Below the pieces are notes generated by a model. That model saw nothing but the letters and a program-made list of their open reading frames with translations, was not told where the DNA came from and did no database searches. A program made the position numbers and the translations under genes. Shown piece after piece: positions 1 to 64,000 of a stretch of DNA of 64,000 nucleotides (position 1 is the stretch's first letter; each line of letters begins with the position of its first letter). Location: contig JYIP02000010.1 of assembly GCA_001051155.2 (NCBI GenBank), forward strand, positions 1,269,542 to 1,333,541. The letters run 5' to 3'. This stretch comes from Chrysoporthe austroafricana. Its lineage: Eukaryota; Ascomycota; Sordariomycetes; Diaporthales; Cryphonectriaceae.

Positions 1-1529
1 TTTTAAATAAACGATAAGTTAAATAGGCAGAATTCTTCTTATAATTTGACCTAAAAATCGTATATTGTAAAGGATTAGAAAATGGCAGAACGGATGCTTT
101 TAGCAGACGATTAGATTATTAGGATACGGAATCCAAAAAATTGCAAAATATCTTTAGGCAAAACAAAAACGGCAGCCTGGTAAACGAAATAAAAGAACTC
201 AATACGATTATCAGAATCGAGAATCGGGAAAGAAATCCTGAAAATATAACTCCCGAAAAATAGGACGAATATATCAGGACCATATATAATGCACTAGCAT
301 ATAGTTACTAAAGAATTAAAGCTACTTACGAAAGAATTAAGAAATATTGGAATTTGCTAGGATTTAAACGAAAAATCGAAAGAATCTTACAAAAATGCAA
401 TAGCTGCAAGAAGAATAAAATTGAATACTATAAGCCCTATAGCTTGCTCTAATTATTCCCAATTCCGGAAGCGGTTTAGCAATCCATTAGCTAGGATTTC
501 ATTATAAAGTTACCCCTTTTATGAAAACCTTTAACTAGAGTATAATATAATAGCATTCTAGTAATGGTTTGCAAATTGAATAAGTATGCTTATTTCCTAT
601 TATATAAAGAAAGCAGTATAGCGGAAGAATTTGCATATACGTTCTTCCGAACGGTTATAGCCAATTACGGCATATTTAAGGAAATTATTTCCGATAGAGA
701 TAGAAAGTTCGTATCAAACTTCTGGACTTTATTTACGAAACTATTCGGAATATAATAGAAAATATTTATAGTATTCTACTTATAAATAGACAGACAAACG
801 GAAAGAATTAATTAAATTATTAAGCAATATTTACGATATTATATAAATTACGAATAGAATAACTAAGTCGACCTCTTACCTCTAACGCAATTTGCATATA
901 ATAGTATAGATATAAGCATAACGAAAAAGTTATTATTCTATATACTTTATAGCTATAACCCGATAGCTTATTACGATAAGATATTAGGAGCAAACGCAAA
1001 AGCTGCAGATAGATAAATCAGAAAAATTAAGAAAGTTCAAAAAGAATTTCAGAAAGAATTAAGGTTTATATAAGAAAGAATAACGAGATATGCCAATTCT
1101 AAAAAGATTAAGGGATTAATTCTATAAGAAAGAAATAAAATCTACCTTATTCGACAGAAAGATTATATTAAAATAATAAAACCCTTTCATTTACTGGATT
1201 ATAAGAAATTGGGATTATTCAGAATCCTAAAGAAAATCTTAAATATTAATTTTGAACTTATACTACCCTATAGAATAAGAATCTATCCGGTATTCTATAT
1301 CTCGCTCTTCGAACTAGTACCAAAATCAACCAAAATAGATAAAAATATCCAAATCGAAAATAATAAGCCAGAATATAAGGTCGAACGAATCCTCAAGTAT
1401 TGCAAACCAGATTATAATCCCGAATACTTTATCAAATGGAAAGGCTATTCGGCAAGTAAGAATTCATAGAAGCCCAAATCTAATTTACAAAATGCATCCC
1501 GAATATTAGCGGACTACCTGGATAAATAA
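1..1529 (+). pseudogene. pol 3' part: RNase H end, integrase, chromodomain (RIP-degraded)
   Basis: The first ~100 bp encode the C-terminal RNase H block (LNKRQ..QAEFLLQFDLK type). The integrase core follows, with an open stretch at 564-755 containing the ISDRD motif (second catalytic Asp) and FTKLFGI. A chromodomain lies at about 1369-1520 (VERILKY ... EYFIKWKGYSASKNS), in which a conserved Trp has become a stop. The chromodomain would bind methylated histone H3 and guide integration into heterochromatin; this is known for chromoviruses, not shown here. Several in-frame stops (for example after the first catalytic Asp region) make the gene dead. The pol stop in copy A2 lies one codon later, so the stop at 1527-1529 in A1 is a CAA-to-TAA change. 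Confidence 0.88.
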
Positions 1530-1575
1530 TAACGAAAAGGAATGAGCTTATGAAAGCTTTATTTACCCGAATTAC

Positions 1576-2117
1576 TTAAGAAGATTGTCCGGATTCAGGA
1601 TAGGAACTAGCCTTACTTAAAAAACCAAACCAGTCCATTACAGAATTACCGATATTTACGGAATTCCAGTCAAAACCATTAAAAGAAAAATCGGTAATAG
1701 CAGCCGCAAACTTTTCAGAAATTATTGCTTGCATTTCGATAGCCATACGGCTACGTTTTTCCTTTTCCAGACTTTGGTTTACTAACTTTATCCCCTTCTC
1801 TTGAAAAAAGCGGCATTATTTCTTTAGCTGCGCAAGACAAGCCAAGGATTCGGTTATGCGAAACTGGAATTCTAAAAGCCGCCCTTCTTCCTTAACCTTA
1901 CGACTATCGATCCGGTATAATTTATCGGTAATTCGTAATACTATAGCAGGATCAGGAAAAGGAATAAAGGAAATAGGTCAGAAAGAAATTTACGAGATAA
2001 TAACGGAATTCGTCCAGCATTGCAAGAATGCCCCTTTTTCGTACAATTGGAATAACTCTTAACCTTATCTACTATGCGATACGACAAGCCCTTTTCAAGA
2101 TAAAAAGAATAAGGCAT
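1576..2117 (-). pseudogene. Antisense six-Cys/coiled-coil gene of chromovirus A1, with 53-nt intron
   Basis: Read on the minus strand from ATG at 2117 to TAA at 1576, this ORF lies tail-to-tail with pol, 44 bp beyond its stop. The N-terminus starts MPYSF and keeps part of a Cys-rich pattern (NCTKKGHSC). A 53-nt intron (1941-1993) has a GTAAAT donor, a CTGAC branch-like site and a CTATAG acceptor; removing it joins the N-terminal frame to the C-terminal frame. The second exon carries a charged, coiled-coil-like stretch and ends in PESGQSS. A2 and A3 carry the same 542-bp gene. Function is unknown; the Cys pattern resembles a Zn2Cys6-type metal site. Copy A1 has RIP-type stops, so it is not functional now. 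Confidence 0.6.
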
Positions 2118-2313
2118 AATTTCGTATTCCCGGGACTCAATAAATGAAAATCGCTCAAAACGGGCAAAGCTCTTGGAAGAAAGAGTAAATGCGAGATTAC
2201 GAGACTTGATAATTCTATAGGATATCTTAATTAGGAAAGCATAAAAAAAAGACTACCGTATAGGAATACTTACGGAATAGTATTGGGGATAATACCCGAT
2301 AGAAAAGGGATAA

Positions 2314-2726
2314 TATTATGAATTAATATATAAACGAAAGAAACCCCAAATAGAACCCAAGCCAGATAATAGGGAAGTATACCCCGCAAAGATTACGTAA
2401 CTTAAGGTTAGGGTTATTAGGGCTCAGCCTAGCTTACCGGGACTCGGTAAGCAGTAGCGAGTTCCAGTAAGCAATTATAAGCTAGGGATTAAGGGATTAG
2501 ATATATAAGGCTAGGAGAATTATTAGCCGGATAAATAAATAGTTCTTTAATTGTCAATCTAAATATCAATTGGACCCTATTATTGATAGCCGCATTGGCT
2601 TATAAATATTGCGATATATAAGTAAACCCGTCCTGAAGCTCAAGACCCGTACTTAGTACCGCTCTTGTTAGCATAAACCCTTTGACTCTACAGTACGTCT
2701 TAGGATCTACTGCAGCGTTCATAACA
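2314..2726 (+). repeat. 3' LTR of chromovirus A1 (413 bp)
   Basis: The LTR starts TATTATGAAT (mutated from TGTTATGAAC) and ends GTTCATAACA, a 10-bp terminal inverted repeat. It contains a GGTTAGGGTT telomere-like motif near 2405 and a TATATAAG box near 2502. It has exactly the same length as the LTRs of A2 and A3. Confidence 0.92.
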
Positions 2727-2846
2727 GGTATATTTTAAGATTGCTATAGCGTTTATAATAATAGAATAAGCGTTTAAAGAGCTATTATATTTCTTTATTA
2801 TTTAAAAGGTATATATTAATATATTATTGAATAAAAGTCGTAAAAA
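2727..2846. repeat. LTR tail fragment plus AT-rich spacer
   Basis: Bases 2727-2759 match the last ~33 bp of the family C LTR (ATTGCTATAGCGTTTATAATA), so A1 seems to have landed near the end of an older LTR. The remaining ~90 bp are AT-rich and hold nothing I can identify. Confidence 0.5.
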
Positions 2847-3286
2847 TATTATAAACGCTACAAGTAAATTTTAAAATCTATTCGTAATATTAAAGGGTTT
2901 ATATTAATAAAAATAATGCTAAATATAATTTTTAATTAAATAAAAAAACAATTAAAAAGTTTTCTTAAATGCAAGTATTTATAAGCTATAAAGCTATTAT
3001 TTATATATAAAATAATACTTAAATTTACGACTGAAAAGCTATAGCAATTTATTTGATAAATATTCTGTCCTTATATATCTAGCTTTTCAGTTCTAAATCG
3101 ATAGGCTCAATTGTCGAATCTATTAATCTAATTGAATCGATATCGATTCTATCGATCTTAACCTTAACCCTTGCTTATATAAGCATTGTTAAGTTCCTTT
3201 TGTAAAGCCTGAAAATCCTTATACTATATGGTCCGTTTTAGAGCACTTTAGTACCGTACTTTAGTTTTGCATATTAGGTTATAATA
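2847..3286 (-). repeat. Solo LTR, minus orientation, heavily mutated (copy 1 of tandem pair)
   Basis: It begins TATTATAAACGC, the reverse complement of an LTR end, and finishes GGTTATAATA, the reverse of an LTR start. It holds the AACCCTTGCTTATATAAGC block also present in the neighbour copy. CpA and TpG are strongly depleted. No matching 5-bp duplication is visible at its ends. Confidence 0.7.
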
Positions 3287-3630
3287 TAAATACAATCTTT
3301 AATAAATAAGGAAATAATTAAAGAGTTTCTTAAATGCAAATATTTATAAGCTATAAGGCTATTATTTTATAAAGGAGATAATATTTAGATTTCCGATTAA
3401 AGAGCTATCTAATAGATATCTGGGTCTTATATATCCGGCTTTTTAATCTTAAACCGATAGGACCGAAAGCGAATGTATCGGTCCTGGTAGAGTCGACGGG
3501 ACCGATAACAGTCCTATCGGTCCATACCCTAACCCTTGCTTATATAAGCATTTGTTGGTTTTCCTGTAAAGTCTGAAAATCCTTGCACCATGTGGTGCTA
3601 TACCCTGGTTCTGCATGTTGGGTTATAACA
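3287..3630 (-). repeat. Truncated solo LTR, minus orientation, lightly mutated (copy 2)
   Basis: It repeats the distal ~345 bp of the preceding LTR (shared blocks TTTCTTAAATGCAA, TTATAAGCTATAA, AACCCTTGCTTATATAAGC) and ends GGGTTATAACA. Unlike copy 1 it keeps TG and CA dinucleotides and several CCGATAGGA/TCCTATCGG inverted words. It marks the left edge of the gene island. It lacks the first ~70-85 bp that copy 1 has. Confidence 0.7.
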
Positions 3631-4642
3631 CCGACCGTCTATGCAGCTATATAGACCATTACCGTTTCCAGGCAGCTGGGAGTGGTCACTCCTTTTAGCT
3701 GCCTTTCAGAAGCTCTTTTCCCCGAGCACAAAACTCTTGGCAGAGCTTGACTAAGTACAGATGCCGCCAGGAGATCAGGTTTCCAGCCCATAGTAAAAAT
3801 GGCTTCATTCTTTCTTTTCTTCTCCCCCCTCCCCTAAATCTACGCCCAGCCTGCTCCTTTGCTCTAGGATGGCTATTATCTAAAGGGATGCTTCATTCTG
3901 AAGGCTGACAATACCAAGTTGTCTGTTTGTATATTTGTCAAGTATCGTTTGTGCATTTTTCACGATTTTATTCACCGGCTGAGAAAAGAGGCCAGGTTCA
4001 AGCTCTGGCTCAGCTTTAAGTTTAGTGGGCCTTGAAGTTGCCAGGCCGACAGAGGCCATCGTCGATAGCTGGCCTCTGGAAACGCTCTACCCCTTTCCCT
4101 CATGCTTGAATGCCCCTGGAAATACCAGATCCAGCGATTATAGAAGTAGTAGTATAAGCTGAGGAAGCTGCCGCACAAGCACTGCACTCTACAGCTCTGG
4201 GCTTGGCTCTTACATTATTAATGTGGAAATGTAATACCTGGTGACCACAGCTGCTATGGTTAGCAGCTTTCCTGAGAGGGCGATGGGGATGTGGGCCACG
4301 GAATCGCTCCTCGAGGCGATATTTCGTCCCACATTGCATCGGAAGACATTCCTCGGGGGTGCCCCGATGGCTTCCGGGGAACCTTGACACGCTAATACGG
4401 ATTTGTTTTTAGCGACGATATCGACTAGGGTTTCTCTCTGTACAGGCCCGTGGCATTGTACATACCAGCCTTTTTGTGTTACTCCCCGTTGGAAGATCGG
4501 CATGTTTCTGCTCTTTTCAATCAATATGTGATCCAACTTTTATATACAGCAGCATCCTCTTGAGATCACCTTATTCTCAAAACAAACGTTTGCTATTCTA
4601 GATGTCTCCTAAGAACTCACTACGCCAATATCCCAAAAGACG
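3631..4642. other. Intergenic, upstream of the sugar kinase
   Basis: About 1 kb of GC-balanced sequence. Three short minus-strand ORFs overlap each other in different frames between 3972 and 4536; none resembles a known family and no splice model links them convincingly. I see no transposon sequence. The part next to 4643 is the likely promoter and 5' UTR of the kinase gene. Confidence 0.5.
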
Positions 4643-5881
4643 ATGCCGTACGTCATCGGCCTCAACAGCGGTAGCTCCTTTGACGGAGTCGACGCAGTGT
4701 TGTGCAAGATCGATTTCGCGCCCGATGGCCACCCCACACGCCCAGTTTACATCGATGCTCTGACCGTGGACTGGCCAGACGACCTTCAGGCACAGGTGCT
4801 GTCTGCATTCAGCAACTCCCTCACCATCTTCGAGCTCTGCCGCCTGAACTATGCCGCTGGTGCTGTCTATGCCGAGGCCGCCAATGCCCTGATGAAGAAA
4901 GCAGAGCTCGAGCCCGAAGACATCGAGGTGATTGGTTATGATGGCCAGACCATATACCAAGAACCTGCAGAGAAAGAGCTCATGTCCAAGTACAGGCAGG
5001 ACAGCACGGCTGGCCTTGTGGAACGCTGGACCAAGGGCGGCTTTCCCTGTGGGCTCTTCATTGCTGAGTCGGGAGTCGTCGCTGCCCTGACCCAAGTGAC
5101 AACGGTCACACAGTTTCGCCCCGTGGATCACGCGCTGGGGGGCTCGGCCGCTCCACTGATGCAGTATCTCGACTTTGTGGCCTTTCGCGACAATGGACTC
5201 ATCTCAACACTGAACATTGGTGGAATCGCCAACGTGCAGCTGGCTAACGCGGACCGTCGCCAAATGATGGCGTTCGACACCGGTCCAGGAAACGTCATCA
5301 TCGACCACGTAGTCAAGGCTCGCAACAGCGCTCTCTACGACAAGGACGGCGAGTTGGCTGCCAAGGGAGCAGTAATTCCCGAGCTCCTCGAACGACTGCA
5401 TGCTCACCCATTCTTCAAGAGGACCCCTCCACGGTCCGCGTGGCGGCTGGACTTTGGTGCCGACTTCGCCGATGATATCCTAGCGCAGCACAAGACGGCA
5501 TCGACGGAAGATATCGTAGCTACTCTGACCGTCTTCACCGCGGAGTCGATCCGGAACTCCGTGGTGGACATAGTCATGAAGAAATCACCGATCAAGCAGC
5601 TCATCGCCAGCGGCGGCGGCACCCGCAACAAGACCCTGCTCAGTTGGTTGTCCGAATTGATGGCAAAGCACGGGGTTGAGGTGGTCCTCAGCGACGCCTA
5701 TGGCCTCCCTGCGACGTACAAGGAGGCCATCAAGTTTGCGACACTCGGGTTCGCAATGAAAAATCAGCTTGCCAACAACATTCCCGCCGCCGGTGGTGCT
5801 TCCTCCTACGCTATTCTGGGCAAGTTATCATGGGCGCCGAGACTGGCGAAAAATGCTGGGCCGTTGGATGGGGTGTGTTAG
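4643..5881 (+). CDS. Anhydro-sugar kinase, AnmK / levoglucosan-kinase family
   Basis: A 412-residue protein from one uninterrupted exon. The AnmK fold signatures appear in order: phosphate-loop-like GLNSGSSFDGVD at residues 6-17 (family GxxSGTSxDGxD), YDGQTI at 99-104, FRPVDHALGGSAAPL at 158-172 with Asp162 as the likely catalytic base, LNIGGIAN at 190-197, FDTGPGN at 211-217, YDKDGELA at 232-239, SGGGTRN at 323-329 and KEAIKFA at 360-366. Family enzymes open a 1,6-anhydro bond and phosphorylate O6 using ATP: 1,6-anhydro-MurNAc to MurNAc-6-P in bacteria, levoglucosan to glucose-6-P in yeasts and fungi. The C-terminal tail (YAILGKLSWAPR) is longer than in the 369-residue E. coli enzyme and looks like the fungal branch. 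The ATG has purine at -3. The gene converges on the regulator 240 bp downstream. Substrate is not decided by the sequence. Confidence 0.9.
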   Translation: MPYVIGLNSGSSFDGVDAVLCKIDFAPDGHPTRPVYIDALTVDWPDDLQAQVLSAFSNSLTIFELCRLNYAAGAVYAEAANALMKKAELEPEDIEVIGYDGQTIYQEPAEKELMSKYRQDSTAGLVERWTKGGFPCGLFIAESGVVAALTQVTTVTQFRPVDHALGGSAAPLMQYLDFVAFRDNGLISTLNIGGIANVQLANADRRQMMAFDTGPGNVIIDHVVKARNSALYDKDGELAAKGAVIPELLERLHAHPFFKRTPPRSAWRLDFGADFADDILAQHKTASTEDIVATLTVFTAESIRNSVVDIVMKKSPIKQLIASGGGTRNKTLLSWLSELMAKHGVEVVLSDAYGLPATYKEAIKFATLGFAMKNQLANNIPAAGGASSYAILGKLSWAPRLAKNAGPLDGVC

Positions 5882-6121
5882 GGAGTTGATGAAAATAGAG
5901 TGTATGCACGAGGCGCGGTGGGTGGGAATTTCTAGATCATGGATATTTGTCTGCGTGGTGGCCGTCAATCATGGGTCAAGGCTAGGTCAAACAGTAGACA
6001 ATAAAATGGTATTGATTTCTCTAGAAAACGGTGGCTGTAACATCCTCCTACAGCCATATGGATTTTGGAACGATCCGCCTGTGACATGAACCTGGGTGTG
6101 GGCTCTTTCTGACCATCACCC

Positions 6122-8482
6122 TCAACAGGATAGTGATGAAAATGGAAAGATGGGGTTATCTGACCTGTGGTTGTCTTCTAGCAAGTTTGCCTTAACATTG
6201 CGAAGGATTGCTAGGCAGTGCGATGTCACGCCATTTTCCTTGGCTGATTGGATGAGGGCAGACTCTGCCTTTGCAATCAAGAGAGGCGTGTCCATAATCT
6301 GGCCATGTTTTGGCAAGAACTTCGCCAACCCGGGCGTAGCCAGTGCGAGTATCAGGGTAAGTGCAGCACCCCATATCCTGGTGCAGGTTAGAACCGTTCC
6401 TGAGGACCAAGATAAGTTTTTGATGCCAGCAGACAATGAAGGCTTACATGTGCAGCTCAAACCAGTCTCGACGTCCCAGGCTCTCTTCAGACCAGTGGGC
6501 ATCATTTCCAAGGATGATCAGGCCAGCACACTGCAGACATCTGTAGCATGCATCATATATCCAGAAGGGTCGTTTTTCTGACTCTGGATTTCCATTTGGG
6601 GACCTCGAGTCACCACCGTCCAAAGGAGCTTCAAAGGTCTCGTGAGCAATGTAATACAGGATAGGGCGGCACATGAGGAATTCGAGGATGTAGAACTTGA
6701 GACGCAAGTGAGCCTACCCACAGATAGTCAGATAGTCAAGCGATTATGCTGTGCGAGATCAAAAAAGAAGGGGGAAAAAAAAGAAGAAATGAGGGGGGCT
6801 CACCGGCAAGTCAGGTAAAGGGTTTGGGATTGTCATCGCAGAACTCAGGTCTCGCGGGAAGTGCCACTCGAGAGGGAGGTTCTCAAACCAGTGGGTCAGG
6901 TCTGCCTTGAGCTCGGTGAGCGAGTTGACGAGCATAGGCGGCTGCGAATAAGCCTGTTCAATGGTGTACATTTGCGCTAGGACTCGATTTTGTATGTCGG
7001 AGACGGCAAAGGTAGCCTCGAGAAGGGTTTCTGCAAGTTCCTTGTTTGCTATCTCCCCCGCAGCCATGTTCAAGTACTCAGTCTCGACATCCCTTAGCGA
7101 CTTCATGACCAAGTCGTTGTTTATCAAGGGAAAGGTAGCTTCGGACGGTAGCCCATCCATGGTTAGGAGGATGTCACTAGGTGGATGATACTAATCAGAC
7201 ATGACTTCTCGAACAATATGCCCTCCTGACACTGACCTCTCTATGATATGATGAAGTTTCAAGCAGTCTTGAAACCGCTCCAACCACCATGGTTCATTGA
7301 CCTGTCTGAAGATGCATGGAAAGCAGTGAGACGAAGATCTTGCAGGCTCTCGCGGACAATTGGGTGGACATAACTCACCTCCTTCCACAGCGGCCGAGAC
7401 GATCACCGGCAGCTTGGCTAAGTTTGAGAGCCCCGACGGGATAGGCCTCTGACATCAGAAGATGGGCACCCAAGATCAAGAAGGCAATCGAATCATCGTC
7501 TGGCGCGAAGAGCAGCTCTCCGACTTTGGCGTACGCACACTTGAATGCCTGCTGCTGCAAGTCTTTTGCCATGATATCTACCGTATCATGACAGGATTTC
7601 TGATATGCCCCGCGTGCTGCCAGACTAATTGCTAACAAGAGCTGACAGCTGCACATATTCAGGGACATTTGTCTGCCACCACCACCCGTGTAGGAAGGTG
7701 TAGAGCTTGGAGTAACAGGGCAGGGTGGAGATCCTTGCGACCGAAGCGTGGACAGGATGTTGGAATGACGCTGTAGCATTTCACCGAGGAGGAAATCAAT
7801 GCCGGTGCAGTTGGCTTGGATGCGTGCCAGGTATATATCCACCGCAGTCGCGTCTACCTCAACTGGGCCACCTAGAGACAAGCACGGGATGCCACCGCTC
7901 TCGGTCTCCTCGATATACTTAAGAGGACTGACGCCGTCCATCGTAATGCTCATGTTGATCCTAGGCCAATAGAGGAGCATCTTATGAGAGGATGCAGTGT
8001 GAAAGAAGGGTGTCTGCCCGTAGAGGCTGGAGTGAAAAGGTTTGGTCAGCAGTTTGTATTCATTGAACAGGTCTAGCAAGATTATGTCCAACCTCTTTTC
8101 CTGGTGGCTGCCAGATCCTAGAGCATCCAACAGCGATGGGCTCTGCTGAGAGCGTAACCACGTTGCACCAAGGTCCGACGCCGCTCCCATCCTGGCCTCT
8201 AGGCGGTCCAGCCGATCTAGGAGTGTTTGCTCATTTCTGCGGCTTCATCAGCAATGAGCTCGCGATGCCCCGCCGCGGTAATAAACAAGAACCGGGAGGT
8301 GAACCCGCTCACAGGGATTGAGACTGCTCGGCAACGCTCGTCCGGTAGACGCACTGCCCGCCGGTAGTCCTGCAGTAGGAGCACGAGGGCCGCTCGGCGT
8401 CGCATCTGGTCTTGCGTGCTCTGCATGTGTTACATGCGGTATTTGTCTTCGACTTGCGTATTGACTGAGTGCTAGATGCCAT
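6122..8482 (-). CDS. Zn2Cys6 binuclear-cluster transcription factor
   Basis: Six exons on the minus strand: 8313-8482, 7379-8236, 7237-7305, 6804-7176, 6448-6713 and 6122-6377, giving 663 residues. The introns are 60-90 nt with GTGAGC, GTGAGT, GTCAGT, GTGAGC and GTAAGC donors; all phases agree. I start at MASSTQ; another ATG 60 bp upstream (8542) is in frame. The Zn2Cys6 motif has cysteines at residues 17, 20, 27, 34, 37 and 44 (C-x2-C-x6-C-x6-C-x2-C-x6-C). A leucine-rich linker follows (NEQTLLDRLDRLEARM). The middle region carries the fungal regulator pattern, including LKFYILEFLMCRP and, late, IWGAALTLIL. Nuclear DNA binding at CGG triplets is expected. Its place inside the island suggests it controls the neighbours; that is inference. 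The last intron acceptor (6378) was chosen because it continues the frame. Confidence 0.83.
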
Positions 8483-9178
8483 TTTTTTCTTGACACGACT
8501 GGTCCGACAAAGAGGAAATAGTAGAACGATAGCGTCAGCCACGGCCTTCTCCCTTTGGGAAAAGAAACAGAAGTATGATGTGAAGAAGCGACGTGGGGAT
8601 GCCCCTCCCCGCTAGGAGAGGAAAGGATTCGCGCCCTGTGGGGCTCGGCTGCAAGGGGGGAGTAGAATCTGCTAGTCATGGCAGGACCTGATAGACGATT
8701 TCTACTGTGCAATGGCACATGGCAGCACCTTACTGAGTAGTTACCTACAACACTCTTGCCACCAGTGAAACTCTAATATAATATCAGACTTTTGGGCGGT
8801 CCGACGGCAAGCATGGACGCACACTTTAATTACCATGTCCCCAAGTGTGTCTCTCTACATTACAAAGCCCGATAGAGTATAACTCATAAATATGACACGA
8901 CGTACAGCCATCGGAGACATTTCTTTCACCACCTTTTCTACGACGGCTACATATGCTATACAGATTGCAGAACCGGAGTCAAACGTATTCGAGTAATTAG
9001 GAGCTGGGGGCTTGAAATAAAACTTGCCCGTTGGGAGTACTTTGATCATGACCAAAGTAAGCTGAGAGAGAAGAAGAAGAAAAATACACATGAGTAAAGA
9101 ACAAAATAGATTTATTTGATGAGTATCTTTAGCCGTGGTGGCAGAAGCGTACACATAACCCCCTCAGTACTGTATGCA
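8483..9178. other. Intergenic between regulator and SDR
   Basis: About 700 bp of GC-balanced sequence holding the regulator promoter (near 8483-8800) and the SDR 3' UTR. Short ORFs here overlap on both strands and match nothing I recognise. I see no repeat. Confidence 0.5.
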
Positions 9179-10270
9179 CTACGATGTAGCAGCAGGGTGC
9201 TTCCAGGAACTCGCACCGCCATCAACCAACAGATCCTGGCCTGTGTACCAACTGCTCGCCTGGCTACACAGGAACAGCATGCACCCTTTCAGCTCTTCCG
9301 GGTTTCCAACTCTTCCAAACATTGTCTCCTGTTCCACCTGTTTGGCAAATGCAGGAGTCTCAGCTGCGACCTTCTTGTACATGTCTGTTCGCATCGGTCC
9401 CGGGGAGAGCGAGTTCACGCGGATACCGTAGGGGGCGAGTTCCATAGCCATTGGCTTCACGAGGCCACGGATGGCAGCCTTGGAAGCCGAGTAGACGCTG
9501 ATATTCTGGACGACGGTGGGGATATGTGAGGCGACACTGGCGATGAAGACAATGGAGCCCGTTGATGTCTCTTGGCCTGGGGTAGCAGCGCCTAGACGCT
9601 CGCGCTTACGCACCATGGCGTTGGCACAAGCTTGTGCGACGAGAAAAGAGCCGACGAACTAGGAATGGGAATCAGTACTCGCACATCTTACAGAGCTGCC
9701 CTTGAAGAATAACACTTTCCGGAGAACAAGGGGGAGAGGGACGCGATGTCTCACATTGACGCCAAATGTCGAGCTTAGATTTTTGTCCGTAGAGGTCAAG
9801 AACGGCTCATCTGTCACGACGCCAGCCGCGTTCACACTACAGACATGATCATGGTCAGTTCAAGTGGAAATGCAATGAAAAGAAAGAAAGTTGCCCTCCT
9901 CGAGAAGGCCCAGGGAAGAAATGACTGACTTGATGTCGACACTGCCAAATTCCTGCTCGATTTGGTTGATGGTAGCAGTGACCTGCTCACGGTTGGTGAC
10001 ATCAGTCTTGTAAAATTCGACCTTGACGCCGTACTTGTTCCGGAGCTTGTCTAAATTTTCGCCGGGAGAGCCCACATCTAGCACAGCGATGTTGGCTCCC
10101 GCCTCGGCCAGCACGTCAGCAAAGGCCAAACCAAGGCCCCGGGCTGCGCCAGTGAGGACTCCTGTCTTTTTTTTGACTGAGAACTAAGGGTGAAATGTAA
10201 AGTCAGCAGGCACGTCTCACGCTGTGTGGCGTTAGAATTGGGTGTGAGGGCGGATTAATACCTGCTCCAT
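9179..10270 (-). CDS. Short-chain dehydrogenase/reductase (classical SDR)
   Basis: Four exons: 10262-10270 (only Met-Glu-Gln), 9930-10183, 9755-9836 and 9179-9658, encoding 274 residues. The introns are 78, 93 and 96 nt and all phases agree. The Rossmann TGxxxGxG motif is TGAARGLG at residues 14-21; Asp39 at the end of strand beta-2 (AVLDV) suggests NAD(H) rather than NADP(H). The NxAG motif is at 90-93, Ser156/Ser159 lie in the active-site strand, and the catalytic pair is Tyr171/Lys175 in YSASK. The RVNSLSPGPMRT and YTGQDLLVDGG blocks are standard for the family. Close relatives act on sugars, polyols or ketones, but the substrate cannot be read from the sequence. It is transcribed away from the oxidoreductase gene at 10958, sharing a ~690-bp promoter region. 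Confidence 0.9.
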
Positions 10271-10957
10271 TGCGACTCAAAAATCAGTTAGTCTTTTTAG
10301 TTTTCTAGGCTCACTCCAGTAACAGCAATCACCGTTACCAGAAATCCCGCAGTGAAACACAGAAATGTCTTTATATAAGCCCTTTTGCTGGAGAAAAAAA
10401 AAAGTTGTTATGCTTGAACGGCATTCTCTATATCACGCTCACGCAAGCCTGCTCTATATCCTTGGGGTTGAGAGTGCACCGTTGCTGACTTTCTCCACAT
10501 GCGAACACCTCGGGGGGCCTCCCTCGGAGTGGGGCCGACATCATGAGCTCTAACTCTATAAGGCATCGGATACACAGCGCCTATAGGCCAAGGTTTGGGC
10601 CCCTAAGTAGTCAGGCAATCACATAGTAGATTTCAGTGAGCCAGCGGTGCTGTGCTGACCCAATGCTACTTCCTAACCCATTGCCGAAACTTGCCTCTTG
10701 TGTTGGGATATGGTCATGCGAATCCATGGCGTAATACCCCTCGGGATCTCCTCGGACTCTCCTCCGTCAATGACTTTGAAGTACACGCGCTCATTGTATT
10801 CGGAACTAGAGCTCGGAGTGATAAGTATTTATACACACCAGCACATGCGCCGAGACGGTAATACGATGGATGTAAAGGCATAATATCTCGTCACCACAGC
10901 TAACTCTCTCTCAAACAGACTTACAACTTTTTTTTACTTAATAGCTCTTGCTTGACT
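10271..10957. promoter_or_regulatory. Shared divergent promoter region (SDR / oxidoreductase)
   Basis: This 687-bp gap separates two divergently read genes. A TATTTATA box lies at 10826-10833, about 125 bp before the oxidoreductase ATG. Two CGG triplets in direct orientation, 10 bp apart (10801-10803 and 10814-10816), would suit a Zn2Cys6 dimer such as the one encoded next door. Binding is a guess; CGG pairs arise by chance in sequence of this composition. Confidence 0.35.
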
Positions 10958-12112
10958 ATGGCGGACTCTAAATTCCACTGCCGTTGGGCCTTGCTGGGCC
11001 TCTCCAGCATCGCCACCACTTTCGTTGAAGACCTCTTGCTACGCCGCGATGAAAGCGACCCCATAACAAATCAGATCGCCTGCGTCTCCACAACTGGCAC
11101 GGTCGAGCGAGCACAGAAATGGCTCCAGGACTGTAAAGCCCCAAATGCCCAGGATGTTACCATATTCAAATCGGCTGACGACATGCTCCAGACGGGCAAC
11201 TTCGATATCGTCTACATCTCCACCCCACATCCCCTACATTACCAGGAGACGTTGGTAGCCCTACAGAACAGGCGGAACGTGTTGGTCGAGAAGCCTGCGA
11301 CGATGAATAAGCTTCAGTTCCAGAGACTGGCAGATGAGGCAAAAAAGGCAAACGTTGTGCTCATGGAGGCGATGTGGACACGATACCTCCCTGCTGTATT
11401 ACATCTGCAGCGCGAGGTCCTTCCGAGGCTTGGTAGCGTCAAGCGTGTCTTCTCGGACTTATCCGTCCCCATCGTCTCCAAGGACATGCCTATTACCTCT
11501 AGGCTCCTTGACAAGAAGGCTGGGGCAGGCGCGCTGTTGGACATGGGAGTCTACGCGCTTACTTGGGCGGACATTGCATTTGGCGGTTCCGACAAGGCCA
11601 CGGTAGCATTTGCGGAGACGGTTCCGTACAATACTGGCAAAGAATTTATCGACGACATCAATACGATTGTACTCACTAATTCCGACAATAACGGTGCCGT
11701 CGCTATCGTCACCACCAGCCTGACTCTAGCCGGGTCCACAAAGGGTGCCGACAAACTGGCCGTGAAGAAGGTTGCACCAAGCGTGCGCATTGAGGGCACT
11801 AATGGGCAGGTGTCTGTCCCATTCCCCCTGATTAGACCTCAGGAACTGCAGGTAGAGTGGTATGAGGATAAATACCTCGATGCGTCCGGGTCCGAGGCTC
11901 GCGAGGTCATCTCAATGCCAGTAGAGCGCGGATGGGGCCTCTGGTACCAGGCGGACGTGATTGCAAAGGCGGTGAGAGACCGAAAGCGAGGAGGGGCTAC
12001 AGCTTCCGGCATGGTCATTGGCGAGGAGGAAAGCTTGCGTGTCCTGGGCTGGATGGATACTGCAAGGCAGATGGCTCACATCTCGTACGACAAGGAGTCT
12101 GAGGCGGTCTAG
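10958..12112 (+). CDS. Gfo/Idh/MocA oxidoreductase, dihydrodiol/D-xylose dehydrogenase type
   Basis: A 384-residue protein from one exon; the first ATG is at 10958 (MADSKF, A at -3). The N-terminal Rossmann fold has GLSSIA at residues 14-19 and STPHPLHY at 88-95, followed by the hallmark EKP at 111-113. EAMWTRYLP at 137-145 and DMGVY at 195-199 match the dimeric dihydrodiol dehydrogenase / NADP-dependent D-xylose 1-dehydrogenase branch; Tyr199 corresponds to the proposed catalytic tyrosine there. The C-terminal half is the usual beta-sheet domain. Levoglucosan dehydrogenase of bacteria belongs to the same superfamily, but I see nothing that assigns this protein to it. It shares a promoter region with the SDR and is followed in the same direction by the MFS transporter. 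Cytosolic; no signal peptide. Confidence 0.91.
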   Translation: MADSKFHCRWALLGLSSIATTFVEDLLLRRDESDPITNQIACVSTTGTVERAQKWLQDCKAPNAQDVTIFKSADDMLQTGNFDIVYISTPHPLHYQETLVALQNRRNVLVEKPATMNKLQFQRLADEAKKANVVLMEAMWTRYLPAVLHLQREVLPRLGSVKRVFSDLSVPIVSKDMPITSRLLDKKAGAGALLDMGVYALTWADIAFGGSDKATVAFAETVPYNTGKEFIDDINTIVLTNSDNNGAVAIVTTSLTLAGSTKGADKLAVKKVAPSVRIEGTNGQVSVPFPLIRPQELQVEWYEDKYLDASGSEAREVISMPVERGWGLWYQADVIAKAVRDRKRGGATASGMVIGEEESLRVLGWMDTARQMAHISYDKESEAV

Positions 12113-12718
12113 AACTAAGTACTGTAGACACTACCATTTCAAATACGGCTCTTACATTCTATCCCATGTCTAGTAGCACTCAAACAGTTAGACTCGTGAA
12201 TATAGGTACGAACGCTACATTGATGGGATGCTCACGTGGACATCCCTTCGTCTCGACGTTATGCATTCGACATGGACTTGGGCTATGTCATGCAAGCCTG
12301 GTTGAATCCCGGACCACGAGTACCTCTGACCAAGGATTACCGTCGCTTCCCAGCCACAAGTGCTTTCAGGGTCTCGCTTAGCTATGGTACCAAGTATCGG
12401 GGTGCTCCGAGATGTACCTCGGACACCGCTCCGATCTACAAATGGGCCTTGTTCCCGTTTATTTCAGACCAATCCACCCAGGCATCACTCCTCACAAAAT
12501 ATGGAGACCAAAAATTAGGAAATCTGGGGTCTGGAGTCTGGAGTCTGGGGTATGGGGAATGGGGAATGAGGTACATATTGTTATATTGCGACTCTCCCCG
12601 TGCTCTGGCGAAGTCTGTAAGAATACAGCCACAGCTTAGCCATAATCTGCGAGGAGATTATCCAGCACCAGAACTTCTAGATCAGAATCAGCAACCCCGG
12701 AGGTGGGACAGGACCATC
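12113..12718. other. Intergenic with short G-rich tandem repeat
   Basis: About 600 bp before the transporter. A small direct repeat of TCTGGAG/TATGGGGAATGGGG words lies at roughly 12524-12570. The rest is presumably the 3' UTR of the oxidoreductase and the promoter of the transporter; no gene is supported. Confidence 0.5.
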
Positions 12719-14666
12719 ATGGGAACCAAGCAGCCCTACTTTGGCCTTCGAGGCACCAAACTCAATGTCGCCATTGCCGCAGTGGCGGGCTTCGATATGC
12801 TGTACGTGTTTCTGCCCAGCCTTTGTCCCGTAGCTACACTGATGCCTATGGACATTGATAGTCTCTTCGGTTTCGACCAAGGTGTTATCGGGGGACTTCT
12901 GACATTGGACTCCTTTACCAAGACCTTCCCGGAGATATGCACCACAAAGGCGTGCACGGCTGAAATGACGCCAGCGGAGGCGAACCACCAGTCCATCATT
13001 CAAGGTGAGATGGTTAACGTCTCCCCCTTGGAAACATGATAATTTCCCCCTACGACACACACACAAACTTATCGCAACTAGGCGTCTCTGTTTCATCATA
13101 TAACCTTGGTTGTTTCTTGGGCGCTCTCCTTACCATCTTTGCGGGCAATAAACTCGGACGCAGAAAATGCATTCTGTTAGGGTCGGCGATCATGGCCATT
13201 GGAGCTATCCTGCAGTGCTCCGCGTTCTCTCTCGCCCAGCTGATTATCGGGAGAGTCATTTGTGGTATCGGAAACGGCATCAACACCTCGACTGTTCCTA
13301 TCTGGCAGTCGGAATGTTCCAAGACGCATCGCCGCGGGCAGACTGTCATGGCAGAGCTGTGCATTGTCGTAGGTGGTGTCGCACTCAGCTACTGGCTCGA
13401 TTTTGGCTTCTCTTATCTCGAGCCGTCGACTGCCGCGTGGCGTATTCCTATCGCCCTCCAGCTGATCTTCACAATCTTCGTCCTCACCACTGTCATGGCC
13501 ATGCCCGAATCACCCCGATGGTTAGTTCTTCAAGAACGGGACGACGAAGCAGCATCGGTCCTTGGCATGATATACGATCTTCCTGTCAATGATCACTACG
13601 TTGCCACAGAACTCGAGGCTATTCGGGTCACAGTGCGTACCTCGACCCAGGGAAGCTTCCGAGACCTGATTACCATGGGCAAGAAGAAGAACCTTCAGCG
13701 AACCTTGCTGGCATATGGTACGTTTTGAGCTAGCAGGCATATATTGAAACGCGAATCGCTTACAAACCCCTCGCAAAACAGGCATTCAAGTTCTCCAACA
13801 AGTGACTGGAATCAATCTGATCAGTACGTACACTACAAGAACCCTCACTCAATCAGCATTGAAATTGAAGGGCGGGCTGCTAAGACATCTGGGATGACAG
13901 CGTACTATGCAGCGACCATTTACGAGAACGAGATTGGTTTATCGGGCTTTATGTCTCGAATCCTCGCTGCGTGTAATGGAACCGAATACTGGCTTGCTAC
14001 CATTCCCGCAATTTTCCTCGTGGAGAAGCTCGGACGCCGCCCTTTGCTTCTCACTGGCTCGGTTGGAATGGCTCTGTCCATGACCGTCCTCGCCGTTAGC
14101 ACGAGCATCGATGGTGTGGGTCCTGGTATTTGCGCTGCAGTCTTCCTCTTCGTATTCAACACCTTCTTTGCGTTGGGTTGGTGCGGTCTGCCCTGGCTGA
14201 TCCCAGCCGAGCTTGTTCCTTTGGAGATTAGAGCTCAGGCGAACGCGCTCTCGACGTCGGCCAACTGGATCTTTAACTTCATGGTGGTACGTGGATGCTT
14301 GTTGTGGAAACACATGCTGAGTATGTGTTCCGTGCTAAGTCCTTCGGATAGGTCATGATCACGCCTGTGGCTTTCGCCTCGATTGGCTGGCGGACATACA
14401 TCATCTTTGCCGTCATCAACGCTGTCTCGGCGCCAATCATCTACTTCTGCTACCCCGAGACGGCATGCCGATCGCTGGAGGAGATGGACATCATCTTTGC
14501 GAAGTCCAGTGGTGTATACAGCGCTGTACACACAGCAAAGTCTGAACCCAGACACTATGGGAGACGCGGAGAAGTACTGCGTGACCTGTTGCCGGACGCG
14601 TGTGGACAAGGCACGGAGGACATAAAGGAATCCACCTGTGTTGAGATGTTGGAGAAGAAGCCTTAG
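12719..14666 (+). CDS. MFS sugar/inositol-type transporter
   Basis: Six exons: 12719-12801, 12862-13004, 13082-13717, 13782-13823, 13901-14286 and 14352-14666, encoding 534 residues. The introns are 60-77 nt, with donors GTACGT (four times), GTGAGA and GTACGT-like forms, and all phases fit. Diagnostic sugar-porter motifs in order: FGFDQGVIGG in TM1, NKLGRRK after TM2, an arginine-containing PESPRWLV before the central loop, QQVTGINLITYY in TM7, EKLGRRPLL in the loop after TM8, and PETACRSLEEMD at the end of TM12. Twelve membrane helices are expected in the plasma membrane. Substrate class is probably a hexose, pentose or related sugar taken up with protons. It follows the oxidoreductase by 606 bp in the same direction, so it is not an operon member but fits a co-regulated cluster. 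Confidence 0.92.
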
Positions 14667-15231
14667 ACTGGTAGACTGCCTTGGTGGAAGTGCGTGTCAT
14701 TCCCTGAAGCACAACCTCTATACCAGTAATATGGTCCTTAAAGACGAAGAAGCGAGCACGGAGATAAGTGTATCTTGCTGGAAGGCAATCTACAAATGCT
14801 AAAGCCCAACGCAAGGTTGCCAGCCCTAGGCAAAGCTTCGAGAGCTCAGATTGCCAGGGCACTGCCGATATAGCGAAAATCGCGAGCGATTTCGAGCTCA
14901 AGAACTGAATAGCGCCTGGCCTGCCAAATAATGCGGGCCGAAACTACGCGCCGCTTACGGTATCCCGCGGTTTTCACCAGCCCGTATTCGCAAGCGCTAT
15001 TCTAGTTCTCTCGCTATATACGCCTCTGGTCTGGCCGGTATGGAGGCTGGAAGGCTGGCTGGGCTGGAAGGCTGGCTGGCGTGAAAGGATAGCCAGTCTG
15101 GCCAGTAGAGGCTCCTTTTTGAGCGGCTTAATTTCTAGCATTTATCTATAAATAGTGCTTAGATAGAAGATTCTTTTGCGCTAAGCATATAGACAGACGG
15201 CTTGCTGGCCTGGAAGGCTTGTCGGCCTATC
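14667..15231. other. Right edge of gene island, short GGCTGG repeats
   Basis: Composition falls from balanced to AT-rich across this stretch. Short tandem words of the GGCTGGAAGGCTGGCT type occur at about 15045-15085 and again near 15200-15225. A minus-strand ORF at 14491-14901 overlaps the transporter's last exon and looks like a shadow. No gene is supported. Confidence 0.5.
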
Positions 15232-15775
15232 CTTAAGTAAAAGTGTCCTCAAGGTAGAGGACAGTTTTTTTGCATGGGCAAAAATTTGGCACTAATAAAA
15301 ACCGGGGGTAGAGGATCGTTTTAAAATTATACAAACTGTACTCAACCCGTTTTTCAAAATATTTGCATCGCTTCAATTCGATCTCTTATCTATCCAATAT
15401 AGTCTATAATATATCTAAATATAAGAATTATATAACGTTTAAGAGGATCGCAATTGCAAATCCTAAGTTTTTATTCAGAAGATTAATAAGGCAAGCCTTA
15501 CTTTTTGAAATAATTAATCAAAACGAAACGGGTTTTATATTAATCTTAATTCGGAATTCTAATTAAATAATTAACAAATTAAAGAACTTTCTATATTATT
15601 CTTAACCCGTTCGCATTTCTAATTAGAAAATAAATTAGTAAAATAGATAAGAAAAAAAGTTAAAACTTGCTATCCTTTCAAATTCCTTTTTCTATATATC
15701 GTAAATATTTATTTCAAATATAATTAATTAAATCTATTTATTTATTTTTCATTTTTAATTATATATTATAATATA
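15232..15775 (+). repeat. Dispersed repeat R, full-length copy (544 bp)
   Basis: It starts CTTAAGTAAAAGTGTCCTC and ends in TATATTATAATATA. A copy of the same 544 bp lies at 48545-49088 and a truncated one at 48215-48544. Near its left end is a small hairpin, GTCCTC-AAGGTA-GAGGAC. The TTTTTTTGCATGGGCAAAAA and ACCGGGGGTAGAGGA words suggest the terminal region of a DNA transposon of the pogo/Fot1 kind, but I find no transposase and cannot confirm terminal inverted repeats. It sits exactly where the gene island gives way to AT-rich sequence. Confidence 0.6.
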
Positions 15776-17312
15776 TAAAGAATGCTATTTTAGTATTTTA
15801 GCAAACGAAATTTTAACGCATTTAGCTATTTTATATTATTAAATGCTAAAAAAATAACGATAATTTATTGCTTATATTATTTAAAATTTATTTAGCATTT
15901 ATTATATGCAATAAAATTTGCAAGATTTCCGATTTCCAAATCCGTTAAGCAATTTTATTCCATTTTTCAGTAATATCCAAATAAATAGTTTTGCTTGCTA
16001 AGAATGCTATTTTATTAGCTAGCAATATAATAAAATGCGAGATTATTATTGCATTTCGTATAAATGGATTAATTCCTGTATAAATGGCTATTTGTTTGCT
16101 TATAAAGCTATTTTCTTAATCCTTTAGCAAATGCAAATATGCTATTAATAGCTTTTTCCGAATTAATAGGCTAGCAAATAGTTCGAAATAAAATAGCAAA
16201 GCAGTATTGCAAAAAACGGGCATAATAGCAAAGAACTTCCGAAATAGCAAATTATCGCATTTTTTTGCCAAATATAATAAATATTTATTAATCAAATAGA
16301 TAAGCAAATCCAAAAAAAGAATAAGCAATTAAAGCTTAATTTATAGCTTTGCAAAATAAGCTGGGCTACTTATTTGTAAAGTTTCAATTTAATTAAAACT
16401 AGAGATTTCGTTATATTAATTTAAGAAAACGAACTAGTTTTATAAGCTATATAAAATAACTTTTAGCGGAATGTTTAATAAGTATAAAATATAGCGATCG
16501 CTATTATTATTAGTTATTTTATCTTTTTCGAGGTTAATTGGAAAGATAAGCATACGAAACCCAAGCGGCCGTTCGATAGCCAATTCGAATTTAGCTTATA
16601 AAAGCAATATTTAAATATTTAATGCCAAATTATCAATTATATCGTACAAACCCAAGCTATCTTATTTGATTAATAGTTAGAATATCGATTAATAACCGTA
16701 TAAAGCTATTTATATTAATAGCTTTTATATTAAGCCGAAAGCATTTTAATACGCTCGTATATAAATATTCTATCGCAATATAATTAAGCTTATTTGGATT
16801 TTACAATTCAGTTTCTCGATTATCCGTTTCAAGATATTAAATATTATAGCGCTTTCTTAAATGCTTTAGCCATTCTTAGCATTTGAAATAATAGCGGCTA
16901 AATAATGCTATTCGATTATATTAATATTTATTCTGCTATAATTAAAATAGCTTAAATGCTCGTTATTTCGCAAAATTATTTCGAATGCGAAAACGAGATT
17001 GTAATAAAACGGGCCGAAACTAATATAGCAATTTCCGAATAATAAGCAAAAAAGCAATACTATAAGCTTTTCAAAATTATTTAAGTTAAAGTTTATCGGT
17101 ATATAATAATTATTAGCTTTAAAATTAAACTAATACTATTCGATTGGATTTACGAAATATATTTATATAATTTAAAAATCCGATATATATTTGTAATGCA
17201 AAGCAAAGTCGAATAGCAAAAAAATCGGATTTTTTATTATAGCATACAAGTTTCGTTTATTCAGATTTCCGATATAGCTTATAGCTTATTAAGCTTAGTA
17301 TAATAAAGCTTT
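15776..17312. other. AT-rich, RIP-degraded stretch before the helicase relic
   Basis: About 1.5 kb of strongly AT-rich sequence with no open frame. It probably holds the N-terminal part of the dead helicase gene that becomes recognisable at about 17313, but I could not recognise a domain in it. Confidence 0.4.
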
Positions 17313-19222
17313 GCTGAAATGCTCGAAATTCCGGATTTGAATATCTTGCTGCTTATCGATTAGCTTTCGATCGAAAATAATTATTACGAAAACCAAATCG
17401 GCTATTCGTTCTTTACTAATTATCGAAACCAATAGCTTTTTAATTGTTAAGAATAGCTATTATATTATATTTTTGCTTATACAGAATTATATACCGGTTA
17501 GTTCGAATAAGGCTTGCAATAAATCCGGATTCGTACTTTTTGCTAATTCCGCTATCGGGCAGAGAAATTTTGCAAGCAAATTCTAATTTTGATATACTTT
17601 ACTAGAAAGCAGCTAGTACGGATTCTTAAGATCTTAATTTTCCGATTAGAGAATTCGGCATACGGAAATATCTGTAATCTCTTTATTTATAGCAAGCTTA
17701 TTTATTTTATAATTTTATATTATAAAGGGTATTAAGCAGCAATATAGTTTAAAATTATTTATTATTATTTATTATACGAAATCGGGGCTTTTATTATTTA
17801 ATATTTCTAGCTTGCTTTTCCTTTCTAATAGCAAATTGAAAGGCTTTTAAGCGTTAGTTAAGTACGAAATCCGTTTTTCTGAGCCGAATCTGTCTTAATA
17901 TTAATATAATAAGAAGAAAAGCCGGATTCGGAATAAGCAATTCGAAATGCATAGCTATAGCTTTCGGATCGGATATAGCGCTTTTTCTAGCAATATACGC
18001 TATAGCTATTAAGTTTTAAAATTACTATTAGCGCTTAGCAGTATATAGCGATTGCTATTGCTCGCTAATATTAAGGAAAAATTTATAATAGCTATAAGCA
18101 AGAATAATAGAAAAATAATGAAAATAATTTAATTAATAACGAAAAAGCGAATTATATTTTAGATTTATAAGCCGGGCATAATATTATAATAGCTTATATA
18201 GTATACGGAAAAGAGTTATAGCAAAGACGATTCGAATTCGCTTTCTGAAAAGATTAATTTCGAATAGCTAGCACTTAATAGTATCGTTTTTTCGGCTTCC
18301 GAAGCTGTTATAGCTATTAAGTTCTTTCCAAGCGGAAAAGAGAGATTTTCGAAAGAGAATTCGAATAAAGCTAGCTGCAGCGCTTCTGGCAGCTTTACGA
18401 AACCGACTTTTCCAGCCAGTTACAGCAAATAATAAAAGAATAAGCGCATTTCCGAAACGGCCAAAAAGCTATATTTAGGGCAATTATACGAGACGAAATG
18501 CTTATCTTGCAAATTGCCAGGATTAATAGCAAAAAAGCTCTTTCTTTCTTACTTTCAGCTTATTGCTTGTTTCAAAGCATTTCGATTATTATTTTTCCGA
18601 TTATTGCATTATAAAGCGACTTAATCCGAAAATGCTAAGCATATTAAATCGATACGCATATTTAAGCCAGATTTATAACTAATTGTATTGCAATTATTAT
18701 TTTTATTATATTTAAATCTGCTATTATATAGCAATTTCGTATTTTTATTAACCGGTTCCGGATTTGCAAGCAATTAAATTGGGTAATTATAGATAAATGC
18801 TATATTTCTTTCGATATTAAAAACGGCTTTTAGCTTAAAGTATAAGAATTCGGAGCGATTATTGCAGCTTATAGCGTATAGCATATTTTTTTAATAGCTA
18901 TACTGCTTTTTCGAAATGAACTTTCGTTTTTCCGTATAATACAAATTTTTCGCCCTATTATTTTCCGGATAGCTATAATTCGAAAGAATATTAGCTATCG
19001 AATATATAAAGTTGCGTCCGATTAAATCGAAACTTCTATTCGCAAAGCAATCGTGCCGATCTTAATATATTAAAACAAAAGCAAAGCGATTATTTATAGC
19101 AGAACTATCCAGTATATCGAAAGGTTCGGAACTGCTTTGAGCTATAAGATATATTATAGCAAAATAGCTAATATATTTAGCAAGCTTATTATTATTTAGA
19201 AATAAATAGAAAATAAGCGTAT
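17313..19222 (+). pseudogene. RecQ-type telomere-linked helicase relic, 5' part
   Basis: One frame, full of transition-type stops, is continuous in phase over 1.9 kb. It begins with the block that precedes the helicase in fungal subtelomeric (TLH-type) RecQ proteins, including YYKGY ... KIIYYYLLYEIGA. A Walker-A-like position follows at about 18516-18539, then motif II as VIIDKCY at 18783-18803 (DECH changed by G-to-A), motif III as FLIAILL around 18891-18905 (from LTATLP) and IIRKNISYRIYKVAS. The frame is cut at 19222 by chromovirus A2 and resumes after 26550. These genes usually lie next to telomeres; their enzymes unwind DNA and some help telomere recombination. This copy is dead. The family match rests on motif order and neighbouring blocks, read by eye. 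Confidence 0.75.
19218..19222. repeat. Target-site duplication CGTAT, left copy (A2)
   Basis: CGTAT immediately before the A2 LTR is repeated at 26546-26550 directly after the other LTR. This 5-bp duplication is the size expected for Ty3/Gypsy integrase. Confidence 0.92.
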
Positions 19223-19635
19223 TGTTATAAACGCTGCAGTAAATCCTAAGACGTACTATAGAGTTAAGGGGTTTATACTAATAAGAGCGGTACCAAATAC
19301 GGGTCTTAAGCTTCAGGACAAGTTTACTTATATATCGCAATATTCATAAGCCAATACGGCTATCAATAGTAGGGTCCAATTGATACTTAGATTAATAACT
19401 GAAGAACTATCTATCTATCCGGCTAGTAATTCTCCTAGCCTTATATATCTAATCTTTTAATCCTTAGCTTATAGTTGCTTACTGGAACTTGCTGCTACTT
19501 ACCGAATCCCGGTAAGCTAGGCTAAGCCCTAATAACCCTAACCCTAGGTTACGTAATCTTTGCGGGATATGCTTCTTTATTATCTGGCCTAAGTTCTGTT
19601 TGGGGTTTCTTTCGTTTGCATATTAATTCATAATA
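19223..19635 (-). repeat. 3' LTR of A2 (413 bp)
   Basis: Bounded by TGTTATAAACGC and ATTCATAATA, the mutated 10-bp inverted terminal repeats. CCCTAACCCTA lies at 19536-19546. Confidence 0.93.
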
Positions 19636-19831
19636 TTATCCCCTTTCTATCGGGTATTATCCCTAATACTATTCCGTAAATGCCTTTATATAATAATCTT
19701 TTCTTTACGCTTTTCTAATTAAGATATCCTATAGAGTTATTAAATCTTGTAATCCCGTATTTATTCTTTTTTCCAAAAGCCTTGCCCGTTTTGAGCGATT
19801 TTCATTTATCGAGTCCCGGGAATACGAAATT

Positions 19832-20373
19832 ATGCCTTATTCTTTTTGTTTTGAAAAGGGCTTATCGTATTGTATAGTAGACGGGGTTAAGAGTTATTCC
19901 AATTGTACGAAAAGGGAGCGTTCTTGCAATGCTGGACGGGTTCCGTTATTATTTCGTAAGTTTCTTTCTAACTTATTTCCTTTATTCCTTTTCCTAATCC
20001 TGCTATAGTATTACGAGTTACTAATAAATTGTCCCGGATTGATAATCGTAAGGTTAAAGAAAAGGGGCGGCTTCTAGAATTCCAGTTTCGCATAACCGAA
20101 TCCTTGGCTTATCTTGCGCAGCTAAAGAAATAATGCCGCTTCTTTCAAGAGAAAGGGATAAAGTTAGTAAATTAAGGTCTGGAAAAGGAAGAGCGTAGCC
20201 GTATGGCTATCGAAATGCAAGCGGTAGTTTCTGAAAAGTTCGCAGCTGCTATCGCTAATCCTTCTTTTAGTAGTTTTGATTGGAATTCCGTAAGTATTGG
20301 TAATTTTGTAATGGATTGGTCTGGTTTTTTGGGTAAGGCTAGTTCCTGTCCTGAATCCGGGCAATCTTTTTAA
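19832..20373 (+). pseudogene. Antisense six-Cys/coiled-coil gene of A2, with 53-nt intron
   Basis: This gene runs against the element, from ATG at 19832 to TAA at 20371-20373, and ends 44 bp from the pol stop. Exon 1 (19832-19955) encodes MPYSFCFEKGLSYCIVDG and then NCTKRERSC, a C-x-rich start that with RIP-type Tyr-to-Cys reversals reads as six cysteines in a C-x2-C-x7-C ... C-x2-C-x6-C layout. The intron is 19956-20008: GTAAGT donor, CTAAC branch site, CTATAG acceptor. Exon 2 gives VTNKLSRID, a charged region with coiled-coil character (ITESLAYLAQLKK, GLEKEERSRMAIEMQ), and a C-terminus ending CPESGQSF. The intron length (53 = 3n+2) is exactly what is needed to join the two frames. In-frame stops at CAG/CGA-type codons kill this copy. 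Function unknown; a nucleic-acid or zinc-binding role is inferred only from the Cys pattern. Confidence 0.65.
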
Positions 20374-20416
20374 GTAATTCGAGTAAATAAAGCTTTTATA
20401 AGCTTATTCCTTTTCG

Positions 20417-23400
20417 TTATTGTTTATCCAAATAATCCGCTAATATTCGGGATGCATTCTGTAAGTTGGATTTAAGCTTCTATAAATTCTTACTTGCCGG
20501 GTAGCCTTTCCATTTAACGAAATATTCGGAATTGTAATCTAGTCCGCAATACTTAAGGATTTATTCGATTTCGTATTCTGGCTTATTACTTTCGATTTAG
20601 ATATTTTTATCTATTTTAATTGATTTTAATATTAGTTCGAGAAGCGAGATATGGAATACCGGATAGATTTTTATTCTATAAGGTAATGCAAATTTAAAAT
20701 TGATATCTGAGATTTTCCTTAGAATTCTGAATAGTCCCAATTTCTTATAATCCAGTAAGTAAAAAGGTCTTATTATTTTAATATAATTTTTCTGTCGAAT
20801 AAAGTAGATTTTATCTCTTTCTTATAGGATTAGTCTTTTAATCCTTTTAAAGTTAGCATATCTTATTATTCTTTCTTGTACGAACTTTAGTTCTTTCTGG
20901 AATTCTTTTTGAATTTTCTTAATTTTTCTGATTCGTTTATCTATAGCTTCTGCATTTGTTCTTAGTATTTCGTTATAATAGGCTATCGGGTTATAGCTAT
21001 AGAGTATATAGAATAGTAATTTTTTCGTTATGCTTATATTTATATTATTATATGCAAATTGCGCTAGGGGTAAGAAATCGATCCAGTTATCCTATTCGTA
21101 ATTTATATAGTATCGTAAATATTGCTTGATAATCTGGTTAATTCTTTCCGTTTGTCTATCCGTTTATAAATAGAATGCTATAGATATTTTCTGTTATATT
21201 CCGAATAGCTTTGTAAGTAAGGTCCAGAAGTTTGATACGAACTTTCTGTCTTTATCGGAAATAATTTCTTTAGGCATGCCGTAATTGGCTATAACCGTTT
21301 GAAAAAACGTATATGCGAATTCTTCCGCTATGCTGCTTTCTTTATATAGTAAGAAGTAAGCATACTTGCTTAATTTGCAAACTATTATTAGAATGTTATT
21401 ATACTGTATTCTAGTTAAAAGTTCTCGTAAGAAAGGTAACTTTATAATAAAGTCTTAGCTAATGGATTGCCAAACCGTTTCTGGAATCGGGAATAGTTGG
21501 AATAAGCTATAGGGCTTATAGTATTCAATCTTATTCTTCTTGCAGCTATTGCATTCTCGTAAGATTCTTTCGATTTTTTGTCTGAATCCTAGCAAGTTCT
21601 AGTATCTTTTGATTCTTTCGTAAATAGCTCTAATTCCTTGGTAATTATATGCTAGTATATTATGCATGGTCCTGATATATTCGTCCTGTTTTTCGGGAAT
21701 TATATTTTCAGGATTTCTTTCCCGATTTTCGATTCTGATAATCGTATTAAGTTTTCTTGTTTCGTTTACCAGGCTGCTATCTTTATCCTGCCTGAAGATA
21801 TTCTGCAATTCTTTGGGTTCCGTATCCTAATAATCTGATTATCTGCTAAAGGCGTCCGCTTTGCCGTTTTCTGATCTTTTGCAATATACGATTTTTAAAT
21901 CAAACTATAAAAGGAATTCTGCCTATCTGATTTATCGTTTATTCAAGATTTTTGTTATTATAAATATTATTAAGTTTTTGTAATCTGAATGTACTATTAT
22001 TTGGTATTTTATTCCGATTAAATAGTACTGCTATTTTTCAAATGCTTTAATAATTGCTATTAGTTCTTTATCCGGGATACCGTAATTAAATTCTAAGCTA
22101 TTCAGCTTTTTTGAGAAATTGCTTACGATCTTAAGGTATCTTTAGTTATCTTGCTAGCTTAATTATCTGCCAAATACGTAATCTGATATATTAATTTCAA
22201 TTTTAAATGGTTTGTTTGGGTTTGTTTCGTAAAGTATAGGTTCTGATATAATTCGTTTTTTGATTTTATCGAATACTTCTTATATTTCCTTAATCTATTC
22301 GAATTTGCAGTCTTTTTTCGTAAGGTCCGTAAGTAAGCATGCGATCTTGCTATAATCCCGAATGAATTGCCGGTAGAAATTGGCATAGCCGAGGAATATT
22401 CTAATTTCTTTAATTTTTCCTAATATAAGCTATTTTTCCATTATTCGAACCTTATCTTTTTGCATACTAATTTATCCTGGTTCGATAGTATAGCTTAAAT
22501 AATTAACTTTTTATTAATAAAACTGGCATTTGCTTAATTTTATAAAAAATTTATTATCCTATAATATTTGGAATACTTATCGTACGTGCTATTTATATAA
22601 TGCGAGGTTTTTGGAATAAATAAGGATATTATTAAGGTAGACGATAACGATAATATCTAAGTATTTACGGAAGATATCGTTAATTATTTCTTGGAAAGAT
22701 ACGAATGCATTGGTTAATCCAAAAGGCAAGATTATATATTCGAAATATCCATAGCGGGTCCTGAATGCTATTTTCTAAATATTGTCTTCTTTGATCCGGA
22801 TATAGTAATACTTTTCTTTGAGATCTAGTATAGTAAACTATTTTGTTCCTGTCAAACAATCTCGCATTTCTCCTATCAATAGTAAGGGATAGCGGTTTTT
22901 AATCGTAATATCGTTAAGTTGCCAATAGTCCATACAAAATTGTAGTTTGCTATTTTTCTTTAGAACGAATAGGATTGAGTATCTTGCTAGTAATCGTAAT
23001 TTCCGTATATAGCCTTTCTTGAGGTTTTCGTCGATATATTCTTTAAATGCCTTGAGTTTTGCCTGATTAAGCTTATAGATAAAGTAGTTTTGCAGCTTTA
23101 TCCTTTCTTTCAATAGGATCTTATAGTCGAAAGGGCTATATTCGAATAAGCTATTGTCGAATCTTCTTTGCTATAGCTTCTTGAATTCGTAATATTCCCG
23201 TAATACATTTTTAAGGTCTGGTAATAGGCCTTTTTCGTTTTCTGCGATCTGTAGGAATATAAAGTATTGCTATGCATACCTTGTTTCGTTAGCTTCTTAT
23301 TTCTGGGATTTTTTCGTTTCTAGTAGTTTCGGGTATTTATCGGGTGCCGAGCCGAATTGCCTTCTGGCATATTCGTACTGTAAGAGCTGTATTTCTTTAT

Positions 23401-26000
23401 AGTTCTATAATCTATATTCTCTCGTATTATTCCGTACTTAACCAAACTTTTGTTAGTCGATAATTACTTATAGTCTTGGTCTATCCCTAATTTTCGTTTG
23501 GAAGTTCAAGGTATCCGTAACCTTTCCCTATATCGTGGCTTGTTTTCTTGCTTTAAAGGTACTTATAAGCCTATTTGAGCGCATTTCGCTTATGCTATCC
23601 TTAATAACTAAATCTCTTCCTCTACTAATAATTGCAACCTTTTCAGTAGGTATAGCTTATTCCTATAAAATCTAGCCAGTAGTCCAATCGATTCGAGGAT
23701 TATATTTTTTAAGTTAAGGTATTTCCAAAATCAATTTATATTATACCGTATCTGTAATATTAAAGGTAATATTCGTTATAAGGCTTTGGATTAAAATAAG
23801 TAGATAATCAGTTTTCATATCAATTATTCCTAGGTTATATATAACCGATTTTCTTTCCATAATATTAAGTCTGTAAGGATTTTTCTTTTATATCTAAGGA
23901 ATTCGTTCCTTATTAACGATTTCTGGCGAAATGAAATTTCCTTATACGCTACTGTCCAGTAATGCGCTATATCGTTATCCTTTAATATATATATCCAGAA
24001 TGATATATTCTTCGTTTTTTCTGGTAGTAGCATATAGGGACTTCCTAGTCCTGATCGGCTATTATCCCATTACAGGCGATCTTTCCCTTTTGGGGTATTT
24101 CGGGCGTTTCTCGCTACTTGTTATGCTAGCTTCCTTGCTTAGGCATGGTTTCGCTACCGATTTTTCTCGATTTTCTGCAGCTTATGCCAGTCTTTAGCCT
24201 TATCCTATATATATATAGAGCATGCTATTACGTAATATTGTCTTTACGTAGTCTTTCTATTAATATATGCTTGAAGGCAATTATCCGGTAGCCCAATATA
24301 TGCGTTATTGTTTTCGATATGCAAGACTTTTCTGTATTTTCTTCTTTCTTCCGTAATAGGATAAATCAATTGGTTCTATTCCCTGAATGGGAACTAATCG
24401 TATTTAACTTTCTCGCTAAAATATATCTAGTAATTATAATAAATATAGCTAATCCAGGCAAATTCATAATAATAAAAGTATAAGTAACTAATCCTTCCGT
24501 TTTCTTAGGGTAGGCATTCGCTATTCTAAAATAATATGCTTTGGAAGAATTCTTTTATCGTAAGCCTATAAATGATATGCTTAATTTCCGTATATTTGGA
24601 TATCCATTTGCTGCAATTTTAGCAGTTCTTTTGCTAATAGTAAGCTATTTCTTCTGATAATTCTTTATCGGGAATTAGAATTAGTAGGTTATCCGGCTAT
24701 TTGTCGGGGTATACTGATTCCTCGATAGTATTGCTAAGTATTGGTAATCCTGATTGTATAATGCCGATTTCTTCTTTTATTATACTGCTCTATTATCGTT
24801 TCAGATAGTAATTCAAAGGGTATTTCCTTAAATCTTCCTTACTTTGCGAGAGCTTTTCGCTAGAGCAATCGGAATTGCTATCTTGGATAACAGTATTATA
24901 AAGTAAGCCCTTCTTGCTTATAGCGAATTATCGTTTTCCTTAAAGCTTGCGTAAGAACTATCCTAAACCTTCTTTTTCTGAAAAGTGCAATACGCAATAA
25001 TTGTAATAGCAAGCTATCTAGCTAAGATTGCTATAATTAGGGTTCGCTATTTGCTTTAATAGGATATTTTTGTTTAGCTAATTGGGTTCTTGCTGCCAAG
25101 CGATATTAAGCTATTTCTCTAGGACTAGCTTCTATTCTCGCTTTTTTCGTTCCTATTGGCAATTACGGGCAATATAACCTTTCTTACCGCAATTGTAATA
25201 AGTAATCCCTTTTCGTTACTTACGTATAAAGGTATCTAATTCTATAAGCCTAATATATATAATGCCCGAATAGGCTATGCTATTCTTGCCCTTATATTAG
25301 AATTTGCGCTTCCCAGTATTTGGCTGATATTACAGGGTAATATTATAGTTTTTCTGCCGTTATTATCGTTATTCATATAATCTATTATCGATTCGGATTG
25401 CTTTATTAATAAACTCGCTAAGTTTTTCAAATCGGTTTTCCTTATAAAATTTATCTTTGATTTCTTCCTTAAATCTTGCGTAATAGGCATCCATAAGAGG
25501 TTTGTCTTTATAATCTAAGTAGGCTACGATTTGCTGGAACCTGGCTATATAATCCGAAACCGAACTGGTTTGTCGAAATGCTTCTAATTGCCGTATTGCA
25601 ATGCGTTATTTATCCGGATCTCTAAAAGTTTTGATAAAGGCCGATTCGAAATTGGCATAGCGTTAAAAGATGCATTTGGTATTTTCCGAGCGAAATTCTT
25701 TACTATTATCCAAATAATTGCGGAAGGTTGGTTCTTATTATTGGAAAGCCGTTCTTTCAAAACGACTTCTTGCGAAATCGATTTTGTTATAAGTAATCCT
25801 GAACTGGGGTCCGTAATGCTTGAAATAAGCTTTGAATTGTATCAAGAAAGCTTGAAAGTCTTTTCGAATGCTTTTATAAGGGCCGGGTTTATCGAGCTTG
25901 AAAGCTTTTGTTTATTGGAAGGCGTTAAGGCGGATAACTTTATTTTTGACTTTTTCAAATTGTTAATACAGAGCCATATTCTGTTACTGGAATTGCTCAT
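20417..26000 (-). pseudogene. gag-pol of A2 (RIP-degraded)
   Basis: Read on the minus strand. Gag lies at about 24.9-26.0 kb; a zinc-knuckle region is near 25.2 kb. Reverse transcriptase is recognisable at 22.5-23.2 kb; the open piece 22838-23113 reads GYIRKLRLLARYSILFVLKK, the fingers/palm region. The YxDD catalytic box is YLNN at 22628-22639, both aspartates lost by G-to-A. RNase H follows at about 21.8-22.2 kb. The integrase HHCC and DDE region lies at 21.1-21.8 kb, with a chromodomain at 20425-20590. Pol stops at TAA, 20417-20419. The long plus-strand ORF opposite gag (25588-26016) is a shadow. Confidence 0.85.
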
Positions 26001-26132
26001 TAGTAAGGACAGTTAGTACTTTTTCCTGAAAGGCTTAATTACTGGATAAAAACGGGGTCTGGGGCGCTATCGTATCCTGGGTATTGCTCAAGGGATATAT
26101 ACTAAACCGATCTCGAACAAAAATTATCAAAA

Positions 26133-26545
26133 TATTATAAACGCTGCAATAGATCCTAAAACGTACTGTAGAATCAAGGGGTTTATGCTAACAAGAGCGG
26201 TATTAAATACAAGTCTTAAGTTTCAGGACAGGTTTATTTATATATCGCAATATTCATAAGCCAATGCGGCTATCAATAGTAAGGTCCAATTGATATTTAG
26301 ATTGACGACTGAAGAACTATTTATCTATCCGGCTAGTAATTCTCTTAGCCTTATATATCTAATCTTTCAGTCTCTAGCTTATGGTTGCTTACTGGAATTC
26401 GCTGCTGCTTACCGAATCCCGGTAAGCTAAGCTAAGCCCTAATAACCCTAACCTTAAGTTACGTAATCTTTGCGGGGTATGCTTCCCTATTATTTGGCTT
26501 GGGTTCTGTTTGGGGTTTCTTTCGTTTGCACGTTGGTTCATAATA
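26133..26545 (-). repeat. 5' LTR of A2 (413 bp)
   Basis: Starts TATTATAAACGC and ends GGTTCATAATA, followed directly by CGTAT. CCCTAACC at 26446 is the telomere-like word. Confidence 0.93.
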
Positions 26546-27480
26546 CGTATTATTATAGCTATTAATGCATTAAGAATAAGTTTCGATATTCTTACGATTT
26601 ATATAGTTATTTATACCGAACTGCTAAAGCAATTACGAAATTATGCTTAAGAAAGCGAACGAGTAAGCCGGGATAGAAATAATAATATTGCTTTTCTTTT
26701 CTGGAACGGCCGGGTTGCTAAGAATATTAGTAACGAAATCAGCTAGTTTTTGCAAGAAAAGGAATGCTGCCATATCGTTTTCGACCAAATTTTCGATAAG
26801 TATATAACCCGGATATAATATACGGATAGCGAAATAGCTTGCAATTTATACGAAATAAAGACTTTATTGCAAAGCAAGTACGAAGCAAATTAAAGCATTA
26901 GCCGGAAGCTTTTTAATTAAATATAACGGAAAAACGACTAGGCGCAAAAAGAAATAATTAGAAATATTAAGGAAAAAGCCTAAATAGCCGATACTTTTAT
27001 CTAGCAGCTCGAAATATAAGCTAAAGCCTATATTTTTTATAAAGGCAAAAAGCGAAAAAGCATAGCCGCCTTATATATGAAAGCAGATTGCCCGTCCTGG
27101 CAAGATCCGGCCTAGTACGAAATCGAAAAGAAGCAAAAGGAATTGCAGGAAATCGTTTTTGCGAAAAAAGGCCTAGCGCCGTATTCGGGATATTTCTAAT
27201 ACGGGATTCCGTAAGCATTTTGCAAATTATAAGCGATTATGCTATCGGATTAGAAATTTTATTGCCGCAAAGCTAACGGGATATATTAGTATTCCGGCTT
27301 AATCGGGTTTATTTTTGCAAGCCTTTAAGCGCTTTATATTTACGAAATTTCGGCATTCGTTTTATTATTTCTCGAATAGAATAAGCTATTAAGTTAAGAG
27401 CAAGGCGCTATTTATGCGTAATTAAGCTAGCGTTATAAATAGCTCGATATTAAAACGAATAACTTATACTAGGCTTTTCT
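26546..27480 (+). pseudogene. RecQ-type telomere-linked helicase relic, 3' part
   Basis: Continues the frame broken at 19222: with one copy of CGTAT removed, the codons join as KRIIIAINALRISFDI, the RecQ motif V region (ATNALGxGxD type). Motif VI follows at 26639-26677 as NYA-stop-ESERVSRDR, from YAQESGRAGRD. Downstream in the same phase is the cysteine-containing C-terminal part typical of the family: MKADCPSWQDPA at about 27077 and KKGLAPYSGYF near 27165. Recognition fades at about 27480. Three stops per ~100 bp are of the RIP type. Nothing suggests an active product. Confidence 0.75.
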
Positions 27481-30419
27481 CGAAATAATAAAAGCGGTTA
27501 ACTGTATGCTAGCAAAAGAAAGATAAAGCCTGGTTCGGCAGCTTATAAAATGAGAAAAAGGGAAAAGAAAAAAAAAAAATCGGGAAGAAGAAATAGATCG
27601 ATTTCTATAATAAGCCAGGTCTAAGAAAGCTTGATCAGAAATATAGCATAGCGAATTTTTATAAAAAACTATCGAGCTTAAGACAAAAAGCAAAAATGCA
27701 ATGCAAGCTTGCTTGCTAACTTTCGGCTTCTCAATTTACTAAGCTTGCTATATTTACTACCGCCTTAATATTTTCTTTCCGGTTCTATAGCCAGTTCCTT
27801 AATATTCAAGCAAGCTTTTTGCCCTTTTGTATATCCGCCTTTTATTCCCGTATTTCAGCCTTTTATTCTTGCTGCAAAGTATTGCTTATTCTTCCCGCTA
27901 GTCTATTCAGTATTGCTTGCTATTTTTCGAAATCGGGCTCTTATATCAGTATTGGCTAGCGAAACGGGTCTGAAACTAATATGGAAAATAATAAGCGAAA
28001 AGCTTATCTCAGTATTAACTTTCGGATTTCGGTTAAAGCTTTGTTAGCTATTAATATATCGCTACCCGTATTTACCGATTTCGATAGCAGCATATTGCTA
28101 AGACTTATTTGGGATATCGATTTCGCTATTGCTTGCTAAGCGATATCTTTACTGCTTAAAGCTTATAGCAACCTTTTAGGCTATTTCGATAAACTAAGCC
28201 TGGCAATTAGAATATCGATATTAGGCATAATTTCGAAATCTATCGGAAACTTTCGTAACGAATTCCGTACAGAATTTTGCGGAAAAGTATATGCCGAGCT
28301 CGCAAGCGGCATACTGTAAACAGGCAAAAGCTAATTAAATATTCCGGGTTTAGCAAAAGCTTCGGCAGCAAATGTAAAAGGGGAAAGACCTGAAAGCAAG
28401 ATAGCCGTATAGCTTTTTCTCGAGATTTCGACTCATATCGTGCTTTTCCCAAAGCTGGAATATTTTTCGATACTTATTATCGCTCTTAGCAATTGCAAGC
28501 AAGGGTTTCCGGCTTTAAATATTAGAATTAGCAAAAAGATTCGCTATTTTATTATAGTAAGTTAAGCTAATATAAGCAAAAGCGGATTGCGAATCCGATC
28601 GGCTATTTACGGACTGAATTCTATAACTTTCGGGTTCGTTAGCTGTATATTTATCGGATTAACCCAAGCATTTTTCGCCTAATCCGAAAGTTGTATATTA
28701 GCTAAGTTCTTTTTGCTATTGCATTACTAATTATCTAGAGTTTTCGTAAGGAATTCGTTCGCTTGCAAGATCTTTCCGAACGCGCTAAGCTTAAAGCGAA
28801 TAACGATTAGAAATGCTTTTTCGATATAGCATTAAGGCAGCAGCTTATTATTCGTACCCGTATATAAGGCAGATTGCTGCTAGTTTATAAATTCTTTGCT
28901 GCGCTATTTCTTAAGTTCCCGAAAAAAAAACCGCAAATTGTTCGCTATATGCAAGCCGTAATTCTATCCGTTTTCTTAAAGGAAAGTAAATATATAGCAA
29001 TAATTTAAAGCTTTATTGGCCGGCAGCCTATTTATTGCTATTAAATGCTATTCGATAAGCTTTATAATAATTTGCCGGAATTTATTTTCGTTAATTAATA
29101 AGGAATCGAATATTTAAATAGCATAGCAATAGTAATCGTATATAGCTATAAATTAATAATGCAAGCGAATATAAAGGAAAATTGCTTAATGCATTTCGAG
29201 CTTATATTTATTTCGAAAATATAAAATAAAACGGCTTTTAAAATTGAAAACTTAATTCGGTATTCAGATTTAGCAAATCAAATCTATAAGCTATTATCGG
29301 ATTAAGCTTATTAAGGCTATATTTATAATCTATTTGCGCTATAAAATAAAAGCTTTGATATTATAAAGCGCAAATATAATATAAATCCAATAAATCTTAT
29401 TAAGTATAGCTTAATCGAAAAGCTAATCTGGGTTATTGCATAATTGCGAATAAAAAGTAATATCGGAGAAAAAATAACGGAATATAGCAATTGCGTTAGC
29501 TAGCGGAAAATTAAGTAATTTTAAATCGAAATAATTTAAGCAATTTGCTAATATTTTCGGATTAATCGGAAAATAATTATTACTAATCGAATTTATAATA
29601 ATCCGGCTTAAATTAAAAGCCGTATAAGGATATTATCGAAATAAGGCTATATACTTTATTAAGCTAAGCGTTTGGGAAATTAATCGGGCTTTTTTAATTA
29701 ATATTATAAAGCGCTATTATCTTATTTCGTTTAACGTTTCGTAAATCTCGTTCGCTATTGCTTAAAAAGGGTTAATACGTTAAAGAAAGGCTATATCGAA
29801 ACGAGCAAAATAAGGAATTTCTGGGTTGCTAAGTAGCTTTGCCCGGGCTTTTTCGAAAAACGGTACTGGGATATTCGCAAAGTTAGCAGGCTTCTTTTTT
29901 TTGCTATCTGATATTTTGGGTTCCGATTGCTAATAGCTGCAATACGGGAAGAGAAAAGAAGAGCAAGCGGACTAAGTTTGGAATTTTTTATTAAAGCAGC
30001 GGCTGGATATAAAGAAAAAACGCGGGCAAAAGCAAGGCTAGCGATCGGTAAAACGTATATTGCAAGCCGGATTGATTTTGGTTTTCAGAGAAAGTTAAGA
30101 AAAAATCCAGAAAGCTAACGATAATAGATATTTATATTATCGCATTTGGGCAATATGCTGCAATTTCGAACTATAAAGTCGAATGATTTATAAGCGTATA
30201 TAAATTATTAATAGCAAAAATTGCTTGCAAATTCGAATCGGAACGAATTAATTATTCGTATATAATAAGTTAGTTTATAATAATTTATTTGCTGCTAAGC
30301 ATTTAAGCCTTTTATTTCTATTTCTTGCTTATTTGCAAGAAGTTTTTTTTTTAAGTCTTATAAACTTGCCGGGACGTTTCCTTTTTACTTTTCGCTAGCT
30401 TGCTAACGAGCTCTTTCGT
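27481..30419. other. AT-rich stretch without recognised gene
   Basis: Almost 3 kb, strongly AT-rich, with short ORFs of at most ~75 codons on both strands (27469-27693 -, 28240-28452 -, 29927-30118 +). None shows a motif I know. It may be degraded flanking sequence of the helicase gene or an old transposon. Confidence 0.4.
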
Positions 30420-31868
30420 CCTATTTTGCTAACTTGCTCTTAAAGTTTTTGCTATTATTTTTTCATATTTTGCTTAGCTGCCAGAATTGCAAAGCTAGGC
30501 TAATTAGAAGCTAGGGCTATTTTTTTTTTACAGTATGCCGTTTACTAACCGCGTATTTTCCTAAAATTCCCGTTTCTTTTTCCCTTTTTCAAAATTTAAA
30601 TCTTTCGTCTTATCTCGCTAACTTGCTTTCAAAGTTTTTGCTATTACTTTCTTATATTCTGCTTAGCTGCTAGAATTGCAAAGCTAGGCTAATTAGAAGC
30701 TAGGGCTGTTTTTTTTTTATAGTATGCTGCTTACCAATTATGTACTTTCCCAAAATCCCCGCTTCCTTTTCTTTTTTCAAAACTTAAATCCTTTATTTTA
30801 TTCTGCTAACTTGCCTTTAAGGTTTTTGCCATTACTTTCTTATATTCTGCCTAGCTATTAGCATTGCGTAATGGCTTTAATTAAAGCTTAGAAATGCTTA
30901 TATTACTAGTAAATTATTTGCTTTCCTAAAATCCTTTCGCTAAAATCCCTAGCAATTTATCGGAAGGTTCGTTATTATATCCTGCTATTTCGCTAATAAG
31001 TTTCCAGGCATTTATTCCTTAGCCCTTATTTAATTATTAGCATTATATAATAGCTTTAATCAGAGCCCAGAATTGCTTATCTTATTAATAAGTTATTTCC
31101 TTTTTTAAAACTCTTTTGTTAAAGCTTCCCGTAATATACGAAAGGGTTTATTATTATATTTTGCTATTATGCTAATAAGTTTCTAAGCATTTGTTTTTTA
31201 GCTCTTGCTTAGCTATTAGTATTACGTATTAGCTTTAATTAAACCTTAAAAATGCTTTTCTGGCCAGTAAGCTATTTCTTTTCCCAAAACCTTATTGCCA
31301 AAATCCTTTATTAAAATCTTTAATATTTTGCTAAAGAATTTATTATTAAGTCTTGCTATTATATTAACAAATTTCCAGATATTTGCTTTTTGGCTTTTGC
31401 TTAGCTGCTAGCATTACGTAATAGATTTAATTAGAATTCAGAATTGCTTATCTTGCCAGTAAGCTATTTCCTTTCCTAAAACTCTTTTGCTAAAATCCTT
31501 TGCGATATATAGGAAAGTCCGTTATTATATTCTGCTATTACGTTAATAAGTTTCCAGGCATTTGCGTCTTAACCCTTGTCTAGCTGCTAGTATTATATAA
31601 TAGCTTTAATCAGAGCTTAGAATTGCTTATCTTGCCAGTAAGCTATTTCTTTCCTCAAAACCCTTTTACCAAAATCCCTTGCGATATACGGGAAGGTCCG
31701 TTATTATATTCTGCTATTACGCTAATAAGTTTCCAAGCATTTGCTTTCTGGCCCTTACTTAGCTGCTAGCATTATATAACGGCTTTAATTAAAGCCCAGA
31801 ATTGCTTATTTCGCTTGCAAACTAATTGCTTGCCGCTTGCTTTTTAAAAGCTCTTTTCGAAAGCCCCG
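30420..31868. repeat. Degenerate ~180-bp tandem repeat, about eight units
   Basis: Units start near 30420, 30614, 30801, 30978, 31157, 31350, 31529 and 31709. Each contains a TTTGCTATTA or CTGCTATTACG start, a TTAGCTGCTAG core, an AGAATTGCTTATCTTGCCAG segment and a GTTATTATAT end. The first two units are closest to each other; units 3-8 form a second subtype with GCATTATATAA. The array is ended by chromovirus A3. I cannot tell whether it was once protein-coding. Confidence 0.75.
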
Positions 31869-32281
31869 TATTATGAACGCTGCAGTAAATCCTAAGACGT
31901 ACTGTAGAGTTAAGGGGTTTATGCTAACAAAAGCAGTACCAAATACAAGTCTTGAGCTTCAGGATGGGTTTATTTATATATCGCAATATTTATAAGCCAA
32001 TGCGGCTATCAATAGTAGAGTCCAATTAATACTTAGATTAATAACTGAAAAACTATCTATTTATCCGGCTAGTAATTTTCCCAGCCTTATATATCTAATC
32101 CTTCAGTCCCTGGCTTATAATTGCTTACTGGAATTCGCTACTGCTTACCGAATCCCGGTAAGCTAAGCTAAGCCCTAATAACCTTAACCCTAAGTTACAT
32201 AATCTTTGCGAGGTATGCCTCCCTATTATCTGGCCTGGGTTCTATTTAGGGTTTCTTTCGTTTATACGTTAATTCATAATA
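31869..32281 (-). repeat. 3' LTR of A3 (413 bp)
   Basis: Starts TATTATGAACGC and ends AATTCATAATA. The telomere-like word is ACCTTAACCC at about 32181. Confidence 0.92.
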
Positions 32282-32477
32282 TTATTTCCTTTCTATCGAA
32301 TATTATCCTTAATACTATTCCGTAAATGCTCTTATACGGTAGTTTTTTCTTTACGCTTTCTTAATTAAGATATCTTATAGAGTTATCAAGTCTTGTAATC
32401 CCGTATTTACTCTTTCTTCCAAGAGCCTTGCCCGTCTTAAGCGATTTTCATTTATCGAGTCCCGGGAATACGAAATT

Positions 32478-33019
32478 ATGCTTTATTCTTTTTGTTTTGA
32501 AAAAGGCTTATCGTATCGCATAGTAGACAGGATTAAGAGTTATTCCAATTATACGAAAAGGGGGCGTTCTTGCGATACCGGACGGGTTCCGTTATCGTTT
32601 TATAAGTTTCCTTCTAACCTGTTTCCTTTATTCTCCTTCCTAATCCTGCTATAGTATTACGAGTTACCAATAAATTGTCCCGGATCGATAATCGTAAAGT
32701 TAAGGAAAAGGGGCGGCTTTTAGAGTTCCAGTTTTGCATAACCGAATCCTTAGCTTATCTTGCGCAGCTAAAGAAATAATGCTATTTCTTTCAAGAAAAG
32801 GGGATAAAGTTAGTAAACCAAGGTCTGGAAAAGGAAAAGCATAGCCGTATAGCCGTTAAAGTGCAAGCAGTAATTTCTAAAAAGTTTGCAGCTGCTATTG
32901 CCGATCTTTCTTTTAGTGGTTTTAATTGGAATTCCGTAAGTATCGGTAATTCTGTAATGGACTGGTCTGGTTTTTTGGGTAAGGCTAGTTCTTATCCTGA
33001 ATCCGGGCAATTTTCTTAA
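32478..33019 (+). pseudogene. Antisense six-Cys/coiled-coil gene of A3
   Basis: Same 542-bp gene as in A1 and A2, from ATG at 32478 to TAA at 33017-33019, again 44 bp from the pol stop. The N-terminus reads MLYSFCFEKGLSY and then YTKRGRSCDTG. The 53-nt intron is at 32602-32654; its donor is ATAAGT, a TpG-to-TpA change of GTAAGT, and the acceptor CTATAG is kept. The second exon has the longest open piece (GLEKEKHSRIAVKVQAV, then FNWNSVSIGNSVMDWSG) and ends YPESGQFS. Stops at former CAG/CGA codons and the lost donor make it dead. Confidence 0.62.
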
Positions 33020-33062
33020 GTAATTCGAGTAAATAAAGCTTTTATAAGCTTATTCTTTTTCG

Positions 33063-36000
33063 TTATTATTTGCCCAAATAGTCCGCTAATATTTGGGATG
33101 CATTTTGTAAGTTGGATTTGGGCTTTTATAAATTCTTACTTGCCGGGTAGCTTTTCTATTTGACGAGGTATTCGGGATCGTAATCTGGTTCGCGGTACTT
33201 GAAAATTCGTTCGATTTCGTATTCTGGCTCGTTACTTTCGACCTGGATACTTTTATCTGTTTTGGTTGATTTTAATATTAGTTCGAGAAGCGAGATATAG
33301 AATACTGGATAGATTTTTATTTTATAGGGTAATGCAAGTTCAAAATTAACATTTGAAATTTTCTTTAGAATCCTGAATAGTCCTAATTTCTTATAATCCA
33401 GTAAATAAAAAGGTCTTATTGTTTTAATATAATCTTTCTATCGAATAAAGTAGACTTTATTTCTTTCTTATAGGATTGGTCCTTTAATCCTTTTGGAATT
33501 GGCATATCTCGTTATTCTTTCTTATACGAATTTTAGTTCTTTCTGAAATTCTTTTTGAATTTTCTTGATTTTTCTGATTTATTTATTTATAGCTTTTGCG
33601 TTTGCTTTTAATATCTTATCGTAATAGGCTATCGGGTTATAGCTATAGAGTATGTAGAATAGTAACTTTTTCGTTATGCTTGTATTTATATTGTTATATG
33701 CAAATTGCATTAAGGGTAGGAAATCGATTCAGTTATCCTATTCGTAATTTATATAGTATTATAGATATTGCTTGATAATCTGGTTGGTTTTTTCCGTTTG
33801 TCCGTTCGTCTGTAAGTGGAATATTATGGATATTTTCTGTTATATTCCGAATAGTTTCGTAAGTAAGGTCTAGAAGTTTGATACGAACTTTCTATTTTTG
33901 TCGGAAATGATTTCTTTAAGCATACTATAATTAGCTATAACTATTCGGAAGAATATATATGCGAATTCTTCCGCTATATTGCTTTCTTTATATAGTAAGA
34001 AATAAGTATACTTGCTTAATTTGCAAACTATTACTAGAATGCTATTATATTGTATTCTAGTTAAGGGTTTTCATAAGAGGGGTAATTTTGTAATAAAGTC
34101 CTAGTTAATGGATTGCTAAACCGTTTCCGGAATCGGGAATAATTGGAACAAGCTATAAGGCTTATAGTATTCAATCTTATTCTTCCTGCAGCTATTGCAT
34201 TCTCGTAAGATTCTTTCGATTTTTTGTCTAAGTTTTAGCGAGTTCTAATATTTCTTAATTCTTTCGTAAATGGCTCTGATTCTTTGGTAATTATATGCTA
34301 GTGCATTATGCATAGTCCTGATATATTCGTCTTGTTTTTCGGGGGTTATATTTTTAAGATTTCTTTCCCGATTCTCGATTCTGATAATCGTATTGAATTC
34401 TCTTATTTCGTTTACTAGGCTGCTATTTTTGTTTTGCTTGAAGATATTCTGCAGTTCTTTGGGTTTCGTATCCTGGTAATTTAATTATCTGCTAAGAGCG
34501 TCCGCTCTGCTATTTTCTGATCCTTTGCAATATACGATTTTTAGGTCAAACTGTAAGAGGAATTCTGCCTATCTGACTTATCGTTTGTTCAAGATTTTTA
34601 TTATTATGAATGTTATTAAGTTTTTGTAATTTAAATGTATTATTATCTGGTATTTTGTTCCGATTAGATAGTACTGCTATTTTTTAAATGCTTTAACAAT
34701 TGCTATTAGTTCTTTATCCGGGATACTATAATTGAGTTCTAGGCCGTTTAGCTTTTTTGAGAAGTTACTTATAATCCTAAGGCGTTTTTAGTTATCTTGC
34801 TAATTTAATTATTCGCTAAATGCGTAATTTGATATATCGGTTTTAATTTTAAATGGTTTATTTAGGTTTGTTTCGCAAAGTATAGGTTCTGATATAATTT
34901 GTTTTTTAATTTTATCGAATGCTTTTTGTGCTTCCCTAGTTTATTCGAATTTGCAATCTTTTTTCGTAAAGTCTGTAAGTAAGCGTGCGATTTTGCTATA
35001 ATCCCGAATGAATTACTAATAGAAGTTAGCATAGCCGAAGAATGCTTTGATTTCCTTAGTCTTTCTTAATATAAGCTATTTTTCTATTATTCGAACTTTA
35101 TTTTTTTGTATACTAATTTGTCCTAGTTCGATAGTATAGCTTAAGTAGTCGACTTTCTGCTAATAAAACTAGCATTTGCTTAATTCTATAAGAAACTTAT
35201 TATTTTATAGCGTTTGAAATACTTATCGTACGTACTGTTTATATAATGCGAGGTTTTTGGAATAAATAAGGATATTATTAAAATAGATAATAACGATAAT
35301 ATCCAGGTATTTGCGGAAGATATTATTGATTATTTCTTAGAAAGATACGAGTATATTAGTTAATCCAAAAGGCAAGATTATATATTCGAAATATCTATAG
35401 CGGGTCCTGAATGCTATTTTCCAAATATTGTCTTCTTTAATCCGGATATAGTAATACTTTTCTTTGAGATCTAATATAGTAAATTATTTTGTTCTTATCA
35501 AACGATCTCGCATTTCTCCTATTAATAGTAGGGGATAGCGGTTTTTGATCGTAATATTATTGAGTTACCGATAATCCATACAAAGTCGTAATTTGCCGTT
35601 TTTCTTTAGAACGAATAGAATTGGGTATCTTGCTAGTAATCGTAATTTCCGTATATAGCTTCTCTTAAAGTTTTTGTCGATATACTCTTTAAATGCCTTG
35701 AGTTTTGCCTGATTAAGCTTATAGATAGGGTAGTTTTGCGGCTTTGTCTCTTTTTTCAGTAAGATCTTATAATCGAAAAGGCTATATTCGGGTAAGCTAT
35801 TATCGAATCTTCCTTGCTATAGCTTTTTAAATTCGTAATATTCCCGTAATATATTTTTGAGGTCTAATAATAGGCCTTTTTCGTTTTCTGCAATCTGTAA
35901 GAATATAAAGTATTGCTATATGTACTTTGTTTCGTTAGCTTCTTATTTCTAGGGTTTTTTCGTTTCTAGTAATCTCGGGTATTTGTCGAGTGCCAAGCCG

Positions 36001-38740
36001 AATTGCCTTCTAGCGTATTCGTGCTATAAGAGCTATATTTCTTTATAATTCCATAATCCATATTCTCTTATATTATTCCGTACTTGACTAAACTTTTGTT
36101 AATCGATAATTATTTATAGTCTTAATCCGTCCCTAACTTTCGTCTAGAAATTCAAAATATCCGTAACTCTTCCTTATATCGTAGCTTGCTTTCCTGCTTT
36201 AAGGGTACTTATAAGCCTGTTTGAGCGCATTTCGCTTATGCTATCCTTAGTAACTAAATCTTTTCCTTTACTAATAATTGCAACCTTTTCAGTAAGTATA
36301 GCTTATTCCTATAAAATCTAGCCAATAGTCCAATCGATTCGAGAATTGTATTTTTTAAGCTAAAATATTCCTAAAATTAATTTATATTATGCTATATCTA
36401 TAATATTAAAAGTAACGTTTGTTATAAGGCTTTGGATCAAAATAGGTAAATAATTAGTTTCCATATCGATTATTCCTAAATTGTACGTAACCGATTTTCT
36501 TTTTATAATATTAAGTCTGTAAGGATCCTTCTTCTATATTCAGGGAATTCGTTCCTTATTAACGATTTCTGGCAAAATGAAATTTCTTTATGCGCTATTA
36601 TCCAATAATGCGCTATATCGTTATCCTTTAATATATATATCCAGAATAATATATTCCTTATTCTTTCTAATAGTAGCATATAAGGACCTTCTAATTCTGA
36701 TTGGCTATTATCTTATTATAGGCAATCTTTCTTTTTTGGGGTATTTCAGGCGTTTTTCGCTGCTTATTATGCTAGCCTTTTTATTTGGGCATAGTTTCGC
36801 TACTAATTTTTCTCGATTTTCTGCAGCCTATACTAGTTTTTGGCCTTATCCTATATATATATAGAATATGCTATTACGTAGCATTATCCTTATATAATCT
36901 TTCTATCGACGCATGCTCGAAAGCAGTTATCCGGTAGCCCAATATATGCGTTATTATTTTCGATATGCAAGACTTTTCTATATTTTCCTCTCTCTTCCGT
37001 AATAGGATAGATCAATTGGTCTTATTCTCTGAATGGGAACCAATCGTATTTAACTTTCTCGCTAAAATGTATCTAGCAATTATAATAAATATAGTTAATC
37101 CAAGCAAGTTTATAATAATAAAAGTATAAATAATTAATCCTTCTATTTTTTTGGGATAAATATCCGCTATTCTGAAATAGTATGCTTTAGAAAAGTTCTT
37201 TTATCGTAAGCCTATAAATGATATGCTCAATTTCCGTATATTTGGATATCTATTTGCTGCAATCTTAGCAATTCTTTTGCTAGTAGTAAGCTGTTTCTTC
37301 TAATAATTCTTTATCGGGAACTGGAATTAGTAGGTTATCCGGCTGCCTATCGGAATATACTAATTCCTTAACGGTATTGCTAGATATCGGTAATCCTGAT
37401 CGTATAATACCGATTTCTTCTTTTACTATGCTATTCCATTATCGTTCCAAATAGTAATTCAAGGGGTATTTCCCTAAATCTTCCTTGCTTTGCGAAGGCC
37501 TTTCGCTAGAGCAGTCGGAATCGCTATTCTGGATAATAATATCGTAAAGTAAGCCTTTCTTGCCTATAGCGAATTATCATTTTCTCTAAGGCTTGCATAA
37601 GAATTATCCTAAACCTTCCTTTTCTGAAAGGTATAATATGCAGTAATCGTAATAGCAAGCTGTCTAGCTAAAACTGCTATAATCAGAATCCGCTATTTGC
37701 TTCAGTAAAATATTTTTATTCAGCTAATTGGGTTCTTGCTATTAAGCGATATTAAGCTATTTCTCTAAGATTAACTTCCATTCTCGCTTTTTTCGTTTCT
37801 GTTAGCAATTGCGGGCAATATAACCTTTCTTACCGCAATTATAATAAGTAACCCCTTTTCGTTACTTACGTATAAAGGTATCTAATTTTATAAGCTTAAT
37901 ATATATAATGCCCGAATAAGCTATACTATTCTTGCCTTTATATTAAAACCTGCGCTTCCTAATATTTAGCTAATATTGCGGGGTAATACTATAATTCTTC
38001 TGCCGTTATTATTATCGTTCATATAATCTATTATCGATTCGGATTGCTTTATTAATGAATTCGCTAAATTCTTCAAATCGGTTTTCCTTATAAAATTTAT
38101 CTTTAATTTCTTTTTTGAATCTTGCATAATAGGCATTTATAAGAAGTTCGTTCTTATAATCTAAGTAAGTTACGATTTGCCGGAATCTAGCCGTATAGTC
38201 CGAAGCTCAATCGGTTTGTCGAAATGCTTTTAATTGCTATATTGCAATGCGTCGTTTATTCGGATCTCTAAAGGTTTTGATAAAGGCCGATTCGAAATTG
38301 GCATAGCATTAGAAAATGCGTTTGGTATTTTCCGAGCGAAATTCTTTACTATTATCCAAATAGTTGCGGAAAGTTAGTTCTTATTACTGGAAAGCCGTTC
38401 TTTCAAGGCAATTTCTTGCGAAATCGATCTTGTCATAAATAGTCCTGAACTGGGATCCGTAATGCTTGAAATAAGCCTTAAATTATATCAAGAAAGCCTG
38501 AAAATCTTTTCGAATGCTTTTGTAAAGGCCGGGTTTGTCGAGCTTGAAAGCCTTTGCCTATTGGAAGGCGTTAAAGCGAATAACCTTATTTTTGATTTCC
38601 TTAAGTTATTAGTATAGAGCCATATTTTATTGCTGGAATTGCTTATTAGTAAAGACGGTTAATACTTTTTCCTGAAAGGCCTAGTTGCTGGATGAAAACG
38701 GGATCTGGGACGCTATTATATCCTGGATATTGCTCAAGAG
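33063..38740 (-). pseudogene. gag-pol of A3 (RIP-degraded)
   Basis: Minus strand. Gag is near 37.5-38.7 kb; reverse transcriptase at 35.1-35.8 kb has its catalytic box as YFNN at 35274-35285, with both Asp codons changed to Asn. The integrase core spans 33.7-34.5 kb. A chromodomain at about 33100-33250 (EPEYEIERIFKYREPDYDP) keeps its pattern but has Trp-to-stop changes. The stop is at 33063-33068. Confidence 0.83.
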
Positions 38741-38778
38741 GTATATACTGGACCGATCTCGAATAAGAGTTATCAAAA

Positions 38779-39191
38779 TATTATAAATGCTGTAGTAAAT
38801 CTTAAGACATACTATAAAGTCAAAAGGTTTATGCTAACAAAAGCGGTACCAAATACGGGTCTTGAGTTTCAGGACGGGTTCATTTATATATTGCAATATT
38901 CATAAGCCAATACGGCTATCAATAATAGGGTCCAATTAATATTTAGATTGACAATTAAAGAATTATCTATCTATCCGGCTAGTAATTCTCCCAGCCTTAT
39001 ATATCTAATCTTTTAATCTCTGGCTTATAGTTGCTTATTAGAACTCGCTACTGCTTACCGAATTCCAGTAAGCTAGGCTAAGCCCTAATAACCCTAACCC
39101 TAGGTTATATAATCTTTGCGGAATATGCTTCCCCATTATCTGGCTTGGGTTCTGTTTGGGGTTTCTTTCGTTTGCACGTTGGTTCATAATA
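38779..39191 (-). repeat. 5' LTR of A3 (413 bp)
   Basis: Starts TATTATAAATGC and ends GGTTCATAATA, followed by CCCCG. ACCCTAACCCTA lies at about 39091-39102. Confidence 0.92.
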
Positions 39192-39196
39192 CCCCG

Positions 39197-39895
39197 GCAT
39201 TTATTACTTATAATAGCTAGCGCTAGCAAGCTTATTTTCATTTCGCCCCGCCCTATTGCCTTTCCGCTTATATAGAATCGGATTATGCTTTTTAAAGCAA
39301 TGCTTTAGCTTAGTTATATTTAGTATTGCAATAAGTATAAAGAATTATATAACTTCTTTTAGTTTCATATACTATAAGGCTTTGCTGGAAAGCTATATAG
39401 CGTTTGGATTCTGAATATAGAAGAAAAATTAATAAAGGCTATCGGAAATGTTTTCGGCCGGCTTTTGCTTGCGCAAGAAAAGAGTTTCTGGATAGCATAT
39501 ATAGCATAATTCTAAAAAATCCAGCCAAATCCTATCTTTATCGAGCTTTCTGGCTTTCGGCTTTTTAGCAAATATTTCGCCTTCTTAAGGCATAGCACTA
39601 ATGCCCGATAAATACTAGCTTTAATCGTTATTCTTTTTAACTTTCGAAACCGAAATCCATACGATTGCTATTCGCAAAAGGTTATAGGCTATATGCGCTA
39701 GTTTAGCAATAGAAATACTATTTATATAATAATTCCCTTTTTCGAATGCTATTTTATTTCTTAAATTCAAAATAGCGCTTATATTAATTGCATTTAGCAT
39801 ATCGAAATTAGTTAATATATATTTAAAATATATAAAATATACCTAGTTATTTATAAAGCTAAAGCGTTTGTAAATATTAATATAAGTTTGCTTTT
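39197..39895. other. AT-rich gap between A3 and C
   Basis: About 700 bp of AT-rich sequence without an ORF over ~60 codons or a recognisable repeat. Its last bases, CTTTT at 39891-39895, are the target duplication of element C. Confidence 0.5.
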
Positions 39896-40307
39896 TGTTA
39901 TAACCCGTCCAATATGCAAGTTATAAGTAAAATAACCCTATAGTGAAATACGAAAACTTGGCGCAACCCGGATTAAGAATAATACAGAAAAGATTATATA
40001 ATTCTAGGGTTAGGGTTATAAAAAAGGAAAGATCTGAGAATTTATTCCAGATCCGCAAATCTATACTAAAAAGCTAGTTATATAAAAATACGCTTATTAC
40101 TTATTAAGTAAATATAACAAATAGCTTTTTAATTATCAATTTAAGTATTAATTGGATCCTATTATTGATAATTGCTTAAAACTTACGAATATTGCGATAT
40201 TCGTTAATTATATTTTCGGTATTTAAAGCTTATATTTAATACCGCTTTTGCTAATATAAACCTTTAATATTATAATATATTTTCAAATTGCTATAGTATT
40301 TATAATA
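39896..40307 (+). repeat. 5' LTR of C (412 bp)
   Basis: Starts TGTTATAACCCGTCC and ends GTATTTATAATA. AGGGTTAGGGTT lies at 40006-40017 and TATATAA at about 40080. Confidence 0.93.
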
Positions 40308-40399
40308 TTTTAATAATTCTTATTTAAGAACGGTTTAGTATATACCTTTTGGATAATACCGAAATACGATAGCATTTTAGATTTTATCTTTTTCCAGTA

Positions 40400-43300
40400 A
40401 TTAGGCTTTTCAGGAAAGAAATCCGGTTATTCTTATTAACGAATAATTTCAGGAATAAAATATAGCCTTATACTAGCAATTTGAAAAAATTAAGAACGAA
40501 ATCTTCCGCCTTAACGCCTTTTAGCAAGCTAAGGCTTTCAAGCTTAATAAGCCCGGATTTTATAAAAGTACTTGCGGAAACTTTTAAGCTTTTTTAACTT
40601 AACTTAAAGCTTATTTTAAGCATTATAATATTTAGTTCAAGATTATTTATAATAAGATCGATTTCGCAAGAAGCCAATTCGAGAAGATAGCCTTCCAGTA
40701 ATAAAAGCTTACTTTTCGCAATTACTTAAATAACGATAATGCATTTCGCTTTAAAGAAACCAAATATATTTTCCAATATTATTCTAATTTCGAAAAAGCC
40801 CTTATTAAAACTTTCAGAAACCTTAACAAACGATATATTGCAATACGGCAATTAAAGGCATTTCGGCAAATAGGATTAATAGCAAATTATATAGCCAAAT
40901 TTAAGCAAATTATTGCCTATTTAGATTATAAGGACAAACCTTTTATAAATGCTTATTACGCAAGATTTAAAGAAGAAATTAAAGACGAATTATATAAGGA
41001 AAACCGGCTCGAAAAACTTAGCGAATTTATTAATAAAGCTGTCCGTATTAACAATCGACTTTACAAACGGAAACGATAATAACAAAAGAATTATTATAAT
41101 ACCTTTCGGTATTAACTTAATTCTGAAAAGCGCAAATTCCAATATAGCAATCGGAATAATATAGCTTATTTAAATATAACTTATACCGGATTTATAAAAC
41201 TAAATGCTTTTATATGCAAATAACGTAAAGGGGTTATTTGCTATAATTATAGCAAAAAAAGATATATAGCTTGCAATTGCTATTAGGAAAAGAAAAAGCG
41301 AGAATAAAAGCTAATTCCGGAAAAATAAGTTAATATTGCTTAGCAATAAAAACCTAATCAGCTAGATAATAATATTTAACCAGAATAAGTAATAAATTCT
41401 GATTATAATAATATAAGCTAAGCAGCTTATTATTAGGATTATTGCTTATTGCATTTCTCGAATAAAGAAAGTTTAGGATAATTCTTATACAAATTTAAAG
41501 GATAATAGCAAATCGCTATAAGAAAAAAAAGCCTATTTTATAATACGGTTATAAACGATAGTAATTCGGATTGCTTAAGCAACCCGATAAATATCAAGAA
41601 AGAAAATCTAAGCAAATTCCTTTTAGAAATATATTTCGATCGATAATAGGAAAAAGCAATAAAAAGAGAATTTGGCAAATAAATACTATTATTTAACGCT
41701 ATACTCGATAAAATAATATTGCAAAATAGATAATTAAATAACTTGCTAACTCAAATATTCGAAAAAGAATTTATCGAAAAAATAGGAAAATTAATTATTC
41801 GATATACTAGATAGAGTTATTTTAAAAACTATAATTGGATATCCAAATATACGAAAATCGAATACCTTGTATACGGATTTACTTTAGAAAAATTTTTTTA
41901 AGGCATCCCGTTTCAGAATAGCAAATATAAGCCTTAAGAAAATAAAAAAATCAATTATTTATACTTTTATTATTATAAACTTGCTTAAATATATTATATA
42001 TATTATAATTGCTAAGCATATTTTAGCGAGAAAGTTAAATATAATTAGTTTCCAATTAGGGAATAGGATTAATTAATCTAATTTATTATAGAATTCTAAA
42101 AGAAATATAGGAAAATTTTATATATCAAATATAATAATGCTTATATCGGATTACTTAATAATTATTTATAGAAATGCATTCAAAGAAAAATAATATGGGA
42201 ATAATGCTATATATTAGTATATTTTATTTATATGCAAAATAAGGCTAAAGAATAATACCGATTATAGAAAACCGAAAAGGCAAAGCAGTATGCCCAAAGC
42301 CAAGCAAGAAGATTGGCAAAGCAAATAGCAAAATAAGTATAGAATAATTCAAAAAAAAAAAGATCGCTTATAAAGAAATAGCAGCCAATTAAAATTATAA
42401 GGTTTTTATATGCTATTACTAAAAATAAAGAAGAATATATTATTTTAAGCGCATATATTAATAAGTAACGTTATGGCATACTATTAAATAATAGCGTATA
42501 AAGAAATTTTATCTTGCTAGAAATTATTAATAAGGAACGAATTCCTTAAATGCAAAAAAAAAATCTTTATAGATTCAATACTATAAAAAGAAAGGCAATT
42601 GTATATAATTTCGGAATAATCGATATAGAAATTAATTACTTACTTATTTTGATTTAAAGCTTTATAATAAATACTATTTTTGATATTACAAATATAGTAT
42701 AATACGAATTAATCTTAGGAATATTTTAGCTTAAAGAATATAATTTTCGAATCGATTGGACTATTGGCCAGATTTTATAAGAATAAGCTATATTTAATAA
42801 AAGAATTGCAATTAATGCAGCAAAGAAAGATTTAATTACTAAGAATAATATCAAGAATATACGCTCAAATAAGCTTAAATATACCCTTAAAGCAAAAATA
42901 CTTGCCGATAAATAAAGAAAAGTTACGGATATTTCGAATTTATAAATATAAATTAAGAACGGATTAAGAATTCAAGCGATTAGCGAATAATAAGAAATTG
43001 GTTTAATGCAAAGCATTACAAAATTATATGGATTATAAAATTATAAGGAAATTTAGCTTTTAATATAACGGGCATAAAAAGATTACAAAAAGGAATTCGG
43101 CTTTATAAATAATAAATACTCAAAATTTCCGGAAATTAGAATATACAGGAAAAGAAAGGAAGCTAAAAAAGAAAAATACGCTTAATAGTACTTTTTATTC
43201 TTTTAGATTACAAAAAACGAAAAAAAACCGTTACCAGAACTCAAGAATATATCAAGAAAGTATTACGAATTTAAGAAATTATAGCAAAAGAGATTTAATA

Positions 43301-46130
43301 CCGGCTTATTAGAATACGGCCTTTACAATTATAAAATTCTATTAAAAAAAAGGATAAGGCTGCAATCTTACTTTATTTATAAATTCGATTAAGTAAAGCT
43401 CGAAGCTTTTAAAGAATATATTAATAAAAATTTAAAAAGAAATTATATACGGAAATCGCGATTATTCGCAAAATACTCAATCCTTTTTATATTCAAGAAA
43501 AACAGTAAATTACGATTCTGTATAAATTACCGATAACTTAACGATATTATAATCAAAAACTATTATTCGTTATTTCTAGCAAATAAGATAAAAGATTGCT
43601 TAGCAAGAGCAAAATGGTTTATTACATTCGATCTTAAAGAAAAATATTACTATATTCGAATTAAGGAAAATAATATCTGGAAAATAGCTTTCAGAATATG
43701 CTATAAATATTTCGAATATATAATTATGCCTTTTGGATTTACGAATGCGCCTGTATTTTTCTAAGAAATAATTAATTATATTTTCTATAAGTTTCTGGAT
43801 ATTATTATTATCGTTTATTTTGATAATATCCTTATTTATTCCAAAGATTTTGAAATATATAAATAAAATATACGGAAAGTATTCCAGATATTTTAAGATA
43901 ATAAATTCCTAATTCAATTAAGCAAATATTAATTCCATTAATAGAAAGTTAATTACTTGGGCTATATTATCGAATTAAAGCGAATTAATATGCAAAAAAA
44001 ATAAAATCCAAGCAATAAAAGAATAACTTATATTAAAATATATTAAAGATATTAAAGCATTCTTAAAATATGCTAATTTCTATTAATAATTTATATAGGA
44101 TTATAGCAAAATCGCATACTTTCTTATAGATCTTATAAAAAAAGATAGGATATTCGAATAGACTTTTAAAGTATAAGAAACTTTCGAAAAAATTAAAAAG
44201 AAAATTATATCGGAACCAATTCTTTGCAAAACCGATTTAGAAAAACCTTTCGAAATTGAAACCGATATATTAAATTATGCATTCGGCAAATAGCTAAATT
44301 AACGAAATAATTAAAAACGCTTCAGAATAATAAGCAACTTTTCGAAAAAATTGAATAAACTAAAATTCAACTATAATATACTAGATAAAGAATTAATAGC
44401 AATTATCAAAATATTCGAAAAATAGCAGTATTACTTAATCGCAATAAAATACTAGATTATAATATATTCTAACTATAAAAACTTAATAATATTTATAATA
44501 ACTAAAATCTTAAATAAGCGATAAATTAAATAAGCAGAATTCCTTTTATAATTTAATATAAAGATTGTCTATTATAAAGGATTTGAAAATAACAGAGTAA
44601 ACGCATTTAGCAAAAAATTAGATTACCGAAATACAGAATTATTAAAGTTTCAAAACATATTCCGATAAAATAAAAACAGCAACCTGATAAACGAAACCAG
44701 AAAATTCGATATAACTATCAAAATCGTTAATAACGAAAAAAGACCAGAAAATATAATACCCGAGAAATAAGATAAATATATCAGAATTATATATAGTATA
44801 TCAGCATACGGCTATTAAAGAATCAGAGCTATATACGAAAGAATTAAGAAATACTGGAACTTCCTAGGCTTTAAGCGAAAAATCGAAAAAATTTTGCAAG
44901 AATGCAATAATTATAAAAAGAATAAGATTGAATACTATAAGCCTTATAAATTGCTCTAACCGTTTCCTATCTTAGAAACAATTTGGCAATCTATTAGCTA
45001 AGACTTTATTACTAAGCTATTTCTCTTACGAAAACCTTTAATTAAAATGCAATATAATAGCATCTTAATAATAATTTATAAATTAAACAAATATGCTTAT
45101 TTTTTCCTTTATAAGGAAAGCAGCATAGCGGAAGATTTCGTATATATATTCTTGAAAATAGTTATAGCTAATTATAGCATATTTAAAGAAATTATTTCCG
45201 ATAAAAACAGGAAATTCGTATCGAACTTTTGGATTTTATTTATAAAATTATTCGGAATATAATAAAAAATATTTATAGCATTCTATTTACAAACAAGTAA
45301 ACAAACAGAACGGATAAACCAAATTATTAAGCAATACTTATAATATTATATAAATTACGAATAAAATAATTAAATTAACTTATTACTATTAATACAATTC
45401 GTATATAATAGCGCAAATATAAATACGATAAAAAAGTTATTATTTTACGCATTATATAATTATAATCCGATAGCCTATTATAATAAGTTATTAAGGGCAA
45501 ATACGGAAATAGCAAAAAAACGAATTAGGAAAATTAAGAAAATATAAAAAGAATTGCAAAAAGAATTAAAATTTGTATAAAAAAGAATAACCCGATATGC
45601 TAATTCCAAAAGAATTAAAGGACTAATTCTATAAGAAAGAAATAAAATCTATTTCATTCGATAAAAAGAATATATCAAAATAATTAAACTTTCTTATTCG
45701 TTAGATTATAAGAAACTTGAATTATTTAGGATCCTGAAAAAAATATCGAATATTAATTTCGAATTTGTATTACTTTATAAAATAAAAATCCATCCCGTCT
45801 TTTATATTTCGTTTTTCGAATTTGCGCTTAAAATTGCCCAAACAAATAATATAATATAAGCAAAAAGTAATAAATCAGAATACGAAATAAAACGAATCCT
45901 TAAATATCGAGAATTAACAAATTACAAAAAATACTTAATCAAATAGAAAAGATACTATTCAAACGAAAATAGTTAAGAATTAATCAAGAACTTAATTAAT
46001 ATAAAACAAATATTCTAGAAATATTAAGAAAAAATAGCTATTAAAATATAAAAGCTCTTTCGATAAAACGCTATTATTAATTAGCATTCAGTATTAGAAT
46101 AAAAGAATAACCAATTAGAAAAACCTATTA
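40400..46130 (+). pseudogene. gag-pol of C (RIP-degraded)
   Basis: Gag: a recognisable segment at 40750-41080 reads FQYYSNFEKALIKTFRNLNK, then LYKENRLEKLSEFINKAVRI, the Ty3-type capsid. The zinc knuckle is at about 41215-41275. RT is at 43.3-43.9 kb with YFDN at 43816-43827 in place of YFDD. RNase H spans 44.2-44.6 kb. The integrase piece 45047-45262 is open (KYAYFFLYKESSIAEDF). A chromodomain-like block lies at about 45870-46020. Stops are dense throughout. Confidence 0.82.
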
Positions 46131-46131
46131 A

Positions 46132-46641
46132 TTAACCGGAAGAATAATTAATACCAGAAAGACCGGTTATATTTTCAAGCCCAATTTCCGAAACGGTAAC
46201 AGACTAGTCGATTTCGGTACCAAACTGCTATAGAGTATTCTCAAAATCGAAACTCTCGGGAAAAGGCCTTTCAGGAACAAAAAGCTTTATAATACAATAC
46301 TTAACCTCGGCCTTATAACGCTCCTTTTCAGCCTTTTCCCTTTCCAATCGTTCCAAATCCTTAAGATTAGACAAACTATAATAGAAAGCCTAAGCCATTT
46401 GCTCGCGTTATATTTATTTCTGCTTTCATAACCTTATTAATTTATCTTCTAAACTCTCGATTTCGTCTTCTAATTTCTAAAACTAATTAGATATAAAAGA
46501 AAGTTCCGTAGTATTAATCGGTTCCAGAATATTATAGCTCGACTAATTATGCTAAATATATTTAAAATAATAAGATAAATTTTTCTCAGAAACCGCATAC
46601 GATTCGAAATTAAAGCGATCGCAATAGGAATAAGGATGCAT
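46132..46641 (-). pseudogene. Antisense six-Cys/coiled-coil gene of C
   Basis: One minus-strand frame of 170 codons from ATG at 46641 to TAA at 46132, with transition-type stops and no intron needed. It opens MHPYSYCDRF, with Tyr codons where cysteines stand in related copies, so a six-Cys start can be inferred. A coiled coil follows (KLEDEIESLEDKLIRL), then LSNLKDLERLEREKAEKER and a tail PERPFPESFDFENTL. Arrangement (Cys start, coiled coil, LxxLERLEREEAE-like segment, acidic/hydrophobic tail) is shared with D. Position and orientation equal those in family A. Confidence 0.55.
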
Positions 46642-46832
46642 AATAATAGCGCAATAAATAATCCGAAGAATTAAAGATTTACGTTACTTATTCTTATCAA
46701 AATGCAAGTTAAAAGATTTCGGTTTCGAAACCTTATTCGATATTTCGATTAGGAAAGCGTAAATAAGCAATAAGACGAATAAAGGTTATTTACGGAAAAT
46801 CGTTAGGATAATAATTAATAAGAAAGAAATAA

Positions 46833-47244
46833 TATTATAACCCGTCCAATATGCAAGTTATAAGTAAAATAACTTTATAGTAAAGTACGGAAACCTAATA
46901 TAACCCGGATTAAGAACGATACGGAAAAGATTATATAATTCTAGGGTTAGGGTTATAAAGGAAGAAAGATCTAAAAATCTATTCCAGATCCGCAAATCTA
47001 TATTGAAAAGCTAATTATATAAAGACGCGCTTACTACCCATTAAGTAAATATAGCAAATAGCTTTTTAATTATCAATTTAAATATTAATTGGATTTTATT
47101 ATTAATAATCGCTTAAGACTTACGAATATTGCGATATTCGTTAACTGTATTTTCGGTATTTAAGGTTTATATTTAATACCGCTCTTGCTAATATAAACCT
47201 CTAATATTACGGTATACTTTTAGATTGCTGCAATATTTATAATA
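46833..47244 (+). repeat. 3' LTR of C (412 bp)
   Basis: Starts TATTATAACCCG and ends ATATTTATAATA, followed by CTTTT. AGGGTTAGGGTT lies at 46943-46954. Confidence 0.93.
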
Positions 47245-47249
47245 CTTTT

Positions 47250-48106
47250 ATACGAATGAAAATTAATTGGCTTTTCTATTAATTTGGCTTTAAGCTGCTA
47301 AGTATGCTTTTTTCGGAATTCGAATTTAATAAGATAGTAATTTTCGAATCGCGGATTAATATTAAAGCAAAGAAAGATATAATAGCTAATATATAGCGGA
47401 AAAGTTAGCTTTAGCTAAATTTTTGGGCCGGGAAAAGAATATTTCATAATACGAAATAAAGAGCAATAAAGAATGAAAATTGCATTTTTTTTTTTCGGTT
47501 TTTATCGGCTAGGCTTAATTATATATATAATAATTAAGTTTGATTTATTATTTATTATTATATCTCTTTAAAAGGAAGGAAAGAAAGAAAGCTATAAGTA
47601 ATAGCTAAAGCATAAAAATAGCTTTTGCTTTAGCATATAAGCTATATTTTAGCTTATTTTTATATATTAGAATAAATAGCTTTAGCTATTTTATATTAGC
47701 TATTTTATATTAGCAGTTTTTTTCTTTTTTTATAATGCTTTTTCTTTTCCCTTTTATAGCTTATTTACGAATCTTTTTATATAAATTATAAGCTAATTAT
47801 TATTAATAAAGCATTTTAATATTCTATTTAATATTGCTTTAATAAAAGTATTAATTAAATTATCGTTATTATTAATCTATTATATTTTTATAATCTCGCG
47901 CTATTCGTACAATTATTTGAACGCTATTATATTAATTATAAAATACTTTTTTTTAATTATTCCAAACTTAATAAAATATTCGTATAGCAAATACGAATTT
48001 ATATATACGATTAGATTTTAGCATTTCTTATTATCGATAAAATATTAATAAAAATTTCAATATTATTTTCGATATAATTATAATTAGAAATTTAAAAGTA
48101 TTAGAA
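47250..48106. other. AT-rich stretch after element C
   Basis: About 850 bp, very AT-rich, with poly-T and poly-A runs and repeated TAGCTATTTTATATTAGC words. No gene or known repeat is recognised. Confidence 0.5.
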
Positions 48107-48544
48107 ATTAATAAAGCAAGCCCTGCTTTTTGAAATAATTAATTAAAACGAAAAAGGATTTATATTAATCGGAATTCAGAATTCTATATAAATAATTAAC
48201 CTTAACCCTATTCTTAAATGAAAATATTCTTAAAATAAAGGATAATTTTTTTATATAAACAAAAATTTAGCGCTAATAAAAACTGAAAATAAAAGATCGT
48301 TTTAAAATTATACAAATTATATTTAACCCGTTTTTCAAAATATTTATATTATTTCAATTCAATTTCTTATTTATCCAATATAATCTATAATATATTTAAA
48401 TATAAGAATTATATAACGTTTAAGAGAATTGCAATTGCAAACCCTAAATTTTTATTCAGAAAATTAATAAAGCAAGTCTTATTTTTTGAAATAACCAATT
48501 AAAATAAAACGGGTTTTATATTAATCCTAATTCGGAACTCTATC
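48107..48544 (+). repeat. Truncated copies of dispersed repeat R
   Basis: 48107 to about 48200 matches R positions ~245-340. 48215-48544 matches R positions 1 to ~328 and stops at GGAACTCTAT, where the next full copy begins. Both are more AT-rich than the full copy beside them, so they are older or more heavily mutated. Confidence 0.6.
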
Positions 48545-49088
48545 TTTAAGTAAAAGTATCCTTAAAGTAAAGGACAGTTTTTTTGTATAGGCAAAAATTT
48601 GGCGCTAGTAAAAACCGGGGGTAGAGGATCATTTTAAAATTGTACAAATTGTACTCAACCCGTTTTTCAAAATATTTGTATCGTTTCAATTCGATCTCTT
48701 ATTTATTCAATATAATCTATAATATATCTAAATATAAGAACTGTATAACGTTTAAGAGGATCGCAATTGCAAACCCTAAGTTTTCACTCAGAAGATTAAT
48801 AGGGCAAGCCCCACTTTTTCAAATAACCAATTAAAACGAAACGGGTTTTATACTAGTCCTAATTCGGAACTCTAATCAGGTAACTAACAGATTAAAGAAC
48901 TTTCTATATTACCCTTAATCCGCTCGTATTTCTAATCAGAAGATAGATTAGTAAGATAGATAGGAGAAAAAGCTAAAACTTGCTATCCTTTCAAATTCCT
49001 CTTTCCGTATATCGTAAATATTTATTTCAAATATAGTTAATTAAATTTATTTATTTGTTTTTTATCTTTAATTATATATTATAATATA
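48545..49088 (+). repeat. Dispersed repeat R, full-length copy (544 bp)
   Basis: Same length and ends as the copy at 15232-15775, with shared blocks such as AACCCGTTTTTCAAAATATT and AACGTTTAAGAGGATCGCAA. It runs directly into the purine-rich array at 49089. No transposase gene is nearby. Confidence 0.65.
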
Positions 49089-50070
49089 AATTAATAAAGC
49101 AAATAGTAAATAAAGTAAATAATAAATAAAATAAATAATAAATAATAAATAATAAATAAAAAAAATAATAAATAAAATAAAAAGTAAATAAAATAAATAA
49201 TAAGTAAAATAAATAATAAATAATAAATAAAATTAATAATAAATAAAATAAGCAATATATAAAATAAATAGCAAATAATAAAGAAAATAAATAATAAATA
49301 AAATAAATAGCAAATAAAATAAATAATAAAAGAAATAAATAATAAATAATAAATAATAAGCATTAAATAATAAAGAATAAAAAGCAAGCAAAGCAAATAG
49401 CAAGCGATAAATAATAAATAAGAAATAAGAAATAAAATAAATAGCAAGCAAAGCAAATAAAAAGCAATATAAATAATAAGGAAAATAAATAATAAGCAAA
49501 GCAAGTAATAAGCAAAATAAATAGCAAAAAAGCAAATAAGAAGTAAAGCAAGAAATAAATAAAACAAGCAATAAACAATAAATAATAAATAGCAAATAGC
49601 AAGCAAAATAAATAGCAAGTAAAGCAAGCAATAAAGAATATAAATAGCAAGCAAAGCGAATAATAAAAAAAGCAAGTAATAAATAAAGCAAATAATAAGC
49701 AAAGCAAATAGCAAATAAAATAAGCAATAAAGAAAGCAAATAATAAGGAAAGCAAATAATATATAAAGGAAATAGCAAGTAATAAATTATAAAAAGCAAA
49801 TAATAAATAAAAAGTAATAAAGAATAAGCAGCAAAAAATAAGCAAAGCAAATAGCAAGTAATAAATAATAAATAAGAAATAGCAAGGAAAATAAATAGCA
49901 AGCAAAGCAAATAATAAGCAAAATAAATAGCAAGCAATATAAATAGCAAGCAAAATAAGTAGCAAATAAAGCAAGCAGCAAGCAAAGCAAGCAATAAATA
50001 AAATAAGCAGCAAATAATAAATAATAAGCAGCAAATAGCAAATAAAATAAATAATAAGTAAAGCAAGTAA

Positions 50071-50071
50071 N
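50071..50071. other. Assembly gap (N) with duplicated flanks
   Basis: About 99 bp before it (49968-50066) recur almost exactly after it (50072-50170). It looks like two contig ends that overlap but were not merged. Confidence 0.8.
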
Positions 50072-50633
50072 AAAGCAAGCAGCAAGCAAAGCAAGCAATA
50101 AATAAAATAAGCAGCAAATAATAAATAATAAGCAGCAAATAGCAAATAAAATAAATAATAAGTAAAGCAAATAGCAAATAAAGCAAGTAGCAAGCAAGAA
50201 AGAAGATAAAAAAAAAAAAAATTAAATAGCAAATAAAGTAAAGAATAAATAAAGTAATTAATAAATAAAATAAATAATAAATAATAAATAATAAATAGCA
50301 AAGAAAATAAATAATAAATAATAAATAATATAAAATAAGGAAAATAAATAGCAAGCAAGAAATAATAAATAAAAAATAATAATTAAAATAAATAATAAGC
50401 AAAGCAAGTAATAAATAATATAAATAGCAAATAAAATAAATAGCAAGCAAAGCAAATAGCAAGCAAAATAAATAGCAAATAAAGCAAGCAATAAGGAATA
50501 TAAATAGCAAATAAAATAAATAATAAGCAAAACAAATAGCAAGGAAAATAAGTAATAAGCAAAATTAATAGCAAAGAAAGCAAATAATAAGCAAAGCAAG
50601 CAATAAATAAAATAAGCGGCAAGCAATATATAA

Positions 50634-50634
50634 N
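50634..50634. other. Assembly gap (N) with duplicated flanks
   Basis: About 100 bp on the left (50533-50633) are repeated on the right (50638-50738), as at the other gaps. Confidence 0.8.
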
Positions 50635-53575
50635 AAGCAAATAGCAAGGAAAATAAGTAATAAGCAAAATTAATAGCAAAGAAAGCAAATAATAAGCAAA
50701 GCAAGCAATAAATAAAATAAGCGGCAAGCAATATATAATAAATAGCAAATAGCAAGCAAAATAAGCAGCAAATAAAGCAAATAGCAAGCAATATAAATAA
50801 TAAGCAAAGCAAGCAATAAATAAAGCAAGAAATATATAAAGCAAATAATAAGCAATAAATAATAAATAGCAAATAATAAGCAAAGCCAATAATAATTAAA
50901 GCAAGTAGCAAATAAAATAAGCAATAAAGAAAATAAATAGCAAGCAAAATAAATAGCAAATAAAATAAATAGCAAAGGAAAATAAATAGCAAGCAAAAAT
51001 AAATAGCAAGTATAACAAAAAGCAAATAAGGTAAATAATAAAGAAAATAAATAGGAAGCAAAGCAAGCAATAAATAAAATAAATAATAAATAGAATAAAT
51101 AATAAGGAAAATAAATAGCAAGCAAAATAAGCAATAAGCAAAAGAAATATTAAGCAAAATAAGGAATATATAAAATAAATAATAAATAAAATAAATAGCA
51201 AGCAAAATAAATTATAAGAAAAGCAAATAGCAAGCAAAATAAATAACAAATAATATAAATAGCAAGCAAAATAAGCAGCAAGCAAAATAAGTAATAAGCA
51301 AAGCAAATAGCAAGCAAAATAAGCAATAAGTAAAGCAAGTAATTAATAATTAATAATAAAGAATAAAGAATAAATAAAATAAATAATAAGCAAAATTAAT
51401 AATAAGTAAAATAAATAGCAAGTAAATTAAATAATAAATAAAGCAAGCAAAAAGGAAAATAAATAAAAAGCAAAATAAAAAGCAAGTTTAATAAATAATA
51501 AGCAAAATATATAATAAATAAAATAAATAAAAAAAATAAAGCAAATAAAGCAAATTGAATTAATAAAATAAATATAGCAAATAAAAAAATAAAAGAAATA
51601 AAATAAATTAGATTAATAAAATAAATAAAGCAAGCAAAGGAAATTAAATTAATATAATAAATAGAAAAAGCAAAATAAATAAAGCAAATTAAAGAAATAA
51701 AATAAATAAAAAAAATAATAAATAAAGCAAATAAAAAGAAAAGCAAATACAAAGCAAAGCAAATAATAAGCAATATAAAGTAAGGAATAAAAAATAAAGA
51801 ATAAATATTTAATAAAAGAAATTATTTATAATCAATAATAAATAAAATAAATAGCAAGCAAAAAAAATAATAAATATAAGTAATAATAAGTAAAGCAAAT
51901 AATAAAGAATAAATAAGAATAAAATAAATAGCAAGCAAAAGAAATAATAAATATAATTAATAATAAATAAAGCATATAAAAAATAAAATGAATAATAAAT
52001 AAAATAAATAAAAAGCAAAATATATAGCAAAATAAATAATAAGCAAAGCAAATAGCAAGCAAAATATATAATAAGCAAAAAAAAAAAATAAAAAAAACAA
52101 ATAATACGTAAATAAAATAAATAGCAAATAAAATATATAATAAGCAAAATAAGTAGCAAGTTAAGCAAATAATAAGCAAAGCAAATAGCAAATAAAAGAA
52201 ATAAAAAGCAAATTAAATAAATAGCAAAAAAAGCAAATAAAAAGTAAAATAAGCAGTAAATAAAGCAAAGAATAAGTAAAGCAAATTATAAATAAAGCAA
52301 ATAAAAGAAATAATAAATAAAGCAAATAATACGAAAAATAAATAGCAAATAAATTAAAAAAAAAAGAAAATAAATAGCAAAAAAAGTAAATATTAAGCAA
52401 AATAAGCAATAAAGAAAACAAATAATACGCAAAAATAATAAATAATAAATAAAATATATAGCAATTTAAGCAGATAGTAAATAAAGCAAGTAAAAAGCAA
52501 AATAAATAATAAGCAAAAAAAGTAAATAGCAAGCAAAGTATATAAAATATAAAGCAAATAGTAAGTAAAGCAAGCAAAAAGCAAAAAAAGCAATATATAA
52601 AGCAAAAAGCAAAAAAAGCAATATATAAAGCAAAAAGCAAATAAAATAAAGAATTTATAAATAAATTATTAATAATAAATAATATATATAATAAATAGCA
52701 AGTAAAATATAAAGCAAGCAAAATAAATAATAAGCAAAATAAAGAAGAAATAAAGAATTTATAAAATAAAGAATAAAAAATAAAAAATAAAAAATAAATA
52801 AAGCAAATAATAAAGAATAAAGAATAAATAAAAAGAAAAATAAGCAATAAGCAAAATTAAAAGCAAAAAAAGCAAATAGCAAGCAAAATAAAATAAAGCG
52901 AATAAAGCAAATTAAAATAATAAAAGAAAGAAAGCAAGCAAAGCGAATTAAGCAAATAAAAGAAAAAACGCAAGTAAAAAATAAAAAGTAAAGAAAAGAT
53001 ATAAAGTAAATAAACGAAATAATAAGCAAAGCAAATAAAAAATAAAAGAAATAATAAGCAAAAAAAAAATTAAGAATAAAGAATAAAGAATAAGCAATAA
53101 ATAATAAGTATAATAAAAAAGAAATAAAGCAAATAATAAGCAAAGCAAAGAATAAAAAATTAACAAGGAATAAAATAAATAATAAGCAAAGCAAATAATA
53201 AATATAATAAAAAATAAATAAAATAAATAAAAAGTAAAGTAAAGTAAAATAAATAAAATAAAAAAAGCAAATAAAGCAAGCAATAAGGAAAATAAATAAT
53301 AAAATAAATAATAAGCAAAATAAATTATTTATAAAATAAGCAAATAATAAGTAATAAGTAAAAAAAAGAATTAGCAAAGCAAGTAATAAATAAGAAAGAA
53401 TATATAATAAATATAATTAAAAAGAAGCAAAACAAATTGGAAATAAAATAAAAAAATATATATAAGGAATTAAAGAAAAAATAAATAATATACAATATAT
53501 AATATATAAAATATAAAAGAAATAAAGTATATTAAAAGTAAAAAAAATAAAATATAAAATAAAAAATTAAAAAAG

Positions 53576-53580
53576 CAAAT
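53576..53580. repeat. Target-site duplication CAAAT, left copy (D)
   Basis: CAAAT before the D LTR is repeated at 61053-61057 after it. This shows that the arrays on the two sides of D were one. Confidence 0.9.
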
Positions 53581-54056
53581 TGTTATGAATTAACGAACGA
53601 TTCAGGTTATAAGAACAGGCCGGATTAACGGATCCAGGACTAACGTAATACGGACCCAGCACCTGACGCAAAGAACCCACTTGTCCGAAAATGTTTGGCT
53701 AATTCAGATTATATAACCAAAGGGTTAGGGTTTCCGAGCTACAATCGCCAGGATCGCTAGGCGATTGAAACGACTGAATTGCTGGAATCGCCCGACAATT
53801 CCACGATCCAGGACTGAAAAGCTGGATATATAAGACACGTTCGTTACCCATTAGATAAATACAATATATAGCTCTTCAGTTATCAATCTAAGTATCAATT
53901 GGACCTTATTATTGATAGTCGCTTAAGACTTATAAATATTGTAATATTCAGTAACGTATTTCCGGTATTCCAAGATCTATACTTAGTACCGCTCTTATTA
54001 GCATAAACCCCTTTAATTCTACGGCATATCTTAGGATTGCTGCAGCATTTATAATA
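53581..54056 (+). repeat. 5' LTR of D (476 bp)
   Basis: Starts TGTTATGAATTAACG and ends GCATTTATAATA. AGGGTTAGGGTT lies at 53721-53732 and TATATAAG at about 53826. Confidence 0.94.
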
Positions 54057-54099
54057 TTTTGACAATTCTTGTTCAAGAACGGTTTAGTATATATCCTTT

Positions 54100-57000
54100 G
54101 GGCAATACCGGAAAATACGATAGCGCCCTAAACCCTGTCTTCTTCCAGCTATTAAGCCTTTCAGGAAAAGGCCCCGATTATTCTTATTAATGAATAGTTC
54201 CAGTAACAGAATATGGCCTTTTATTAATAGCTCGAGGAAGTTAAGAATGAGGTTATTCGCCTTAACGCTTTCTAGCAGGCTAAGGCTTTCAAGCTTAATA
54301 AGCCTGGACCCTATAAAGGCATTCGGGGAAACTTTCAGGCCTTCTTGATATAACTTAAAGCCTATTTCAAGCATTACGGGACCCAGTTCAGAACCGTTTA
54401 TAACAAAATCGATTTCGCGGGAAGCCGCCTTGAAAGGATAGCCTTTCAATAGTAAGAGCTTACTTTTCGCGATTACCTGAATAACGATAATACGTTTCGT
54501 TCCGAGAATACCAAACGCATCTTCTAGTATTATTCCAATTTCGAAAAAGCCCTTATCAAAATCTTTGGAAATCTGGACGAATAATATACTGCAATACGGC
54601 AGCTAGAAGCATTGCGATAGACCGGCTCGGCTACGGACTATACGGCCAAATTCCGGCAGATTATTACTTATCTCGATTACGAGAATAAACCCTTTATAGA
54701 TGCCTATTATGCGGGACTTAAAGAAAAAGTTAAGGATAAATTCTATAAAGAAGACCGACCCGAAAAACTTAGCGAGTTTATTAATAAGGCAGTCCGTATC
54801 GACAATCGACTCTATAAACGGCGCTAATAATAATAGAAAAATTATAGCCATGCCCAGAAATACTAGCTTAATTCCGGAAAGTATAGGTTTTAGCAGAAGA
54901 ACCGGAATAGTACGGCTTATTCGGGCATTATGCATACTAAATCTATAGAACTGGACGCCCTTATGCAAGAATAATGCAAGGGAATTACTTATTACAATTG
55001 CGGCAAGAAAGGATATATCGCCCGTAACTGTTATCAGGAAAAGAAGAAACGAGAATGGAAGCCAGTCCCGGAAAAACAGATCAGTATCGCCCAATAACAG
55101 GAACCCAATTAGCTGAGCAATAACATCCAATAAGAGCAAGCAACGGACCCTGGTTATAGCAGCATAAGCTGGATAGCTTGCTATTAAGATTACTGCTTAT
55201 TGCACTTCTCAGAAAAGGAAAGCTTAGGATAATTCCCATACAGACTTAAGGGATAATAGCAATTCGCTATGGGAAGAAAAGGCTTATTTTATAATACGGC
55301 TATAAATGATAGCGATTCAGACTGCTCAAGCAACCCGCTAGATAGCACGAAAGAAGATTTAAGAAGATTCCCTTTAGAGATATACTTAGACTAACGATAG
55401 GAAAAGGCGGTAGAGGAAAAGCTTAGTACGCAAGCGTTGGCACCTAGCGCTATGCTTAACGAAATGATATTGCAAGACAGACAGCCAAATAACCTGCCAA
55501 TCCAAATATTCGAAAAAGAACCTATTAGAGAAACAGGAAAATTAGCCATTTGGCATTTCGAATAGGATTACCCCAAAAAACGTAACTGGATAACCAAGCA
55601 TACGAAAGTGGAATACCTCGTATATGGGCTTATTCTGGAAGAACTTTTCCAAAGCATTCCGTTCCAAAATAGCGGATGCAGATCTCAAGAAAATGGAAAG
55701 ATTAGTTACTTATACCCTCGTTACTATAAACTTGCCTGGATATATTGTACGTATTACAATTGCTAGATATATTTTAACGAAAAAGTCAAATATAATTGGT
55801 TCCCAATTAGGGAATAGGACTAGTTAATCTAACCCATTATGGAATCCCAAGGGAAATATAGGAAAGTCTTGCATATCGAATATAGCAATGCTTATATTGG
55901 ATTACCCGATAATTGTTTATAGAAATATATTCAAGGAAGAATAATATGGGAATAATACTATATATCGGCATATTCTATCTATATGCAAGATAAGGCTAGA
56001 GAATAGTACTGATTGCAAAAGGCCGAGAAGGCGAAGCAATATGCTTAAAGCTAAGCAAGAAGATTGGCGAAGCAAGCAGCGAGATAAGTACAGAATAACC
56101 CAAAAGGAAAGGATCGCTTGTAAAGGGATAATAGCCGATCAGGATTATAAGGTCCCTATGCGCTATTACAAAAAATAACGAAAGATATATTATTTTGGAC
56201 GCATATATTAACGGGCAACGCTACGGCGCATTATTGGACAGTAGCGCATAAGGAAATTTCATCTTGCCAGAAATTGTTAATAGGGAACGAATTTCTTGAA
56301 TGCAGAAAAAGGATCCTTACAGACTCAATACTATAGAAGGAAAGGCAGTCGCATATAACCTCGGTATAATCGATATAGAAACTAATTATTTACTTATTTC
56401 GATCTAAAGCCTTATAACGGAAACCATTTTCGATATTACAGATATAGCATAGCATAAGTTGATCTTAGGAATACTATAGCTCAAGAAGCATAACCTTTAT
56501 ATCGATTGGACTACTAGCCAGATTTTATAAGAACTAGCTGTACTTATTGAAAGGGTTGCAATTAACGGAAAAAGGAAAGTCCTAATTACTGAAGATAGTA
56601 TCGGAAGCATGCGCTTAAACAGGCTCAGATATACCCTTAAGGCAGATATACTTGCCAAACGATAGGGAAAGGTTACGGGCATTTCGAACTTACTAATACG
56701 GGTTAGGGACAAACTAAGAATTCAAGCAGCTAGCGATCGGCAAAAGATTGATCTGGCACAAAGCGTTATAAAGCAATACGGATTATAGAATTACAAAGAG
56801 GTTTAGTTTCTAGTATAATAGATATAGGAAAACTACGAAAGGAAATTCGGCTTTACAAATAATAAATACTCAAAGCTACCAGAAATTAAGATATACAAAT
56901 AAAGAAAGGAAGCGATAGAAGAAAAATACGCTTAATAATACCTTTTGTTTTTCCAAATTGCAGAAAACGAAAAAGGATCGCTACCGGAATTCAAAAATGT

Positions 57001-59960
57001 ATTACGAGAATATTATAAGTTCAAGAAATTATAGCAAGGAAAGTTTGATACTGGCTTACTAGAATACGGCTTTTACGATTACGAAATTCTACTGAAAGAA
57101 GGAATTCAGCTAAAATTCTATCCTATTTACGGATTTGACGAAGCAAGATTCAGAGCATTTAGGGAATATATTGACAAGAACTTGAAAAGAAGCTATATAC
57201 GATTATCGCAATTACTTGCAGGATACCCAATCCTATTTGTACCCAAAAAGAATAGCAAGTTACGACTTTATATGGATTACTAACAGCTTAATGATATTAC
57301 AATTAAGAACCGATACCCGCTGCTATTAGCAAGCGAAATAAGAGACCGATTAATAAGAGCAAAATAATTTATTACGCTTGACTTTAAGGAAGGATATTAC
57401 TATATCCGGATTAAGGAAAACGATATTTGGAAAACAGCTTTCAGAATATATTACGGATATTTCGAATATGTAATTATGCCTTTCGGACTTACGAATGCGC
57501 TTGCATCCTTCCAAGAAATAATTAATTACATTTTCCGCGAATTTCTGGATATTATCGTTATTATTTACTTTGATAATATCCTTATCTTTTCCAAAAATTT
57601 CGAATTATACAAACAATATATACGGCAGGTATTTCAAATGCTATAAGATAACAAATTCCTAATCGAACCAAGCAAATGCTGCTTTTACTAGCAAAAGGTT
57701 AACTATTTCGGCTATATTATCGAGCCAGGATAGATTAGCATGCAAAAAAATAAGGTTAAAGCGGTATAGGAATGGCTTATATTAGAAAGCGTTAAGGATA
57801 TTAAAGCATTCTTAGGATATGCTAACTTCTATCGATAATTTATTCGGGATTATAGCAAGATTGCATATCCTCTTACAGACTTTACAAAGAAAGACCGAAG
57901 ATTCGAATGGGCCCTAGAAATATAAAAGGCATTCGACGAAATTAAAGAACGAGTTATATTAAAACCGATTTTCCGTAAAGCAGACCCAGAGAAACCTTTT
58001 GAAATTGAAACCGATATATCGGATTATGTATTCGGTAGATAGTTAAAGCAGCAAGATAGTTAAGGATATTTCAGGATCGTAAGCAATTTCTCAAAAAAGT
58101 TGAACGATCCCGAACTTAATTACAGCATTCCAGATAAGGAATTAATAGCAATCGTTAAAGCATTCGAAAAATAGCAACGATACTTGATCGGAACCAAATA
58201 CTAAATTATAGTATATTCGGATTACAAAAACCTAATAATATTTATAATTACGAAAGTCTTGAACAAACGACAAATCAGATAGGCAGAATTCCTTTTACAA
58301 TTTGACTTAAAAATTGTCTATTGCAAAAGATCCGAGAATGGCAGAGCAAACGCATTTAGCAAACGATCAAATTACTAAGATATGGACCTTAAAGAATTTC
58401 AGAATATCTTTTAGCAAAATAAGAACGGTAACTTTATAAACGAAACTAGAGAATTCGATATAATTATTAAAATTAGCAATAACGAAAAGAAACTAAAAAA
58501 TATAACCCTTGAAGAATAAGATAAGTATATCAGAATAACGTATAGCGTACTCGCATATGGATATCAAGGAATCAGAGCTACGTATAAGAGAATCAAGAGA
58601 TATTGGAACCTTTTAGGATTAAGAAAGAAAATCGAAAGAATCCTATAAAAATGCGATAGCTGCAAGAAGAACAAGATCGAATATTATAAGCCCTATAGAC
58701 TATTCCAACCGTTCCCTATTCCGGAAGCAGTTTGGCAATCTATCAGCTAGGATTTCATTACTAAGCTACCTCTTTTACGAGAACCCTTAACTAAGGTACA
58801 ATACGATAGTATCCTAGTAATGGTTTGCAGACTGAGCAAGTATGCTTACTTCTTTCCGTATAAAGAAAGCAGTATAGCAGAAGACTTTGCATATACATTC
58901 TTGAGAACGGTTATAGCCAGTTATAGCATGCCCAAGGAAATTATTTCCGACAGAGATAAGAAGTTCGCTTCAAACTTCTGGATTTCATTTACGAAATTAT
59001 TCGGAATACAATAAAAGATATCTATAGCATTCTATCCATAAACGAATGGGCAAACAGAACGAACGAATTAGATCGTTAAATAATACTTACAATATTATAT
59101 AAATTACGAATAGGATAATTGGGTTGACTTATTGCTTTTAATATAGTTCGCATATAATAGCACGGATATAAGCATAATAAAAAAGTTATTATTTTATGCA
59201 TTATATAGCTATAACCCGATAGCCTATTATAACGAGTTATTAGGAGCAAATGCAAAAGTAGCAGAAAAACGAATTAAGAAAATCAAAAGGGTATAGAAAG
59301 AATTACAAGAAGAATTGAGATTTGTATAAGAAAGAATAACCCGATATGCCAATTCTAAAAGAATTGAAGGACCAATTCTATAAGAGGGAGATAAAGTCTA
59401 TTTCGTTCGACGAAAAGAATATATTAAAATAACCAGACCCTTTTACTTGCTGGACCACAAAAAATTCGGATTATTCAAGATTCTGAGAAAAATCTCAAAT
59501 ATCAATTTTGAACTTGCACTACCTTATAGAATGAGAATCTACCCGATTTTCTACATTTCGCTTCTTAAACTTGCACCCGGGATAGCTAGAATAGACGATA
59601 TAGCATAGACAGAAAGTAACGAACCAGAATACGAAATGGAACGAATCCTTAAGCATTGAGGATTAATAAACTATAGAGAATATTTGATCAAGTGGAAAAG
59701 CTATTACTTAAGCGAAAATAGTTAGGAACCAATCGAAAACTTCAATAACGTACAAAAAGCCTTGAAAGCGTATCTAGAAAAAGCATGCTTACTTACGAAT
59801 TGAGAATATCAGCATAAAATGCACTAATAAGAAATAAACTATTCCGAGCCGGAACGAAAAATAAGGATAGCAGAACTTACTAATTACCGGCCTATAGAAG
59901 GCCTAGCAGCAGCATTCCCAGAATCCCTAGCAGCAAACAACCCAAAATCTATAATAAACT
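54100..59960 (+). pseudogene. gag-pol of D (RIP-degraded, best-preserved copy)
   Basis: Gag capsid at about 54270-54830 (GNFQAFLI, LKAYFKHYGTQFRTVYN, FINKAVRIDNRLYKRR). The zinc knuckle at about 54987-55031 reads YNCGKKGYIARNC, with first Cys and His changed to Tyr. Protease: ALLDSSA at about 56229, from DSGA, and LILGIL at about 56462. RT spans 57.1-57.65 kb with KNRYPLLLASEIRDRL and the catalytic box YFDN at 57566-57577. RNase H is at 58.0-58.35 kb. Integrase 58.6-59.2 kb has DFITKLPL, ISDRDKKF and a TERTN glutamate. The chromodomain at 59617-59790 reads EYEMERILKH ... REYLIKWKSY. Stops and the lost Asp of YFDD show it is inactive. Long minus-strand ORFs opposite gag are shadows. Confidence 0.88.
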
Positions 59961-60381
59961 AGTTAATCCTTTTAAACTCTTGCAATAAGGAATTAGGAAA
60001 AACCTTAGGAAGCGGACTTAACGGAATAGCAAGAATCGCAGCCTTTTTTTCGGCTTCTTTACGCTTAATGCGGTCCAGTTCTTCTACGCATATAATACCT
60101 TGACAAAGCGTACGCTTTATCTTTTCGGACCATATCCGCTTTTGATAATACAAACGATCCATTTCAGATATGGCTTGACAAAGCCGGCCTTCTGCGGCTT
60201 CCATTTTGTTTTCAAGCTTACGATACTAACGCGCAATATTCTCCAGCTCGGCAGGAGAAAGCCCCAAGATATCGCATTAAGAACGGCTCAGGCGAATATA
60301 TTCGATATAGCGAGAAGAATCGTTAAGAGAAACCTGACAGGATACTAAACTTCGCCTTTCGCAATAAGAATAGGTCGGCAT
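59959..60381 (-). pseudogene. Antisense six-Cys/coiled-coil gene of D
   Basis: Minus-strand frame of 141 codons from ATG at 60381 to TAG at 59959-59961, with only two internal stops (TAA, TAG). It begins MPTYSYCERRSLVSCQVSL, then SSRYIEYIRLSRS-stop-CD; replacing RIP-type Tyr by Cys gives six cysteines in the same layout as family A. A coiled coil follows (LSPAELENIAR, KLENKMEAAEGRLCQAISE), then VEELDRIKRKEAEKKAA and LPKVFPNSLLQEF. The final TAG may itself be a mutated codon, so the true end may be further on. The gene lies between the chromodomain and the 3' LTR, against pol. Confidence 0.62.
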
Positions 60382-60576
60382 CTCGATGCAGTTTAAAAGA
60401 ATCCGTAAGGCTAGAGCAATACGCTTAACCGAACTCGGGACAAAAGAATTTTTGGAACGGGATTTCTTGATTTTACCCGATATAACGAATTAGGAAAGCA
60501 CAATCCGAAATAAGAATATCAGGCAAGATTACTTACGGAAAATCTTTAGGGATAAAGATTGCAAAGAAGGAAATAA

Positions 60577-61052
60577 TATTATGAACTAACGAACGATTCA
60601 AGTTATAAGAACAGGCCGGATTAACGGATCCAGGATTAACGTAATACGGACTCAGTACTTGATACAAGGAACTTACTTATCCGAAAATGTTTGGCCAATT
60701 CAGATTATATAACTAAAGGGTTAGGGTTTCCGAGCTATAATTGCTAGGATCGCTAGGCAATTGAAACGACTGAATTGCTGGAATTGCCTGACAATTCTAC
60801 GATCCAGGACTGAAAAGCTGGATATATAAGATACGTTCGTTACCCATTAGATAGATACAGTATATAGCTTTTCAGTTATTAATCTAAGTATCAATTGGAT
60901 TTTACTATTGATAGTCGCTCAAGACTTATGAATATTGTAATATTCAGTAACGTATTTCCGGTATTCCAAGATCTATATTTGGCACCGCTTTTGTTAGCAT
61001 AAACCCTTTTAATTCTACAGCATATCTTAAGATTGCTGCAGCGTTTATAATA
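60577..61052 (+). repeat. 3' LTR of D (476 bp)
   Basis: Starts TATTATGAACTAACG and ends GCGTTTATAATA, followed by CAAAT. AGGGTTAGGGTTT lies at about 60717-60729. Confidence 0.94.
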
Positions 61053-64000
61053 CAAATAGCAAGCAAAATAAAAAATAAGTAAAGCAAATAGCAAGTAAAA
61101 AAAAGAATTAAGAAAATACGAAATTTATAATAAGCAATATATAATATATAGCAAAAAGCAAATATATTATATATTAAGCAAATAAGAAATAAAATTAATA
61201 ATAAGCAAAAGCAAATAAAAAATAAAACAAAAAATATATATAATAAATAAAATAAAAAATATATAATAAGTAATATATAATAAATAGAATAAAAAAGATA
61301 TAATAAGTAATATATAATAAATAAAATAAAAAATATATAATAAGCAATATATAATAAATAATATATAATAAGTAATATATAATAAGCAATATAAAATAAG
61401 CAATATAAAATAAATAAAAGAAATAAAAAGAAATATAAAGCAAAATAAAGAAAGTAAATAATAAAGAAAATATATAAAAAGCAAAATTAATAATTAATAA
61501 AAAGTAAAATATATTTAATAAATAATAAATAAAGCAAGCAATAAGCAAAGCAAATAGCAAATAAAGCAAATTATAAGCAAAGCAAATTGCAAATAAAGCA
61601 AATAATAAGCAAAATAAAGAATAAATAAAAAAAATAAATTAAGTAAAGAATAAATAAAATAAAAAAATAAAATAAAGAATAAAGAAAATAAATAGCAAAT
61701 AAAGCAAATAGCAAATAAAATATATAATAAATAAAATATATAATAAATAAAATATATAATAAATAAAATATATAATAAATAAAATAAATAAATAAAATAA
61801 ATAATAAATAATAATAAATAAAAAATAAAATAAGCAAAAAGCAAAATATATAATAAAGAAAAGTAATAATAAAAAAAAAATAATAAATTATAAATATTAA
61901 AGAATAAATAGCAAATAATAAATAAAATAAATAATAAATAAAATAAATAATAAATAAAGCAAGTAATAAATAAAGCAAGCAATAAGTAAAATAAATAAGA
62001 AATAAAATAAATAATAAGCAAAAGAAATAATATATAAAATAAATAGCAAATAATAAATAAAATAAATAATAAGCAAAATAAGCAGCAAGCAAAGCAAATA
62101 ATAAATAAAATAAGCAATAAACAAAGCAAATAGCAAGCAAAATAAGCAGCAAGTAAAATAAATAGCAAGCAAAATAAATAGCAAGTAAAATAAATAGCAA
62201 GCAAAATAAATAGCAAGCAAAATAAATAGCAAGCAAAATAAATAGCAAGCAAAATAAATAGCAAATAAAACAAATAATAAGCAAAATAAATAGCAAGCAA
62301 AATAAGCAGCAAATAAAATAAATAACAAATAAAATAAATAGCAAATAAAATAAGCAATAAATAAAATAAAAAGCAAATAAAGCAAATAGCAAATAATAAA
62401 TAATAAATAATAAATAGCAAGCAAAAAAAAGAATAAGCAAAATAAATAATAAATAAAAGCAAGCAGAAAATAAAATAAATAGCAAGCAATAAATAATAAA
62501 TAAAATTAAAAGCAAAAGAAAGAAATAAAAAATAAATAAAATAAGCAGTAAAGAAAATAAATAGCAAGCAAAGCAAGCAATAAGAAAAATAAATAAAAGA
62601 AATAATAAATAAAAGAAATAATAAATAAAAGAAATAATAAATAAAATAATAAATAAATATAAAAAATAAAAAGCAAAGCAAATAATAAATAAAATTAATA
62701 AAATAAATAATATTTAATAAGCATTAAGTAATAAACAATAAGCAAAAAAGAAAATAAGTAAAACAAATAGCAAATAAAATAAATAATAAGCAAAATAAAT
62801 AGCAAGCAAAATAAATAAAAAGCAAAGCAAATAAAAAAAGCAAATTATAAATAAAATAAATTATTAATATAATAAATATAATAAATAAAAAAGAAAGCAA
62901 ATAAAAAAAGATATAAATAATCAATAAAATAAAGAATAAAAATAAGAAATAATAAAAAAAGCAAAGAAAAAAAAATATAAATAATAAGTAAAATAAATAA
63001 TAAATATAGCAAATAGCAAATAAAATATATAATAAGCAAAAAAAATAGCAAGCAAAGCAAGCAGCAAGCAAAATAAGTAGCAAGCAAAGCAAGTAGCAAG
63101 CAAAGCAAGCAGCAAGCAAAGCAAATAGCAAGCAAAGCAAATTGCAAGCAAAATAAAAAAGAAGCAAAGCAAATTTAAAGCAAAGCAAATAGCAAATAAA
63201 AGAAAGAAAAAGCAAAATAAAAAAAAAATTAAATATATAGCAAATAAAAGAAATAAGAAATAAAGCGAGAAATATATAAAATAAAGAATATATAAAGCAA
63301 ATAATTAAGAAAAAGCAATTAATAATAAATAATAAATAAGAAGCAAAATAAATAATAAGTAAAATAAAACAAATAGCAAATAAAATTTCAAAGCAAGCAA
63401 AGCAAGCAAAATAAATAAAGCAAGCAAAGCAAGCAAAGCAAGCAAAATAAGTAAAGCAAGCAAAAAGCAAAATAAATAGCAAATATAATATATAATAAAT
63501 AAAAAAAAAATAAATTTTATAAATAATAAATAAAGCAAATAATAAGCAAAATAAATAATAAGAAAAGCAAAAAGCAAATAAAATAAAAAAGAAATAAAAT
63601 AAATAATAAGCAAAATAAATAGCAAATAAAATAAATAGCAAATAAAATATATAATAAATAAAGCAAATAGCAAATATAATAAGCAATTAATAAAATAGAT
63701 AATAAATAAAATAAAAAGCAAATTAAATAAAAAGCAAATTAAATAAAAAGCAAATTAAGCAAGCAATAAGCAAAATATATAGCAAATTATTAATAATATA
63801 TAGCAAGNNNNAAAGCAAATTAAGCAAGCAATAAGCAAAATATATAGCAAATTATTAATAATATATAGCAAGTAAAATAAATAATATATAATATAAAGAA
63901 GAAATAAAAAGAAGCAAAAAATAAAGTTTATAATAAATAATAAATAATAAGAAAGAAAGAATAAAGAATAAAAGCAATTAATACAATTTATAATAAATAT
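61053..64000. repeat. Low-complexity purine-rich array, part 2
   Basis: Continuation of the array of 49089-53580. At about 62131-62270 roughly nine nearly perfect 16-bp units (TAGCAAGCAAAATAAA type) stand in a row; elsewhere, for example 61730-61800, AAATATATAATAAAT words dominate. Long minus-strand ORFs (61515-62681, 62724-63686 and others) come from the base bias. Neither array end is visible on the right. A four-N gap is at 63808-63811. Confidence 0.88.
63808..63811. other. Assembly gap (NNNN) with duplicated flanks
   Basis: 61 bp on the left (63747-63807) are repeated exactly on the right (63812-63872), which points to an unmerged overlap. Confidence 0.85.

What the first reader, a model, noticed from the sequence alone, without database searches (positions are those of the whole stretch)
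19832..20373. A spliced six-cysteine/coiled-coil gene runs antisense in the 3' part of chromovirus family A
Seen: all three family A copies (1576-2117 -, 19832-20373 +, 32478-33019 +) carry the same 542-bp frame pair, opposite to pol and 44 bp beyond its stop. A 53-nt intron-like segment (GTAAGT, CTAAC/CTGAC, CTATAG) separates two frames, and removing it joins them exactly. After allowing for Tyr codons that RIP makes from Cys, the N-terminus has six cysteines spaced like a Zn2Cys6 site, followed by a coiled coil. Inference: this is a real accessory protein of the element, perhaps a regulator or silencing antagonist, made from a convergent transcript. I know of no described function.
Basis: partly seen in the sequence, partly recalled or inferred. 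Interest (0 to 1): 0.82.

Follow-up and report, generated by a model that had tools for sequence, protein, structure and literature searches.

The report
Antisense zinc-cluster gene in fungal retrotransposons
Chromovirus-type retrotransposons in this fungus carry, on the strand opposite their main genes, a small conserved gene whose protein looks like a miniature fungal transcription factor; antisense genes in such elements were already known, but this resemblance makes their unknown function testable.

Summary
All three family A copies carry a two-exon frame antisense to pol, between pol and the 3' LTR.

It is a real gene, not chance. In 47 genomic copies the exons hold no indel while the intron does, and transversions (which RIP does not make) sit at third codon positions of the antisense frame (13 of 18), the same share as in adjoining pol (13 of 18). 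The other two element families in the window carry a divergent relative at the same place, as do 12 of 12 further loci sampled next to pol. Relatives occur in Sordariomycetes of at least five orders; 32 of 36 examined keep six cysteines, and the one modelled has a long helix after them. Most have an acidic DW-bearing tail. Structure comparisons point, weakly, to Gal4/Leu3/HAP1-type DNA-binding domains.

Best reading: a minimal Gal4-like regulator expressed from the 3' LTR side. Expression, DNA binding and function are untested. The kind is known (plant antisense ORFs; brtn of Botrytis Boty); homology to BRTn could not be tested.

The parts
19724..20373 (+). Antisense gene, copy 1 (full extent): exon 1 19724-19955, intron 19956-20008, exon 2 20009-20373; broken by TAA at 20131-20133 and 20173-20175 and by loss of the start codon
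   Evidence: conservation over 47 copies
32370..33019 (+). Antisense gene, copy 2: exon 1 32370-32601, intron 32602-32654 (5' site ATAAGT), exon 2 32655-33019; TAA at 32777-32779
1576..2225 (-). Antisense gene, copy 3: exon 1 2225-1994, intron 1993-1941 (5' site GTAAAT), exon 2 1940-1576; TAA at 1818-1816
19838..19927 (+). Zn2Cys6-like segment of copy 1 (six Cys/Tyr positions, spacing CX2CX6CX8CX2CX6C)
   Evidence: six Cys kept in 32 of 36 relatives
20014..20178 (+). Coiled-coil segment of copy 1 (matches residues 44-98 of P0001, inside the predicted helix 39-124)
20191..20373 (+). C-terminal tail of copy 1 with the FDWNSV...DWSGFL stretch; acidic in relatives
19225..19635 (-). 3' LTR of the element of copy 1; the gene starts 88 nt inside it
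26135..26545 (-). 5' LTR of the same element (89% identical to the 3' LTR)
20417..25841 (-). gag-pol remains: stop-free pieces match Retrotrans_gag, RVT_1, rve and Chromo
60049..60483 (-). Divergent relative (intronless type, broken) in the element 53569-61052; start motif 79 nt inside the 3' LTR; antisense to pol; 3' part of the gene not delimited
46237..46743 (-). Divergent relative (intronless type, heavily broken) in the element 39898-47250; start motif 91 nt inside the 3' LTR; antisense to pol; 3' part of the gene not delimited

Best explanation
It is a conserved accessory gene of chromovirus-type LTR retrotransposons, encoded antisense between pol and the 3' LTR and, in this family, spliced once. 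Its roughly 200-residue protein has a basic N-terminus, a Zn2Cys6-like cluster, a long coiled coil and an acidic, tryptophan-bearing tail: the layout of a minimal Gal4-type transcription factor. I infer that it is expressed from an antisense promoter at or in the 3' LTR, enters the nucleus, binds DNA as a dimer and adjusts transcription of the element, of related elements or of nearby host genes. Shown: place, orientation, exon-intron structure, selection on the frame, six cysteines in relatives, recurrence in other element families and fungal orders. Predicted: long helix, Zn2Cys6-like fold. Inferred: expression, zinc and DNA binding, dimerisation, activation or repression. I put a real protein-coding accessory gene at about 0.95; the figure below is for the transcription-regulator mechanism.
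For: Gene: no exon indel in 47 copies and third-position transversions 13 of 18, equal to the pol control 13 of 18. Relatives in other fungi with the exons joined at the same place (P0001, E 1.6e-60, 64% identity). Same place in the other two element families of the window and opposite pol in 12 of 12 loci sampled beside it. Regulator: six-Cys pattern in 32 of 36 relatives; 12 of 13 Foldseek matches are Zn2Cys6 DNA-binding domains; all 8 entries listed by VIA-align are too; ten of 30 chains in the PDB profile search are named zinc-cluster regulators; Zn_clus is the Pfam family matched by most members, 13 of 36 at E up to 1; median charge +5 in the zinc segment and -10 in the tail.
Confidence: 0.5

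Rival explanations
1. The protein is real but not a transcription factor: a zinc-binding coiled-coil protein that helps particle assembly, reverse transcription, nuclear import or target choice, perhaps with Gag or the integrase chromodomain.
For: Conservation as strong as pol; long coiled coil; near-neutral zinc segment in most intronless-type relatives; all structural evidence for a DNA-binding domain is weak. Nuclear or pre-integration roles were proposed for plant antisense ORFs (PMC7264820).
Against: The order zinc cluster, coil, acidic tail with DW motifs is that of fungal regulators; the structural hits, though weak, are mostly of one fold.
Confidence: 0.3
2. It is a protein that counters host silencing.
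For: Only that it is conserved in elements under strong RIP and that accessory proteins of retroelements can do this (recalled).
Against: No match to any such protein; nothing here bears on it directly.
Confidence: 0.08
3. The antisense RNA, not the protein, is what matters: it pairs with the sense transcript and feeds or blocks silencing; the frame is incidental.
For: Convergent geometry; the review PMC7264820 considers this for plant elements.
Against: Third-position bias and absence of exon indels show selection on the protein; the cysteines and tail persist across orders. It could act in addition to the protein.
Confidence: 0.05
4. It is a host regulator gene recently captured by the elements.
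For: Zn2Cys6 proteins are abundant in fungi (recalled); one uninterrupted copy (L064) stands without detectable pol.
Against: L064 still has an LTR-like stretch on the 5' side of the gene. The gene is present in three element families in the window and relatives in five orders, so a capture would be ancient.
Confidence: 0.05
5. Chance: an open frame kept by shared ancestry of the copies.
For: The three window copies are broken and related.
Against: selection; relatives; recurrence.
Confidence: 0.02

Closest known systems
brtn, the antisense gene of Boty-like retrotransposons of Botrytis cinerea (Zhao et al. 2011, Virology 417:248; not held; known here from passages of PMC8365987, PMC4227169, PMC5987419 and text of PMC7264820)
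   Same: Antisense gene in an LTR element whose gag-pol has a chromodomain (PMC4227169), between pol and 3' LTR (PMC7264820).
   Different: Host is a leotiomycete, ours and its named relatives are sordariomycetes where looked up. Sequence relation, domains and intron of BRTn unknown to me.
Plant antisense ORFs between pol and 3' LTR (aORF-3R: Grande gene23, RIRE2, Retand, PvRetro13; PMC7264820, PMC11963269)
   Same: Same place and orientation, kept in most copies, proposed nuclear or DNA-binding role, function unknown.
   Different: Plant elements; Retand encodes a TRP28 domain and is not a chromovirus. No shared domain was found here.
Zn2Cys6 (zinc binuclear cluster) regulators of fungi: Gal4, Leu3, HAP1, PUT3 (Pfam PF00172)
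   Same: Six cysteines at compatible spacing followed by a coiled coil; weak profile and structure similarity. Sources name three relatives (P0001, P0053, P0062) 'Zn(2)-C6 fungal-type'.
   Different: Only about 200 residues, no large middle domain (recalled for the family); below Pfam's cut-off where the score was shown; encoded by an element.
HBZ of HTLV-1, antisense gene with a promoter in the 3' LTR (PMC7264820 for the promoter, PMC11963269 passage for the protein; spliced bZIP nature recalled)
   Same: Antisense from the 3' end of a retroelement, proposed regulator.
   Different: bZIP instead of a zinc cluster (recalled); no homology claimed; our promoter is not located.

Membership tests
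Antisense additional ORF of LTR retrotransposons (aORF-3R) | Lies between pol and 3' LTR, antisense to gag-pol | tested here: met
   Three window copies of family A plus two other families; 12 of 12 loci sampled beside pol, a 13th (L064) has no detectable pol
Antisense additional ORF of LTR retrotransposons (aORF-3R) | Kept in most copies with conserved coding sequence | tested here: met
   47 copies aligned of 48 places found; no exon indel; third-position bias equal to pol
Antisense additional ORF of LTR retrotransposons (aORF-3R) | Transcribed in antisense | not testable with these tools
brtn of Boty-like elements | Antisense gene in a chromodomain Gypsy element of a fungus | tested here: met
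   Chromo match of a 26-residue piece E 1.3e-4, 22.2 bits against a cut-off of 25.1; antisense place as above
brtn of Boty-like elements | Sequence homology with BRTn | not testable with these tools
   BRTn sequence and paper not held; no Botrytis protein among the hits
Zn2Cys6 binuclear cluster domain (PF00172) | Six cysteines with spacing CX2CX6CX5-16CX2CX6-8C (recalled) | tested here: met
   32 of 36 relatives fit the pattern I searched, most with CX2CX6CX8CX2CX6C, intronless types CX2CX6-8CX9CX2CX7C; none of the 47 family A copies has all six
Zn2Cys6 binuclear cluster domain (PF00172) | Reaches Pfam's gathering score of 21 bits | tested here: inconclusive
   13 of 36 match at E up to 1, best E 0.001, bits shown for one of them only: 18.1; 11.6 and 9.2 for two others
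Zn2Cys6 binuclear cluster domain (PF00172) | Fold | tested here: inconclusive
Zn2Cys6 binuclear cluster domain (PF00172) | Zinc and DNA binding | not testable with these tools
   Needs protein
Chromovirus (host element) | gag, reverse transcriptase, integrase and chromodomain | tested here: met
   Pieces of the broken element: Retrotrans_gag 1.7e-5 (above cut-off), RVT_1 1.3e-5, Chromo 1.3e-4 and rve 0.0028 (these three below their cut-offs); three of seven pieces gave no such match

The most novel reading that the evidence does not exclude
A large class of Sordariomycete chromoviruses carries its own minimal Gal4-type transcription factor, made from a spliced or unspliced antisense transcript of the 3' LTR, which controls the element's expression much as HBZ does in HTLV-1. 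Its DNA-binding half and its acidic tail are exchanged between element lineages by recombination, so that its targets can be rewired.
Probability: 0.35. Interest if true: 0.82.

Novelty: new variant of a known kind. Interest (0 to 1): 0.62.

Why it matters
Antisense genes of LTR elements have been known for years in plants and in Botrytis without a known function (PMC7264820). Here one has a recognisable protein layout and many relatives, so function can be tested in laboratory yeast or Neurospora. If it is a regulator, fungal retroelements reached an HBZ-like arrangement on their own, and a number of 'hypothetical' or 'Zn(2)-C6' proteins in fungal annotations would be element genes rather than host regulators.

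Tried and rejected
Chance frame: rejected by indel and transversion patterns with pol as control. By-product of sense coding: pol ends before the gene, and the bias follows the antisense codons. CGG half-sites in LTRs: counts exceed simple shuffles in 8 of 8 window LTRs and fall below them in the L064 LTR-like piece, but do not exceed dinucleotide-preserving shuffles in the 6 LTRs tested (P 0.13 to 0.57): no signal. Pfam on two family A readings: one meaningless match (DUF7050, E 0.19). Pol pieces against L064: two matches at E 0.014 and 0.088, not counted as pol, none at 1e-4. Literature: nine answered searches (and others which found no paper) listed no Zn2Cys6-type antisense gene in a fungal element; most subscription papers are not held, so I do not claim it is absent from print.

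Full report
What is there. The window is a 64-kb piece of contig C2 of a 48.15-Mb genome held as G000. The finding lies in an LTR element (LTRs 19225-19635 and 26135-26545) whose gag-pol remains run on the minus strand. Of seven pieces scanned, four match Retrotrans_gag, RVT_1, rve and Chromo; only the first reaches Pfam's cut-off, the pieces being short and RIP-damaged. A second copy lies at about 31870-39191 and a third, cut by the window edge, at about 1-2726. All three carry the 542-bp antisense region without gaps.

Is it a gene. Two genome searches gave 48 distinct places; 47 were fetched and aligned, one (C16:5418075) was not. Each search scored only 40 of 77 candidates, so 48 is a lower bound. 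Between 19724 and 20373 the 47 copies show no exon gap, apart from one copy cut by a contig end at the first base; four gap patterns all lie in the intron. Above 19720 gaps are common; the spacer and pol end (20374-21000) show four patterns. RIP makes transitions (recalled), so I counted transversion sites: 3, 2 and 13 of 199 at codon positions 1, 2 and 3, and 7 of 53 in the intron (Fisher p = 0.0013; permutation p = 0.0006). With sites seen in three or more copies the split is 2, 1 and 7. In the adjoining end of pol 13 of 18 such sites fall at pol's own third positions. Internal stops occur at ten codons which in other copies read Gln, Arg or Trp, as transitions would give. The sites are few, the copies related, and this is no dN/dS estimate.

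Corrections. The gene begins 36 codons upstream, at a motif shared with relatives such as P0012, P0013 and P0038. In all three element families of the window this motif lies 79 to 91 nt from the inner edge of the 3' LTR. All three window copies are broken. Of 47 copies one has no internal stop in the part read from 19832 on, 7 keep the start codon, 34 keep both GT and AG, none keeps all six cysteines.

Relatives. A profile of seven copies found 11 proteins, best Cytospora mali VM1G_10407 (P0001, E 1.6e-60, 64% identity) with all six cysteines and the two exons joined at the same place. Two wider searches listed 37 and 49 proteins, only about 8000 candidates each being scored. The six sordariomycete taxa I looked up belong to Diaporthales (two), Hypocreales, Sordariales, Amphisphaeriales and Glomerellales. 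In the alignment of 36 that I chose from these lists, 32 have the six-cysteine pattern; P0057, P0058, P0060 and P0063 do not. Eight of the 36 rows carry an extra stretch exactly at the intron position, as an unspliced intron would give (my count). I could not see the genome context of any of these relatives, so that they too lie in elements is inference.

Other families. The elements at 39898-47250 and 53569-61052 hold a broken, divergent relative antisense to pol at the same place (E 2e-9 and 1e-30 with P0006). With P0006 the genome gives 150 scored matches of 483 candidates. I fetched 13 of the 150: eight spread down the list and all five in which no stop was reported. In 12 of 13 pol pieces lie on the opposite strand just beyond the gene, none on the same strand. 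The 13th, L064, has an uninterrupted frame (220 codons between stops), no pol at E 1e-4, and an LTR-like stretch on the gene's 5' side.

Mosaic. Against P0001 the zinc segment is 49-57% identical to seven proteins of the broad type and 30-38% to five of the intronless type; the tail shows the reverse, 23-42% against 56-64%, on 28-36 and 48-50 aligned positions. The helix leans with the zinc segment but the ranges overlap (33-49% against 24-35%). Two Cryphonectria proteins (P0007, P0012) show the same combination as P0001. This suggests recombination inside the gene; no formal test was run, and the gapped tail alignment weakens it.

How it may work. The start is so close to the LTR that the promoter should lie at or in the LTR (inference). 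A zinc cluster, a dimerising coil and an acidic tail with DW motifs make a small regulator the likeliest reading (inference). HBZ is an analogy, not a relative. A search for CGG half-sites in the LTRs gave nothing beyond dinucleotide expectation.

Known or new. [quoted passage not shown] passages only of PMC11963269, PMC8365987, PMC4227169 and PMC5987419). PMC5987419 reports a Monilinia transcript similar to truncated Pol and BRTN, a hint of transcription for that gene. Zhao et al. 2011 was not held. So the kind is known; the Zn2Cys6-like layout, the intron, the spread and the mosaic are what I did not find in the searches listed.

Noticed in passing
window 4000-15000: A stretch of normal GC (about 0.5) inside AT-rich, repeat-laden sequence holds an AnmK kinase (4613-5881 +, E 3.4e-77), a short-chain dehydrogenase (9179-9658 -), a GFO/IDH/MocA oxidoreductase (10904-12112 +) and a sugar transporter (13018-14358 +): perhaps an amino-sugar catabolic gene group.
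   Followed up: partly
window 49000-53500 and 61000-64000: Very AT-rich (GC 0.12-0.24), strongly A-skewed stretches that match each other and themselves in many registers at about 72-74% identity.
   Followed up: no
window 15227-15775 and 48540-49088: A 549-bp direct repeat, 89% identical, around the nested elements; perhaps LTRs of a further element.
   Followed up: no
L064:2963-3622 (-): An uninterrupted relative of the antisense gene in sequence of normal GC, with an LTR-like stretch but no detectable pol: a remnant or a gene kept on its own.
   Followed up: partly
relatives P0001, P0007, P0012 against P0006-type and broad-type proteins (alignment): Zinc segment and tail have different nearest relatives, as if exchanged by recombination within the gene.
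   Followed up: partly
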